NCBI RefSeq assembly: GCF_040183065.1
Contig: NC_091131.1
Location: 11,723,300-11,787,299 of the forward strand
Reading direction: 5' to 3'
Source: Periplaneta americana
Taxonomy: Eukaryota; Arthropoda; Insecta; Blattodea; Blattidae
Length of the DNA: 64,000 bases
Of this stretch, positions 1-64,000 are shown piece after piece (within the stretch, counting starts at the first letter, position 1; the number at the start of each line of letters is the position of its first letter). Below the pieces are notes generated by a model. That model searched no databases and was not told the DNA's origin. It saw only the letters and a program-made list of their open reading frames with translations. The translations under genes and the position numbers were made by a program.

Positions 1-3000
1 ACGGAGTTTTGAATTCTTCTGGGTACATAGGTACGGAGTTTTGAATTTTGCTAGGTACATAACTACGGAGTTTTGAATTTTGCCAGGTACATAGCTACGG
101 AGTTTTGAATTTTGCTGGGTACATAGGTACGGAGTTTTGAATTTTGCTAGGTACATAGCTACGGAGTTTCGAATTTTGCTAGGTACGTAGCTACGGAGTT
201 TTGAATTTTGCTAGGTACATAGCTAAGGAGTTTTGAATTTTGCTGGGTACATAGCTACGGAGTTTTGAATTTTGCTAGGTACATAGCTACGGAGTTTTGA
301 ATTTTGCTAGGTACATAGCTACGGAGTTTTGAATTTTGCTAGGCACATAGCTACGGAGTTTTGAATTTTGCTAGATACATAGCTAAGGAGTTTTGAATAT
401 TGCTGGGTACATAGGTACGGAGTTTTGAATTTTGCTAGGTATATAGCTACGGAGTTTTGAATTTTGCCAGGTACATAGCTACGGAGTTTTGAATTTTGCT
501 GGGTACATAGCTACGGAGTTTTGAATTTTGCTAGGTACATAGCTACGGAGTTTTGAATTTTGCTGGGTACATAGGTACGGAGTTTTGAATTTTGCTAGGT
601 ACATAGCTACGGAATTTTTGAATTTTGCTAGGTACATAGCTACGGAGTTTTGAATTTTGCCAGGTACATAGCTACGGAGTTTTGAATTTTGCTAGGTACA
701 TAGCTACGGAGTTTTGAATTTTGCTAGGTACATAGCTAAGGAGTTTTGAATTTTGCTGGGTACATAGCTACGGAGTTTTGAATTTTGCTAGGTACATAGC
801 TACGGAGTTTTGAATTTTTCTAGGTACATAGCTACGGAGTTTTGAATTTTGCCAGGTACATAGCTACGGAGTTTTGAATTTTGCTAGGTACATAGCTACG
901 GAGTTTTGAATTTTGCTGGGTACATAGCTACGGAGTTTTGAATTTTTCTAGGTACATAGCTACGGAGTTTTGAATTTTGCCAGGTACATAGCTACGGAGT
1001 TTTGAATTTAGCTAGGTACATAGCTACGGAGTTTTGAATTTTGCTGTTTACATAGGTACGAAGTTTTGAATTTTCTAGGTACATAGCTACGGAGTATTGA
1101 ATTTTACTAGGTACATAGCAACGGAGTTTTGAATGTTGCCAGGTACATAGCTACGGTGTTTTGAATTTTGCTGGGTACATAGATACGGAGTTTTGAATTT
1201 TGCTAGTTACACAGCTACGGAGTTTTGAATTTTGCTAGGTACAAAGCTACGGAGTTTTGAATGTTGCTAGGTACATAGCTACGGAGTTTTGAATTTTGCT
1301 AGGTACATAGCTACGGAGTTTTGAATTGTGCTAGGTACATAGCTACGGATTTTTGAATTTTGCTAGGTACATAGCTACGGAGTTTTGAATTTTGCTAGGT
1401 ACATAGCTACGGAGTTTTGAATTTTGTTGGGTACATAGGTACGGAGTTTTGAATTTTGCCAGGTACATAGCTACGGAGTTTTGAATTTTGCTGGGTACAT
1501 AGCTACGGAGTTTTGAATTTTGCTAGGTACATAGCTATGGAGTTTTGAATTTTGCTAGGTACATAGCTACGGAATTTTGAATTTTCCTAGGTACATAGCT
1601 ACGGAGTTTTGAATTTTTCTGGGTACATAGCTACGGAGTTTTGAATTTTGCTGGGTACATAGCTACGGAATTTTGAATTTTGCTAGGTACATAGCTACGG
1701 AGTTTTGAATTTTGCTAGGTACATAGCTACGGAGTTTTGAATTTTGCTAGGTACATAGCTACGGAGTTTTGAATTTTGCTAGGTACATAGCTACGGAGTT
1801 TTGAATTCTGCTGGGTACATAGGTACGGAGTTTTGAATTTTGCTAGCTACATAACTACGGAGTTTTGAATTTTGCCAGGTACATAGCTACGGAGTTTTGA
1901 ATTTTGCTGGGTACATAGGTACGGAGTTTTGAATTTTGCTGGGTACATAGCTACGGAGTTTCGAATTTTGCTAGGTACATGGCTACGGAGTTTTGAATTT
2001 TGCTAGGTACCTGGCTAAGGAGTTTTGAATTTTGCTGGGTACATAGCTACGGAGTTTTGAATTTTGCTAGGTACATAGCTACGGAGTTTTGAATTTTGCT
2101 AGGTACATAGCTAAGGAGTTTTGAATTTTGCTAGGTACATAGCTACGGAGTTTTGAATTTCGCTGGGTACATAGCTACGGAGTTTTGAATTTTGCCAGGT
2201 ACATAGCTACGGAGTTTTGAATTTTGCTGGGTACATAGCTACGGAGTTTTGAATTTTGCTAGGTACATAGCTACGGAGTTTTGAATTTTGCTAGGTACAT
2301 AGCTACGGAGTTTTGAATTTTGCTAGGTACATAGCTAAGGAGTTTTGAATTTTGCTGGGTACATAGCTACGGAGTTTTGAATTTTGCTAGGTACATAGCT
2401 ACGGAGTTTTGAATTTTTCTAGGTACATAGCTACGGAGTTTTGAATTTTGCCAGGTACATAGCTACGGAGTTTTGAATTTTGCTAGGTACATAGCTACGG
2501 AGTTTTGAATTTTTCTGGGTACATAGCTACGGAGTTTTGAATTTTTCTAGGTACATAGCTACGGAGTTTTGAATTTTACCAGGTACATAGCAACGGAGTT
2601 TTGAATTTTGCTAGGTACATAGCTACGGAGTTTTGAATTTTGCTGGTTACATAGGTACGAAGTTTTGAATTTTCTAGGTACATAGCTACGGAGTATTGAA
2701 TTTTGCTAGGTACATAGCTACGGAGTTTTGAATGTTGCCAGGTACATAGCTACGGAGTTTTGAATTTTGCTGGGTACATAGATAGGGAGTTTTGAATTTT
2801 GCTAGGTACACAGCTACGGAGTTTTGAATTTTGCTAGGTACATAGCTACGGAGTTTTGAATGTTGCTAGGTACATAGCTACGGAGTTTTGAATTTTGCTA
2901 GGTACATAGCTACGGAATTTTGAATTTTGCTAGGTACATAGCTACGGAGTTTTGAATTTTGCTGGGTACATAGCTACGGAGTTTTGAATTTTGCTAGGTA

Positions 3001-3792
3001 CATAGCTACGGAGTTTTGAATTTTGTTGGGTACATAGGTACGGGGTTTTGAATTTTGCCAGGTACATAGCTACGGAGTTTTGAATTTTGCTGGGTACATA
3101 GCTACGGAGTTTTGAATGTTGCTAGGTACATAGCTATGGAGTTTTGAATTTTGCTAGGTACATAGCTACGGAATTTTGAATTTTGCTAGGTACATAGCTA
3201 CGGAGTTTTGAATTTTGCTGGGTACATAGCTACGGAGTTTTGAATTTTGCTGGGTACATAGCTACGGAATTTTGAATTTTGCTAGGTACATAGCTACGGA
3301 GTTTTGAATTTTGCTAGGTACATAGCTACGGAGTTTTGAATTTTGCTAGGTACATAGCTGCGGAGTTTTGAATTTTTCTAGGTACATAGCTACGGAGTTT
3401 TGAATTTTGCTGGGTACATAGCTACGGAGTTTTGAATTTTGCTAGGTACATAGCTACGGAGTTTTGAATTTTGCTAGGTACATAGCTACGGAGTTTTGAA
3501 TTTTGCTAGGTACATAGCTACGGAGTTTTGAATTTTGCTGGGTACATAGCTACGGAGTTTTGAATTTTGCTAGGTACATACCTACGGAGTTTTGAATTTT
3601 GCTAGGTACATAGCTACGGAGTTTTGAATTTTGCTAGGTACATAGCTACGGAGTTTTGAATTTTGCTGGGTACATAGCTACGGAGTTTTGAATTTTGCCA
3701 GGTACATAGCTACGGAGTTTTGAATTTTGCTGGGTACATAGGTACGGAGTTTTGAATTTTGCTAGGTACATAGCTACGGAGTTTTGAATTTT

Positions 3793-4560
3793 GCTCGGTA
3801 CATAGCTAAGGAGTTTTGAATTTTGCCAGGTACATAGCTACGGAGTTTTGATTTTTGCTAGGTACATAGCTACGGAGTTTTGAATTTTGCTAGGTACATA
3901 GCTAAGAAGTTTTGAATTTTGCTGGGTACATAGCTACGGAGTTTTGAATTTTGCTAGGTACATAGCTACGGAGTTTTGAATTTTTCTAGGTACATAGCTA
4001 CGGAGTTTTGAATTTTGCCAGGTACATAGCTACGGAGTTTTGAATTTTGCTAGGTACATAGCTACGGAGTTTTGAATTTTGCTGGGTACATAGCTACGGA
4101 GTTTTGAATTTTGCTAGGTACATAGCTGCGGAGTTTTGAATTTTGCTAGGTACATAGCTACGGAGTTTTGAATTTTGCTGGGTACATAGCTACGGAGTTT
4201 TGAATTTTGCTAGGTACATAGCTACGGAGTTTTGAATTTTGCTAGGTACATAGCTACGGAGTTTTGAATTTTGCTAGGTACATAGCTACGGAGTTTTGAA
4301 TTTTGCTGGGTACATAGCTACGGAGTTTTGAATTTTGCTAGGTACATAGCTACGGAGTTTTGAATTTTGCTAGGTACATAGCTACGGAGTTTTGAATTTT
4401 GCTAGGTACATAGCTACGGAGTTTTGAATTTTGCTGGGTACATAGCTACGGAGTTTTGAATTTTGCCAGGTACATAGCTACGGAGTTTTGAATTTTGCTG
4501 GGTACATAGGTACGGAGTTTTGAATTTTGCTAGGTACATAGCTACGGAGTTTTGAATTTT
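3793..4560. repeat. 24-monomer internal duplication in the satellite
   Basis: The rare monomer variant GCTCGGTACATAGCTAAGG followed by a GCCAGG monomer occurs at 3793 and 4561, exactly 768 bp (24 monomers) apart with matching order of neighbours. This accounts for the extra length of the 73-monomer block. Confidence 0.65.
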
Positions 4561-7500
4561 GCTCGGTACATAGCTAAGGAGTTTTGAATTTTGCCAGGTA
4601 CATAGCTACGGAGTTTTGAATTTTGCTAGGTACATAGCTACGGAGTTTTGAATTTTGCTAGGTACATAGCTAAGGAGTTTTGAATTTTGCTGGGTACATA
4701 GCTACGGAGTTTTGAATTTTGCTAGGTACATAGCTACGGAGTTTTGAATTTTTCTAGGTACATAGCTACGGAGTTTTGAATTTTGCCAGGTACATAGCTA
4801 CGGAGTTTTGAATTTTGCTAGGTACATAGCTACGGAGTTTTGAATTTTGCTGGGTACATAGCTACGGAGTTTTGAATTTTTCTAGGTACATAGCTGCGGA
4901 GTTTTGAATTTTGCCAGGTACATAGCTACGGAGTTTTGAATTTTGCTAGGTACATAGCTACGGAGTTTTGAATTTTGCTGGTTACATAGGTACGAAGTTT
5001 TGAATTTTCTAGGTACATAGCTACGGAGTATTGAATTTTGCTAGGTACACAGCTACGGAGTTTTGAATGTTGCCAGGTACATAGCTACGGAGTTTTGAAT
5101 TTTGCTGAGTACATAGATACGGAGATTTGAATTTTGCTAGGTACACAGCTACGGAGTTTTGAATTTTGCTAGGTACATAGCTACGGAGTTTTGAATGTTG
5201 CTAGGTACATAGCTACGGAGTTTTGAATTTTGCTAGGTACATAGCTACGGAGTTTTGAATTTTGCTAGGTACATAGCTACGGAGTTTTGAATTTTGCTGG
5301 GTACATAGCTACGGAGTTTTGAATTTTGCTAGGTACATAGCTACGGAGTTTTGAATTTTGTTGGGTACATAGGTACGGAGTTTTGAATTTTGCCAGGTAC
5401 ATAGGTACGGAGTTTTGAATTTTGCTGGGTACATAGCTAGGGAGTTTTGAATTTTGCTAGGTACATAGCTACGGAGTTTTGAATTTTGCTAGGTACATAG
5501 CTACGGAATTTTGAATTTTGCTAGGTACATAGCTACGGAGTTTTGAATTTTGCTGGGTACATAGCTACGGAGTTTTGAATTTTGCTGGGTACATAGCTAC
5601 GGAATTTTGAATTTTGCTAGGTACATAGCTACGGAGTTTTGAATTTTGCTAGGTACATAGCTACGGAGTTTTGAATTTTCCTAGGTACATAGCTACGGAG
5701 TTTTGAATTTTGCTAGGTACGTAGCTACGGAGTTTTGAATTCTGCTGGGTACATAGGTACGGAGTTTTGAATTTTGCTAGGTACATAGCTACGGAGTTTT
5801 GAATTTTGCCAGGTACATAGCTACGGAGTTTTGAATTTTGCTGGGTACATAGGTACGGAGTTTTGAATTTTGCTAGGTACATAGCTACGGAGTTTCGAAT
5901 TTTGCTAGGTACGTAGCTACGGAGTTTTGAATTTAGCTAGGTACATAGCTAAGGAGTTTTGAATTTTGCTGGGTACATAGCTACGGAGTTTTGAATTTTG
6001 CTAGGTACATAGCTACGGAGTTTTGAATTTTGCTAGGTACATAGCTACGGAGTTTTGAATTTTGCTAGGCACATAGCTACGGAATTTTGAATTTTGCTAG
6101 ATACATAGCTAAGGAGTTTTGAATTTTGCTGGGTACATAGGTACGGAGTTTTGAATTTTGCTAGGTATATAGCTACGGAGTTTTGAATTTTGCTAGGTAC
6201 ATAGCTACGGAGTTTTGAATTTTGCTAGGTACATAGCTACGGAGTTTTGAATTTTGCTGTGTACATATCTACGGAGTTTTGAATTTTGCTGGGTACATAG
6301 GTACGGACTTTTGAATTTTGCTAGGTACATAGCTACGGAGTTTTGAATTTTGCTAGGTACATAGCTACGGAGTTTTGAATTTTGCCAGGTACATAGCTAC
6401 GGAGTTTTGAATTTTGCTAGGTACATAGCTACGGAGTTTTGAATTTTGCTAGGTACATAGCTAAGGAGTTTCGAATTTTGCTGGGTACATAGCTACGGAG
6501 TTTTGAATTTTGCTAGGTACATAGCTACGGAGTTTTGAATTTTTCTAGGTACATAGCTACGGAGTTTTGAATTTTGCCAGGTACATAGCTACGGAGTTTT
6601 GAATTTTGCTAGGTACATAGCTACGGAGTTTTGAATATTGCTGGGTACATAGCTACGGAGTTTTGAATTTTTCTTGGTACATAGCTGCGGAGTTTTGAAT
6701 TTTGCCAGGTACATAGCTACGGAGTTTTGAATTTTGCTAGGTACATAGCTACGGAGTTTTGAATTTTGCTGGTTACATAGGTACGAAGTTTTGAATTTTC
6801 TAGGTACATAGCTACGGAGTTTTGAATTTTGCTAGGTACACAGCTACGGAGTTTTGAATGTTGCCAGGTACATAGCTACGGAGTTTTGAATTTTGCTGGG
6901 TACATAGATACGGAGTTTTGAATTTTGCTAGGTACACAGCTACGGAGTTTTGAATTTTGCTAGGTACATAGCTACGGAGTTTTGAATGTTGCTAGGTACA
7001 TAGCTACGGAGTTTTGAATTTTGCTAGGTACATAGCTACGGAGTTTTGAATTTTGCTAGGTATATAGCTACGGAGTTTTGAATTTTGCTGGGTACATAGC
7101 TACGGAGTTTTGAATTTTGCTAGGTACATAGCAACGGAGTTTTGAATTTTGTTGGGTACATAGGTACGGAGTTTTGAATTTTGCCAGGTACATAGCTACG
7201 GAGTTTTGAATTTTGCTGGGTACATAGCTACGGAGTTTTGAATTTTGCTAGGTACATAGCTACGGAGTTTTGAATTTTGCTAGGTACATAGCTACGGAAT
7301 TTTAATTTTGCTAGGTACATAGCTACGGAGTTTTGAATTTTGCTGGGTACATAGCTACGGAGTTTTGAATTTTGCTGGGTACATAGCTACGGAATTTTGA
7401 ATTTTGCTAGGTACATAGCTACGGAGTTTTGAATTTTGCTAGGTACATAGCTACGGAGTTTTGAATTTGCTAGGTACATAGCTACGGAGTTTTGAATTTT

Positions 7501-10500
7501 GCTAGGTACATAGCTACGGAGTTTTGAATTCTTCTGGGTACATAGGTACGGAGTTTTGAATTTTGCTAGGTACATAACTACGGAGTTTTGAATTTTGCCA
7601 GGTACATAGCTACGGAGTTTTGAATTTTGCTGGGTACATAGGTACGGAGTTTTGAATTTTGCTAGGTACATAGCTACGGAGTTTCGAATTTTGCTAGGTA
7701 CGTAGCTACGGAGTTTTGAATTTTGCTAGGTACATAGCTAAGGAGTTTTGAATTTTGCTGGGTACATAGCTACGGAGTTTTGAATTTTGCTAGCTACATA
7801 GCTACGGAGTTTTGAATTTTGCTAGGTACATAGCTACGGAGTTTTGAATTTTGCTAGGCACATAGCTACGGAGTTTTGAATTTTGCTAGATACATAGCTA
7901 AGGAGTTTTGAATATTGCTGGGTACATAGGTACGGAGTTTTGAATTTTGCTAGGTATATAGCTACAGAGTTTTGAATTTTGCTAGGTACATAGCTACGGA
8001 GTTTTGAATTTTGCTAGGTACATAGCTACGGAGTTTTGAATTTTGCTGGGTACATAGCTACGGAGTTTTGAATTTTGCTGGGTACATAGGTACGGAGTTT
8101 TGAATTTTGCTAGGTACATAGCTACGGAGTTTTGAATTTTGCTAGGTACATAGCTACGGAGTTTTGAATTTTGCCAGGTACATAGCTACGGAGTTTTGAA
8201 TTTTGCTAGGTACATAGCTACGGAGTTTTGAATTTTGCTAGGTACATAGCTAAGGAGTTTTGAATTTTGCTGGGTACATAGCTAAGGAGTTTTGAATTTT
8301 GCTAGGTACATAGCTACGGAGTTTTGAATTTTTCTAGGTACATAGCTACGGAGTTTTGAATTTTGCCAGGTACATAGCTACGGAGTTTTGAATTTTGCTA
8401 GGTACATAGCTACGGAGTTTTGAATTTTGCTGGGTACATAGCTACGGAGTTTTTTATTTTTCTAGGTACATAGCTACGGAGTTTTGAATTTTGCCAGGTA
8501 CATAGCTACGGAGTTTTGAATTTAGCTAGGTACATAGCTACGGAGTTTTGAATTTTGCTGTTTACATAGGTACGAAGTTTTGAATTTTCTAGGTACATAG
8601 CTACGGAGTATTGAATTTTACTAGGTACATAGCAACGGAGTTTTGAATGTTGCCAGGTACATAGCTACGGTGTTTTGAATTTTGCTGGGTACATAGATAC
8701 GGAGTTTTGAATTTTGCTAGGTACACAGCTACGGAGTTTTGAATTTTGCTAGGTACATAGCTACGGGGTTTTGAATGTTGCTAGGTACATAGCTACGGAG
8801 TTTTGAATTTTGCTAGGTACATAGCTACGGAGTTTTGAATTTTGCTAGGTACATAGCTACGGAGTTTTGAATTTTGCTAGGTACATAGCTACGGAGTTTT
8901 GAATTTTGCTAGGTACATAGCTACGGAGTTTTGAATTTTGTTGGGTACATAGGTACGGAGTTTTGAATTTTGCCTGGTACATAGCTACGGAGTTTTGAAT
9001 TTTGCTGGGTACATAGCTACGGAGTTTTGAATTTTGCTAGGTACATAGCTACGGAGTTTTGAATTTTGCTAGGTACATAGCTACGGAATTTTGAATTTTC
9101 CTAGGTACATAGCTACGGAGTTTTGAATTTTTCTGGGTACATAGCTACGGAGTTTTGAATTTTGCTGGGTACATAGCTACGGAATTTTGAATTTTGCTAG
9201 GTACATAGCTACGGAGTTTTGAATTTTGCTAGGTACATAGCTACGGAGTTTTGAATTTTGCTAGGTACATAGCTACGGAGTTTTGAATTTTGCTAGGTAC
9301 ATAGCTACGGAGTTTTGAATTCTGCTGGGTACATAGGTACGGAGTTTTGAATTTTGCTAGCTACATAACTACGGAGTTTTGAATTTTGCCAGGTACATAG
9401 CTACGGAGTTTTGAATTTTGCTGGGTACATAGGTACGGAGTTTTGAATTTTGCTGGGTACATAGTTACGGAGTTTCGACTTTTGCTAGGTACATAGCTAC
9501 GGAGTTTTGAATTTTGCTAGGTACCTGGCTAAGGAGTTTTGAATTTTGCTGGGTACATAGCTACGGAGTTTTGAATTTTGCTAGGTACATAGCTACGGAG
9601 TTTTGAATTTTGCTAGGTACATAGGTACGGAGTTTTGAATTTTGCTAGGTACATAGCTACGGAGTTTTGAATTTTGCTAGGTACATAGCTACGGAGTTTT
9701 GAATTTCGCTGGGTACATAGCTACGGAGTTTTGAATTTTGCCAGGTACATAGCTACGGAGTTTTGAATTTTGCTGGGTACATAGGTACGGAGTTTTGAAT
9801 TTTGCTAGGTACATAGCTACGGAGTTTTGAATTTTGCTCGGTACATAGCTAAGGAGTTTTGAATTTTGCCAGGTACATAGCTACGGAGTTTTGAATTTTG
9901 CTAGGTACATAGCTACGGAGTTTTGAATTTTGCTAGGTACATAGCTAAGGAGTTTTGAATTTTGCTGGGTACATAGCTACGGAGTTTTGAATTTTGCTAG
10001 GTACATAGCTACGGAGTTTTGAATTTTTCTAGGTACATAGCTACGGAGTTTTGAATTTTGCCAGGTACATAGCTACGGAATTTTTGAATTTTGCTAGGTA
10101 CATAGCTACGGAGTTTTGAATTTTTCTGGGTACATAGCTACGGAGTTTTGAATTTTTCTAGGTACATAGCTACGGAGTTTTGAATTTTGCCAGGTACATA
10201 GCTACGGAGTTTTGAATTTTGCTAGGTACATAGCTACGGAGTTTTGAATTTTGCTGGTTACATAGGTACGAAGTTTTGAATTTTCTAGGTACATAGCTAC
10301 GGAGTATTGAATTTTGCTAGGTACATAGCTACGGAGTTTTGAATGTTGCCAGGTACATAGCTACGGAGTTTTGAATTTTGCTGGGTACATAGATAGGGAG
10401 TTTTGAATTTTGCTAGGTACACAGCTACGGAGTTTTGAATTTTGCTAGGTACATAGCTACGGAGTTTTGAATGTTGCTAGGTACATAGCTACGGAGTTTT

Positions 10501-11012
10501 GAATTTTGCTAGGTACATACCTACGGAATTTTGAATTTTGCTAGGTACATAGCTACGGAGTTTTGAATTTTGCTGGGTACATAGCTACGGAGTTTTGAAT
10601 TTTGCTAGGTACATAGCTACGGAGTTTTGAATTTTGTTGGGTACATAGGTACGGAGTTTTGAATTTTGCCAGGTACATAGCTACGCAGTTTTGAATTTTG
10701 CTGGGTACATAGCTACGGAGTTTTGAATGTTGCTAGGTACATAGCTACGGAGTTTTGAATTTTGCTAGGTACATAGCTACGGAATTTTTAATTTTGCTAG
10801 GTACATAGCTACGGAGTTTTGAATTTTGCTGGGTACATAGCTACGGAGTTTTGAATTTTGCTGGGTACATAGCTACGGAATTTTGAATTTTGCTAGGTAC
10901 ATAGCTACGGAGTTTTGAATTTTGCTAGGTACATAGCTACGGAGTTTTGAATTTTGCTAGGTACATAGCTACGGAGTTTTGAATTTTGCTAGGTATATAG
11001 CTACGGAGTTTT

Positions 11013-11908
11013 GAATTCTGCTGGGTACATAGATACGGAGTTTTGAATTTTGCTAGGTACATAGCTACGGAGTTTTGAATTTTGCCAGCTACATAGCTAC
11101 GGAGTTTTGAATTTTGCTGGGTACATGGGTACGGAGTTTTGAATTTTGCTAGGTACATAGCTACGGAGTTTCGAATTTTGCTAGGTACATAGCTACGGAG
11201 TTTTGAATTTTGCTAGGTACATAGCTAAGGAGTTTTGAATTTTGCTGGGTACATAGCTACGGAGTTTTGAATTTTGCTAGGTACATAGCTACGGAGTTTT
11301 GAATTTTGCTAGGTACATAGCTACGGAGTTTTGAATTTTGCTAGGTACATAGCTACGGAGTTTTGAATTTTGCTAGGTACATAGCTACGGAGTTTTGAAT
11401 TTTGCTAGGTACATAGCTAAGGAGTTTTGAATTTTGCTGGGTACATAGGTACGGAGTTTTGAATTTTGCTAGGTACATAGCTACGGAGTTTTGAATTTTG
11501 CTAGGTACATAGCTACGGAGTTTTGAATTTTGCTGGGTACATAGCTACGGAGTTTTGAATTTTGCCAGGTACATAGCTACGGAGTTTTGAATTTTGCTGG
11601 GTACATAGGTACGGAGTTTTGAATTTTGCTAGGTACATAGCTACGGAGTTTTGAATTTTGCTAGGTACATAGCTACGGAGTTTTGAATTTTGCCAGGTAC
11701 ATAGCTACGGAGTTTTGAATTTTGCTAGGTACATAGCTACGGAGTTTTGAATTTTGCTAAGTACATAGCTAAGGAGTTTTGAATTTTGCTGGGTACATAG
11801 CTACGGAGTTTTGAATTTTGCTAGGTACATAGCTACGGAGTTTTGAATTTTTCTAGGTACATATCTACGGAGTTTTGAATTTTGCCAGGTACATAGCTAC
11901 GGAGTTTT
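11013..11908. repeat. 28-monomer internal duplication in the satellite
   Basis: A GAATTCTGCTGGG monomer followed by an ACATAGATACGG variant occurs at 11013 and again at 11909, exactly 896 bp (28 monomers) later. The following variants repeat in the same order. This explains why the last higher-order block has 82 monomers rather than about 54, and it implies a recent unequal exchange. Confidence 0.7.
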
Positions 11909-14729
11909 GAATTCTGCTGGGTACATAGATACGGAGTTTTGAATTTTGCTAGGTACATAGCTACGGAGTTTTGAATTTTGCTGGGTACATAGGTACGGAG
12001 TTTTGAAATTTGCTAGGTACATAGCTACGGAGTTTCGAATTTTGCTAGGTACATAGCTACGGAGTTTTGAATTTTGCTAGGTACATAGCTAAGGAGTTTT
12101 GAATTTTGCTGGGTACATAGCTACGGAGTTTTGAATTTTGCTAGGTACATAGCTACGGAGTTTTGAATTTTGCTAGGTACATAGCTACGGAGTTTTGAAT
12201 TTTGCTAGGTACATAGCTACGGAGTTTTGAATTTTGCTAGGTACATAGCTAAGGAGTTTTGAATTTTGCTGGGTACATAGGTACGGAGTTTTGAATTTTG
12301 CTAGGTACATAGCTACGGAGTTTTGAATTTTGCTAGGTACATAGCTACGGAGTTTTGAATTTTGCTGGGTACATAGCTACGGAGTTTTGAATTTTGCCAG
12401 GTACATAGCTACGGAGTTTTGAATTTTGCTGGGTACATAGGTACGGAGTTTTGAATTTTGCTAGGTACATAGCTACGGAGTTTTGAATTTTGCTAGGTAC
12501 ATAGCTACGGAGTTTTGAATTTTGCCAGGTACATAGCTACGGAGTTTTGAATTTTGCTAGGTACATAGCTAAGGAGTTTTGAATTTTGCTGGGTACATAG
12601 CTACGGAGTTTTGAATTTTGCTAGGTACATATCTACGGAGTTTTGAATTTTTCTAGGTACATAGCTACGGAGTTTTGAATTTTGCCAGGTACATAGCTAC
12701 GGAGTTTTGAATTTTGCTAGGTACATAGCTACGGAGTTTTGAATTTTGCTGGGTACATAGCTACGGAGTTTTGAATTTTTCTAGGTACATAGCTACGGAG
12801 TTTTGAATTTTGCCAGGTACATAGCTACGGAGTTTTGAATTTTGCTAGGTACATAGCTACGGAGTTTTGAATTTTGCTGTTTACATAGGTACGAAGTTTT
12901 GAATTTTCTAGGTACATAGCTACGGAGTATTGAATTTTGCTAGGTACATAGCTACGGAGTTTTGAATGTTGCCAGGTACATAGCTACGGAGTTTTGAATT
13001 TTGCTGGGTACATAGATACGGAGTTTTGAATTTTGCTAGGTACACAGCTACGGAGTTTTGAATTTTGCTAGGTACATAGCTACGGAGTATTGAATGTTGC
13101 TAGGTACATAGCTACGGAGTTTTGAATTTTGCTAGGTACATAGCTACGGAGTTTTGAATTTTGCTAGGTACATAGCTACGGAGTTTTGAATTTTGCTAGG
13201 TACATAGCTACGGAGTTTTGAATTTTGCTAGGTACATAGCTACGGAGTTTTGAATTTTGTTGGGTACATAGGTACGGAGTTTTGAATTTTGCCAGGTACA
13301 TAGCTACGGAGTTTTGAATTTTGCTGGGTACATAGCTACGGAGTTTTGAATTTTGCTAGGTACATTGCTACGGAGTTTTGAATTTTGCTAGGTACATAGC
13401 TACGGAATTTTGAATTTTGCTAGGTACATAGCTACGGAGTTTTGAATTTTTCTGGGTACATAGCTACGGAGTTTTGAATTTTGCTGGGTACATAGCTACG
13501 GAATTTTGAATTTTGCTAGGTACATAGCTACGGAGTTTTGAGTTTTGCTAGGTACATAGCTACGGAGTTTTGAATTTTGCTAGGTACATAGCTACGGAGT
13601 TTTGAATTTTGCTAGGTACATAGCTACGGAGTTTTGAATTCTGCTGGGTACATAGGTACGGAGTTTTGAATTTTGCTAGGTACATAACTACGGAGTTTTG
13701 AATTTTGCCAGGTACATAGCAACGGAGTTTTGAATTTTGCTGGGTACATAGGTACGGAGTTTTGAATTTTGCTGGGTACATAGCTACGGAGTTTCGAATT
13801 TTGCTAGGTACATATCTACGGAGTTTTGAATTTTGCTAGGTACATGGCTAAGGAGTTTTGAATTTTTCTGGGTACATAGCTACGGAGTTTTGAATTTTGC
13901 TAGGTACATAGCTACGGAGTTTTGAATTTTGCTAGGTACATAGCTACGGAGTTTTGAATTTTGCTAGGTACATAGCTAGGGAGATTTGAATTTTGCTAGG
14001 TACATAGCTAAGGAGTTTTGAATTTTGCTGGGTACATAGGTACGGAGTTTTGAATTTTGCCAGGTACATAGCTACGGAGTTTTGAATTTTGCTGGGTACA
14101 TAGCTACGGAGTTTTGAATTTTGCTAGGTACATAGCTACGGAGTTTTGAATTTTGCTAGGTACATAGCTACGGAATTTTGAATTTTGCTAGGTACATAGC
14201 TACGGAGTTTTTAATTTTGCTGGGTACATAGCTACGGAGTTTTGAATTTTGCTAGGTACATAGCTACGGAGTTTTGAATTTTGCTAGGTACATAGCTACG
14301 GAGTTTTGAATTTTGCTGGGTACTTAGCTACGGAGTTTTGAATTTTGCCAGGTACATAGCTACGGAGTTTTGAATTTTGCCAGGTACATAGCTACGGAGT
14401 TTTGAATTTTGCTAGGTACATAGCTACGGAGTTTTGAATTTTTCTAGGTACATAGCTACGGAGTTTTGAATTTTGCCAGGTACATAGCTACGGAGTTTTG
14501 AATTTTGCTGGGTACATAGCTACGGAGTTTTGAATTTTGCTAGGTACATAGCTACGGAGTTTTTAATTTTGCTAGGTACATAGCTACGGAGTTTTGAATT
14601 TTGCTAGGTATATAGCTAAGAGTTTTGAATTTATAATGCAAGTCCATTAACCTAACAAGGATTGAGGAAATTAAAGGTTGCAAATCTTGGCAGAAAATTA
14701 GCCTATATTGGTAGTAACGATGGTGATTG

Positions 14730-14735
14730 TTTAAT
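14730..14735 (-). terminator. Possible polyadenylation signal of takeout gene A
   Basis: The minus strand reads ATTAAA about 38 nt after the TAA stop of the takeout gene. It is the commonest variant hexamer and the only good candidate before the satellite begins about 100 bp further on. If used, the 3' UTR would be under about 100 nt. Confidence 0.4.
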
Positions 14736-14772
14736 GTTGTTTCAAGTTACTACAAAAATATTGCGCCGATTA

Positions 14773-14924
14773 TTACAATGGCAGCATATCTTTCTCAGCA
14801 ACGGAACTAAAAATGACGTTCGCTACGTTCTTGAGAACTGTGCCGAACGCGATTTCCATTGCTGGTCTCACTTCGTCCCACAGAAGACTCCAATCGTCGT
14901 TCAGAGCGGCTATCGTGGGTTTCG
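14773..14924 (-). CDS. takeout gene A, exon 6 (last)
   Basis: The acceptor is GTGTTACAG|CG. The exon completes a GCG codon with the G left by exon 5, then reads [18 protein letters not shown] and ends ...[12 protein letters not shown]. [15 protein letters not shown] followed by [11 protein letters not shown] matches the conserved takeout C-terminus. The satellite array begins only about 140 bp beyond the stop. Confidence 0.88.
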
Positions 14925-16002
14925 CTGTAACACACAGAGTTACGTAAACATGTAAGTTAGTAGAAACTTCAGACTCGTCCAATGGGGGCAATAAATAGAC
15001 TCAAGTAGAGGAGGCAAGATCTGTCCTGTGCCGTGGCTATATCATCAATGACAATGAAGTTCATTGACACGAGAAAAAATTCAAGTGATTTAACCAGATT
15101 AGCGGGAAGGAAAGTCAGTGCCGAGAGAAGTGAAATTGTTTCTGTGAGTGCATGAGCTGAAATTAATGACATTATTTACGGTTCACTCCAGTGGCGGTGC
15201 GTCAATATGAGCACAAGAGAACGTGAACACCTTGTTTCCATTAATGCACGACTAATTTTATTATTTAATACCGTATTGACGTAGTGGGGATGTATAATAT
15301 CAGAATCGAGTATTTTAGACTTCCCGCATCTTGCATAAACTTCTTATGTAAACTTGGCAACATCCGTTCACGTACAAGCCGTGCTCTTTTCGAGATGGTT
15401 ACAGGAATTTCACGCATGCGCGGGAGAAAATTGTCTTTAGCTGGCCGCTTATGACTCGTCAAGAGCACAAAGCGTTAAGTGAACATGATGAGTATCTATC
15501 CTACAGATGTCAGGTCCATCGATGCCTATATATCTCGAGGAGGAAATTTAATAGCCTGTAGACGTCAGCATCTGACTGTAGGAACGTTTACTTACTTGGA
15601 TGTGTGTACAGTGCTGCTACGATAGTGTAGTTTGTGAATTACTATACTTCAGTGTCGGCATAATAGCATAGTTTGGCTTTCAAACACGTTCTGGCTGACT
15701 GTGGTGGTGGTATGAATTTAAGTATCTGTATGGCAGTGTATAATATTTAAGAATAATATTTACTGGCATGTATTTATAGTAATCTATGCGAGTGGGATTA
15801 CAGTACTGGTATAGGCTATAGTGTATCAGTGTGTTGTGAATCAAAATATATTACTGAACACACGCGTTTGTAAATAACGAGAATGTGGTATGTATTCATT
15901 TTTAACAAACGTAAACAATGAACTCTATTCAAGTAATTTTGAACAGTAAAGAACTGGGTAAACTGGCTTACCAAGAAAAATTGGAAATAAAAAGACTGAG
16001 TT

Positions 16003-16064
<62 letters not shown>

Positions 16065-19000
16065 GTTATATGTTGTTTTGAATTTATATACGGTTTTTTT
16101 CGATAGTGAAACATTGGAATCATGACATTTCATATTAGACTAAACGTACGATTTCAAATTCTCTTCGATTTTGGAACCACAAAATTGTGAACACACATAA
16201 CAGTTTATCACGAGCCGCCACTGGTTCACTCTATTAAGGTTTGTTTACCTGAAGCACACAATGCTTTCCATCCATGGCACACATGAGTTCGGAAAATTTA
16301 ATTTTTGCCAATATCCTTTCTTCCATCTTCGTGAAAGTGTCCTCAGAGAACAAGGGCGTCCATAGGATTTAATCTCAGTGGTAGCAAGATGGTTAGAAAA
16401 TTATAGGAAATGGATGGACGAGGAGAGAGAAAACTGAACATGAAAAAATAGCCAGTTCTGAAATCTAAATTACCTTGCGCACGCATTCATAGCTTAAGCA
16501 CTCGTTTTTTTGTTGAATTGTTTACCGAGGGTTTGAGAAAACGTGTATCGTGCACGTAGAGAAAAATAAAGAAAATGCCTAAAAATAAAAATCTCAGTGG
16601 TAGCGGTAGCAATTGCTGCCATTGGCTATCCCATGTGGGCGCCCTTGTCAAAGAAGTGCCACGGGTGGCTACCGACTCCCTCCCACGGTTATTTTTTCTT
16701 CCCGATTCCCTCCGAAGCAGTAATCTATATACTAATAATGAATCTGTAGCCGAAATTTTTCTGGTAATTTTCGATTTTCCAAAAATAATTGGTCCTAACA
16801 TATATAATTAACCACCCTGAAACCGAAAATCGCTTTTTTGACATTTTTTTTGTATGTCTGTCTGTCTGTATGTTTGTTACCTTTTCACGCGATAATGGCT
16901 GAACCGATTTCGATGAAAATTGGAATATAAATTAAGTTCGTTGTAACTTAGATTTTAGGCTATATGGCATTCAAGATACATTATTTTAAAGGGGGGTTAT
17001 AAGGGGGTCTGAATTAAATAAATCGAAATATATCGCTTATTATTGATTTTTGTGAAAAATGTTACATAACAAAACTTTCTTTAAAAATCATTTCCGATAA
17101 GTTTTATTCTCTGAAAAATTTTGATAGGACTGATATTTAATGAGATAAATGAGTTTTAAAATTAAAATAACTGCCATCTAAGGCGGTGTATTGATATATA
17201 AAAAACAAATGACTTCGTCTACAAGGGGCCTTGGACACAACAATCGAAAGCTATGAAACATAGGCTACAGACAATGTTTCTGTGTTTGTATGAAACTAAA
17301 TTAACCGATTTGTATAAATAATTATTATTTCATCAATGGAAAGTGTAGTTTCTCTAGATGGACATAATGCTATAATGTTATTACAGTAACTTGTGAGTGA
17401 ATTGAGGACAGGTAAGATTAAAATAGCTTTTTATGCACAGAAAACTTGATAGGTTATTCTTTTTTTTTTTCACTAAGTTCTTAACAGTTTTTATTTTACT
17501 ATTTCTTCATATATTAGCTCATGCGATAAGTATAACATTGTAAACTAATTTCATAATAATGGTCCATGGGCGTGAATTTGAATTTCTGTATATTCATTTC
17601 CTGTATTTCTTAAAATAATGTTTATGAAAATATTCATTTTTATCTCAGAGAATTAACGAACAACGAGAGTGTATTGATTTCGTATGCAGTAATAGTACGT
17701 TAGCTTAGTAATCCATTATTGTATAATTCAAATTTTAACTATGCTCAATTGAATCGTGTTGAAATACATAAAATATATATGCAATAAATGCAATGCAAAA
17801 AAATTGGGTAATGAGCCAAGCAGATTATGTTGCGCTGTTGTAAAAGCTGTTCCTCCTGAGATTCAAGAGCTCCCACAACAAATAGAAAACTTTCTAATTC
17901 GAGTACATCCGTTATCAACACACTTTTTACGTAATATAATATAATATAATATAATATAATATAATATAATATAATATAATATAATATAATATAATATAAT
18001 ATAATATAATATAATATAATATAATAATAAATCTGTAGCCAATATTTTTCTGTTAATTTTCGCTTTTCCAATAATAATTGGTAATAACAATTAAGAAACA
18101 TGTTAAAGGAATTGTCATTGCACCAAATGAGTGGTCTCTGGATCAAAATGATCGCATTTTAATATTTTAAATGCAATTTAAATTAAGTAACATATTAAAC
18201 GATTTATCCTTCTATCAAACACGAATGTTCCCTGGATCAAATGGCCTATTTTAATTATGTAATTACTTTATATGTATTTCTAACGGGTGCAGCGGAGCGC
18301 ACGGGTACGGCTAGTTGTAAATATATCGATTTCCTCCGCTCCAAAAAGGAGCTGCTGGAATTAAATATTCCGATTCCCTCATCGATCGTTTCATTTCGCA
18401 GATGCCTAATTGCGAAAAAGTAAGAGCATTCTTTGACTATGTAACAGACAATTACATAGATGACGATGCCCTTTTCCCATCAATTCTATGGACTGAAAAT
18501 ATCACTGCTTAAAGTTAGGGTATGTCATTTTGAGTCAACCTGCCCTACAAGTAGTAAAAATGACACAGTAACCAACTTGATGTTGGTAGCGGCACGTAAT
18601 ACTCACCAAGCTCCTGGTTTCCATTGAAGAGATTCTCGAACTCTGTTTCCAGCTTGGTGATGTTCGAGATGGTCAAGTCAAATCTAAAAACGTTCCAGTG
18701 TTCGTTTCCTTTCTTTATTTCGGGTTTCGCTTCAAAATTGACATGTATATGTGCGTTCTCTGCAAGGAAATATTTCACATTCATTAGCGTCAACTCTCGA
18801 TGGCTTTAACAGCATCATAATAGTACATTATGCAACGAGCCTATAGTGGTAGTAATTAAGAGGCGAGTATGTTATGAAACGAGCGCAAGCGAGTTTAATA
18901 ATTTTCATACGAGCGTCTTAATTACCATTATAGGCAAGTTTCATACGTTAGAAAGCATGTTGGAAATATTCAGATTGTCGATTAATATAGATAAACACAA

Positions 19001-22000
19001 TATAATATTTGTTACTCAGTCAAATGACAAATCAATGTAAAATAATGACATATTATATGGTCATTAAGTTTTATATACATGAGCTACAAATTGCAAACGT
19101 TTTCGCCCATTCAGGCATCTTCAGGCACAATTATACAATATCTCAATATCAAACTATGTAGCTATTATATTGGTGGTAGTTTTATAGTGATCTATACAGT
19201 TGCCACGTTCAAACGACGTGAGTACTTTTAATTATCCAATCCGATTACACTTTTACGTTTGATAATTTCCTATTTCTATTTCATATTTATTTATATATTT
19301 CAGACATAATTCATCACTCATTGGACTCTACTGAACAAGAGTTTCAATGAATATTATGAAGTTTAATTACAACACTACGTGGTTTTTAACATATTGTTTT
19401 ATAGTGATCTATACAGTTGCCACGTTCAAACGACGTGAGTACTTTTACTTATCCAATCCAATTCCGATTACACTTTTACGTTTGATAATTTCCTATTTCT
19501 ATTTCATATTTATTTATATATTTCAGACATAATTCATCACTCATTGGACTCTACTGAACAAGAGTTTCAATGAATATTATGAAGTTTAATTACAACACTA
19601 CGTGGTTTTTAACATATTGTTTTATAGTGATCTATACAGTTGCCACGTTCAAACGACGTGAGTACTTTTACTTATCCAATCCAATTCCGATTACACTTTT
19701 ACGTTTGATAATTTCCTATTTCTATTTCGTATTTATTTATATATTTCAGACATAATTCATCACTCATTGGACTCTACTGAACAAGAGTTCCACAGAATAT
19801 TATGAAGTTTAATTACAACACTACGTGGTTTTTAACATTATTTTAATTTATGACTTGTAATATTACATTTTAATTATGGAGATGTTTTGTACATCATTAA
19901 TCTTAAACAGTTTATCTACCACCAATATAATAGCTACATAGTTTGATATTGAGATATTGTATAATTGTGCCTGAAGATGCCTGAATGGGCGAAAACGTTT
20001 GCAATTTGTAGCTCATGTATATAAAACTTAATGACCATATAGGCCCTAATATAAGTCATTATTTTACATTGATTTGTCATTTGACTGAGTAACAAATATT
20101 ATATTGTGTTTATCTATAAGTTTCATACGACTTTTTATGCTCGACCATATTTATAACTTGAAATTATTCATAAGTATTCATGTTATTCTTATCTGACTGA
20201 GGAGCGGAACTGACCTTGTGCAATATCTCGTAAATTGTGAGATGTGCGCAGACGCGAAAGTATTGATTTTTTCCGAGGAACAAATGTCGTTAACCTTGAT
20301 ATAATCTAGAGAGTAAAATGAACATTAATCTTGATATAACCTTGAAATTGATTTAGACACTGAAAAACGAGATGACAAATTGAATTTATTTGAATATTAT
20401 TTACAACTAACGCTAATTATTATAGTAACAGAACATAACTTTCTGCGACAGTATTGGATTTCCAGCCTCCGTGACGTTTCGCTAGTTGTCTTTCGATTGC
20501 ATATCCGAGAATAATCAATACTTGCGCTTTCATATTGCTACAATGGCGTTTTCTGATTGGTGGAATACCTGAACTTTAATGAATAGGTGTACTTTAATGA
20601 GGTCCATTAAAGGGCTGCTACCAGGTGTATAATTACTGCATTTCGGCATGGTCGAGCATAAAATATATAATTGAACATTGTATTTTGTAAGTTTAAACTA
20701 GGAGTTGTTTGTTAGTATTTGTTTACATTTAAAAATCAGGATAAATGAAGAACAGTATTGAAGACTTCTCCGGAATAAGGATGTAACCAACAAACCTAGT
20801 ACAATTCATGTTTCAGGAGACAGAAAAATTTATTGGCGATATTTTAATACAGGGTGCGTCAGAAAGAACGGATGGATTTCACATGGCAAGAAAATTGTAA
20901 AGATTCATCAAATCAAAAATTTATTGTTATCAACATATTCACCAATACATGCAGTTTATTTATGTAAAACAACATTATCCATATGATGTCCTTGGCTTTC
21001 AATGTAGGCATCGAGGCGTTTTCTGATGTTCGCCATCACTTTCACAGTCATAGCTGGTGCAATTGCCACGATTTCTTCACGAATCGCTGTCTTCAGTTCG
21101 TCCAGTGTATGTGATCGATGTTTACAAACTTACGCCTTCAAATGGTCCCAAAGAAAGAAGTCGCAGGGCGCGAGATCTTACCGTAGCCTCGGACAATCTC
21201 AGTGCAATAGAATTTCGTCCAGGTGATTTCTTCTTTAATGTTGAACCTGTGATACGAAATGAAGCCACCCACCGCAAAATTGTATTCCGAGTTGGAATCC
21301 TAGCGTGACATCCGATGTCGAAATGAGTCCTGAGTGGCGATCACAGACTCTTCATTTTTCAAAAATGTCTCTACGATGAAAGCACGTTGTACACCAGACC
21401 AACACCATATTCTCAACTGAAACTGCATTCTATGGCTGACCCAACAGTCGTGGTCCCCCTCACTATATCTCTCTCCTCGTTGCGTATCGATAGTTTGAAA
21501 TCCATCTGTTCTTTCTGACGCACCCTTTACATCTTCACAGTACCTTTGCTAGATCACAACTGAACTCCATATGAAAGGTTTACTTTTTAAACAGAAAATT
21601 GGCGTGCTGTGTCTAAGCAACTATTACAATGCAGTGAACAATACAAAACCCGCAGCCATTAAACTTTGAATGAACAGAGATTCCTTCAGCGACGTCCTTC
21701 ATTTTGCATACGAACCTGAAGACACATCAGTACAATAAAGCGTCTCATTTAGGCACAGTGAAAACGTAAAGTGCAGGTAACATGTGGGGGAGGACGAGCC
21801 GTACGATAAACACGAGGGATGTACAAGGTTTTAGTTACAACATTATGGCGAAGCATTAATTGAAATTAAATTTTCCAAAAACATACAAAACAAAAGAACA
21901 CAAATTGCATAACGTTATCATATACACATTTTAACAAACAAGCAATTGTAACGTTGAAATAATTCAATATAACAAATCAAATTTTGCTACTTATATCAAA

Positions 22001-25000
22001 TACCTTACTACCGGGACATCACTTTATTTTTACTTCCATTTTTATTGTACCTGAGTTTCTGAATGTACTTGACTCCCATCCCTTGCAGTAATGTTCTTGC
22101 ACCCCTCAGCCACACAAACTTACGGCCGCTGTTGCATTCGGAGTCTGCTAGCAGTGAAGTAAACAGTACAGAGTATAGTGTGTTTCAGAAATATGGTTGC
22201 GTTTTCTATAGAAGAAAGAGCCTATATTATTGAAATTTATATCCAGGGCAGGTATTTATGGAGATTAATTACATCATTTGTGTTTTTTAATATTGGTGTC
22301 GGAGGAGATTGTTGGAGATTGATTTGTACTCTTGGCGGGTATTAATGGAAATTTTGGAAAATACAATTATTTTGGAATTGGAGTATTAACTCAGTATGAA
22401 TGTTACTTTCCAAATAATTAACATTAAAGGTTCGTTGGATTCTGGTAAAGGTGCGGTATGGCCAATAGACAATATTTGTTGGATTGAGACTGTATTTAAC
22501 ACACATTAATTAAAAACAAAAAAAAAAAAAAACTTGCAGCCCTTAAATTAACACTTTTTTTTATCCAATTTAATAAACCCTATTTCACCCTGAGGTATAT
22601 TAGGGTTATAGTTGGTATCACTTTCAAATTATTAGTGAAAATTTGAATTCTCCGTCTTTTGAGTTCACTAATGTAATCAGAACACCTGGAATACCATGTA
22701 AGTCCACACCTGTGGAGTAACGGTTAGCGCGTCTGGCTGCGAAACCAGGTGGCCCGGGTTCGAATCCCGGTTGGGACAAGTTATCTGGTTGAGGTTTTTT
22801 CCGCGGTTTTCCCTCAACCCAATACGAGCAAATGCTGGGTAACTTTCGGTGCTGGACCCCGGACTCATTTCACCGGCATTATCACCTTCATTTCATTCAG
22901 ACGCTAAATAACCTAGATGTTGATACAGCGTCGTAAAATAACCCAATAAAATAAATGAAAATACCATGTATTGTAGCCTACTTGAATGTATAACAAATTC
23001 AAAGGAAAAAAGAAAGTCCAAAAAAGAATTCAGAATATGAAATTCGCTATAAAACGACCCAATAGTAATAATTCGCTATTGTGTTCATATTTCGCTATTA
23101 GAACTCTATTTCGCGATTTATCACGATTGTTTCATCGGTATATTATTAATCAGAATCACTTAATTCGTAAAGATTAGTAACTCTCTATTGTATATCTATT
23201 ATGTCGTGATTTTCGCGATCTCCATAAGCACCTGGCCCTGCTTGTTTCGCACAGGTACGGTGTGTAGCATGACTGAATAACTTTATCTGTGTGGACTGAG
23301 CAGAAGTGAAGATTAAATTACCGAAAGTACGGTAATATGCTGAATAAAGTAGCCATTATATGATGAATACAACCGCCTGAAGAGTTGAGTTTGTGAAAAA
23401 AAAAAACTGTTACTACTCTACTGTATTTTGTTAAAATACCGTGAAAGTAATAAACAAACTGAAAATCGTAATATCGTATTTCCCCGCAACATAAATGGAT
23501 ACACTACTTTTCTCTCCTCCTATAGCTAGTAAAATGATTTGTTTACGTATTGCACTAGTAACACCAAACTCTTGTAGTGGAAGGGGTTAACAGTGCTTCC
23601 GAGTATAACCAGGTTAATGTTAAAAATGTTGGTAAAAGTAAAGTGATGTCCCTGTATAATAATATCGGACAGCTAGTAGTTCTGCGCGCGAACGACGCTG
23701 GTGCTGCTACCTAGGCGGCCGGTGTGGTAATACTCGCGAAACAAGCTGTAATCAACTGCAGTGTATATTGTTGCTGGGCTAGTTAACAGTTTTATTAATT
23801 AGTGCTGTGTTAAAATGTCAGGGTGTATATGTGCTGTTTATAATTGCTACAATTACAGCATTACAAATTGCTCGAAATCGTACTTTCGATTTCCGAGAGT
23901 TCATAAAACGTGAGTCAACAAAATTCTTTATTAGGTCTAATACCTTTGTCTCTGTGTCGATAGAAAAATAAAAATTAGCTTTTTTATTTAGGCCTAATAA
24001 ATGAATAGAAGTTAAAATATATTGGAAATTTTAAGGTTTTAGCAAATTAAGTTGTATTGTTGTCCACATGCCTTTACTAATAATTACAAGCATCAGAATA
24101 CTACCATTTTTATCTTTGCAGTCGTCAGCAGTGGGTATATAAAGCATTATTGTAAATTCATTCCTAATGCCAGAATTAATTTTGTCTCACTAAAGCAAAG
24201 AAAAAATACGCAACAATTAATTACGGAAAATAATATGAAGCATGCAATATTTATCATAATATGCAGTTTTGATATAAAATAATGTTACATTAAATACGAT
24301 ACTATTCAACATATCTTAAGTGTCTCGTATATTATTCCACATTATTGTAGTACCTCACATTTTAAACAATAGTCCGATTTCCGCTATGTTAATATTAAGT
24401 ATTTGTGGACGTAACTGCACACCGCTCCGCTAGATGTTAAGTCCGCGATATTTCACACTCACGTCAATGCTGCTAGTATACAGCTATCCGGTATTATTAT
24501 AGTAAGGTATTTGCTTATATGATGTTATCACATTCTACTATATATAGTCACGAAGCTTGAGTTTTGAGGGTGCTAGAAACAATAGACTGTGACGGTACTA
24601 TTTTGCATTGCCTGTAATGAGGCGATATTAGCGATCCTAGTGGTGAGCAACTACCTAATGTTTGCATATTTACTACGTATTGAGCTTCGCGACTGTATTT
24701 ACTAGACTGTGATGTTACTTTCAAGCAGCATTTTTTACGGTCATGAATTTCATTCTCTGTATGACTAACATAATATCACCGTCTTCTGTGGCCGAATTAA
24801 CAAAACTACAATATATTGGTCTGAAGTGACAGCACTATTTGCTAAACATTATTACAGTACTGTAGTTTTATTAAGCAGCCATAAGATGCAATCCAGCAGT
24901 CAGTGGCCTTATCTGATAAAACGCCTCGTACAATAATTCAGTGTCAATCACAGAAAATCAAGAAATGCCAACAAAATTTAACTTTGAAAATTGTGTTTTC

Positions 25001-28000
25001 AGTAACTGTAACTTAAAGCAATAAATAAATGTCTGTAAAAACCTTTAGTTTTTTATTCTGTTAATGTAACATTTCAGCTTATCTTACTTTTGAGGTTAAG
25101 TATTGCTGTTTGTATTTCCGCTCTGAGTAGTCGGCAGTAGTATTTAGTATGCCGTGATAGAGAGCAGTTTCATGGATAAATATATAATAGGATGCGAAAC
25201 TTAATGAGTTTCCCGTAACACATACTAGAGGCGCTGTTATAGAAATTGATCTTGCTGCCATCTATTTTTGGGAGAGGCGTTATTACAAATAGCAGCGCAC
25301 CAAGTATCGAAAAGAGTAATTACTCCATGCATTTAGCAGCGCACCTGGTGACGAAAATGTTAAACTGTCCAGAAAGTATTCGCTCCCACCCTCATAGATA
25401 TTCAAAACTAGCCTAATTTAAAATAAAACATTTACAGTTTTACTCCTCACAGCATATTCTACTGAAAATTCTTACCGGAGCCAACAGGAAGATAAAAGAG
25501 ACGATGTGTTTTACATTACCCGATTAAAATATAACCAGACAGAGACAAAAAATAAAGCAAAAGGTTAGATAATTGGGATTGTATTCTTTGGATATTTATT
25601 GTACAGCACAATGGAAAGTCTGCAAGAACTACGTAGATAGTTCAATTTATTATATTACCATTACTTTACAATACATTCAACACTATTTTTACAACGTCCA
25701 TAAACATCACTGTTTAACATACACTTCTTATACACACACGTATCACTTTATGTTCACTTATTAGTAAGTTTCAGTCCGCCATCTTCGCTCCTCGACTCTC
25801 CCATACAATATCTCGAACGGATAAATAGAGAACTCTCAGTTTTTTTTTTTTTTTTCCCATAAGTACCAGGTCGAATTTGACCCTTTCCTTTTGAAAGAAT
25901 TGTAGGAGATCATATGATAAGTTATAACCTAAAATATTTCAAGGCAACGTTATCTACCAATGGTAGAGTGAGCAAATTGATACGGTCATGTATGAGAAAC
26001 CGGTATATTTTTACTTATTAGTGGATTTGGATGGTTGTGGAGGGATGCTAGAAATTTTGTACGAAGAGTTTTGATATAATCTGAAAAGTATAGTATCCCA
26101 AGATCATCATACAGTTGGCTATTTCGGATGAGATAGTCCGCTCCAGTGATGGTTCTGCAGATGGCTCGTTGAAGTCCGTCTAGTCGTTTAAGATGTCATG
26201 TATGTGCTTGAGCCCATATTTCACAGCAGTATGTCATGTAGGATCGAATTAATACTTTGTACAGCATTGTTTTGATATTTAAAGACGTATAACTCTTGAA
26301 AAATGAGTAGAGAAGCATATATCTTTGGAAGGCCTTCTCACGAATATGTGTGACGTGATGTTTAAAAATAAGTCTCTTATCAAGAAGAACTCCAAGATAC
26401 TTGACGGTAGTTTTGAAAGGTATATTTTCATTTTGGATGGTGAAGGGCTGAAAGTGCCGCGGAAATCTTCGTGTAAAAACAACTGCTTGCGACTTGGAGC
26501 CATTTATCTTGAGATGCCATTTTGTGGACCATTGGGTTATGATATTTAAGGCTCCCTGCATTTGTAGACAAGCAAACTGAATGTTTATGTGCTTAGTATA
26601 AATAACAGTATCATCAGCGTATAGCATAAGTTTACATTTGGATTGAATTGGTATATCACAGACATATGCACAGTACAGTGTTGGACTTAAAACCGATCCT
26701 TGAGGAAATCCTGCAGTTATTGTGTGAGCGTTAGAGAGATAGCGTCCGTCTTGAACACGAAAGGTTCTATCTGTAAGATAACTGGCGATAAGTTGAATAT
26801 AATTTACAGGAATGTTAAGATTGTGAAGTTTATATAACAAACCGGTGTGCCAGACAGTATCGAAAGCTTGCTGGATGTCAATAAATGTAGCTACTGTATG
26901 CTGTCCAAGTTGAAATCCTGTTTGGATGCATCTTGTTATTCTGTGAAGTGCTTCTCTGGGACTATGTTGAGGTTTAAATCCAAACTGTTCATGGTGGATG
27001 GCATTTGGTGCAGTTAAATATGGCTTTAGTCGTGCCAGAATGATACGTTCAAAAATTTTTCCAAGGAAGTTGGTTAGGCTGATTGGTCTATAACTTTGGG
27101 GTAATGTTGGATCTTTTCCCGGCTTAACTATTGGTATAATATGTGCTGTTTTCCATGCTGTTGGAAAATAATTATGATGTAGACATGAGTTGAATATCTT
27201 TGTTAAATGTGTTATGGCTCTTTTTGGTAATTTCTTCAATATGGCTGGTGTGATTTTATCCGGGCCAGGTGTCTTCTTCGGTGCTAAGTTTCGAATTATG
27301 GTCTTGATTTCTTGTGGTCGTACGTGAGGTGTATTTCCAGGTTCAGGGCGATGTAATATGGACTGTACATGTTGTGATATTGTTGTTGAAAAGTCTTGTA
27401 GTGAGGAATGATGATGGGAGGAGAATCGATTTTGGAAGGAGTTTGCAAGAGCTTCAAGCCTATCAATAGGATCATAATTAAATGTACCACTTGAGTCTTT
27501 AATAGGTGTCGATTTTTTTGTGGTAGTTTTTCCCAGCATTCGTTTTGTAAAAGTCCAGAAGGTTTTTCCTGTAGGCTTAATGTTTTCCACTGTGTCGGCA
27601 AACTTATTGATTTTGTAAGTCTCATATTTTCTTCGGATAGCACGTTGATACCGATAAAAAGCTCTTTTTGCTTGAGGATCCGCATAAAGCTGCCACCGTT
27701 TTCGAGCTTGATTTTTGGCTTTAAGAAGATGTTTTAGTTCAGTACTACCGTAGATGTTATCTGATGTCTCAATAGTCAGTGTAGAGGACGATTCATCGAA
27801 TGTTTCTATGATAGTGTCAGAAAATATTTGTATAGCGGTGTCTATTTCAGAAGATTTCAAAGTCGGTAGATTAGCCGGGATGATTTGGTGCAAGCGTTTC
27901 GTGAAGAAATTCCAATCTGTAACTTTCTCTGTAGAAGGTTGACTTGAGATCATATGAAAGGGGGCCTTGAAAGTCAAAAGAACTGGAATATGGTCAGAGT

Positions 28001-31000
28001 CGAGAGCGTTTAAGCAGATTTGTTGTACTGGAGAGTATTTTGTGTTATATAAACAAATATCAAGTACATCTGGATGATGAGTGGTTATCCAGGGAATTCT
28101 CGTTGGTTCTTTAGGTCCTGTAATTGAATAATGATATTGATTTGAATGTAATAGTAAGGTTTCACCTTTCGAAGTATTTAGTCTGGAATTCCATGATCTG
28201 TGTTTAGCATTGAGGTCGCCACAGAAAATGAAATGTTTGTGATGTGTGATAAGCAGGGTCAGGTCATTTTTATTGAGTTGAGCATATGGCGGATAATAAA
28301 CAGATGCTATTAGTATTTCTGTTCCTTCAAGCTGGATGAATATACCAGTGGCTTCGAGAGTCTGAAAATTTGGAAATATGGCTGTTCGATATGGCATGGA
28401 GTTTTTAATGAGTATAGCAGTTCCTCCACCAGGTCGGTTGATTCTGTCTGTACGGATAACAGTATAGTTGCGTATACGAAATTTCATGGTGGGTTTTAGA
28501 TGAGTTTCACTGATACATGCGAGGTCAATATCATAATTAAGGAGCAAGGCTTGTAGTTCGTAAGTCTGGTGAATTATTCCGTTTGCATTGAAATTTAAGA
28601 TGTTTAAACCTCTGTGTTTGGAAATCATTTAGAGGTCTTTTATGGATTGTTGTAATTGAAAAGATTAATGAAACCTTCAATGAATATTATTACCTTGGAT
28701 ATTGAGTCATTTGCATTTTGGATTTTATGAAAAGTTGTGCGGATAAGCTGAATTGTATGTTGAATGTTCAGTGAGCGTAAGATGTTAACAATATCTTTGA
28801 AGGAGTCTGATATTGATTCTGATGATGTTGATGTTGCACTTGGAGTATTGAATGTTGACTGGAAAGCTTTGGTGTTGCCAGGATTAGCAAGTAAAGGAAA
28901 GTCGCTCTGTTTCCATGTTGGTGGAGTAGAACGTTCTTCGGAAAGAATTCTCCTGTTCCTCATCTTCTCTTGAGAACTCTCAGTAATGTACCCAACACTT
29001 AGTTCTAATGTTCACCACCTACGACGCCAGGCGCTGATCACCTTATTTCAGAGCACCAAATCCAGATGGTGCTGACCGCAGTTTCGCATCCTATTATATA
29101 TTTATCCATGGCAGTTTGTTTTTGAACTTCATTACAAGGAAACATAATAATGCCTTATTGCTGTGTTTTATAATGATTATCATTTATAAGTAATTCGGTT
29201 TTGCAAGTTATTTAGTTTTATTTTTGGGTAACCTTATTAAATTGCGCTCGTGGTTTCATCTTATTATGTAATTGAAGAAAAACATTTAAGCTCCTTTAAT
29301 TTATGACAACTAAAAGTAAACAACTTATATTTAAATAATAGCCTACTTTCCAAAAATCATATTAATAAACATAATTCCATCAAGATGATTTAATATTCAA
29401 GGAATAGCCACTAGTAAAGAAACAGTTCAATCTATTCGAATACACAAAGCAGTGAGTACCTACTTATAATAAGATAATTTTAAGATTGAATATTCTGGTT
29501 ATAAACTATTGAAAAATAAATATATCCAAACCATCCCAATATAAAAGAATTTGTAATTAAATTTGGATCAATAATTAACATTCTTATTCAATATCGATAA
29601 TTGTTATTGTTTGTGAAAATTCTCATGCCATATTTTAAGCTGTATTTCCAATGTCACTCATTCTATGATGGTTAGTCAGCGACAGACTGCCTGATAGGGA
29701 GAAGTTACTTAAGATTAATTTAATATAATATACTTATGGACTTCTTAAATGCAAATACCAACCTATTTTTCCTACGGATTTTCCTTCTCCTGTTACGGGC
29801 AGCACAAGGAATTTCCCATCCATGATGTAATTCGAATCAAGAGTTAACAGTGGAATGAATACGTCTACTTCGACATGCTTGTTGGGTATATCGATGCTGA
29901 AAGAAACCATGATCTCAACGAAAGAAACATACTATTTATAATAGTAATCACTTCTGATCCCTTTTAAAAGCAATTACTTCTTTAGACTCAAAAGAATTAA
30001 CAGTGGAATGAATACGTCTACTTCGACATGCTTGTTGGGTATATCGGTGCTGAAATAAACCATGATCTCAACGAAAGAAACATACAATTTATAATAGTAA
30101 TCACTTCTGATCCCTTTTAAAAGCAATTACTTCTTTAGACTCAAAAGAGTTAACATTGGAATGAATACGTCTACTTCAACATGCTTGTTGGGTATATCGA
30201 TACTGAAAGAAACCATGATCTCAACGAAAGAAACATACAATTTATAATAGTAATCACTTCTGATCCCTTTTAAAAGCAATTACTTCTTTAGACTCAAAAG
30301 AGTTAATATTGGAATGAATACGTCTACTTCGACATGCTTGTTGGGTATATCGATACTGAAAGAAACCATGATCTCAACGAAAGAAACATACAATTTATAA
30401 TAGTAATCACTTCTGATCCCTTTTAAAAGCAATTACTTCTTTAGACTCAAAAGATTTAACAGTGGAATGAATACGTCTACTTCGACATACTTGTTGGGTA
30501 TATCGATACTGAAAGAAACCATGATCTCAACGAAAGAAACATACAATTTATAATAGTAATCACTTCTGATCCCTTTTAAAAGCAATTACTTCTTTAGACT
30601 CAAAAGATTTAACAGTGGAATGAATACGTCTACTTCGACATGCTTGTTGGGTATACCGATACTGAAAGAAACCATGATCTCAACGAAAGAAACATACAAT
30701 TTATAATAGTAATCACTTCTGATCCCTTTTAAAAGCAATTACTTCTTTAGACTCAAAAGATTTAACAGTGGAATGAATACGTCTACTTCGACATACTTGT
30801 TGGGTATATCGGTGCTGAAAGAAACCATGATCTCAACGAAAGAAACATACAATTTATAATAGTAATCACTTCTGATCCCTTTTAAAAGCAATTACTTCTT
30901 TAGACTCAAAAGATTTAACAGTGGAGTGAATACGTCTACTTCGACATGCTTGTTGGGTATATCGATACTGAAAGAAACCATGATCTCAACGAAAGAAACA

Positions 31001-31995
31001 TACAATTTATAATAGTAATCACTTCTGATCCCTTTTAAAAGCAATTACTTCTTTAGACTCAAAAGAGTTAACAGTGGAATGAATACGTCTACTTCGACAT
31101 ACTTGTTGGGTATATCGGTGCTGAAAGAAACCATGATCTCAACGAAAGAAACATACAATTTATAATAGTAATCACTTCTGATCCCTTTTAAAAGCAATTA
31201 CTTCTTTAGACTCAAAAGATTTAACAGTGTAATGAATACGTCTACTTCGACATGCTTGTGGGGTATATCGATACTGAAAGAAACCATGATCTCAACGAAA
31301 GAAACATACAATTTATAATAGTAATCACTTCTGATCCCTTTTAAAAGCAATTACTTCTTTAGACTCAAAAGAGTTAACAGTGGAATGAATACGTCTACTT
31401 CGACATATTTGTTGGCTATATCGATGCTGAAAGAAACACACAATAATAGTAATCATTTCCGATCCCTTTAAAAATAATTACTTCATGTATAACATTGTCT
31501 GCACCGGTTTATTATTTAGAACTTACACACTGCTGGTATTATTTTATTCAAAGCAAATAGACAAAAAATAGAGGTCTAGTCGCCTGAACCCATTTGGAAT
31601 TATGACAAGAATCGTTACGTAATATGACTAAAGATAAAAATGTATACAATCTTACTACAAGGCCACTTTTTACATCTATGACCGCAATAGCACATTTCAC
31701 GTTCTATTTTCTAGCTTCTTATTTGGTTAGTCAGTACCTATAGATTGTGAAAAAAATGAATATTATTTCATAAATGCTGTAACACTGTAGTAGGCTCTGA
31801 GGATGGTGTGAAGAAGCACCGAAACAGCTGTAAGCCACATGTGCTTATGTAATTTAACACGAGTAAGTTTGCCAATCAACCAATAATTTATATTTAAGTG
31901 TTAAAAGTAGTGTACGATAGATTCAAGATGGATTATTTCATAGACGAGATACAAACATACAATTACTCATACATTATTAACATTTGGCTTTCTAA

Positions 31996-32054
<59 letters not shown>

Positions 32055-35000
32055 TATTTTTTTACTATTGGAGTGCAATTCTTGATCATAATGGCTGACT
32101 TTCCTTTATTATTAATTACCACGGAAAATAAATAACATTGATAATTGGGAACATGTGATACTAGTAGTAGGCAATTGTAGCCTACTTTACAATTATTTAA
32201 TCAAACCTGGTGTTTCAGTAAAAATGTATGTTAGTTCCTATTCAAATGTTTTCAGAACTTCCGAAAAACAGATTTACTTTTTTGTATTTTCGTAACTTTA
32301 AAGCTAGTAATACTGCAGTTCTGTAATCTATTTCTTTTCTGTACATTTTTTAAATTTTATTTGGTTATTAAACGACGCTGTATCAACTACTAAGTTATTT
32401 AGCGTCGATGAGATTGGTGATAGCGAGATTGTGATCAGTGAACTGCTAGTTCTTGTCTGTTTCACTGATTATATGATTGTAGAGTGGTCTATACATTTAT
32501 AATTTAACTTGTTTCATCAGTATAAGTTTTCAAATAAGATCATACAATTTCAAAGGAAAATATTATTATTGTTTTCCTCCAAATATTGAGAAACAAAGAA
32601 AGAGTGTTTGAAGGGTTCTAGCAAGAGCGAAACATTATTAATTGTGTTTAAATATATGACCAATGAAACTATTATTGTCATAGATAAACAAGTAAAGCAT
32701 ATGTTTTCGTTTTCCTCACAGTTGTCATTGTTTACCCCACATATTGAGAAACAGAGAAAGAGTGTTACATTTTTTATATACGCCCATAGACCATTGTTCC
32801 CATGCATTATATATTAAAGGAAATTGAAATATTTAAGCTCATACTTGTTCATATTTTCCAACCACAACAGTATTTCAACTTCATATCAAAGTATGGGTTT
32901 TGTTATTTTCTTCCCTACCCAGACCCTATATCTGAACTGCGACCGAACACGAACGCTGCTCATTCGATCCTGAAATTTATTAATATTTTTGTTTCCTCTT
33001 TTTTTATATATATGCATTATTTATCCCATTTCTATTGTTATATGTGGTCTGTTTTATATTCTGTATTAAGAATTAAAAATAAATGTAGTTATACAAGATT
33101 AGGGGGGGGGGAAGACTTCTGATTTGCTCATATTGGGTTGAGAGAAAGTCCCGGAAAAAACCTCAACCAGGTAACATAATATTTGAGGAGAAAAATTCGC
33201 TCCGGCGCCGGGGATCGAACCCGGGTCCTTGGTTCTACGTACCAAGCGCTCTGATCACTGAGCTACGCCGAATTCAATCCACAGCACCGTATCGAATTCT
33301 CCTCCTTGAATGTTCCCCTTTATGGCCCGACTCCAAGTTAGGCATAAATGTTGACGTATATGTCCAATGTCAACTGCCATTATACTAGGAGCGCACTCAG
33401 CTGAGTGACTTGTTTGGCCGGGATTCCGCAGTTAAGGGTTAAGTTGACTTTGGAAAGTAGAAAGTCACCATTTTCCTATTCACAGTCGACACTTTGACGA
33501 GAGCAAACTTCAATCGTGACTTTACTTCGAAGTCGCCGAAAATCTAGACTTTGACTTTGACTTTGACTTTGACTTTCGTTCGTGGACAACAGGTAAATGA
33601 CTGATATTTGGGAAATTGTTGAATTTGCCGAGAATATTGAAGACATCTAGGATATTATTAAAGCTGTTCATGTTCCTTAGGTATTATTATATATTATAAA
33701 TTCAAATCAAGGTACAGATTTGATGAACAGTATTAAATATCCTCGTCATGTTTCAACTTTCATTGATGAATAATCAAAGAGGATTATCTGTTCCACCATT
33801 AAATAATACAATTTATTTCATCGGGATTTTACGCTATAGGTAAGGATTAATAGCTTAATATTGATTCTTAGTATTTAATTTTATACAAGACAGGTTATAC
33901 AGCTGGAAATGCAGTTAATTTATAATCCTTGCGGTCGTCATAATAATGTTTTCTTCATATTGATTTCAGATAATTTTTAAGTAGTTTCTGTAAACATGCA
34001 GGGAATAACTCTGCCAACTGTCAGCAGGATAATATGTCTCTTTCATAGTCTGTCATTGGTGGAATCTCATCTTCCATATTATTTTCACAACAACATTATT
34101 TTACAATGAAATAATTTCAGGGCTTAATGTGAGACTAACGTAACTGCAATAGATGTTTTAGTCATAACAAAATTCTTAACAGGCAATACTATTTCAGATA
34201 AACATACCATCATGTTTTGTAGTTATGAATTGTGTTATATACAAGACTGTTCGAATTGAGTTACGATTTTTTGTGGCCAGGTAGAAGAACAAATTATTAA
34301 GGCCCGGTTGCAGAAACGCAAATCAAATCAGTCTCTGATCGCCAATCAGTTGATGTCTGATTTATTTGATTGTTCATTGCGTTGCACAAACGTGAATCTC
34401 CAATCAAGTTGTCTCAATTTACTAATTGCTGATTTGAGAAAGAAATACATTTGACAACAGTGCTATTTAGCAACCACAGCCAATTTGATGTTATTTAAAA
34501 GTCGCGAAACGAAAGCATCAAGTGGGCGGTGACTAGGAAAACAAGTGAATGTTCAAGTAATTGTTTTGTTTGTAGAAAGGAAACAGGTGGATTCTATTTG
34601 TATATAGACTACAATATAGTGAAAAAAAAAAAAAAAAAAAAATGAAGCCAACAAAAAAAAAAAAAAAACGTGAGGGGACTTCTGTTGTGGGATTTGCTAG
34701 GGAAGTCGACAAGAAATTGGAATATGCATAGCCTCCATAACCCAAAATAATTCCATTTCCCATCTCTCTGTTTACAAATGGAGCTCGTAACCTAACTCAT
34801 TAAAACTATTGTGTTATGTGTAGAACCCTGCCAACGGGCTACAACATTGCAGAATTTCAATGACGGTGTAGACTACATATTGCCTGTATATTCACAGAAA
34901 ATAAACCTTTTCTATTTCGATAAAGTTGGGCATCATTTCAACCAGGTGATTGGATGGGGATGTGAACAGTCTATACAACCAATATTAGGCTACTCTTGGA

Positions 35001-38000
35001 AATCCTGACATGACTGAAAATTCTCTATGGATTTCAAATCGTTCCCTGTTTGAAGTTTGGGGATTTATGAGACCCTGCCATAAAAAAGCAATTTCATACG
35101 TAACATTCCTAACTACTCGGCAAATAGTTGATTTGTGGATCCTAACAAGATAACCCAAGACCGCCTGAAAAATTCCAACAGCATAAAATCTCAGCATTAT
35201 TAGAACTTGGTTCATAGGAGAAAGTGGAAGGTTTCGATTTGTCTGTCTGCATATATTTGTTTCAATTTTTGAAAGTAACAAAACACACGAATCCTTCCTA
35301 AATCTTTGCTAAAATTTTCTGTCATTATACATAAAAACAATTAATGTCTATCACGAAAACGCCTTCTTCTTAATAATATTTTTTTCATTCCAAAATTTCT
35401 TCATCAGAAGAATCCATTATGTCGAAAACAATATTGTTACGCTATAACTATTTACTATATAATTACAGTAACTGCATTATAAACAGAACAACATAAATAG
35501 CCTACTTAATCGATGATCAGTGACTTAACCAGCAAAAATCTGTTGATCATATCTGATGGAAGACTGATCTCCGATCAAACACTGATTGTTCTTTCTGCAA
35601 CAGAAATAGAACTGATGCCAATCAAACCCTCCTTGATTGCCAATCATATTTTGATCGGTGTTTCTGCAACCGGGCTTAAGGATTGATGTAAAGGCATGTC
35701 AATTTTTGTACTTACGTTAGTTTCACAATAAGCCGTCGAATAATATTATTCTTATGTAAAGCTGCTATAACGATTAACAATTGCTTAACATGTACCGATG
35801 TTCAATTGTTTCATTGATTCAAAAGATGGCTTTGATTGTGGCAATGCTTACTCTATTTCAACTATCAATTTAATTCGTTTAGAGGGCAGTGATTGTGATT
35901 GCCAACATTAGAACAAGATCGTCAAATCTCGACTTACCAAAGTCAAAGTCAGAGTCTCAGAAGTATTGTCTATGAATAGGACTTTTAACAAAGTTAAACT
36001 TTACTACGAAAGTCGACTTTGGGAAGTCTTCATCCAAAGTCTCATTTATGAATACGGCCCTAGGCGCACAGTAATCTGTACAGACATATGCTATGAGAAC
36101 CAAGGACCCGGGTTCGATCCCCGGCGCCGGAGCGAATTTTTCTCCTCAAATATTAATTGTCAATATTACAGATATTATTCTGTATGACAAATTAATTAAT
36201 CTATAATATAGGTAATATAATGTTTCTGAACACACAGTGAATGTACGTGATACAGTCATTAAATTCTAATACTGAGCGCATAGTGGCGTTGTGGTGCACT
36301 ATAGCGCATAGGTGGCGCCATGGTATGATACCTTGTCAGTTTCTCTCTCGACCCAACAAGAGACAGTTGAGTGCATGCACTGTAAGCAGAACTACGATCT
36401 TTGTTGTGACGGTGATTTGAATGCGCACGTCGGAACCCGAGATGTCACAGTTTGAGCAACGGGCAAACATCAAGTTCTGCCAGAAATTAGGCAAAACTGC
36501 TGCCGAAACGTTTCAAATGATGCAGAAAGTTTACGATGAGGACGCAGTGTTGTGTTTAGGTGGCACCGACGTTTTTTGCAAGGAAGAGACAGTTTGGAAG
36601 ATGATGTGCGTACTGGTCGGCCACAAACAATTCGAACTGAACGCAAGATCCAAGAAGTTGCAACGTTGGTGCGTGCTAACCGCTCCCAATCGGTAGACGA
36701 TATCGCAGCAACAGTAGGGGTCAGCCATGGTACTTGCTACAAAATTCTGTCTGATGACCTGAACATGTCTCGTGTTACCCAGCACAGTGCGCCACGAATC
36801 CTGTCGCAAGACCAACGTGATGATCGCATGACGATTTGTGCTGACGATGATCCGACGTTTCTCAACCGGATAATAACTGGAGACGAAACTTGGTGTTTCC
36901 TTTACGATCCGCAACTTAAACGACAATCCGCCACCTGGAAAACGCCGTTATCACCACGACAGAAAAAACCGCGACAAGACAGGTCAAAAGGCAAGGTGAT
37001 GCTTGAACTGTTTTTTGATTCAAATGGAATTGTTCACATGGAATTCATCCCAGAAGGTGCAACTGTGAACAAAACTCGCTACAAAGAGATCCTTGGCCGT
37101 TTACGAGATTCAATTCGCCGTAAGCGACCTGAGCTATGGCGTACAAAGAATTGGCTGTTGCTACATGACAACGCCCCTGCACATCGCTCTGTCCTTGTCC
37201 AAGAGGAACTTGCAAGACAACAGGTGACAGTTCTTCCACACCTTCCGTACTCACCTGATCTCGCACCATGCGATTTTTTTCTCTTTCCTCGCATGAAAGC
37301 AACCCTACGTGGGCGTAGATTTCATTCTTCCGAAGAGGTCAAGAGAAGCCATACGGGACCTTCCTGCCAACATCTTTCAACGGTGCTTCCAGCAGCTATA
37401 CCAACGTTGGCAAACGTGCATAACGGCCAACGGAGACTATTTTGAGGGAGGATGTGATTCTGTTTAAATGTACGCCGTGTTATGCAGCATCTTGTGATAC
37501 ATCCAGATTCCTGTGGGAGCCCACCCTCCAGGCGTCAAGTCTTAGAACTTAATGACTGTACCACGTATGTTAATGAGGCGTTATTGTTTTGTCGATCATC
37601 TCGCGACCCCCAATTTGGGACTTACCTGACGTTCCTCACCTCGCACGTGCTCAGGCCTCTCAGCTTCATGTCCCTCAGATCCATGCTCAGACTCACAGGA
37701 CGATTCCGTCCTTGCTCGATCGTGATTCTGGTAATGTCCAGAGGGTCAGTGGGCAGCAGATGAAGACTAGGGATTCCTGAATTGCAGTAAATATTTATTT
37801 AGCTCTTCGTTCTTTTGTTGTAGAATATTCTGGGTCGTCTGCAGTCTCTTCGGTCTCGTATTCACCGTAGGTAAGTAGTCAGTGTGTTCTCATTAGTGTT
37901 TGACTTACACGTACTGCACGTCAGTGTAGAGTTGAAAGCTGGACTTCATAGAATAAGAAAACATGTTATAAAAATACGTTTTTAGGTACGGAGCAACTTG

Positions 38001-41000
38001 GGGTGCCGACTTATGAACTTAAGTTAGCAGTAAGTTAAACAAGAAACATGGAAGAGAATTACAGACTGATCCGTTTGGGTATACTTACTTACAAATGGCT
38101 TTTAAGGAACCCGGAGGTTCATTGCCGCCCTCACATAAGCCCGCCATCGGTCCCTATCCTGAGCAAGATTAATCCAGTCTCTATCATCATATCCCACCTC
38201 CCTCAAATCCATTTTAATATCATCTTCCCATCTACGTCTCGGCCTCCCCAAAGGTCTTTTTCCCCTCCGACCTCCCAACTAACGCTCTATATGCATTTCT
38301 GGATTCGCCCATACGTGCTACATGCCCTGCCCATCTCAAACATTTGTATTTAATGTTCCTAATTATGTCAGGTGAAGAATACAATGCGTGCAGCTCTGTG
38401 TTTTGTAACTTTCTCCATTCTCCTCTAACTTCATCCCTTTTAGCTCCAAATATTTTCCTAAGAACCTTATTCTCAAACAACCTTAATTTCTGTTCCTCTC
38501 TCAAAGTGAGAGTCCAAGTTTCGCAACCATACAGAAGAACCGGTAATATAATTGTTTTATAAATTCTAACTTTCAGATTTTTGGACAGCAGACTAGATGA
38601 CAAAAGCTTCTCAACCGAATAATAACACGCATTTCCCATATTTATTCTACGTTTAATTTCCTCCTGAGTGTCATTTATATTTATTTATTTATTTATTATT
38701 TTGCTAATAATTATAACATAACATATATTACATATAGAAAAAACTTTAGCTCGCCCCTGAAAGAGGAGAACTCGTGCTCAGGGGCGGATTCCTGGATTGA
38801 AATTAATAAGTATACAGTACAATTTGTCTTACGTCTACTATGCAATTATAGTATATACTGTAAATTTAAATTTACAATTTTTCAATTTTTATAAAATCCA
38901 TACGTAACTTTTTAAATGTAATACTAGAACTATTAGAATTGACAAGATTAGGATATTTAAATATAAATTTGTTATATATTCTTGGCCCTAAATTATTACT
39001 ATGATTAAATACTGTAACAGTGTTGCATTTTGGTTCAGACAATCTTAAAGAATTCATACCTTTTGTTTCATAACTTTGAGAATACAATTCAAAATTATTT
39101 CGATTTTTATGTATGAATTTTATTAATACAAAATAATAAATTTGTCTTACGTTAAGTACATTAAAGTCTAAAAACAAATTTTGAGATGGAAAATCAATAG
39201 GTTTATGAAGACATATTTTAATTATTTTCTTCTGTAATAAATAAAGTGGATTAAAATTGGATTTAAATGAGCTACCCCATCCTATAATTTCATACATAAT
39301 TACCGATTGAAATAAAGTTAAATATATTGTGCGTAATAAACTTATTGACAAGTAATTCCTCATTAAAACAAAATAATATGCTATTTTACGTAATTTGTCA
39401 CTGTTGGTCCAAGATATTTGAATTTTTCCACCTTTTCGAAAGATAAATCTTAGAGTCCTGTAAAAATTGTGAGGTAACACGAAGAATATGAATGCAATAT
39501 CCACCACGCACTGGAAGCGGAAGATTTGGCGAGTCAGTTCATACTCATAGTGCTCTAACACTATGTAACCTTTACAAGACGTCATGTTTCAGGTTGTAGT
39601 AATTGCTGTAAATCCGCATTGCGATGAATTAAGTTCAATATTTCCTCCATGCGTTTGCACTGTTTTTACTTACCGTCCTTCATAACTCGAATTGCCTTCT
39701 GGATGGCTGAGCGCAAGCACGTGTTGATGTTGGGATCATTTCTCTTGCATATGTCGAATTCTGGAGCTGAAAAGAGGATAGAAAGAGTGTGCAGAACCCA
39801 GACAAAAGCTGTGTTCCCATAAACAGACAGATCAAAATAGATACAGTCCTCTTCGCAGATGACCAGATTCTATTGGTCACTTGAGAAGGTATCTCCAAAA
39901 AATACTATATTCGTTAAATACAGTTGAAAAAGACAATAATATGATCATTTCTGTAGAAAAGTTCAAAGTTATGGCTTTTAAAGGCAAATACCCAACAAGA
40001 AGTAAAATCTGTATTGAAAATAGAATCCTAGAACAAGTGAACACATTTACCTATTTAGGGTACCATCTTTTATGTGAAAAAGGAAAGGATATCGATTCTA
40101 AAATAACTAATTTTGTTAAACTTATCAGCATTATCAATTCAGTTTTCAAACCTAATTTAGTACAAAAACGTACAAGATGAAAGATGTACAACTTTTAGCA
40201 CGACCTACTTTAGTCTATGGATTAGAAACCTGGACTCTGACAAAAAAGATGTTCAATGTATAGCTACTAAACCAGACCTGCAGAACTGTAGCTCCTCAGA
40301 GCTACTGCTTTACTCCCCTTTCTTACCCCACCCACCTTTTTCTACCAGGTTCTAGTTACGCTCGGCTGCATCAACATTCATTCTCGCGGCGGCAGGTATA
40401 CAATACTCTAGCAAGAATTACAAATGAACAGATAATAAAACCCTTAGGAACATACTTTAGAAGGTAAGAGAAAAATGAATGAGGGAAATAAATAAATTAA
40501 AAAATATGTAAAATAAATTTAAAAATGTATGTGTGCATATAATGTAAGAAAGTCTACTTATGTATATATCGACCTATTATTAGTAAAGCCGATTAAATCC
40601 ACGTTTTGTGTAAACTAAGTTAAGTACAGTCCCTGACTTGTCTTTCCGTGCTCTGTATTCTATTAAAATGAAATAAGTCCGAAATGTTGCATGAACGCAA
40701 CAAACCAATTACTTTATTTGAACAATTTATTACGGTTTTTCGTGCATTAATAAAGTTTTAATTCCTGTTTTTACAAAACTTGTATTACTTACTGGTCTTA
40801 ACTGGGTTTACTATTAATAGGACGATTAAATAATTTGTAGATTGATAAGTGAGTGATAGCTATATGACCGGATATCAATGCTGTCATTCAACATTGTAAC
40901 CCACTCCAGCTAGATAAATAAATAAATAAATAAGTAAATAAATAAATAAATGAATGAATGAATAAATGAATAAATGAATGAATGAATAAATGAATAAATG

Positions 41001-44000
41001 AATAAATGAATAAATGAATAAATGAATAAATGAATAAATGAATAAATGAATAAATAAATAAATAAATAAAAATATATAAATAAATACACAATACGCGTTC
41101 TGCAGTTTAAAGAGAACTGGAACATGGCAAAATCTAAACCCGTAAAGAAATACTACTTCCAAAGGAAATGGGAATATGATTAATTTGTTGAAGAGGAAAG
41201 AATTGCTTGTTTACTGTGTCCCATCCAATTTATTTCTACTCGTCATTTCAATATTAAACCACATTTCAACAAAGCCCATATTAAGAATTATGGAATGCAC
41301 AAACTTTCGGGTAAGTTCATTATTACGAACTGTATATGGATTATTTGTTTATATACTGTAAAATTAAGGACGTCACTCGTTGTACTCATTTTGAATTGAA
41401 ATTAATAGTGACTTTCAATTTTCATTACTTAAATGCTATAAATTTATGTTTCCGTAGGTGATGTCAGGAGGAAAGTTTTCGAAAATCTAAAATAGGTTAA
41501 GTGCAAAGAAATTTCAAAGAAACTACCGTCAGGAAATCTAGCATAATTGTAAACCTTGAAACGAGATAACGCATTATAAATACAATGAATTTATTACAAT
41601 CCTTTTTGAAAATTACATGCCGCCACTGATGGCCAGAGAATGTAAACAACTCTACGCGGAAGTCAATCATCCCCAATAGAAGTGGAGTGAGGCTGACGTC
41701 ATATTTCCCCTACTTACTAGTTCTGCAGGCCTGTACTAAACGAAATGAGATTCATGATGAAAACGGCGGTGTGCACATTTTGGTATAGGAAACGAAATAC
41801 AGAAAGTTGGAAGAATTGAACGTCCAACTTATATTATTATTTTTTTTTTCAAAACTACAGAATGAATTGGAAACAGCATGTCGAGAGAATTCCAACAGAA
41901 AGATGACCAAAGGCAGTGTTTCATTACCGCCCTTCTGGACAACGATCTGTTGGAAGACCATTGAAAAGATGGATGGCATAAGACTGTTGAGACCGCTCTA
42001 GGTCTAGTTTTTGAATTGGACGATGATGATTTATATGGTATTATTACATTAACACTGTTTAAGGGGAGAGGATGGTATTTTTTTGGTGAAAATGAGTACA
42101 TTTTCAAAAAAAAAATATTTAAAAAGCCCTGTGATATGTGTGGAATGCATAGCATAACATTTTGTGGTATTTGTGCCATTATCGGATGCTGAGACGTCAT
42201 TTTAAAACTTCCTGCGCTATGGATTTTTAAATCACACGCCCGCTTTTATCGGTTTCCAGTAACTTCATTTTTTTTTTTTGCTACATTGGCAGAAAAAAAT
42301 GGATATAATTTCTGAACTATTAAAGATACATGCATGAAATTTAGAACACACATCCTTTAGACTATTAGGAAACTTTTCTCTGTAACAGAATTTTGTTAAT
42401 TGATTTCATTTTAAAAATACGTCCGTTTGTTTGCAATAAAGCAACTCAGAAAATTGTTATTAAATTTTAATTATTTTACAAACGTACGGACTAATATCAA
42501 AATTCTGTTACAGACAGTTTGTAGAACATGCTTTTGCAAATACATTGCAAAAAACCGTTTGAATCTGTCTTTAGAAACGGTTTAGATATATCGGTTTTAG
42601 TACAATCCTGCGTTAGGTATATTTTTTTTTTTCAAATTTGGGCCCCCAAATAATTTTTTTTTTTTTTCAAATTTTTTTATTTGGTTGAGTTGCCACAGCT
42701 ATGAGCTCTCTACATACAAAAAATAATATTTTACACCAAATAGGAAAAAAGTTTTAAAAAATACCGTCCTCTCCCCTTAACTTAAAAATACGTACATACC
42801 CAAGGGTCACGCAAGTTGATCCCTAGTCGACTTTGGGTCTCTACCAAATAAAGTTCACAAACCCCGGAAAGACTTACAAGATAAATTTCTTCGTAGAATA
42901 TTTAATGTAACTCTCTTTCTTTATTTGTTTTTTTTTTATGTCAAACACAGACACGTTTGCCTTGTCAGTTATTAGGCCTATGGTTGCACATTTGCAATGT
43001 GGCTTGGTAATTTTCGTGAACTGGTTTTTACATGCATTTCAATTGCAGTTAATTATAGTTGTCGCTGCATAACTGGTTTCCGGCTGCAGGCTGCAGTCTT
43101 AAGGACGGTCATTCTAGTATCAGAATTCCAGTTCGTGTGCCAACGAGAAAGTGATCCACCTTGAGACTGTGATGAGTTCAGCGTGTTCCGACTGAGATAG
43201 TGCATTGCTAATTAGGCCAGGATTCGTATGGAAACGCCTATTTTTACTTGCCAGTTGAAAGTCATGTAAAAACAAAAACATTTTATACATGTTCTGAACG
43301 TCTGCGATGACTTGAGACGAGAATTTCATGCAGTATAAAATCCCAAAATATGCATTCATGCACTGTCAAACTATGAAACATGCACGATGAAGCGAAAAAT
43401 ACATTAAACTTACTTACTAACTTAATTACTTATTTACTTACTTACTTACTTACTAACTTACTGGCTTTTAAGGAACCCGGAGGTTCATTGCCACCCTCAC
43501 ATAAGCCCGCCATTGGTCCCTATCCTGAGCAAGATTAATCCAGTCTCTATCATCATATCCCACCTCCCTCAAATCCATTTTAATATTATCCTTCCATCTA
43601 CGTCTCAGCCTCCCCAAAGGTCTTTTTCCCTCCGACCTCCCAACTAACACTCTATATGCATTTTTGGATTCGCCCATACGTGCTACATGCCCTGCCCATC
43701 TCAAACGTCTGGATTTAATGTTCCTAATTATGTCAGGTGAAGAATACAATGCGTGCAGCTCTGCGTTGTGTAACTTTCTCCATTATCCTGTAACTTCATC
43801 CCTCTTAGCCCCAAATATTTTCCTGAGAACCTTATTCTCAAACACCCTTAACCTATGTTCCTCTCTCAGAGTGAGAGTCCAAGTTTCACAACCATAATGA
43901 ACAACCGGTAATATAACTGTTTTATAAATTCTAACTTTCAGATATTTTGACAGCAGACTGGATAATAAAAGCTCCTCAACAGAATAATAACAGGCATTTC

Positions 44001-47000
44001 CCATATTTATTCTGTGTTTAATTTCCTCCCGAGTATCATTTATATTTGTTACTGTTGCTCCAAGATATTTGAACTTCTCCACCTCTTCGAAAGATAAATT
44101 TCCAATTTTTATATTGCCATTTCGCACAATATTTCCGTCACGAGACATAATCATATACTTTGTCTTTTCAGGATTTACTTCCAAACCTATTTCTTTACTT
44201 GCTTCCAGTAAAATCCTCGTGTTTTCCCTAATCATTTGTGGATTTTCTCCTAACATATTCACGTCATCCGCATTGACTAGCAGCTGATGTAACCCGTTCA
44301 ATTCCAAATCCTCTCTGTTATCCTGGACTTTCCTAATGGCATACTCTAGAGCAAAGTTAAAAAGTAAAGGTTATAGCGCATCTCCTTGCTTTAGCCCGCA
44401 GTGAATTGGAAATACATCTGACAGAAACTGACCTATACGAACTCTGCTGTACGTTTCACTGAGACACATTTTAATTAATCGAACTAGTTTCTTGGGAATA
44501 CCAAATTCAATAAGAATATCATATAAAACTTCTCTCTTAACCGAGTCATATGCCTTTTTGAAATCTATGAATAACTGATGCACTGTACCCTTATACTCCC
44601 ATTTTTTCTCCATTATCTGTCGAATACAAAATATCTGGTCAATAGTTGATCTATTACGCCTAAAACCACACTGATGATCCCCAATAATTTCATCTACATA
44701 TGGAGTTAATCTTCTCAAAAGAATATTGGACGAAATTTCGTACTAATTATATGCATGATTAAGCTAAATCATTTCCGGACACATGTTGTAATGAACTATT
44801 TTGATTGTCTACATGTGGGAAATAGATACCTGAAATTATGCCCCGTATTTTTGAAACACCCTGTATATCTTAATGTCGTCTATCATCTGATATAATCTTT
44901 TACCCCGAATTCATCTCCCCTTCACCATTCCTTCCAGTGTATCCTTTAGTATGCAGTTTCTTCTCAGCCAGTGACCCAACCAATTCCTTTTCCTCTTCCT
45001 TATCAGTTTTAACATCATTCTTTCTTCACCCACTCTTTTCAACACAGCTTCATTTCTTATTCTGTCTGACCACTTCACACATTCCATTCTTCTCCATATC
45101 CACATTTCAAATGCTTCTATTCGCTTCTCTTCATTTCGTCGTTATGTATATATTTCTGACCCCACACTCCATACAAAGCACTTCTCTAGTTTCTTCCCTA
45201 ATTCTTTCTCGAGAGTTCAGGAGAAGATGCTCCCTTTTCTATTGAAAGCTTATATTTCTAAGCCCTCTTGGCCATAGTGCCTCCTCCCGTAAATTCAATT
45301 CATTTCAATTCAATAATTTTGGAAGTCTCCCCTGCTCATTCTTTGTACTATGTGCTGTATATGGTTCTTCACTATTGTTGTTGATAATGCTGAATTTCTA
45401 TAATTATACAAGGAACTTGTAATTTTTTTGTCGGATGTCTATATTTCATTGTTGGTAGAATATTGATGATGGTGATGATGATGATGATGATGATGATTAT
45501 TATTATTAATATTATTATTACCACCATCAACGCCATAATCATCGTGTTTACTGTTATTATTTGCATAAAAATAAAACTATGGTATCCACTCCCATCGTAA
45601 TTTGGAATGTAAAAAATAAAAATTTGTTGGTGAAGAGAGCAATGACCTGCTACGGCCTATTGCGCTAACCTTCAAGCTAGTCGCATTCTCAAACCCACAC
45701 CGGCTGACTACACTAAGGTTCGCTGCGTACCCAGGTGTCGAGGAGGCAATCCCCCCTCGTCCCTAGGCCAGCCCCCTCCGTGCGTCGCCAGCCGGGCGAT
45801 CGGGGAATGCTATGGAATGATGACGAAATGGAGAAATGGTGACGTAATCATGTAAATGCCTAATATGGGGGAAAACGGGAGAACCCCGAGAAAAACCCCA
45901 ACTGCGACCTTGTCCGCACGAGTGTCACTATATCCCAGCCTGACCAGGACTCGAACCCGGGCCGCCTGCGTGACAGATCAGAGGCCTGACCACTCAACCA
46001 CCGCAGGGGTTGACTTCCAAAATTAACTTTCGCATGTGGACCAATAGGACATAGAGATCAGGGAGGACAGAGATATCGGCGGAGGCTCAAGGCCATCTTT
46101 CTTAGAATACCTACACAGATCTCATGGTCTGACCCACGAATCTCAAGATATTGATGAACAAGTACTCATGTTTCGGAAGATATTAATTTATTATACTTTT
46201 TTCTTGTTTTGGTCAGTATTTTCGCACCCTCGTCTCTCGGTAAACGGCTAACGCTATGTTGACGTCATCGATGAAAGAGCCAATCAGAGCCCTTCACCTC
46301 ACGTTATTTCAGCAGCGGATCCGCTATCTCTAGCCAGATAACGCAGAAGTGACGAAATTTACCGTAAGCCTGATTCGGTGTTAAAACATGGCATCTAATT
46401 TGAGACTTTATCACTGTGGTTGATATTCGTCTACTTAGAACAGCTCAACACAGATAAATTATTCAGGCCGAAGTACAAGAAGGCTCACGAAATAATTTTT
46501 CATTGAAATTTCAACAGACAAAAGGTTAAATTTGAGTACTCCGCCAAACGAAAACCTTGTTTTGTTCAACTCGCCGTAACTCGGAAACCAGTAAAGATTT
46601 TGAGTTGCGACCACTTTTAAAGGTAATTTACATTTTTCCTCAAGATTTCTCTCGATTAAACCCCAATCTAAAGTGAAAAATAAAAAAGTTTGCCGCTTAC
46701 CTACTTTTGAAGAAGAAGAAAATGTCTATTCTGAATAGATCACTTCGAAGTTAGTACTTTTTCCTCACTTAAAAAAAATCATTTCGATTATTTTTCCGGA
46801 CTGCCTCCGTAGTCTCTTGGGCAGCATGCTGGCTTCCAGATCTGGAGGTCCTGGGTTCTAGTCCCGGGCTCGGCTCTCGGTGAATTTTTCTTGAAGACGA
46901 AAAATTGCCTGGGTGTCTAAGGTCTGAAAATTTGTATGAATGTGAGTGTGATTGTGAGTTTGCCGGGTTAATATTAATCAGCCAATCTTCAAAACTGTAA

Positions 47001-50000
47001 AGTGCAATATATCAGGACTGTCGCTGGGCAGTAACCTACCTGAACGCAAGTTTCAGCGTCACATTGTTGACAAGTAACTGCATCAGGTAGCACAACCCAA
47101 AGACGTTGTAGTTATATATCTAGACACACAATTGGCGCTGATGTCGTGTACAAATTTGAAACCTCTCGCGCAGGTTCGCGCGACGCCATGTCTTGGGAGC
47201 AGAAGCACTTTATCAAGCATCAACACATGGAGATTCACGTGTTCATTTGTGTTGTTTACTTTCAATAGTGTGTTGATTTGTGTTGTCTACTTTTAATAGT
47301 GCATTAAAGTTAAAGTTAACAGCAAGTTTAGTTTTTAGCCATTGATGGAGTGCATTAATAGTCATTTCTAATAATAAAATTAGTGTATTTTAAAAATGCG
47401 TAATATCTTCGAAGTGTGATTGCGTTCCTACAACTTAGAGATGCACGTTCCTAACGTGTAGATGTTATTAATTGAATTTAATTGGGTGATTAGTGCCATT
47501 CTTTATGGTGAATTCGTGTACAACGTTTAATTGTACGTATACGTACAAGGAAGGATCTGGAAGCACTTTATCAACACATGGAGATTCACGTGTTCATTTG
47601 TTTCCTTTTAATAGTGTGTTAATTTGTTTTTTTTTTATAGTGCATTAAAGTTAAAGTTAATAGGAGGTTCAGTTTTTTAGTCAGTGATGAAGTACATTAA
47701 TAGTCGTTTCTAACAATTAGTGTATTTTAAAAATGCGTAATATGTTCGAAGTGTGAATGTATTCCTACAAGTTAGAGATACACGTTGCTAACGTATAGGT
47801 TTGTTATTGTTAAGTTCTACGCCTAAGTAGTAAATTTGAGTGTGGGTGAATTCGTGTGCAGCGTTTAATTGTACATACACGTACAAGAAAGGATCTAGAA
47901 TTTCTCTGCACAAGTAAGTACAGTAATATAATTACCGTACAATTTATTTCTTGCTTGCTTAGCCTAGTTGGACATGTACCGAGATAATAGCTACAGACGA
48001 AGACGAATATCTAACTCAAAAAAGCGTTGTTCTGAATATTAGGTTTTTAAAATATCGCTGATAAACTTGTTTAAACTTATAACTTAGTGCTACTAATTAC
48101 TAATTCAAAATTTGTTTGACAGAGTAACTAATGCCTGTAAAGTATATTTTATAGTCCTATTACTGCTATGATAATAAGCTAATGAATGGTACTTACGCCA
48201 ATATTTTCAAAATAAAACAATAGGCTTACATATTTTTTTACAGGTATGGAAGCAGAGATATTAATATTTTTAGACGTGTTAAATTGACCATAATGACCAT
48301 ATATACATAAAGATCAGATGTCACCATACACCTAAGAGTTCTGACATGAATTTACATAAATTTGTAAGAAATTTAAGGAAGTCCATCTTATTAATTAAGA
48401 ATCAATAGGTAAGCTCTTATTCTGTACACTAGGCCTAAAATTCATATAGCCTATAAGTGTTCAAGTACCTATATTTGACGGAGTAATTCCTGCATTTAAA
48501 GTTTATTTTATATTACTATGATAATAAGCTAATGAATGGTATTTATATCTTAAAACTAGAACATTAGTGTACATGTTTTTATTTTACAGATGTATTATAC
48601 TATACAATATGAAAGCAGATCAAATTGTTCGTTTCTCCTCTACATCAAAGGAAACATATGTACATACTAGGATACATATTGTTTTATGTAATGTACAATA
48701 CATAGCTGGCAGTGTTTTACGAATAACAGGTAATAGACTACTAATACATAACTTTATTTTCACCTGAACTGGCTTACAATATGCATTTGTATTCTTTACT
48801 CGCTCTAAAATGATGTCAAATAACTACAACGTCTTTGATAATTATCAAATTGTTTCCGTCATCTTTCGTTTCACGTCATACTAACGGTAACTTGAATTAT
48901 GTCCACAACGTAGTAGCATTAAATCTCAACAGGATTTTGTTTCATTTAGTTACTCCGATTGGTTTATAAAATATAAAAAAAAAACATTATTTTAAACCTT
49001 AAACATTGCATATGCGGATGTCTGCTAGCCGGCGCTCTCCCCAAACATGGCGGCGGGCGCAAGCTTCAATTTGTCCCGACTCTAAACTTCTGCGCAGCCT
49101 GGGCAGTAGGGGCTCGGCACAACCATAAAGCACTAATAGATGCAATAGAGTTACCAACAGCGAAAAAAAAGAAATAGATTTTTTAATGTTTTTCTTAGAT
49201 ATTGAGGGCCGTATTCATAGATATTCTTAGCGCGGGCTTTCGGTGGATGATCAGCGAACTAACGTTTTTCGTATTCATAAACCAGTGTCAGAGATATGAT
49301 ATGATATGAATCCTGTTTAGCACGCTCGTAGCGCGGGCTAGCGAAATGTCTATGAATCGCACCCTGAGCTATCAATTTAAAAGATTACAGTTCGATTGAT
49401 TGACTATCATAGGAGCTACGATATGATATGATGCCGTATAGTAGAGCCTTACGTTAAAGGAACATGTGCACCGATCCATTGAAGTGTTACCAACGTGAAC
49501 ATACGTTACCAAATGCGTCACTACTGACATCAACATAGCGTTCACCGTTTAGTGGACCAAGAGGAAGCGAAAACTAATAAATTTAGGACCTTTGTTTGTT
49601 ACATTTTTTTTTGTTTTGATGGCTACTACTTACTTACAAATGACTTTTAAAGAACCCGCAGGTTCATTGCTGCCCTCACATAAGCCCGCCATCGGTCCCT
49701 ATCCTGAGCAAGATTAATCCAGTCCCTACCATCATATCCCATCTCTCTCAAATCCATTTTAACATTATCCTCCCATTTACGTCTCGGCCCTCAAAGTCTT
49801 TTTCTATTTTTCCCTCTGGTCTCCCAACTGACACTCTATGCATTTCTGGAAGTATTCACCCATACGAGCTACATGCCCTGCCCATCTCAAACGTCTAATG
49901 TTCCTAATTATGTCAGGTGAAGAATACAATGCGTGCAGTTCTGCTTTGTGTAACTTCCTCCATTCTCATGCAACTTTATCCCTCTTAGCCTCAAATATTT

Positions 50001-50676
50001 TTCTAAGCACCTTATTCTCAAACACTCTTAGCCCTTGTTCCTCTCTCAAAGTGAGAGTCCAAGTTTCACAACCATACAGAACAACCGGTAATATAACTGT
50101 TTTATTAATTCTAACTTTCAGTTTTTTTGAGAGCAAATCGGGTGACAAAAATTTCTCAACCCGAATAATAACAGGCATTTTCCATATTTATTCTGCGTTT
50201 AATTTTCTTCCGAATGTCATTTCCAATTGTTATATTTTCATTTCGTACAATGTTCTGGTCACGATACATAGCCTAATCGTATTCTTTGTCTTTTCGGAAT
50301 TTACTTCCAAACATATCTCATTACTTGCTTCAAGTAAAATTCCCGTGTTTTTCCCTAATACTTTGTGAATTTTATCCTAACGTATTCACGTCATCCGCAT
50401 AAACAAGCAACTACCTCTCAAAATATTAATTCATTCTTAACACTTTCTATATATATAACTTTCTCCAATCTTGCAGGTGTCGAACTATACGACTCTTTAT
50501 AATTTTCGAATGTCAGAGAATAAAATTTCATATGGTAGAGGAAGAAAACTAGTTTCTATTACATCATATCTCTAGTTGCATTGTAACTTACGGAGTTTTG
50601 CAGCTTCGGTCGAAGTCCTCGTTTTTGCCAAGGTGACAACAACCACAAGAATCACAATGCGATTCAGACTTATCAT
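14773..50676 (-). CDS. takeout/JHBP-family secreted protein (gene A, six exons)
   Basis: This is a complete takeout-like gene, a family of secreted hemolymph carriers of juvenile-hormone-type hydrophobic ligands. Joining exons 50592-50676, 39674-39766, 37626-37776, 29763-29896, 18607-18759 and 14773-14924 gives 768 nt, or 255 aa plus stop, the usual family size. All five junctions agree in phase (1, 1, 2, 1, 1). The protein starts with a hydrophobic signal segment (about residues 7-17), then [17 protein letters not shown] with the family's two N-terminal cysteines (Cys35 and Cys45). Next come [12 protein letters not shown], the [14 protein letters not shown] strand, the hallmark [11 protein letters not shown], and a C-terminal helix ([20 protein letters not shown]). 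Introns of 1.9-11 kb are packed with mobile elements. I see no frameshift or internal stop. The ligand is not predictable from sequence. Span is given here; exons follow separately. Confidence 0.9.
15189..16223. mobile_element. Non-autonomous hAT element with 8-bp target duplication
   Basis: The left end CAGTGGCGGTGCGT and the right end (reverse complement CAGTGGCGGCTCGT) form short terminal inverted repeats. They are flanked on both sides by GTTCACTC (15181-15188 and 16224-16231), an 8-bp duplication as expected for hAT. I see no transposase inside. The element carries an ATT microsatellite. It lies in takeout A intron 5. Confidence 0.85.
16005..16064. repeat. (ATT)n microsatellite
   Basis: About twenty ATT units inside the hAT element at 15189-16223. 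The poly-Asn and poly-Ile open frames here are artefacts of the repeat. Confidence 0.97.
16232..16723. other. Intronic sequence, nothing recognised
   Basis: This stretch lies between the hAT element and the Helitron in takeout A intron 5. AATCTCAGTGGTAG occurs twice (near 16370 and 16590). No protein similarity or terminal repeat was recognised. Confidence 0.5.
17756..17944 (+). pseudogene. Remnant of Helitron-encoded protein, N-terminal region
   Basis: The plus frame reads [20 protein letters not shown], then [14 protein letters not shown], then STHFLRNI. This resembles the cysteine-bearing segment upstream of the Rep domain in insect Helitron proteins (C-x2-C, CC, P-rich, ...S..F..NI). It is cut off by the adjacent ATAAT microsatellite. 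No Rep or helicase domain follows, so it is a fossil inside the Helitron at 16724-18314. Confidence 0.6.
17932..18026. repeat. (ATAAT)n microsatellite
   Basis: About nineteen tandem pentamers at the junction between two Helitron-like segments. The tyrosine- and isoleucine-rich reading frames across it are repeat artefacts. Confidence 0.95.
18402..18512 (+). pseudogene. Possible MULE-type transposase fragment
   Basis: A 36-codon frame reads [17 protein letters not shown], then [17 protein letters not shown], then stop. It recalls the segment of MULE/FLYWCH-associated transposases that has an FxxYVxxNYI stretch followed by FPxxIW. It begins just after the Helitron end, and the sequence upstream of the Helitron shows no matching partner that I recognise. 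The assignment is tentative. Confidence 0.3.
18607..18759 (-). CDS. takeout gene A, exon 5
   Basis: The acceptor is CCTTGCAG|AG and the donor CTTG|GTGAGT. The 153-nt exon reads [20 protein letters not shown] and ends in [12 protein letters not shown], the signature takeout block. Its length equals that of the homologous exon of gene B (61651-61803). Phase 1 on both sides fits exons 4 and 6. Confidence 0.9.
18948..20118. mobile_element. Foldback element with ~195-bp inverted arms and 11-bp target duplication
   Basis: The arms at 18986-19179 and 19916-20118 are near-identical inverted copies. The right arm has about 9 extra bases (GGCCCTAATATAAG versus ATATG). AGTTTCATACG flanks the element at 18937-18947 and 20119-20129. 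The centre holds three direct repeats of about 223 bp. The arms carry CTGAAGA...GGGCGAAAACG, reminiscent of sequences in Penelope-like element ends. I see no transposase or reverse transcriptase. The left end has about 38 bp (18948-18985) not present at the right. Confidence 0.75.
19180..19832 (+). repeat. Three 223-bp direct repeats, each with an intron-like segment
   Basis: TTTTATAGTGATCTATACAG begins at 19180, 19397 and 19620; the first unit lacks 7 bp. Each copy contains GACGTGAGTACTTTTA and, about 95 nt later, a pyrimidine/T-rich tract ending TATATTTCAG. It therefore looks like a short intron with good donor and acceptor. The flanking exon-like sequence reads [18 protein letters not shown] do not recognise the protein. 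Confidence 0.85.
20130..20850. other. Interspersed repeat hosting the foldback element
   Basis: The sequence to about 20665 appears to continue the repeat that was interrupted at 18937 by the foldback element, since AGTTTCATACG joins the two sides. It ends near GGTCGAGCATAAAA. No coding frame was recognised. The remaining bases to 20850 show nothing distinct. Confidence 0.4.
20851..21526 (-). mobile_element. Deleted Tc1/mariner-IS630-type element
   Basis: Terminal inverted repeats of about 31 bp begin AGGGTGCGTCAGAAAGAAC at the left and differ at one position at the right. The minus strand between them has pieces of a transposase C-terminus, including [28 protein letters not shown] and ESQGHHMDN. 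The catalytic core is deleted, so it is non-autonomous. A clean target duplication was not resolved. Confidence 0.75.
21531..22010. other. Intronic sequence, nothing recognised
   Basis: No frames, terminal repeats or RNA motifs were recognised between the two DNA transposons. Confidence 0.5.
22011..23654 (+). mobile_element. Tc1/mariner-type element with TA target duplication
   Basis: The ends read CCGGGACATCACTTTATTTTT and, reverse-complemented, CAGGGACATCACTTTACTTTT. They are flanked by TA (22009-22010 and 23655-23656). Near the left end, ATG at 22193 opens [18 protein letters not shown], resembling the N-terminal helix-turn-helix of insect mariner-like transposases (DUF4817 type). Nothing of the catalytic domain remains. 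A SINE is nested at 22701-22959. Confidence 0.7.
22701..22959 (+). mobile_element. tRNA-derived SINE with 11-bp target duplication
   Basis: The head resembles a tRNA with an A-box-like GGAGTAACGGTTAGCGCG and a B box GGTTCGAATCCC. A tRNA-unrelated body ends in a short A-rich tail. AATACCATGTA flanks it at 22690-22700 and 22960-22970. It is inserted in the Tc1/mariner-type element. Confidence 0.88.
23815..23909 (+). CDS. Possible first exon of a THAP-domain protein
   Basis: ATG opens [20 protein letters not shown], then [11 protein letters not shown], and runs into a splice donor AAC|GTGAGT. C-x4-C, an Asn/Ser-rich loop and YFRFP are the first half of the THAP zinc-binding DNA-binding domain. 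The rest of the domain (the Trp and the C-x2-H zinc pair) would have to lie in a later exon, which I could not find in this window. Upstream sequence is relatively GC-rich (GCGCGCGAACGACGC), like a promoter or 5' UTR. It could be a host gene, a P-element/THAP9-like transposon, or a fossil. It lies antisense within takeout A intron 4. Confidence 0.5.
24543..24697. mobile_element. Short palindromic-ended MITE
   Basis: The left end TATAGTCACGAAGCTT and the right end (reverse complement TACAGTCGCGAAGCTC) are imperfect inverted repeats bounding about 155 bp. No coding content and no clear target duplication. Confidence 0.45.
24700..25170. other. Intronic sequence, nothing recognised
   Basis: AT-rich, with no credible coding frame or element ends apart from the inverted arm that begins at 25171. 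Confidence 0.4.
25171..25200. repeat. Left arm of a 30-bp perfect inverted repeat around the Jockey LINE
   Basis: CATGGATAAATATATAATAG and the next ten bases to GATGCGAAAC are exactly reverse-complemented at 29081-29110. Without the LINE insertion the arms would be about 0.8 kb apart, as in a small foldback element. Confidence 0.75.
25986..28628 (-). pseudogene. Jockey ORF2: endonuclease-reverse transcriptase with one in-frame stop
   Basis: The frame encodes an apurinic-type endonuclease (about residues 1-220: SETHL, GDLNAKH, SDHIPV). A reverse transcriptase follows (about 470-730: [27 protein letters not shown] and the catalytic YADD in [11 protein letters not shown]). The open frame runs 810 codons from ATG at 28628 and stops at TGA (26196-26198). 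The same frame then continues 69 codons ([18 protein letters not shown]...) to a second TGA at 25986-25988. The first stop could be a CGA-to-TGA transition. All catalytic motifs are present. The spacing of 11 nt after ORF1 fits a bicistronic LINE mRNA. Confidence 0.9.
28640..28963 (-). pseudogene. Jockey ORF1 (gag-like), C-terminal fragment
   Basis: This is the last 107 codons of an ORF1 that is cut by the 5' truncation of the element. It has no zinc knuckle left. It reads [15 protein letters not shown] and ends ...[13 protein letters not shown], like the tails of Jockey ORF1 proteins. The ATG at 28963 is internal to the original ORF. Confidence 0.6.
29081..29110. repeat. Right arm of the 30-bp inverted repeat
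   Basis: GTTTCGCATCCTATTATATA and the next ten bases are an exact reverse complement of 25171-25200. See that entry. Confidence 0.75.
29115..29762. other. Intronic sequence, nothing recognised
   Basis: AT-rich end of takeout A intron 4 next to the exon 4 donor. No repeats or frames were identified. Confidence 0.5.
29763..29896 (-). CDS. takeout gene A, exon 4
   Basis: The acceptor is TTTCTTTCAG|C and the donor ATAG|GTTGGT, a weaker donor chosen because it alone keeps phase with exon 5. The exon reads [20 protein letters not shown], then [19 protein letters not shown], the conserved beta-strand region. Its acceptor and first 50-odd bases have been tandemly copied upstream (29845-31485). Confidence 0.87.
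29845..31485 (-). repeat. 153-bp tandem array copying the exon 4 splice acceptor and half-exon
   Basis: AATACGTCTACTTC recurs at 29858, 30011, 30164 and so on every 153 bp to 31388, eleven times without an indel; the outermost copy is degraded after 31430. The unit on the minus strand is about 95 bp of intron, an intact acceptor (TTTCTTTCAG) and about 52-58 bp of exon 4, then a jump back to intron. Only the copy at 29763-29896 continues into full exon 4. Copies differ by a few substitutions (TATCGATAC versus TATCGGTGC at the acceptor edge). The array sits at the 3' end of intron 3. Confidence 0.95.
31793..31836 (+). ncRNA. Hammerhead-ribozyme-like motif
   Basis: The order is GGCT, CTGAGGA, then a GGTG...CACC hairpin, GAAAC, AGCT, GTA and AGCC. 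This supplies the core CUGANGA and GAAA boxes, a stem II, a two-pair stem III closed by AGCU, an NUH (GUA) cleavage triplet and a 4-bp stem I (GGCU/AGCC). One extra U lies between CUGAGGA and stem II. Minimal hammerheads of this shape are known from Penelope-like elements. No PLE coding sequence is adjacent, so this may be an isolated element end. Confidence 0.5.
31998..32050. repeat. (AT)n microsatellite
   Basis: About 26 AT dinucleotides in takeout A intron 3. Confidence 0.97.
32345..32440 (-). mobile_element. SINE 3' tail fragment
   Basis: The minus strand reads GACGCTAAATAAC...GTTGATACAGCGTCGTTTAAT, matching the tail of the SINE at 22701-22959. The tRNA head is missing. Confidence 0.7.
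32445..33105. other. Intronic sequence with a short local duplication
   Basis: ATATTGAGAAACA(A/G)AGAAAG followed by AGTGTT occurs near 32583 and 32742. Nothing else was recognised. Confidence 0.45.
33110..33412 (-). mobile_element. tRNA-derived SINE
   Basis: A tRNA-like core (33200-33272, minus strand) has TAGCTCAGTGATCAGAG and a B box GGGTTCGATCCCC. It is embedded in longer repeat sequence, with a body GCGAATTTTTCTCCTC towards lower coordinates. The core and body recur in plus orientation at 36063-36154. The acceptor stem does not pair well, so I do not call it a tRNA gene. Confidence 0.7.
33547..33576. repeat. (GACTTT)n, five units
   Basis: Short hexamer tandem within the left end of the element described at 33430. 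Confidence 0.9.
34301..35676 (-). mobile_element. PIF/Harbinger transposon with TAA target duplication
   Basis: Inverted ends GGCCCGGTTGCAGAAAC and GTTTCTGCAACCGGGCT (one mismatch) are flanked by TAA at 34298-34300 and 35677-35679, the usual 3-bp target of this superfamily. It holds a broken transposase on the minus strand. It lies in takeout A intron 3. Confidence 0.92.
34811..35281 (-). pseudogene. Harbinger transposase remnant (HARBI1-like)
   Basis: The minus strand reads [20 protein letters not shown], then [11 protein letters not shown] and VMSGFPRVA, then after a frame change GCIDCSH and [15 protein letters not shown]. These are the HARBI1 helix-turn-helix and the first and second acidic regions of the DDE domain. 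The second acidic residue (usually THD) reads THN here. Several frameshifts and stops make it inactive. Confidence 0.75.
36063..36154 (+). mobile_element. SINE fragment (tRNA-like B-box part)
   Basis: GAACCAAGGACCCGGGTTCG continuing into GCGAATTTTTCTCCTCAAAT matches the 3' half of the SINE at 33110-33412 in opposite orientation. Confidence 0.7.
36246..37565 (+). mobile_element. mariner transposon with TA target duplication
   Basis: Inverted ends CGTGATACAGTCATTAAATT and (reverse complement of right) CGTGGTACAGTCATTAAGTT are flanked by TA at 36244-36245 and 37566-37567. At 1320 bp it is full length for mariner. Its right end is only about 54 bp from the exon 3 donor of takeout A. Confidence 0.92.
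36421..37467 (+). pseudogene. mariner DD34D transposase, frameshifted
   Basis: The first frame from ATG 36421 reads [18 protein letters not shown] and [14 protein letters not shown] frameshift near 36545 leads to [17 protein letters not shown]. The catalytic set is visible: TGDETW (first D), HDNAPAHRS (second D) and [13 protein letters not shown] (third D, 34 residues on). A short in-frame deletion removes residues before [11 protein letters not shown] +1 shift after EEVK breaks the C-terminus, whose original frame ends at TAA 37465-37467. The protein is inactive although the active-site residues survive. Confidence 0.9.
37626..37776 (-). CDS. takeout gene A, exon 3
   Basis: The acceptor is TGCAATTCAG|GA and the donor GTCAG|GTAAGT. 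The 151-nt exon reads [20 protein letters not shown], then [20 protein letters not shown] and LSTCEVRNV. This matches the takeout segment around GIPxLxxxxxDPL and the following strand. Phases 1 and 2 fit exons 2 and 4. Confidence 0.88.
38082..39455 (-). pseudogene. RTE-like LINE 3' fragment, split by a CR1-like insertion
   Basis: The minus strand at 38082-38675 encodes [20 protein letters not shown], then [33 protein letters not shown] and [13 protein letters not shown], the C-terminal part of an RTE/BovB-like reverse transcriptase polyprotein. The matching upstream piece (KFKYLG-region DNA) resumes at 39396-39455, with the CR1-like fragment between. The 3' end carries the TAAG-type tail. It lies in takeout A intron 2. 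Confidence 0.75.
38676..39395 (-). mobile_element. CR1-like LINE 3' end nested in the RTE fragment
   Basis: A minus-strand frame reads [39 protein letters not shown] and [18 protein letters not shown], like the region after the reverse transcriptase in CR1/Jockey-type elements. The 3' end is a short ATTT/AAAT microsatellite (38680-38700). It interrupts the RTE element between TTTATATTT and GTCACTGTTGG. Confidence 0.65.
39674..39766 (-). CDS. takeout gene A, exon 2
   Basis: The acceptor is CCTCTTTTCAG|CT and the donor GACG|GTAAGT. The 93-nt exon reads [20 protein letters not shown], then [11 protein letters not shown]. It carries both conserved cysteines of the takeout N-terminus, and its edges are phase 1 with exons 1 and 3. 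Confidence 0.92.
40914..41086. repeat. (AATA/AATG)n microsatellite
   Basis: Interleaved AAATAAAT and GAATAAAT units over about 170 bp. The long Tyr/Leu/Ile/Phe frames on the minus strand are repeat artefacts. Confidence 0.95.
41124..41310 (+). pseudogene. hAT transposase N-terminal exon (BED-type zinc finger)
   Basis: ATG opens [18 protein letters not shown], a stop, then [32 protein letters not shown] and HKLSG, ending at a donor CGG|GTAAGT. C-x2-C followed by H-x4-H-type spacing is a BED-like finger. One in-frame stop and loss of the catalytic exons make it non-functional. Confidence 0.65.
42063..42776. mobile_element. piggyBac-type non-autonomous element (TTAA target)
   Basis: Inverted ends GGGGAGAGGATGGTATTTTTT and (reverse complement of right) GGGGAGAGGACGGTATTTTTT are flanked by TTAA at 42059-42062 and 42777-42780. 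There is no coding frame. Poly-T runs lie inside. Confidence 0.82.
42781..43411. other. Intronic sequence, nothing recognised
   Basis: Part of takeout A intron 1. No credible frame or element end was recognised. Confidence 0.5.
43412..44735 (-). pseudogene. RTE-like LINE, longest copy in the window
   Basis: The minus strand runs from [20 protein letters not shown], through [19 protein letters not shown] and GLKQGDA, to [13 protein letters not shown] (the catalytic box, usually YADD), [41 protein letters not shown] and MNLRVP-stop. The 3' end has a TAAG-type tandem tail (43412-43462). It is 5'-truncated near 44735 and broken by stops or frameshifts near 43784 and 44371. Confidence 0.85.
44890..45230 (-). 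pseudogene. LINE C-terminal fragment of another family
   Basis: The minus strand reads [20 protein letters not shown], then [20 protein letters not shown] and [19 protein letters not shown]. This is the post-reverse-transcriptase tail typical of arthropod LINEs. Only this end is present, with stops on both sides. Confidence 0.65.
45464..45520. repeat. (ATG)n/(ATT)n microsatellite
   Basis: TGATGA units grade into TTATTA units. Confidence 0.9.
45635..46010 (-). mobile_element. tRNA-derived SINE (long type)
   Basis: The minus strand begins with a tRNA-like head (CGGTGGTTGAGTGGTCAGG and B box GGGTTCGAGTCC). It is followed by a body with GGGGTTTTTCTCGGGG and a GC-rich 3' part. I found no clear target duplication. 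Confidence 0.75.
46798..47040 (+). mobile_element. tRNA-derived SINE
   Basis: The head has TAGTCTCTTGGGCAGCATGC and B box GGGTTCTAGTCCC. The body carries TGAATTTTTCTTGAAGACG and ends near TCGCTGGGCAGTAACC. Confidence 0.75.
47205..47900. repeat. Tandem duplication, two units of about 350 bp
   Basis: The sequence from GCACTTTATCAA...ACACATGGAGATTCACG at 47205 recurs at 47563. Both copies run through AGTGCATTAAAGTTAAAG, TTTTAAAAATGCGTAATAT and a GTACAAG(G/A)AAGGATCT end. Divergence looks like 10-15 percent, so the event is old. Confidence 0.85.
47905..49200. other. Intronic sequence, nothing recognised
   Basis: TGATAATAAGCTAATGAATG occurs twice (near 48168 and 48520), with acceptor-like T-rich stretches ending ACAG after each. 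No protein is recognised. Confidence 0.4.
49203..49367. mobile_element. MITE with imperfect inverted ends
   Basis: The left end TGAGGGCCGTATTCATAGAT and the reverse-complemented right end TCAGGGTGCGATTCATAGAC continue as inverted repeats for about 37 bp. The inside is non-coding. Confidence 0.6.
49630..50405 (-). pseudogene. RTE-like LINE 3' fragment
   Basis: The minus strand carries [20 protein letters not shown] and [15 protein letters not shown], with the shared 3' sequence to a TACTTACTTAC tail. It is more decayed than the copy at 43412. It ends about 190 bp from takeout A exon 1. Confidence 0.75.
50592..50676 (-). CDS. takeout gene A, exon 1 (signal peptide)
   Basis: ATG (50676-50674) opens [20 protein letters not shown], then STEAAKL, a short basic start and hydrophobic core typical of a secretion signal. 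The donor is CTCC|GTAAGT. The final C plus CT from exon 2 makes Pro, giving [14 protein letters not shown], the expected takeout junction. This is the only ATG between the predicted start site and the donor. Confidence 0.82.
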
Positions 50677-50696
50677 GATTCAACTCTTAACACTAC

Positions 50697-50730
50697 TGAT
50701 GTTGCGCGATTCAGGTCTCGTGCTTTTATA
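50697..50730 (-). promoter_or_regulatory. TATA box and initiator of takeout gene A
   Basis: The minus strand has TATAAAAG at 50730-50723. TCAGTA, matching the arthropod initiator TCAGT, has its A at 50697, 33 nt downstream. This predicts a 5' UTR of about 21 nt before the ATG at 50676. Confidence 0.6.
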
Positions 50731-51004
50731 ATGGCCTACTGGTGAGCATGTCGTAAATGACAATGCAATTATATGCAACAAGTGAACTCAGCTTCAAGGT
50801 TATCAAGCAGTTTTTCGGTTTCGGCTCGAGGATAATAAAAGTGCACAGGCCAGGTATGACAAGAAATTAGCCCCCAAACGCAGTAGAAGACCTTGTCCTT
50901 GATCACGAGTGCATAGCGTTACAGTGCATACAGTAGCATCCCAACTAGAGTTGAACAACACTGACTGCCGCTCTCGCTCGCTGTGTTCGTTGCATTTGTC
51001 TTTC

Positions 51005-51029
51005 GAGTCTCGTCTCGTCTCGTCTCGTC
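51005..51029. repeat. (TCTCG)n microsatellite
   Basis: About five TCTCG units in a C/G/T-rich stretch upstream of takeout A. Confidence 0.85.
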
Positions 51030-51429
51030 ATCGCTTCGAGTCTCGCTCATCATTCTCGAAATAGCATTTGGTCGGCGTGGAAAGATTTCGTAACTTTGAA
51101 TAACATACATCATTGAAATAAATAACATTATAAATGTTTAATTGAGACAAAAAAACAAAACAGAACAGTATCTTAGTTATCAAAATGTTCTGGTTCTATT
51201 ATATGATATTACCTATGGTTATATAAGTGTAAAAAAAGACAGTTCTCAAATAAATTTGCATTTATAAGAAACATAAAACATAACGTTAATATTTTTTTTT
51301 ACTTGAGATTGTACACTTGATCTCAAATATGCGAAAAGAGAATTCCTAGCCTTTTAATAAGAGCCTAGTAATTAAATAAAGACTGGGAAACGGATTATTA
51401 TACACTGAAAGGTAGAGATGATGTTTCGA

Positions 51430-52384
51430 ATATATTAATTAAGTTGCAAATGTGATGATACTACTTTATTATACCCTTGTTTTAGTCAAGCATGAATATT
51501 AATTAAGTTGCAAATGTGATGATACTACTTTATTATACCCTTGTTTTAGTCAAGCATGAATATTAATTAAGTTGCAAATGTGATGATACTACTTTATTAT
51601 ACCCTTGTTTTAGTCAAGCATGAATATTAATTAAGTTGCAAATGTGATGATATTACTTTATTATACCCTTGTTTTAGTCAAGCATGAATATTAATTAAGT
51701 TGCAAATGTGATGATACTACTTTATTATACCCTTGTTTTAGTCAGGCATGAATATTAATTAAGTTGCAAATGTGATGATACTACTTTATTATACCCTTGT
51801 TTTAGTCAAGCATGAATATTAATTAAGTTGCAAATGTGATGATACTACTTTATTATACCCTTGTTTTAGTCAAGCATGAACATTAATTAAGTTGCAAATG
51901 TGATGATACTACTTTATTATACCCTTGTTTTAGTCAAGCATGAATATTAATTAAGTTGCAAATGTGATGATACTACTTTATTATACCCTTGTTTTAGTCA
52001 AGCATGAATATTAATTATGTTGCAAATGTGATGACACTACTTTATTATACCCTTGTTTTAGTCAAGCATGAATATTAATTATGTTGCAAATGTGATGACA
52101 CTACTTTATTATACCCTTGTTTTAGTCAAGCATGAATAATAATTAAGTTGCAAATTGATGATACTACTTTATTATACCCTTGTTTTAGTCAAGCATGAAT
52201 ATTAATTAAGTTGCAAATGTGATGATACTACTTTATTATACCCATGCTTTAGTCAAGCATGAATATTCATTAAGTTGCAAATGTGATGATACTACTTTAT
52301 TATACCCTTGTTTTAGTCAAGCATGAACATTAATTAAGTTGCAAATGTGATGATACTACTTTATTATACCCTTGTTTTAGTCAA
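51430..52384. repeat. 64-bp tandem repeat, about 15 copies
   Basis: The unit begins AAGCATGAATATTAATTAAG and ends CCCTTGTTTTAGTC. It repeats every 64 bp with very few changes (one 1-bp deletion near 52155). The last copy runs straight into a truncated Jockey-like LINE. Confidence 0.96.
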
Positions 52385-53850
52385 GACCTCCATCGAAGAT
52401 CATACCTCATGTAGGCCCTAAGGAAGTTAAAATTATAATTAAGAACGTACCAAATAACAAAGCACCAGGCCCAGATTCAATCTGTACGGAAGCACTGAAA
52501 CGACTACCTAATCGTGCACTGACATACATCACTAAAATATTTAATTTATGCTTACGCTATCACTATTTTCCTCTAACTTGGAAAACAGCTCACATCATAG
52601 CTATTCCTAAGCCTGGTAAAGACCCAATAAATCCCCATAACTACAGGCCAATAAGTCTGCTGAACTTTCTAAGTAAAATTTTTGAACGCTTAATATTAAA
52701 TCGCCTCAGTCCAATCTTAAACTCACCTGAAAGAATAAATCACTTTCAATTTGGTTTTAAGAGTCTTCATAGTACCAAAGATGCTTTGTTTAGATTGACA
52801 TCTTTTATACAACATGGCTTTCAACAACGTAGCCATACAGTTGCTACCTTTCTGGACTTTGAACAGGCGTTTGATAAGGTATGGCACAATGGCCTGATAT
52901 ACAAACTACATCAATTAATCTTCCCTGATATTTACATTCATCTGCTAGCTGACTACCTTCAAAATCGTACATTTCAAGTTCGAACAGGAGCAGCCCTCTC
53001 TACCTCCAGAAACATCGAAGTAGGCGTTCCTCAAGGATCTGTTCTTGCACCTGTTCTTTACTCCATTTATGTCCAGGATATGCATACAATGCCGGACTGC
53101 CTCCATAGTGTCTATGCTGATGACACTGTCATATTTACCAGACATTTTAATATTCATGCAGCTTGTGTCAACATGCAAAATGCCCTAAATATATTAACAC
53201 AATGGTCAACCAAATGGAGGTTAAAGGTAAACGGCGAAAAATCTCAATTGATGGTCTTTACTAAACGTTTTCCCAGGATTATAGACCAACTGAGTATTCA
53301 AAATCAAATAATACCTTTTACCACATCAGTGAAATATCTTGGAGTACTTCTAGACAAACGTTTATCTGACAGGCATCACATTCAAAACATAAGAGACAAA
53401 GCATTTCAAAGATACATGACACTCTATCCACTTTTCAAAAGTCTGACTTCAAGGTAAGCATAAGTCCTGCTGTATACATCAGTCATCAGATCATACATCC
53501 ACTACTGCTGTGAGAAATGGGGCCAAGCTCATCCTCGCCACCTGAAGAGCTGTCTGCAGAACAATCACTGGTGCACACTACCTCACGAACAATGTCGAAC
53601 TCTACAGTGAACTTCATATACCCTTCCTGGTTGCTCATATTCAAGATCTACAGACTACATACAGGAACAAGCTACTTCATCATGCCAACCCTTTACTAAG
53701 AGACATAACATAAAATGAAACAAATACTTCCATCTTTGACGGTCTTAGTAATCAACTTTCTTTAACAAAACCTATTTACACTTCAATTTATAAAATCACA
53801 TTTTTGTAAAAGTCAAGGGTCCAAGAGACCTGGTACTTTTAATAAAAACA
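52385..53850 (+). pseudogene. Jockey-like LINE fragment, reverse transcriptase and 3' end
   Basis: An open frame from 52384 to 53457 carries NNKAPGPDSICTEALKRLP, YRPISLLNFLSKIFERLIL, FLDFEQAFDKVWHNGL, GVPQGSVLAPVLYS and the YADD box in SVYADDTVIF, then [11 protein letters not shown]. The frame is lost after LFKSLTSR (stop 53457); traces continue to about 53700. The 3' sequence AGACCTGGTACTT resembles the end of the element at 25841-28971, so the two are related. The endonuclease is missing. The 5' break abuts the 64-bp array. Confidence 0.88.
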
Positions 53851-53859
53851 TCTTGAAAC

Positions 53860-55308
53860 TAAAAAGAAAAGTTACCAACAACAACAAAAAAAATCATAGT
53901 CTTTTGTTTTATATACTCGTAGATATCGGAATCATCCACTATTTTGGATAGCTATTGTTTCGCTTCCATGTGATGTAACACATTGTCGCTCTGTATGATG
54001 AAACTAGAGACATCTTGTGGTTACTGAATGAAATTCGCAACATCATGACTCAACAAGTTTGAAGGAAAAGAAATAGGAGGCATCACTTTCGTACGAACCC
54101 AATGAGCCTGACCATGGCCTATCTATGAACACCAGGAAGACAAATTATTATGATCATAGATGAGACGGCTGCAAACATCCCAGCCTTGAGGAGTATACAA
54201 GTGCAAGGTCAAAATTTACAAGTAATTAGGAGTGACGTCATTTTAGTGAGGGTATGAACAAAAAGTCAAGGCAAATATCAAGAGGATAAATTATACAGGG
54301 CTTTCATTTCAAAACTTCAAAGTCTAAATAATATTTCAATTAAATTAAATTAAAAAAAAAAAAAAAAAAAAAAACACGTCATTTTAGTTATTGAGAGGGA
54401 AGTTTAAAGCCAGTGTTAACTGCATTCTAGATTTCTCCCCCTCATCCCCCACCACCCTTTTTAAATTTCAAATTGCACCCGTATATTACGATACTTAAAT
54501 CTGAAAGATTATTCAATTGTTCATATATATCTCATTCATTTGTTTCACATCTTTTGTTTTCTATCGTCGCCTGGCAACCTGGATTATTGTTGCCAGTTGT
54601 TTATAGAATGCAAATAGAGTTTATTTTGGGTAAGTTTCTAATTCCATTAATTAAATTTACGAAATTAAATGTTCAAAATGTGTTCCATTGTTGGCTAGAC
54701 AGTAATACAGCCTATTTCGGAACACCTCTGCATAACCTTGCCATAGTTCAAAACCATACATAAAAAACGTAAATCCAAACTTCACCTTTTATTATCCCTA
54801 TTCTCTTTTAAGTTTTTAAAGAATAGGCATACTGTATGAACCGTTTTATTTATAAGAAAGGGTCATTTTTCGTAATAGTTCAGTTAAACTAAATGACCAT
54901 TTTTGGAGATATGAGGTATCTTCTTAGCCATCGATCTGTTCTACGCTTTTCATAACAATTCGGTTCCTTCGTAATGTTGAGAAATTATAATATTACTCTT
55001 TACAGTTTTCTTAACTACAGTGTTCGGGAAAATCTGGTAAAAAGAAGAAATATTTCAGAAACTTCTGAATTTATTTTATTGATATTTACACGTTTAGAAA
55101 GAGAAACTAAAAAAGTTTTGTTTACACTGTAGTACATCTCGATATGAGTGTCATTTATGGTAGGCCTATCTTGTAGCTATAAATTTTCGGGTGAATCAAA
55201 CAACTGTTTTAAAAATTTATTTTCCTGAAAATAGACAAACTTTATATATATCTGCTTTGCAAGATCTAATCCAGACAAAATATTAGTTAACTGTCAAACT
55301 TTGTGAAC

Positions 55309-55310
<2 letters not shown>
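53860..55310. other. Sequence upstream of takeout A, nothing recognised
   Basis: Includes a poly-A run at 54352-54375. No frame longer than about 96 codons occurs and none resembles a known family. Confidence 0.45.
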
Positions 55311-55334
<24 letters not shown>

Positions 55335-55339
<5 letters not shown>

Positions 55340-55600
55340 CTTACTTACTTACTGGCTTTTAAGGAACCCGTAGGTTCATTGCCGCCCTCACATAAGCCCG
55401 CCATTGGTCCCTATCCTGAGCAAGATTAATCCAGTCTCTACCATCATATCCTACCTCCCTCAAATCCATTTTAATATTATCTTCCCATCTACGTCTCGGC
55501 CTCCCCAAAGGTCTTTTTCCCTCCGGCCTCCCAACTAACACTCTATATGCATTTCTGGATTCGCCCATACGTGCCACATGTCCTGCCCATCTCAAACTGA
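55335..55600 (-). pseudogene. RTE-like LINE 3' end
   Basis: The minus strand reads [40 protein letters not shown] and MNLRVP-stop, with the TAAG-type tail. It is truncated just upstream of LRWAG, where a different LINE end begins. Confidence 0.85.
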
Positions 55601-55808
55601 GGCTTACTGTTAGGTTTCGTAACAAGCTGTTTTTTTACGGTGATGGGTTGTTAGCCCTTCGCCCAACCCCCAAACTGGAGGACCATCCCTTATCGGCTGT
55701 CCACGACTGCTTATTCTATATTCGCAGCTACCCTCCATATCTGGAGGCCGTCTCCTCTATCCGCAACCTGAGGACACGCCATGCCGTGGTGATAGGGACC
55801 CACAATAC

Positions 55809-55874
<66 letters not shown>
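55601..55874 (+). mobile_element. LINE 3'-end fragment with (AAT)n tail
   Basis: GTAACAAGCTGTTTTTTTAC, GGGTTGTTAGCCCTTCGCC and ACGCCATGCCGTGGTGATAG lead into about 22 AAT units (55806-55874). GC-rich 3' UTRs with such tails are common in insect LINEs. No coding region is left. Confidence 0.5.
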
Positions 55875-55875
<1 letters not shown>

Positions 55876-56283
55876 TAGTTAATCTAAATACGAGGATTAT
55901 TTCATAAGTCATGGCAACTATATTATACCAGACAATTGGCAATCGAAATATATTTTTTTTCTTCGAGCACAATTGTCAATTTTGATGTGCCTATGTTAAA
56001 ATGATGGAAGCCTGTGTAATTGCTGACACAGGAGAAAGTGTTTGTACATAAATTATTTGACATAAATTTATATAAAATAGCAGTTTCATTATTTAATGTG
56101 GGAAATGTATCAGAAAGCATGTGTTATTTACGTTATACAGATTTATTATATTGTCGTTTTACAAAACTTACCTGTAATGAAGTAAAAATAAACTGTCTTT
56201 TGACGAAACATATTTATGACTGTTGCATCATGAATTATGATATCTATTAGTAGATGTTACAATCTAATATACGATTTACGTAA

Positions 56284-56432
56284 TTATGAAAACATTTCTT
56301 TTTCGGAAACTTTGCTCAAAATGGTATTGGCTATATTACGGAAGATGGATCCTAGTGTCTCTTCTATTGCAGGCCTCAATTCTTCAAAGAATTCTCTTCC
56401 GTTATCGTTGATGATCTTGTTGGTTGTTTCTC
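56284..56432 (-). CDS. takeout gene B, last exon
   Basis: The acceptor is TTTATGTCCAG|GA. Joined to the G of the exon at 61651-61803 it reads GETTNKIINDNGREFFEELR, then PAIEETLGSIFRNIANTILS and KVSEKEMFS-stop. This is homologous to exon 6 of gene A (14773-14924), similar in length (149 versus 152 nt) and in the same phase. The usual aromatic of the NxxW motif is Gly here (NDNGRE). Confidence 0.88.
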
Positions 56433-59400
56433 CTGGACATAAAAATTAAGTGTATGTAGCAGGGAATTAATTTTGAGCTCTTGACATATAAACATAACCT
56501 GAACTAGGCTATTTGCCGTCTTGGAATTAGTGCTGTAAGCTATAACTAGATCAATTGAAGATTAAAAAAAAAACATAGTCCAAAAAATATAAATTTTTAG
56601 AGAAACAAAAAACTGTGTCATGGGTGGTGTTAACACTTCAAGTATGAAATTCATCATGTAATTTCTTAACGTGTTATAGACACTTAGGAAAACTGAAGTA
56701 CATTTATAACTCAAACTAGCCGTACCCGTGCGCTCCGCTGCACCCGTTAGAAATAAATATAAAGTAATTACATAATTAAAATAGGACATTTGATCCAGGG
56801 AACATTCGTGTTTGATAGAAGGATAAATCGTTTAATATGTTACTTAATTTAAATTGCATCCAAATAATTAAAATGCGATCATTTTGGTCCAGAGACACTC
56901 ATTTGGTGCAATGACAATTTCTTTAACATGCTTCTTAATTTTTATTACATGCAACCATAGCTTAATGAAGATTGACATCATTTAGATTTAATGTGTATAT
57001 TTTATTTTACTTGTTATAGGTTTCCATTGAATTATGGTAATAACTTAATTTTAACCCTTGTTTTCTACTTATTCAGTAAATGGCGCTTGGCCCACTATGG
57101 TTCTGAACCCTTCAAATAACTTAAATTATATTATATAATATTACATATTATATTATATTATATTATATTATATTATCTTATATTATATCAGAAGTTACTG
57201 TAATAACATTATAGCATTATGTCCATCTAGAGAAACTACACTTTCCAATGGTGAAATAATAATTAATTATACAAATCGGTTAATTTAGCTTCCGATATTA
57301 CTTCATACAAACACACAAACATTCTCTGTAGGCTATCTTTCATAGCTTTCGATTGTTGCTGTCCAAAGCCCCTTATAGACGAAGAGCTTTTTTTTTTTAA
57401 TTAATTGAACGGCCTTAGATGGCAGTTATTTTAATTTTAAAACTCATTTATCTCATTAAATATCAGTCCTATCAAAATTTTTCAAGGAATAGACCTAATC
57501 GAAAATTATTTTTAAAGAAACTTTTGTTATGTAACATTTTTCATAAAAATCAGTAATAAGCGAGATATTTCGATTTATTTAATTCAGGCCCCCTTATAAC
57601 CTCCCTTTTCAATAATGTATTTTGAATGCCATATAGCCTAAAATCTAAGTTACAACGAACTTAATTTATATTCTAATTTTCATCGAAATCCGTTCAGCCA
57701 TTATCGCATGAAAAGGTAACAAATATACAGACAGACAGACATACAAACAAAAATTTCAAAAAAGCGATTTTCGGTTTCAGGGTGGTTAATTATATATGTT
57801 AGGACCAATTATTTTTGGAAAATCGAAAATTACCAGAAATATTTCGGCTACAGATTTATTATTAGTATAGATTGCCTCATAGAAATATATGTGTAAATGT
57901 AGGCAACTGTGGACAATGAATGTTTTAAGAAAACATACTCAGTTGTGGCTGAAGTGTGTTTCTCCTTTAATCTTATTTTTCTTTATTATATTCTGTTTCT
58001 CCTCCTTTCGTTGCTTACGTTTCTTCCATAGGGTTACTTCTGCACCTAAAGATGACTCCATAACTAATACTATAATACTATACTGTTATTCCCGGCGTGA
58101 CTGCTCCTCTTTGCTTACGTCTTAGGAAGTCAAGGCTCTATAAAGTCTAGGTAGGTAGTATCGTTCGCCATTTGTTTTTTCGTTGCCGAGCTACCATACG
58201 AGGAATCTATTTGCCACACCGTTAAACATTATCATCAGACATCGGATTCTAGGGCAAATGCCTATTTTGTTTCTTTAGGAGAAAAGTAAAAATAATTATT
58301 AATATTTGTGTTTCATGGAAATTGAAAGGTATTCAAAGAGTTTTATAGTGCCCTAAATTGCCCTAAAACGGTTATTAGAGCCTAATTTGTTAATATTCGC
58401 CTGAAAATGCCTAACCCACTGTAAAGTTTCGCATTTTACTCTTACTTTTTATAATTTATACATGCATTCACTGCGAAATTTAAGGCATTTAAAAAGTGGA
58501 AAGTTTGCTTCACACCGGCCATGAAACCATTGATAAAGGAAACAAAATGTTTTGAATCTCACGACACTCGCAATAGATTTCACCGAATTTAACATGTTTG
58601 GAGGCATAAATGCCGACAAAGAACCAACCTTAGTTTTGAAGCAGGCAACAATCACAACATGTGCTGCTACCGATTCAGAGATATACTATACTATAAAAAT
58701 GACTGTTTTCGGTCTGAAACCGATTAGCTGTACTGCCCTTCAGAGTGTCATAAAATCACAATTTTTGGAGAAAGAGTGTTTTTGAAATATTTATGAAAAG
58801 TCGTAAAACTGCGAATTAGTAGGGTAAACCGTTACAAAATATTTAAAAGAATGGCCCTCCTAGTGTTAACACTGCCAGGAAATGCAACAATAAGTGGAAC
58901 TTTGTATTTTTGTCCAATTGAATCTCTATAACAACGGTTCATTTGAATGCTCGTTAACAGTTGCTCTTTCCCTCACCTTATTTGTGTTGAGAAGTTTTGA
59001 GCGGTAGGACGTTTTCCTGTGAAGTTTAACGCGATAATGCCGAAAAATGTAAGTGCAAAATCTACATTGATCCGGCAATGGCTAACAGAATATTCAGAAT
59101 TCACTTATGATGGAAAAATAATATTCTGCAAGATTTGTAGCAAACAGGTATGTAACAATAGTTGAAATATATAAATTCTATTAATTTTAATGAGTAGGCC
59201 TATAATATTTATACATTGACTGAGCTATCCTGAGGTATAATTCTTTTTAAGACCACTACACTTTAACCTTTTAAATTCCGATAGTTAAAGTATTTGCAGG
59301 TCATTAAAATTTTGATTGTTCGAACCCACTAACTTTGTGATAGAAATACGGCAATACAACAATTAGGATTTTATTTTAATTCAGTTTACTTTACATTTTT

Positions 59401-61803
59401 AGATTTCGCAAGAAAAGAAGTGCCACCTAAAGCAGCATGTGCAAGGAGCGGCTCATAAGGCTAAAGCTCAGCAGAAAAATCAACTGCAACAAACTTTACT
59501 AACACAGCCTACTTCATCCAATCTCAGCAGCAATTTCTATGCTGATTTAACCAGAGCGTTTGTTGCTGCTAACATTCCCTGGAATGCAATTGAAAATCCG
59601 ATTTTAAGACAGTTTTTACAAAAATACTGCAAACAAAATATCCCATCTGAGTCGACCCTAAGAAAAAATTACTTAGACAGAATATACAATGAAACTTTAG
59701 CTTCCATTCCGGAGGATATAGGTGATTCTTACATATGGGTCTCTGTGGATGAAACCTCAGATCCTATGAACAAGTATATAGCAAATATGGTAGTAGGAAA
59801 ACTTAGTCCTGATGGACCTTCGATTCCACACCTCGTATGTGTGAACTTTCGAAAGTGAATAGCCAAGCCATTGCTTATTTTGTAAATAAAGGCCTACAGT
59901 CTTTATACTCAGGTAATATAGACGATTCTAAAGTTCTGTTGTTTTGTACTGATGCTGCCTCATACATGGTTGCTGCAGCTCCACTTCTTAAAACATTTTG
60001 TCCTAACCTCACGCATGTAACCTGTCTAGCACATGGCCTTCACGGGGTTTCTGAAACAATCCGTAATGAATTTCCTCTTGTCAATTCGTTTATTTCTAAC
60101 ACAAAAAATTGTTTTTGTAAAGCCCCATCCAGGATTTCAATATTCAGAGAGAACTTTCCAGATATCCCACTCCCACCTCAGCCGGTTGTTACACGATGGG
60201 GAACCTGGATTCAGTCAGTGGTGTATTATTCTAAGTATTTTAAAGAAGTCACAGTTATTGATAAATTACCTGAAACTGATAGTGCAGCGTGTGTGAAAGC
60301 AGTGAAAGATTGTCTGAATGACTCACGAGTGAAAAACGATATTGCCTACATAACATCAAACGTTTCTTTCATACCTGTAAGCATTGAACAATTAGAAGTG
60401 AAAAACAATCTCTTTGTAGCCAAATAGCAATAGTAAAGGAAGCTCAAGTGAACATACATTCTGCTTTGGGCGAAACTGGGAAAAAAGTTAAAAATAAGTG
60501 GGACAACGTATTAAATAAGAATGTAGGATTTTCATTGTTGGAAAAAGTATCAAGAGTGATATCGGGGGAAAGTGTAAATGTTCCAGTAAGTATTGATGTT
60601 TCTATTGTACCTAATTTAAAATTTGCACCTCTCACATCAGTTTCGGTTGAAAGAAGTTTTTCTGCTTTCAAAATGATTCTCAGTGACAAAAGACAAAGGT
60701 TAACTGTGGAGAATTTAGAAAAAATTCTGGTGGTGTACTGTGCAGATAATTATAATAAAGTCTGAGCATGGAACTGAATTTCAATAACTTAAAATGAGTA
60801 ATCTTGATATCAATAATCATTATTTCATTAGTTTCAATATATTAAATTTGTGCAGCTCTGTTTATAAATATAATGTAGTATTCTTTTTTAATGTTTAGAC
60901 ATACTTTTTTGTGCGTATTTTAGTGTATAACTAAAAATTTCAGTATCGTTCGCCATTTGTTTTTTCGTTGCCGAGCTACCGTACGAGGAATCTATTTGCC
61001 ACACCGTTAAACATTATCATGTCGTAGCTCCTATGATAATAAATCAAACGCACTGTAATTCAGCAAATAACTGCGCGGCAAATAACGTCCTCGTGTGCTT
61101 TCTGCAAACGCCAACGAAAGAGCCAAAATGGCGGGCGTTTATATATTAAATATTTATCAGGTCTTAGGAAATGCTTTACATCTTCATCAGCGAATCACAT
61201 GACGCACACGTTTAAATCTAGCCGACCTGCAACGTGATTGGCTGCCGGAAATTAGAGCGACGGGACTATACAACAATTCACGTGCTAACGTATTTTTCTC
61301 TGAGGTGGCTTTTGCCGCGTACGTAAGAAGCAGTACTGCCAATCTACTAGTTTAAAATTGTACGGATAAATGTTTCAAGATGATTCTGAATGGGATATTT
61401 GTAAATGCTACCATAGTCCTGGACAATGACTGTTTTCACAAAAAAAGTCTTTGGACTGTGGTTGTTTTTATGAAAACCATTGAAAATTTCCACTCCTGTA
61501 ACATAGGTCTATGGCGTTTTTTTCCCTAACAAATAATTCAGTAGATGGCCGCTACAATACGTTCACCACATGCTTAATTTCTCAAATTTGCATTTTTTGG
61601 TCTATGCTTTTTTTTTTAAAAACCCTTCAATTTCAAAATATTTAACTTACCAAGAACTTTATCTCCATTAAACAAATTGTCGAAGTTGACGTTGAAGTGA
61701 TTGGTGTTGACTAAGTTGACTGTGAACACTGTTACGTTCCAGTGGGTTTCGCCATCAATTTTCTGAGGTTCAGCCTTCAGGTCCATCTGTACCTCGACGT
61801 CAG
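56284..61803 (-). CDS. takeout/JHBP-family gene B, 3' part
   Basis: The last two exons (61651-61803 and 56284-56432) of a takeout paralogue lie in the same orientation as gene A and upstream of it, so the two form a tandem cluster. The exons join in phase 1 and together encode about 100 C-terminal residues without a stop or frameshift. The intron (5.2 kb) holds a Helitron and a hAT pseudogene. Exons for the signal peptide and N-terminal half must lie beyond the window. A 93-bp duplicated piece of the exon 5 acceptor lies upstream at 63279. Role and location should be as for gene A: a secreted small-ligand carrier. The two paralogues share only modest identity in the sixth-exon and fifth-exon regions. 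Confidence 0.82.
56716..57871 (-). mobile_element. Helitron, non-autonomous, copy 2
   Basis: On the minus strand it starts TCTATACTAATAATAAATC at 57871 and ends GGGTACGGCTAG at 56716, after a hairpin around GTGCAGCGGAGCGCAC. It is inserted between A and T. Most of it aligns with the plus-strand copy at 16724-18314. There is no coding remnant. Confidence 0.85.
58157..58238. repeat. 82-bp direct repeat, left copy
   Basis: AGTATCGTTCGCCATTTGTT through AAACATTATCAT recurs at about 60944-61022 with one visible difference (ACCATACG versus ACCGTACG). The two copies bracket the hAT transposase pseudogene. Confidence 0.85.
58240..59036. other. Presumed 5' region of the hAT element
   Basis: Lies between the left direct repeat and the transposase start. 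Frames here are not recognised. No inverted partner was found for the left edge CAGACATCGGATTC. Confidence 0.4.
59037..60765 (+). pseudogene. hAT transposase with one intron, decayed
   Basis: Exon 1 (59037-59147) encodes MPKNVSAKSTLIRQWLTEYS...FCKICSKQ and ends at CAG|GTATGT. Exon 2 starts at 59403 after TTTTTAG and completes a BED-like finger (C-x2-C...H-x3-H: CHLKQH). There follow SVDETSDPMNKYI (first catalytic D), LFCTDAASYMVAA (second D), CLAHGLHG, a TRWGTW block, and the C-terminal dimerisation region LTSVSVERSFSAF then NLEKILVVYC. The frame shifts near 59850 and a stop lies at 60425-60427, followed by another shift. The presence of a phase-0 intron splitting the zinc finger is notable. 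It lies in the intron of takeout gene B. Confidence 0.85.
60944..61022. repeat. 82-bp direct repeat, right copy
   Basis: Same sequence and orientation as 58157-58238. It continues into GTCGTAGCTCCTATGATAAT, which the left copy lacks. Confidence 0.85.
61023..61650. other. Intronic sequence, nothing recognised
   Basis: Between the direct repeat and takeout B exon 5. It includes poly-T near 61610. No element ends were recognised. Confidence 0.45.
61651..61803 (-). CDS. takeout gene B, penultimate exon
   Basis: The acceptor is TTAACACAG|CT and the donor CTTG|GTAAGT. The 153-nt exon reads DVEVQMDLKAEPQKIDGETH, then WNVTVFTVNLVNTNHFNVNF and DNLFNGDKVLG. It is homologous to exon 5 of gene A at 18607-18759, with equal length and phase. 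Confidence 0.92.
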
Positions 61804-61878
61804 CTGTGTTAAACATGAAAAATAACAATGTGTTAAAATTGAGAAACAATAACCATTCAGTTGCTAATTATTGTTGTA
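61786..61878. repeat. ~93-bp direct repeat, left copy, includes a takeout splice acceptor
   Basis: TCTGTACCTCGACGTCAGCTG through the ATTGTTGT near 61878 recurs at 63279-63371 with roughly six to ten differences. The two copies flank the Jockey-like LINE. It contains the first 18 nt of takeout B exon 5 and its acceptor. Confidence 0.85.
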
Positions 61879-61891
61879 GCTAATTATTGTA

Positions 61892-63094
61892 ATTCATAAA
61901 CCTGGAAAACCTGCTTCAAATCCAACAAGTTACCGTCCCATAAGTCTTTTATCAACTATATCCAAAGTCTTTGAAAAGGTTTTGCTGAAACGCTTGGATA
62001 CGTTTCTACTTCAAGCATCCATCCTACCTCCATATCAGTTTGGCTTTCGTCGAAATCATTCTACCAACCATCAAGTGCTTCGTATCACTGAACAAATTGC
62101 ACAGGGCTTTGAAAACAAAGAACAGACTGCAGTCGCATTTCTTGACTTCACTCAAGCATTTGATCGAGTTTGGCATAAAGGTCTTCGGTACAAATTACAC
62201 AAGTCCGGCGTTCCAGACTACCTATGCAACATAATGACTAGTTTCTTGTCAAATCGCACATTCTCAGTCAGAGTGGGTTGTACTAACTCCTCTGTTAGAC
62301 CCATTAGAGCTGGCGTTCCACAAGGCTCTATCTTAGGTCCGATATTATTCAATGTATATACCTCGGACATTCCTGCAACACCAACTGCACAAATTGTTAT
62401 GTATGCAGACGATACAGCTATTTATGCAACCCATCACAACATTAACACAGCCTCAAATCACCTTCAGGAAGCCTTAAACATCATATGCCCTTGGCTTGAA
62501 AATTGGCGCATCGCACTGAACTACAATAAATGCGAAGCAATGATATTTACTTTGTGTCGTCCTGCTAATCCTCCATGCATAAATCTTTCAACCAACGTGA
62601 TACCGTGGAAACCAAAGGATGAAGCTGTAAAATATCTTGGAGTGCACTTAGATCGCCGTCTATCATGGAAACATCACATCAACAACAAACTTAAATTGGC
62701 CTACTCAAGACTCGCTAAATTATATCCGCTCCTCAACAAGAAATCATCTCTAAAGCTACAAAATTGCATGCTACTTTACACATCTCTATTACGACCTCTA
62801 CTGCTTTATGTCTGTCCTGTCTGGGGAGGAGCTGCAATAAGTGAAATTAAACACATCCAGTCATTTCAAAATAAAGTCCTACGAATTTCACTCAATTCTC
62901 CTTGGTTTGTCCGTAACAGCCAACTACACAGAGAAACTGGTATTGACACAATCAAACAGTTTATTCATTCACAAGCTAAGAAGTTCTATGACAACCTAGA
63001 AAATGTTCCAGGCGCCGTCCATTACTCTCTCGGAAAGAAGTCCACATTTCCCACCAGAATCAAGAGCCGACTTCCAATGGACCTCATATTATAA
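61892..63094 (+). pseudogene. Jockey-like reverse transcriptase, C-terminal two thirds
   Basis: The frame is open for 400 codons to TAA at 63094. Motifs are YRPISLLSTISKVFEKVLL, FGFRRNHSTNHQV, FLDFTQAFDRVWHKGLRY, GVPQGSILGPILFN, the catalytic YADD in IVMYADDTAIYA, and KYLGVHLDRRLSW. The post-RT tail has LLRPLLLYVCPVWGGAA and SFQNKVLRISLNSPWF. The first ATG, at 61982, is internal; the endonuclease and ORF1 were lost by truncation. No internal stop suggests it is fairly young. Confidence 0.9.
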
Positions 63095-63278
63095 TCAAAA
63101 TTTATCATCACACCAACCTATGTAAACAATTACTTATTAACAATTATTTTTTGTTCATTGAGGAGCCCAATCTAGGCTGCCCTCAATTCAGTGTCATATA
63201 TTGTATTTATAATTTTTAGTAATGATCTGTATAGCGCTAAATGCGCTGATCGATCAATAAATTGTTAAAAAAAAAAAA
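61892..63278 (+). mobile_element. Jockey-like LINE, 5'-truncated, poly-A tail
   Basis: It begins inside the reverse transcriptase (KPGKPASNPTSYRPISLLS) and ends in a poly-A tail at 63266-63278. It is flanked by a long direct repeat (61786-61878 and 63279-63371) rather than a usual short target duplication. Orientation is opposite to takeout gene B, in the intron upstream of its penultimate exon. Confidence 0.9.
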
Positions 63279-63371
63279 TCTGTACCTCGACGTCAGCTGG
63301 TTGAATATGTAAAATAACAATATGTTAAAATTGGGAAACAATAACCATTCAGTAGCTAATTGTTGTTGTTT
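63279..63371. repeat. ~93-bp direct repeat, right copy
   Basis: Begins directly after the LINE poly-A tail. On the minus strand it ends in ATTCAACCAG|CTGACGTCG, so it keeps an AG acceptor and 18 nt of takeout exon sequence before running into the poly-A tail. Confidence 0.85.
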
Positions 63372-63480
63372 AGTCAACTGTCCGAAGACAGGGTTTGAAC
63401 CTCATAAGTGACACCAATAAGGCATCAATCATGAGGAAACTAAGCCAAGAGATAATGTGAAAAGTGGGCAGTTTCTGGAG

Positions 63481-64000
63481 TTTAAGGAACCCTCACATAA
63501 GCCCGCCATTGGTCCCTATCCTGAGCAAGGTTAATCCAGTCTCTACCATCATATCCCAACTCCCTCAAATCCATTTTAATATTATCTTCCCATCTACGTT
63601 TCGGCCTCCCTAATGGTCTTTTTTCCCCGGCCTCCCAACTAACATTCTATATGTATTTCTGGAATCGCCCATACGTGCTACATGCCCTGCCCATCTCAAA
63701 CGTCTAGATTTAATGTTCCTAATTATGTCAAGTGAAGAATACAATGCGTGCAGTTCTGCGTTGTGTAACTTACTCCATTCTCCTGTAACTTCATCCCTCT
63801 TAGCCCCAAATATTTTCCTAAGAACTTTATTCTCTAATACCCTTAATCTCTGTTCCTCTCTCAAAGTGAGAGTCCAAGTTTCACAGCCATACAGAACAAC
63901 CGGTAATGTAACTGTTTTATAAATTCTGACTTTCAGATTTTTTGACAGCACACTAGATGACAAAAGCTTCTCAACCGAATAATAATAGGCATTAATAATA
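63481..64000 (-). pseudogene. RTE-like LINE 3' fragment, continues past the window
   Basis: The minus strand reads [59 protein letters not shown] and VARMGDSRNTYRMLVGRP. The frame breaks at the C-terminus (GKKDH). It is related to the copies at 38082, 43412, 49630 and 55335. Confidence 0.85.

Follow-up and report, generated by a model that had tools for sequence, protein, structure and literature searches.

The takeout locus and its surroundings

The window, a stretch of 64,000 nucleotides from Periplaneta americana (C15:11723300-11787299, in a genome of 3,231,669,367 bases and 91 contigs), contains a gene of the takeout/JHBP family, here termed gene A, and a tandem array that repeats one of its intron-exon boundaries (Table 1). 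The report on the assembly of this species describes 3.23 Gb of sequence derived from PacBio HiFi and Hi-C data, arranged in 17 scaffolds and 74 unplaced contigs, and names takeout among the functions showing gene-family expansion (PMC12774602). A PF06585 profile search of the genome returned at least 150 matches, distributed over C1, C3, C5, C6 and C15, with all those listed lying above the cut-off; this count is a lower bound, as 150 of 392 first-look candidates were scored.

The predicted product of gene A matches PF06585 along its full length (207.6 bits, 2.1e-61, profile positions 4-239 of 239), and its nearest solved structure is 3e8t, Takeout-like protein 1 (1.3e-19). Together with the six-exon model, the profile match upholds the identification of a takeout gene on the minus strand that had been made from the sequence alone. 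Exon 1, which is predicted and has a conserved counterpart in the paralogous gene B, was missed by two stricter scans and found by a looser one. Introns 3 and 4 are long, at 7.7 kb and 11 kb respectively. Gene A is apparently intact, and its classification as a pseudogene was rejected, as all six predicted exons are open; the dN/dS ratio of approximately 0.53 between A and B (0.032/0.060) does not, though, strongly show constraint on gene A itself.

Table 1. Gene A and the components of its repeat array, in window positions
Feature	Position	Strand	Description
Takeout/JHBP gene A	14773..50676	-	Six predicted exons, 267 aa; all introns GT-AG, frame open
Predicted exons 1-3	50676-50592, 39766-39674, 37776-37626	-	Exon joins
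Predicted exons 4-6	29896-29763, 18795-18607, 14924-14773	-	Exon joins
Exon 3	37626..37776	-	Donor GT at 37625 faces eleven acceptors; U1 pairing -12.2
Complete exon 4	29763..29896	-	134 bp; first 58 bp and acceptor are copy 1; donor AG/GTTGGT
153-bp tandem array (mirage)	29839..31437	-	Copies 1-10 in exact register and part of copy 11; TRF, register table
Ten decoy acceptors	30049..31426	-	First exon base 30049 + 153k, k = 0-9; copies 2-11
25-bp insert beside acceptor	29908..29932 (copy 1)	-	In copies 1-10; not in copy 11 or paralog B; alignment
11-nt filler TTGAGTCTAAA	29981..29991 (between copies 1 and 2)	-	Unit join; matches neither native boundary flank
Copy 11	31369..31490	-	Outermost, diverged; native acceptor context, then native intron upstream

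A number of other repeats and mobile elements are found in and around gene A. Intron 4 includes an open frame of 810 aa with endonuclease and reverse transcriptase domains, belonging to a non-LTR retrotransposon (26199-28628, minus strand), and three copies of a 223-bp unit approximately 380 bp from exon 5 (19179-19838). In intron 3, two overlapping frames of a mariner-like transposase (36421-37442, plus strand) lie approximately 180 bp from exon 3, outside the stretches that align with gene B. A 32-bp satellite occupies positions 1-14632; it belongs to a larger array (C15:11714180-11737931) that ends approximately 140 bp beyond the last coding exon of A. Elsewhere in the window, a 64-bp array of 14.9 copies (51432-52385) adjoins a reverse-transcriptase fragment (52381-53454), and exons 5 and 6 of a further takeout gene, C, are found at 56290-61813. 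Exons 2-4 were not found for gene C, which has the appearance of a duplicate of gene D (C15:11843186-11860668) that has been truncated.

Anatomy of the boundary array

The array was detected by TRF at 29839-31437 with a period of 153, 10.5 copies, 96% matches and 0% indels. In each unit, read on the minus strand, a 95-bp intron segment precedes 58 bp of exon 4, and copies 1-10 are all distinct, each departing from the consensus at between one and four of 153 positions. The true acceptor of exon 4, with its first exon base at 29896, is in copy 1; over the last 20 intron and first three exon bases, nine of the decoys differ from it at only one or two positions, and the outermost at eight. This is the arrangement described in the sequence-only reading, which had proposed an eleven-copy boundary array in a takeout gene, units of about 95 bp of intron, an AG acceptor and 50-odd bases of exon 4, ten decoy acceptors at 153-bp intervals beyond the real one and an exon 3 donor at 37625. 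The first exon bases of the decoys are at 30049, 30202 and so on to 31426, and the GT of the exon 3 donor does begin at 37625. The earlier description of the period as exactly 153 bp with no indel applies to copies 1-10; copy 11 is short of 25 bp.

The array has the features of the repeats known as 'mirages': the tandem unit spans an intron-exon boundary, a splice signal is present in the repeated units (TTTCAG at the acceptor in 11 of 11 copies), and the interior is homogenised across copies 1-10 with the edge copy, 11, left out. A DNA search of the whole genome with the array unit found, among the matches listed, only the array and one single-copy paralog, gene B, which argues against the array having arisen by chance. 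That the unit is a satellite or mobile repeat was likewise rejected, its listed matches being in A and B only.

The array is very unlikely to be an artefact of assembly, whether false altogether or of the wrong length, as 1.6 kb is short relative to HiFi reads. The size and contig count of the genome fit a PacBio HiFi assembly, and no two of the ten copies in register are alike, although tandem arrays can be mis-sized and the draft genome of amphioxus contained an aberrant assembly of one mirage (PMC3087553).

Origin of the array

The sister gene B lies approximately 62 kb from A within a tandem segmental duplication, and its exon 4 boundary is single-copy. Across the stretches retained from the comparison of the duplicated segments, 622 of 15,091 positions are mismatched, individual stretches ranging from 1.2 to 9.9%; some of these stretches lie off the main diagonal and are probably dispersed repeats. 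Divergence between the segments (14602-64000 and C15:11801125-11846636) is uneven, being 1-2% at the end containing genes C and D and 6-7% around exon 4.

The intron side of copy 11 resembles that of B and continues into native intron, while copies 1-10 have in common a set of derived bases, the 25-bp insert and the 11-nt filler. On this alignment, copy 11 is taken to be the native acceptor context, as in B, and A is most likely the gene in which the array arose; the alternative is that the array is older, was once shared and has collapsed in B. The most economical history would begin with a single duplication across the boundary of intron 3 and exon 4, joined with the filler, after which the 25-bp insert would have arisen in the inner copy. 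This copy would then have been amplified, probably via unequal exchange between copies and perhaps partly as dimers. Dimer-wise amplification is hinted at by the similarity of copies at lag 2 (permutation p = 0.028; lag 2 minus lag 1, p = 0.077).

Consequences for splicing

When exon 3 is joined to any of the ten decoys, translation reaches a TAA after the sequence LLSLKK, giving 134 aa instead of 267. The premature stop anticipated from the sequence is thus common to all ten routes, and falls approximately 25 codons past the acceptor, five or six beyond the exon-derived part. The ten decoys' shared tail and their retention of the N-terminal half would favour the proposal that decoy use yields a functional, signal-bearing N-terminal takeout fragment of 134 aa. 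Such an isoform is nevertheless highly improbable: the C-terminal half of the fold would be missing, decay would be expected of a transcript with its stop upstream of two further exons, and the coding parts of the decoys vary mostly in amino acid.

The coding strand of the decoy span contains 119 GT dinucleotides; the strongest U1 pairing among them is -4.4 kcal/mol, and that in the consensus unit -3.3 kcal/mol. The donors of exons 2, 3, 4 and 5 of gene A pair at -10.9, -12.2, -8.6 and -11.1 kcal/mol respectively, although that of the predicted exon 1 reaches just -5.7; among 5,268 background GTs, 0.8% pair at -8.6 or better and 28.7% at -3.3 or better. Judged by this energy criterion alone, the units are not tandem cassette exons with an acceptor and a usable donor each, and interpretation of the decoys as complete exons was rejected on the strength of the -4.4 kcal/mol maximum. 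A variant of this idea, in which the weak donor GAA/GTAATT, 72 nt past the acceptor, defines an in-frame cassette adding 24 residues per copy, has in its favour that 72 is divisible by three and that the phases match; with U1 pairing at the -3.3 kcal/mol so commonly met in the background, such micro-exons are extremely unlikely.

In the absence of a good donor in the units, the sole good partner of a decoy across an exon is the true exon 4 donor, 287, 440 or more nt away, as against 134 nt for the true acceptor. Where alternative sites are present in large introns, the closest pair across the exon has been found to be preferred (PMC9225289), and rapid, accurate splicing has been reported for the long, exon-defined introns of Drosophila (PMC5762160). 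Given that the introns flanking exon 4 are 7.7 and 11 kb long, exon definition should select the acceptor nearest the true donor. Transcripts of gene A are consequently expected to be spliced mainly correctly, with the decoys largely ignored.

The same observations bear on whether the array might act as a splicing rheostat, with some transcripts using decoys, acquiring a premature stop and undergoing nonsense-mediated decay, such that array length lowers the output of A. The near-identity of nine decoys to the true site would suit such a role, as would the presence of exons 5 and 6 downstream of the stop on every decoy route and the weakness of the exon 4 donor of A (GTTGGT, -8.6) relative to that of B (GTGGGT, -12.0). 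Regulation of this kind is nevertheless unlikely, as the decoys have no good partner donor and lie at least 287 nt from the real one, the sister gene is free of the array, and there is no sign of the repeats being maintained.

A second mirage in the takeout family

A mirror-image form is found on C5 (locus L035) in another takeout paralog, where the 3' end of exon 4 and its donor are repeated in 82-bp units. Matches span C5:57102863-57110514 (L035, L054), corresponding to approximately 93 units as calculated from the length of the span, and include an internal duplication of 1,681 bp. The sequence read, which extends up to 57104600, contains 20 decoy donors; U1 pairing is stronger for 14 of them than for the true donor (-5.7), and for eight it reaches -10.7. 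Inspection by eye of the units in this sequence revealed no acceptor. The two arrays thus lie at opposite edges of exon 4, that in the window offering acceptors without good donors and that on C5 offering donors.

Boundary-derived arrays were present at two of 31 takeout exon-4 loci surveyed, namely gene A, the starting case, and L035. The 31 loci consisted of A, B, D and E in the C15 stretch, 20 from L034 to L053 and seven from L055 to L061, with a further 12 exon-4 matches outside the count; the flanks covered were approximately 600 bp long, except at L055-L061, where they were approximately 300 bp, and on the upstream side of L037, where they were 169 bp, and repeats with units below 10 bp were left out of part of the survey. 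Other repeats near the surveyed loci were not built of the exon edge: these were simple repeats near B, D and E and in L036 and L039, a 2.6-copy repeat in L041, and two- to three-copy repeats in L043, L044 and L047.

Across approximately 300 kb of C15, there are eight distinct arrays with a period of at least 30 and at least four copies, after merging of overlapping or neighbouring rows. At this density, and with units of approximately 100 bp, about 0.3% of boundaries would be covered and about 0.2 arrays expected at the remaining 30 loci with their 60 boundaries, with which the one additional mirage is compatible as a chance occurrence. If so, such arrays should exist in other genes of the P. 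americana genome. A broader proposal is that mirages recur on either side of exon 4 in the expanded takeout family of P. americana, where decoys cut productive splicing according to copy number, making array length a heritable expression knob and a source of new exons or introns. The effect would be strongest in the C5 gene, as most of its decoy donors read pair better with U1 than the true donor; we regard this proposal as doubtful.

Unequal variation and the preferred interpretation

Variation within the gene A array is concentrated in the exon part. Across copies 1-10 (29839-31368), 11 of 58 exon-part columns are variable compared with two of 95 intron-part columns (Fisher p = 0.0005), and diversity is 0.063 and 0.004 respectively. 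Set against copy 1, eight of these 11 exon-part columns are amino acid-changing, and variants occur in mosaic combinations across the copies. The true copy and B differ at four sites of the exon part, and at three of these the base of B is present in some decoy; in the intron part, the first columns of which align poorly in this comparison, no decoy has the base of B, except at one site where copy 1 alone departs from the other nine. Base composition was rejected as the cause, the excess being evident at both G/C (5/21 against 1/28) and A/T positions (6/37 against 1/67), and it is not a general property of mirages, being absent from the C5 array (diversity 0.138 against 0.152, p = 0.75). It could result from gene conversion from B, with the 25-bp mismatch restricting this to the exon, or from the retention of old alleles.

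The clustering of amino acid-changing variants in the exon part, the bases shared with B and the mosaic combinations might alternatively be read as a coding-variant reservoir, in which decoy exon parts, supplemented by conversion from B, would be transferred to the true exon and so introduce diversity at 19 residues of the protein. Such a function, which would require conversion into copy 1, is quite improbable, as the exon-part excess does not extend to the C5 array.

The array is instead probably a nearly silent mirage minisatellite, formed by duplication of a boundary that was later amplified and is tolerated by normal splicing, with the decoys evolving freely. Tolerance would follow from its position on the intron side of the true exon and from units that carry an acceptor without a good donor, leaving the innermost acceptor as the only one that pairs well across the exon; with transcripts normally spliced, the decoys would be free to change. 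The neutral minisatellite was one of the options raised in the sequence-only reading, and it is the one favoured by the lack of good in-unit donors, the proximity of the true acceptor to its donor, the variation among decoys and the array-free sister gene. Consistent with it are the single boundary in B, the predominance of amino acid-changing differences in the exon parts of decoys and the donors of the mirror-image array on C5. Some observations count against it. The two donors taken as real in predicted exon 1 of A and exon 4 of the C5 gene pair at -5.7 at best, such that -4.4, while weak, is not wholly beyond the range of real donors; the exon 4 donor of A is weaker than that of B; the dN/dS ratio gives no strong sign of constraint on gene A; and plain neutrality does not predict an exon part so much more variable than the intron part.

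Comparison with known mirages

Mirages as a class have already been named in amphioxus; new here are an insect case and a second in another paralog of the same gene family, which suggest that these repeats are distributed more widely than the cephalochordates. No report of mirages outside cephalochordates was found in the open-access literature searched, subscription literature being largely outside its scope. Boundary arrays could mislead gene annotation. The two takeout loci also constitute a natural experiment on splice-site choice, setting acceptors without good donors alongside donors, and their decoys, near-identical to or better pairing than the true sites and placed at regular distances, could show whether distance across the exon suffices for that choice.

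For amphioxus, it has been proposed that new introns may arise by way of mirages, which are otherwise taken as harmless. One in Adh3 was reportedly described by Canestro et al. in 2002. Others are found in globin genes, at the acceptor side in BflGb6, with units of 150-160 bp, and at the donor side in BflGb9 (PMC3087553), and in the troponin C and PGBD5 genes (PMC3902484); these accounts report no disturbance of splicing (PMC3087553, PMC3902484). Like the array in gene A, they are tandem repeats spanning a boundary, with splice signals in several copies and edge copies that escape homogenisation, as does copy 11. The acceptor-side form of BflGb6 and the donor-side form of BflGb9 correspond to the gene A and C5 arrays respectively. 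The cockroach arrays differ in being found in an insect, in their 11 and approximately 93 copies, compared with six and three in BflGb6, and in the occurrence of acceptor and donor forms within one gene family. Splicing and length instability have been studied in amphioxus, while the cockroach mirages are known from genomic sequence.

Intron gain by tandem genomic duplication, in which an internal tandem duplication is said to generate extra splice sites, is similar in the origin of those sites. By contrast, no new intron is evident in gene A, and each unit contains one kind of splice site. As a predicted full-length member of the takeout/JHBP proteins (PF06585), the product of gene A is ordinary; the oddity of the locus lies in intron 3.
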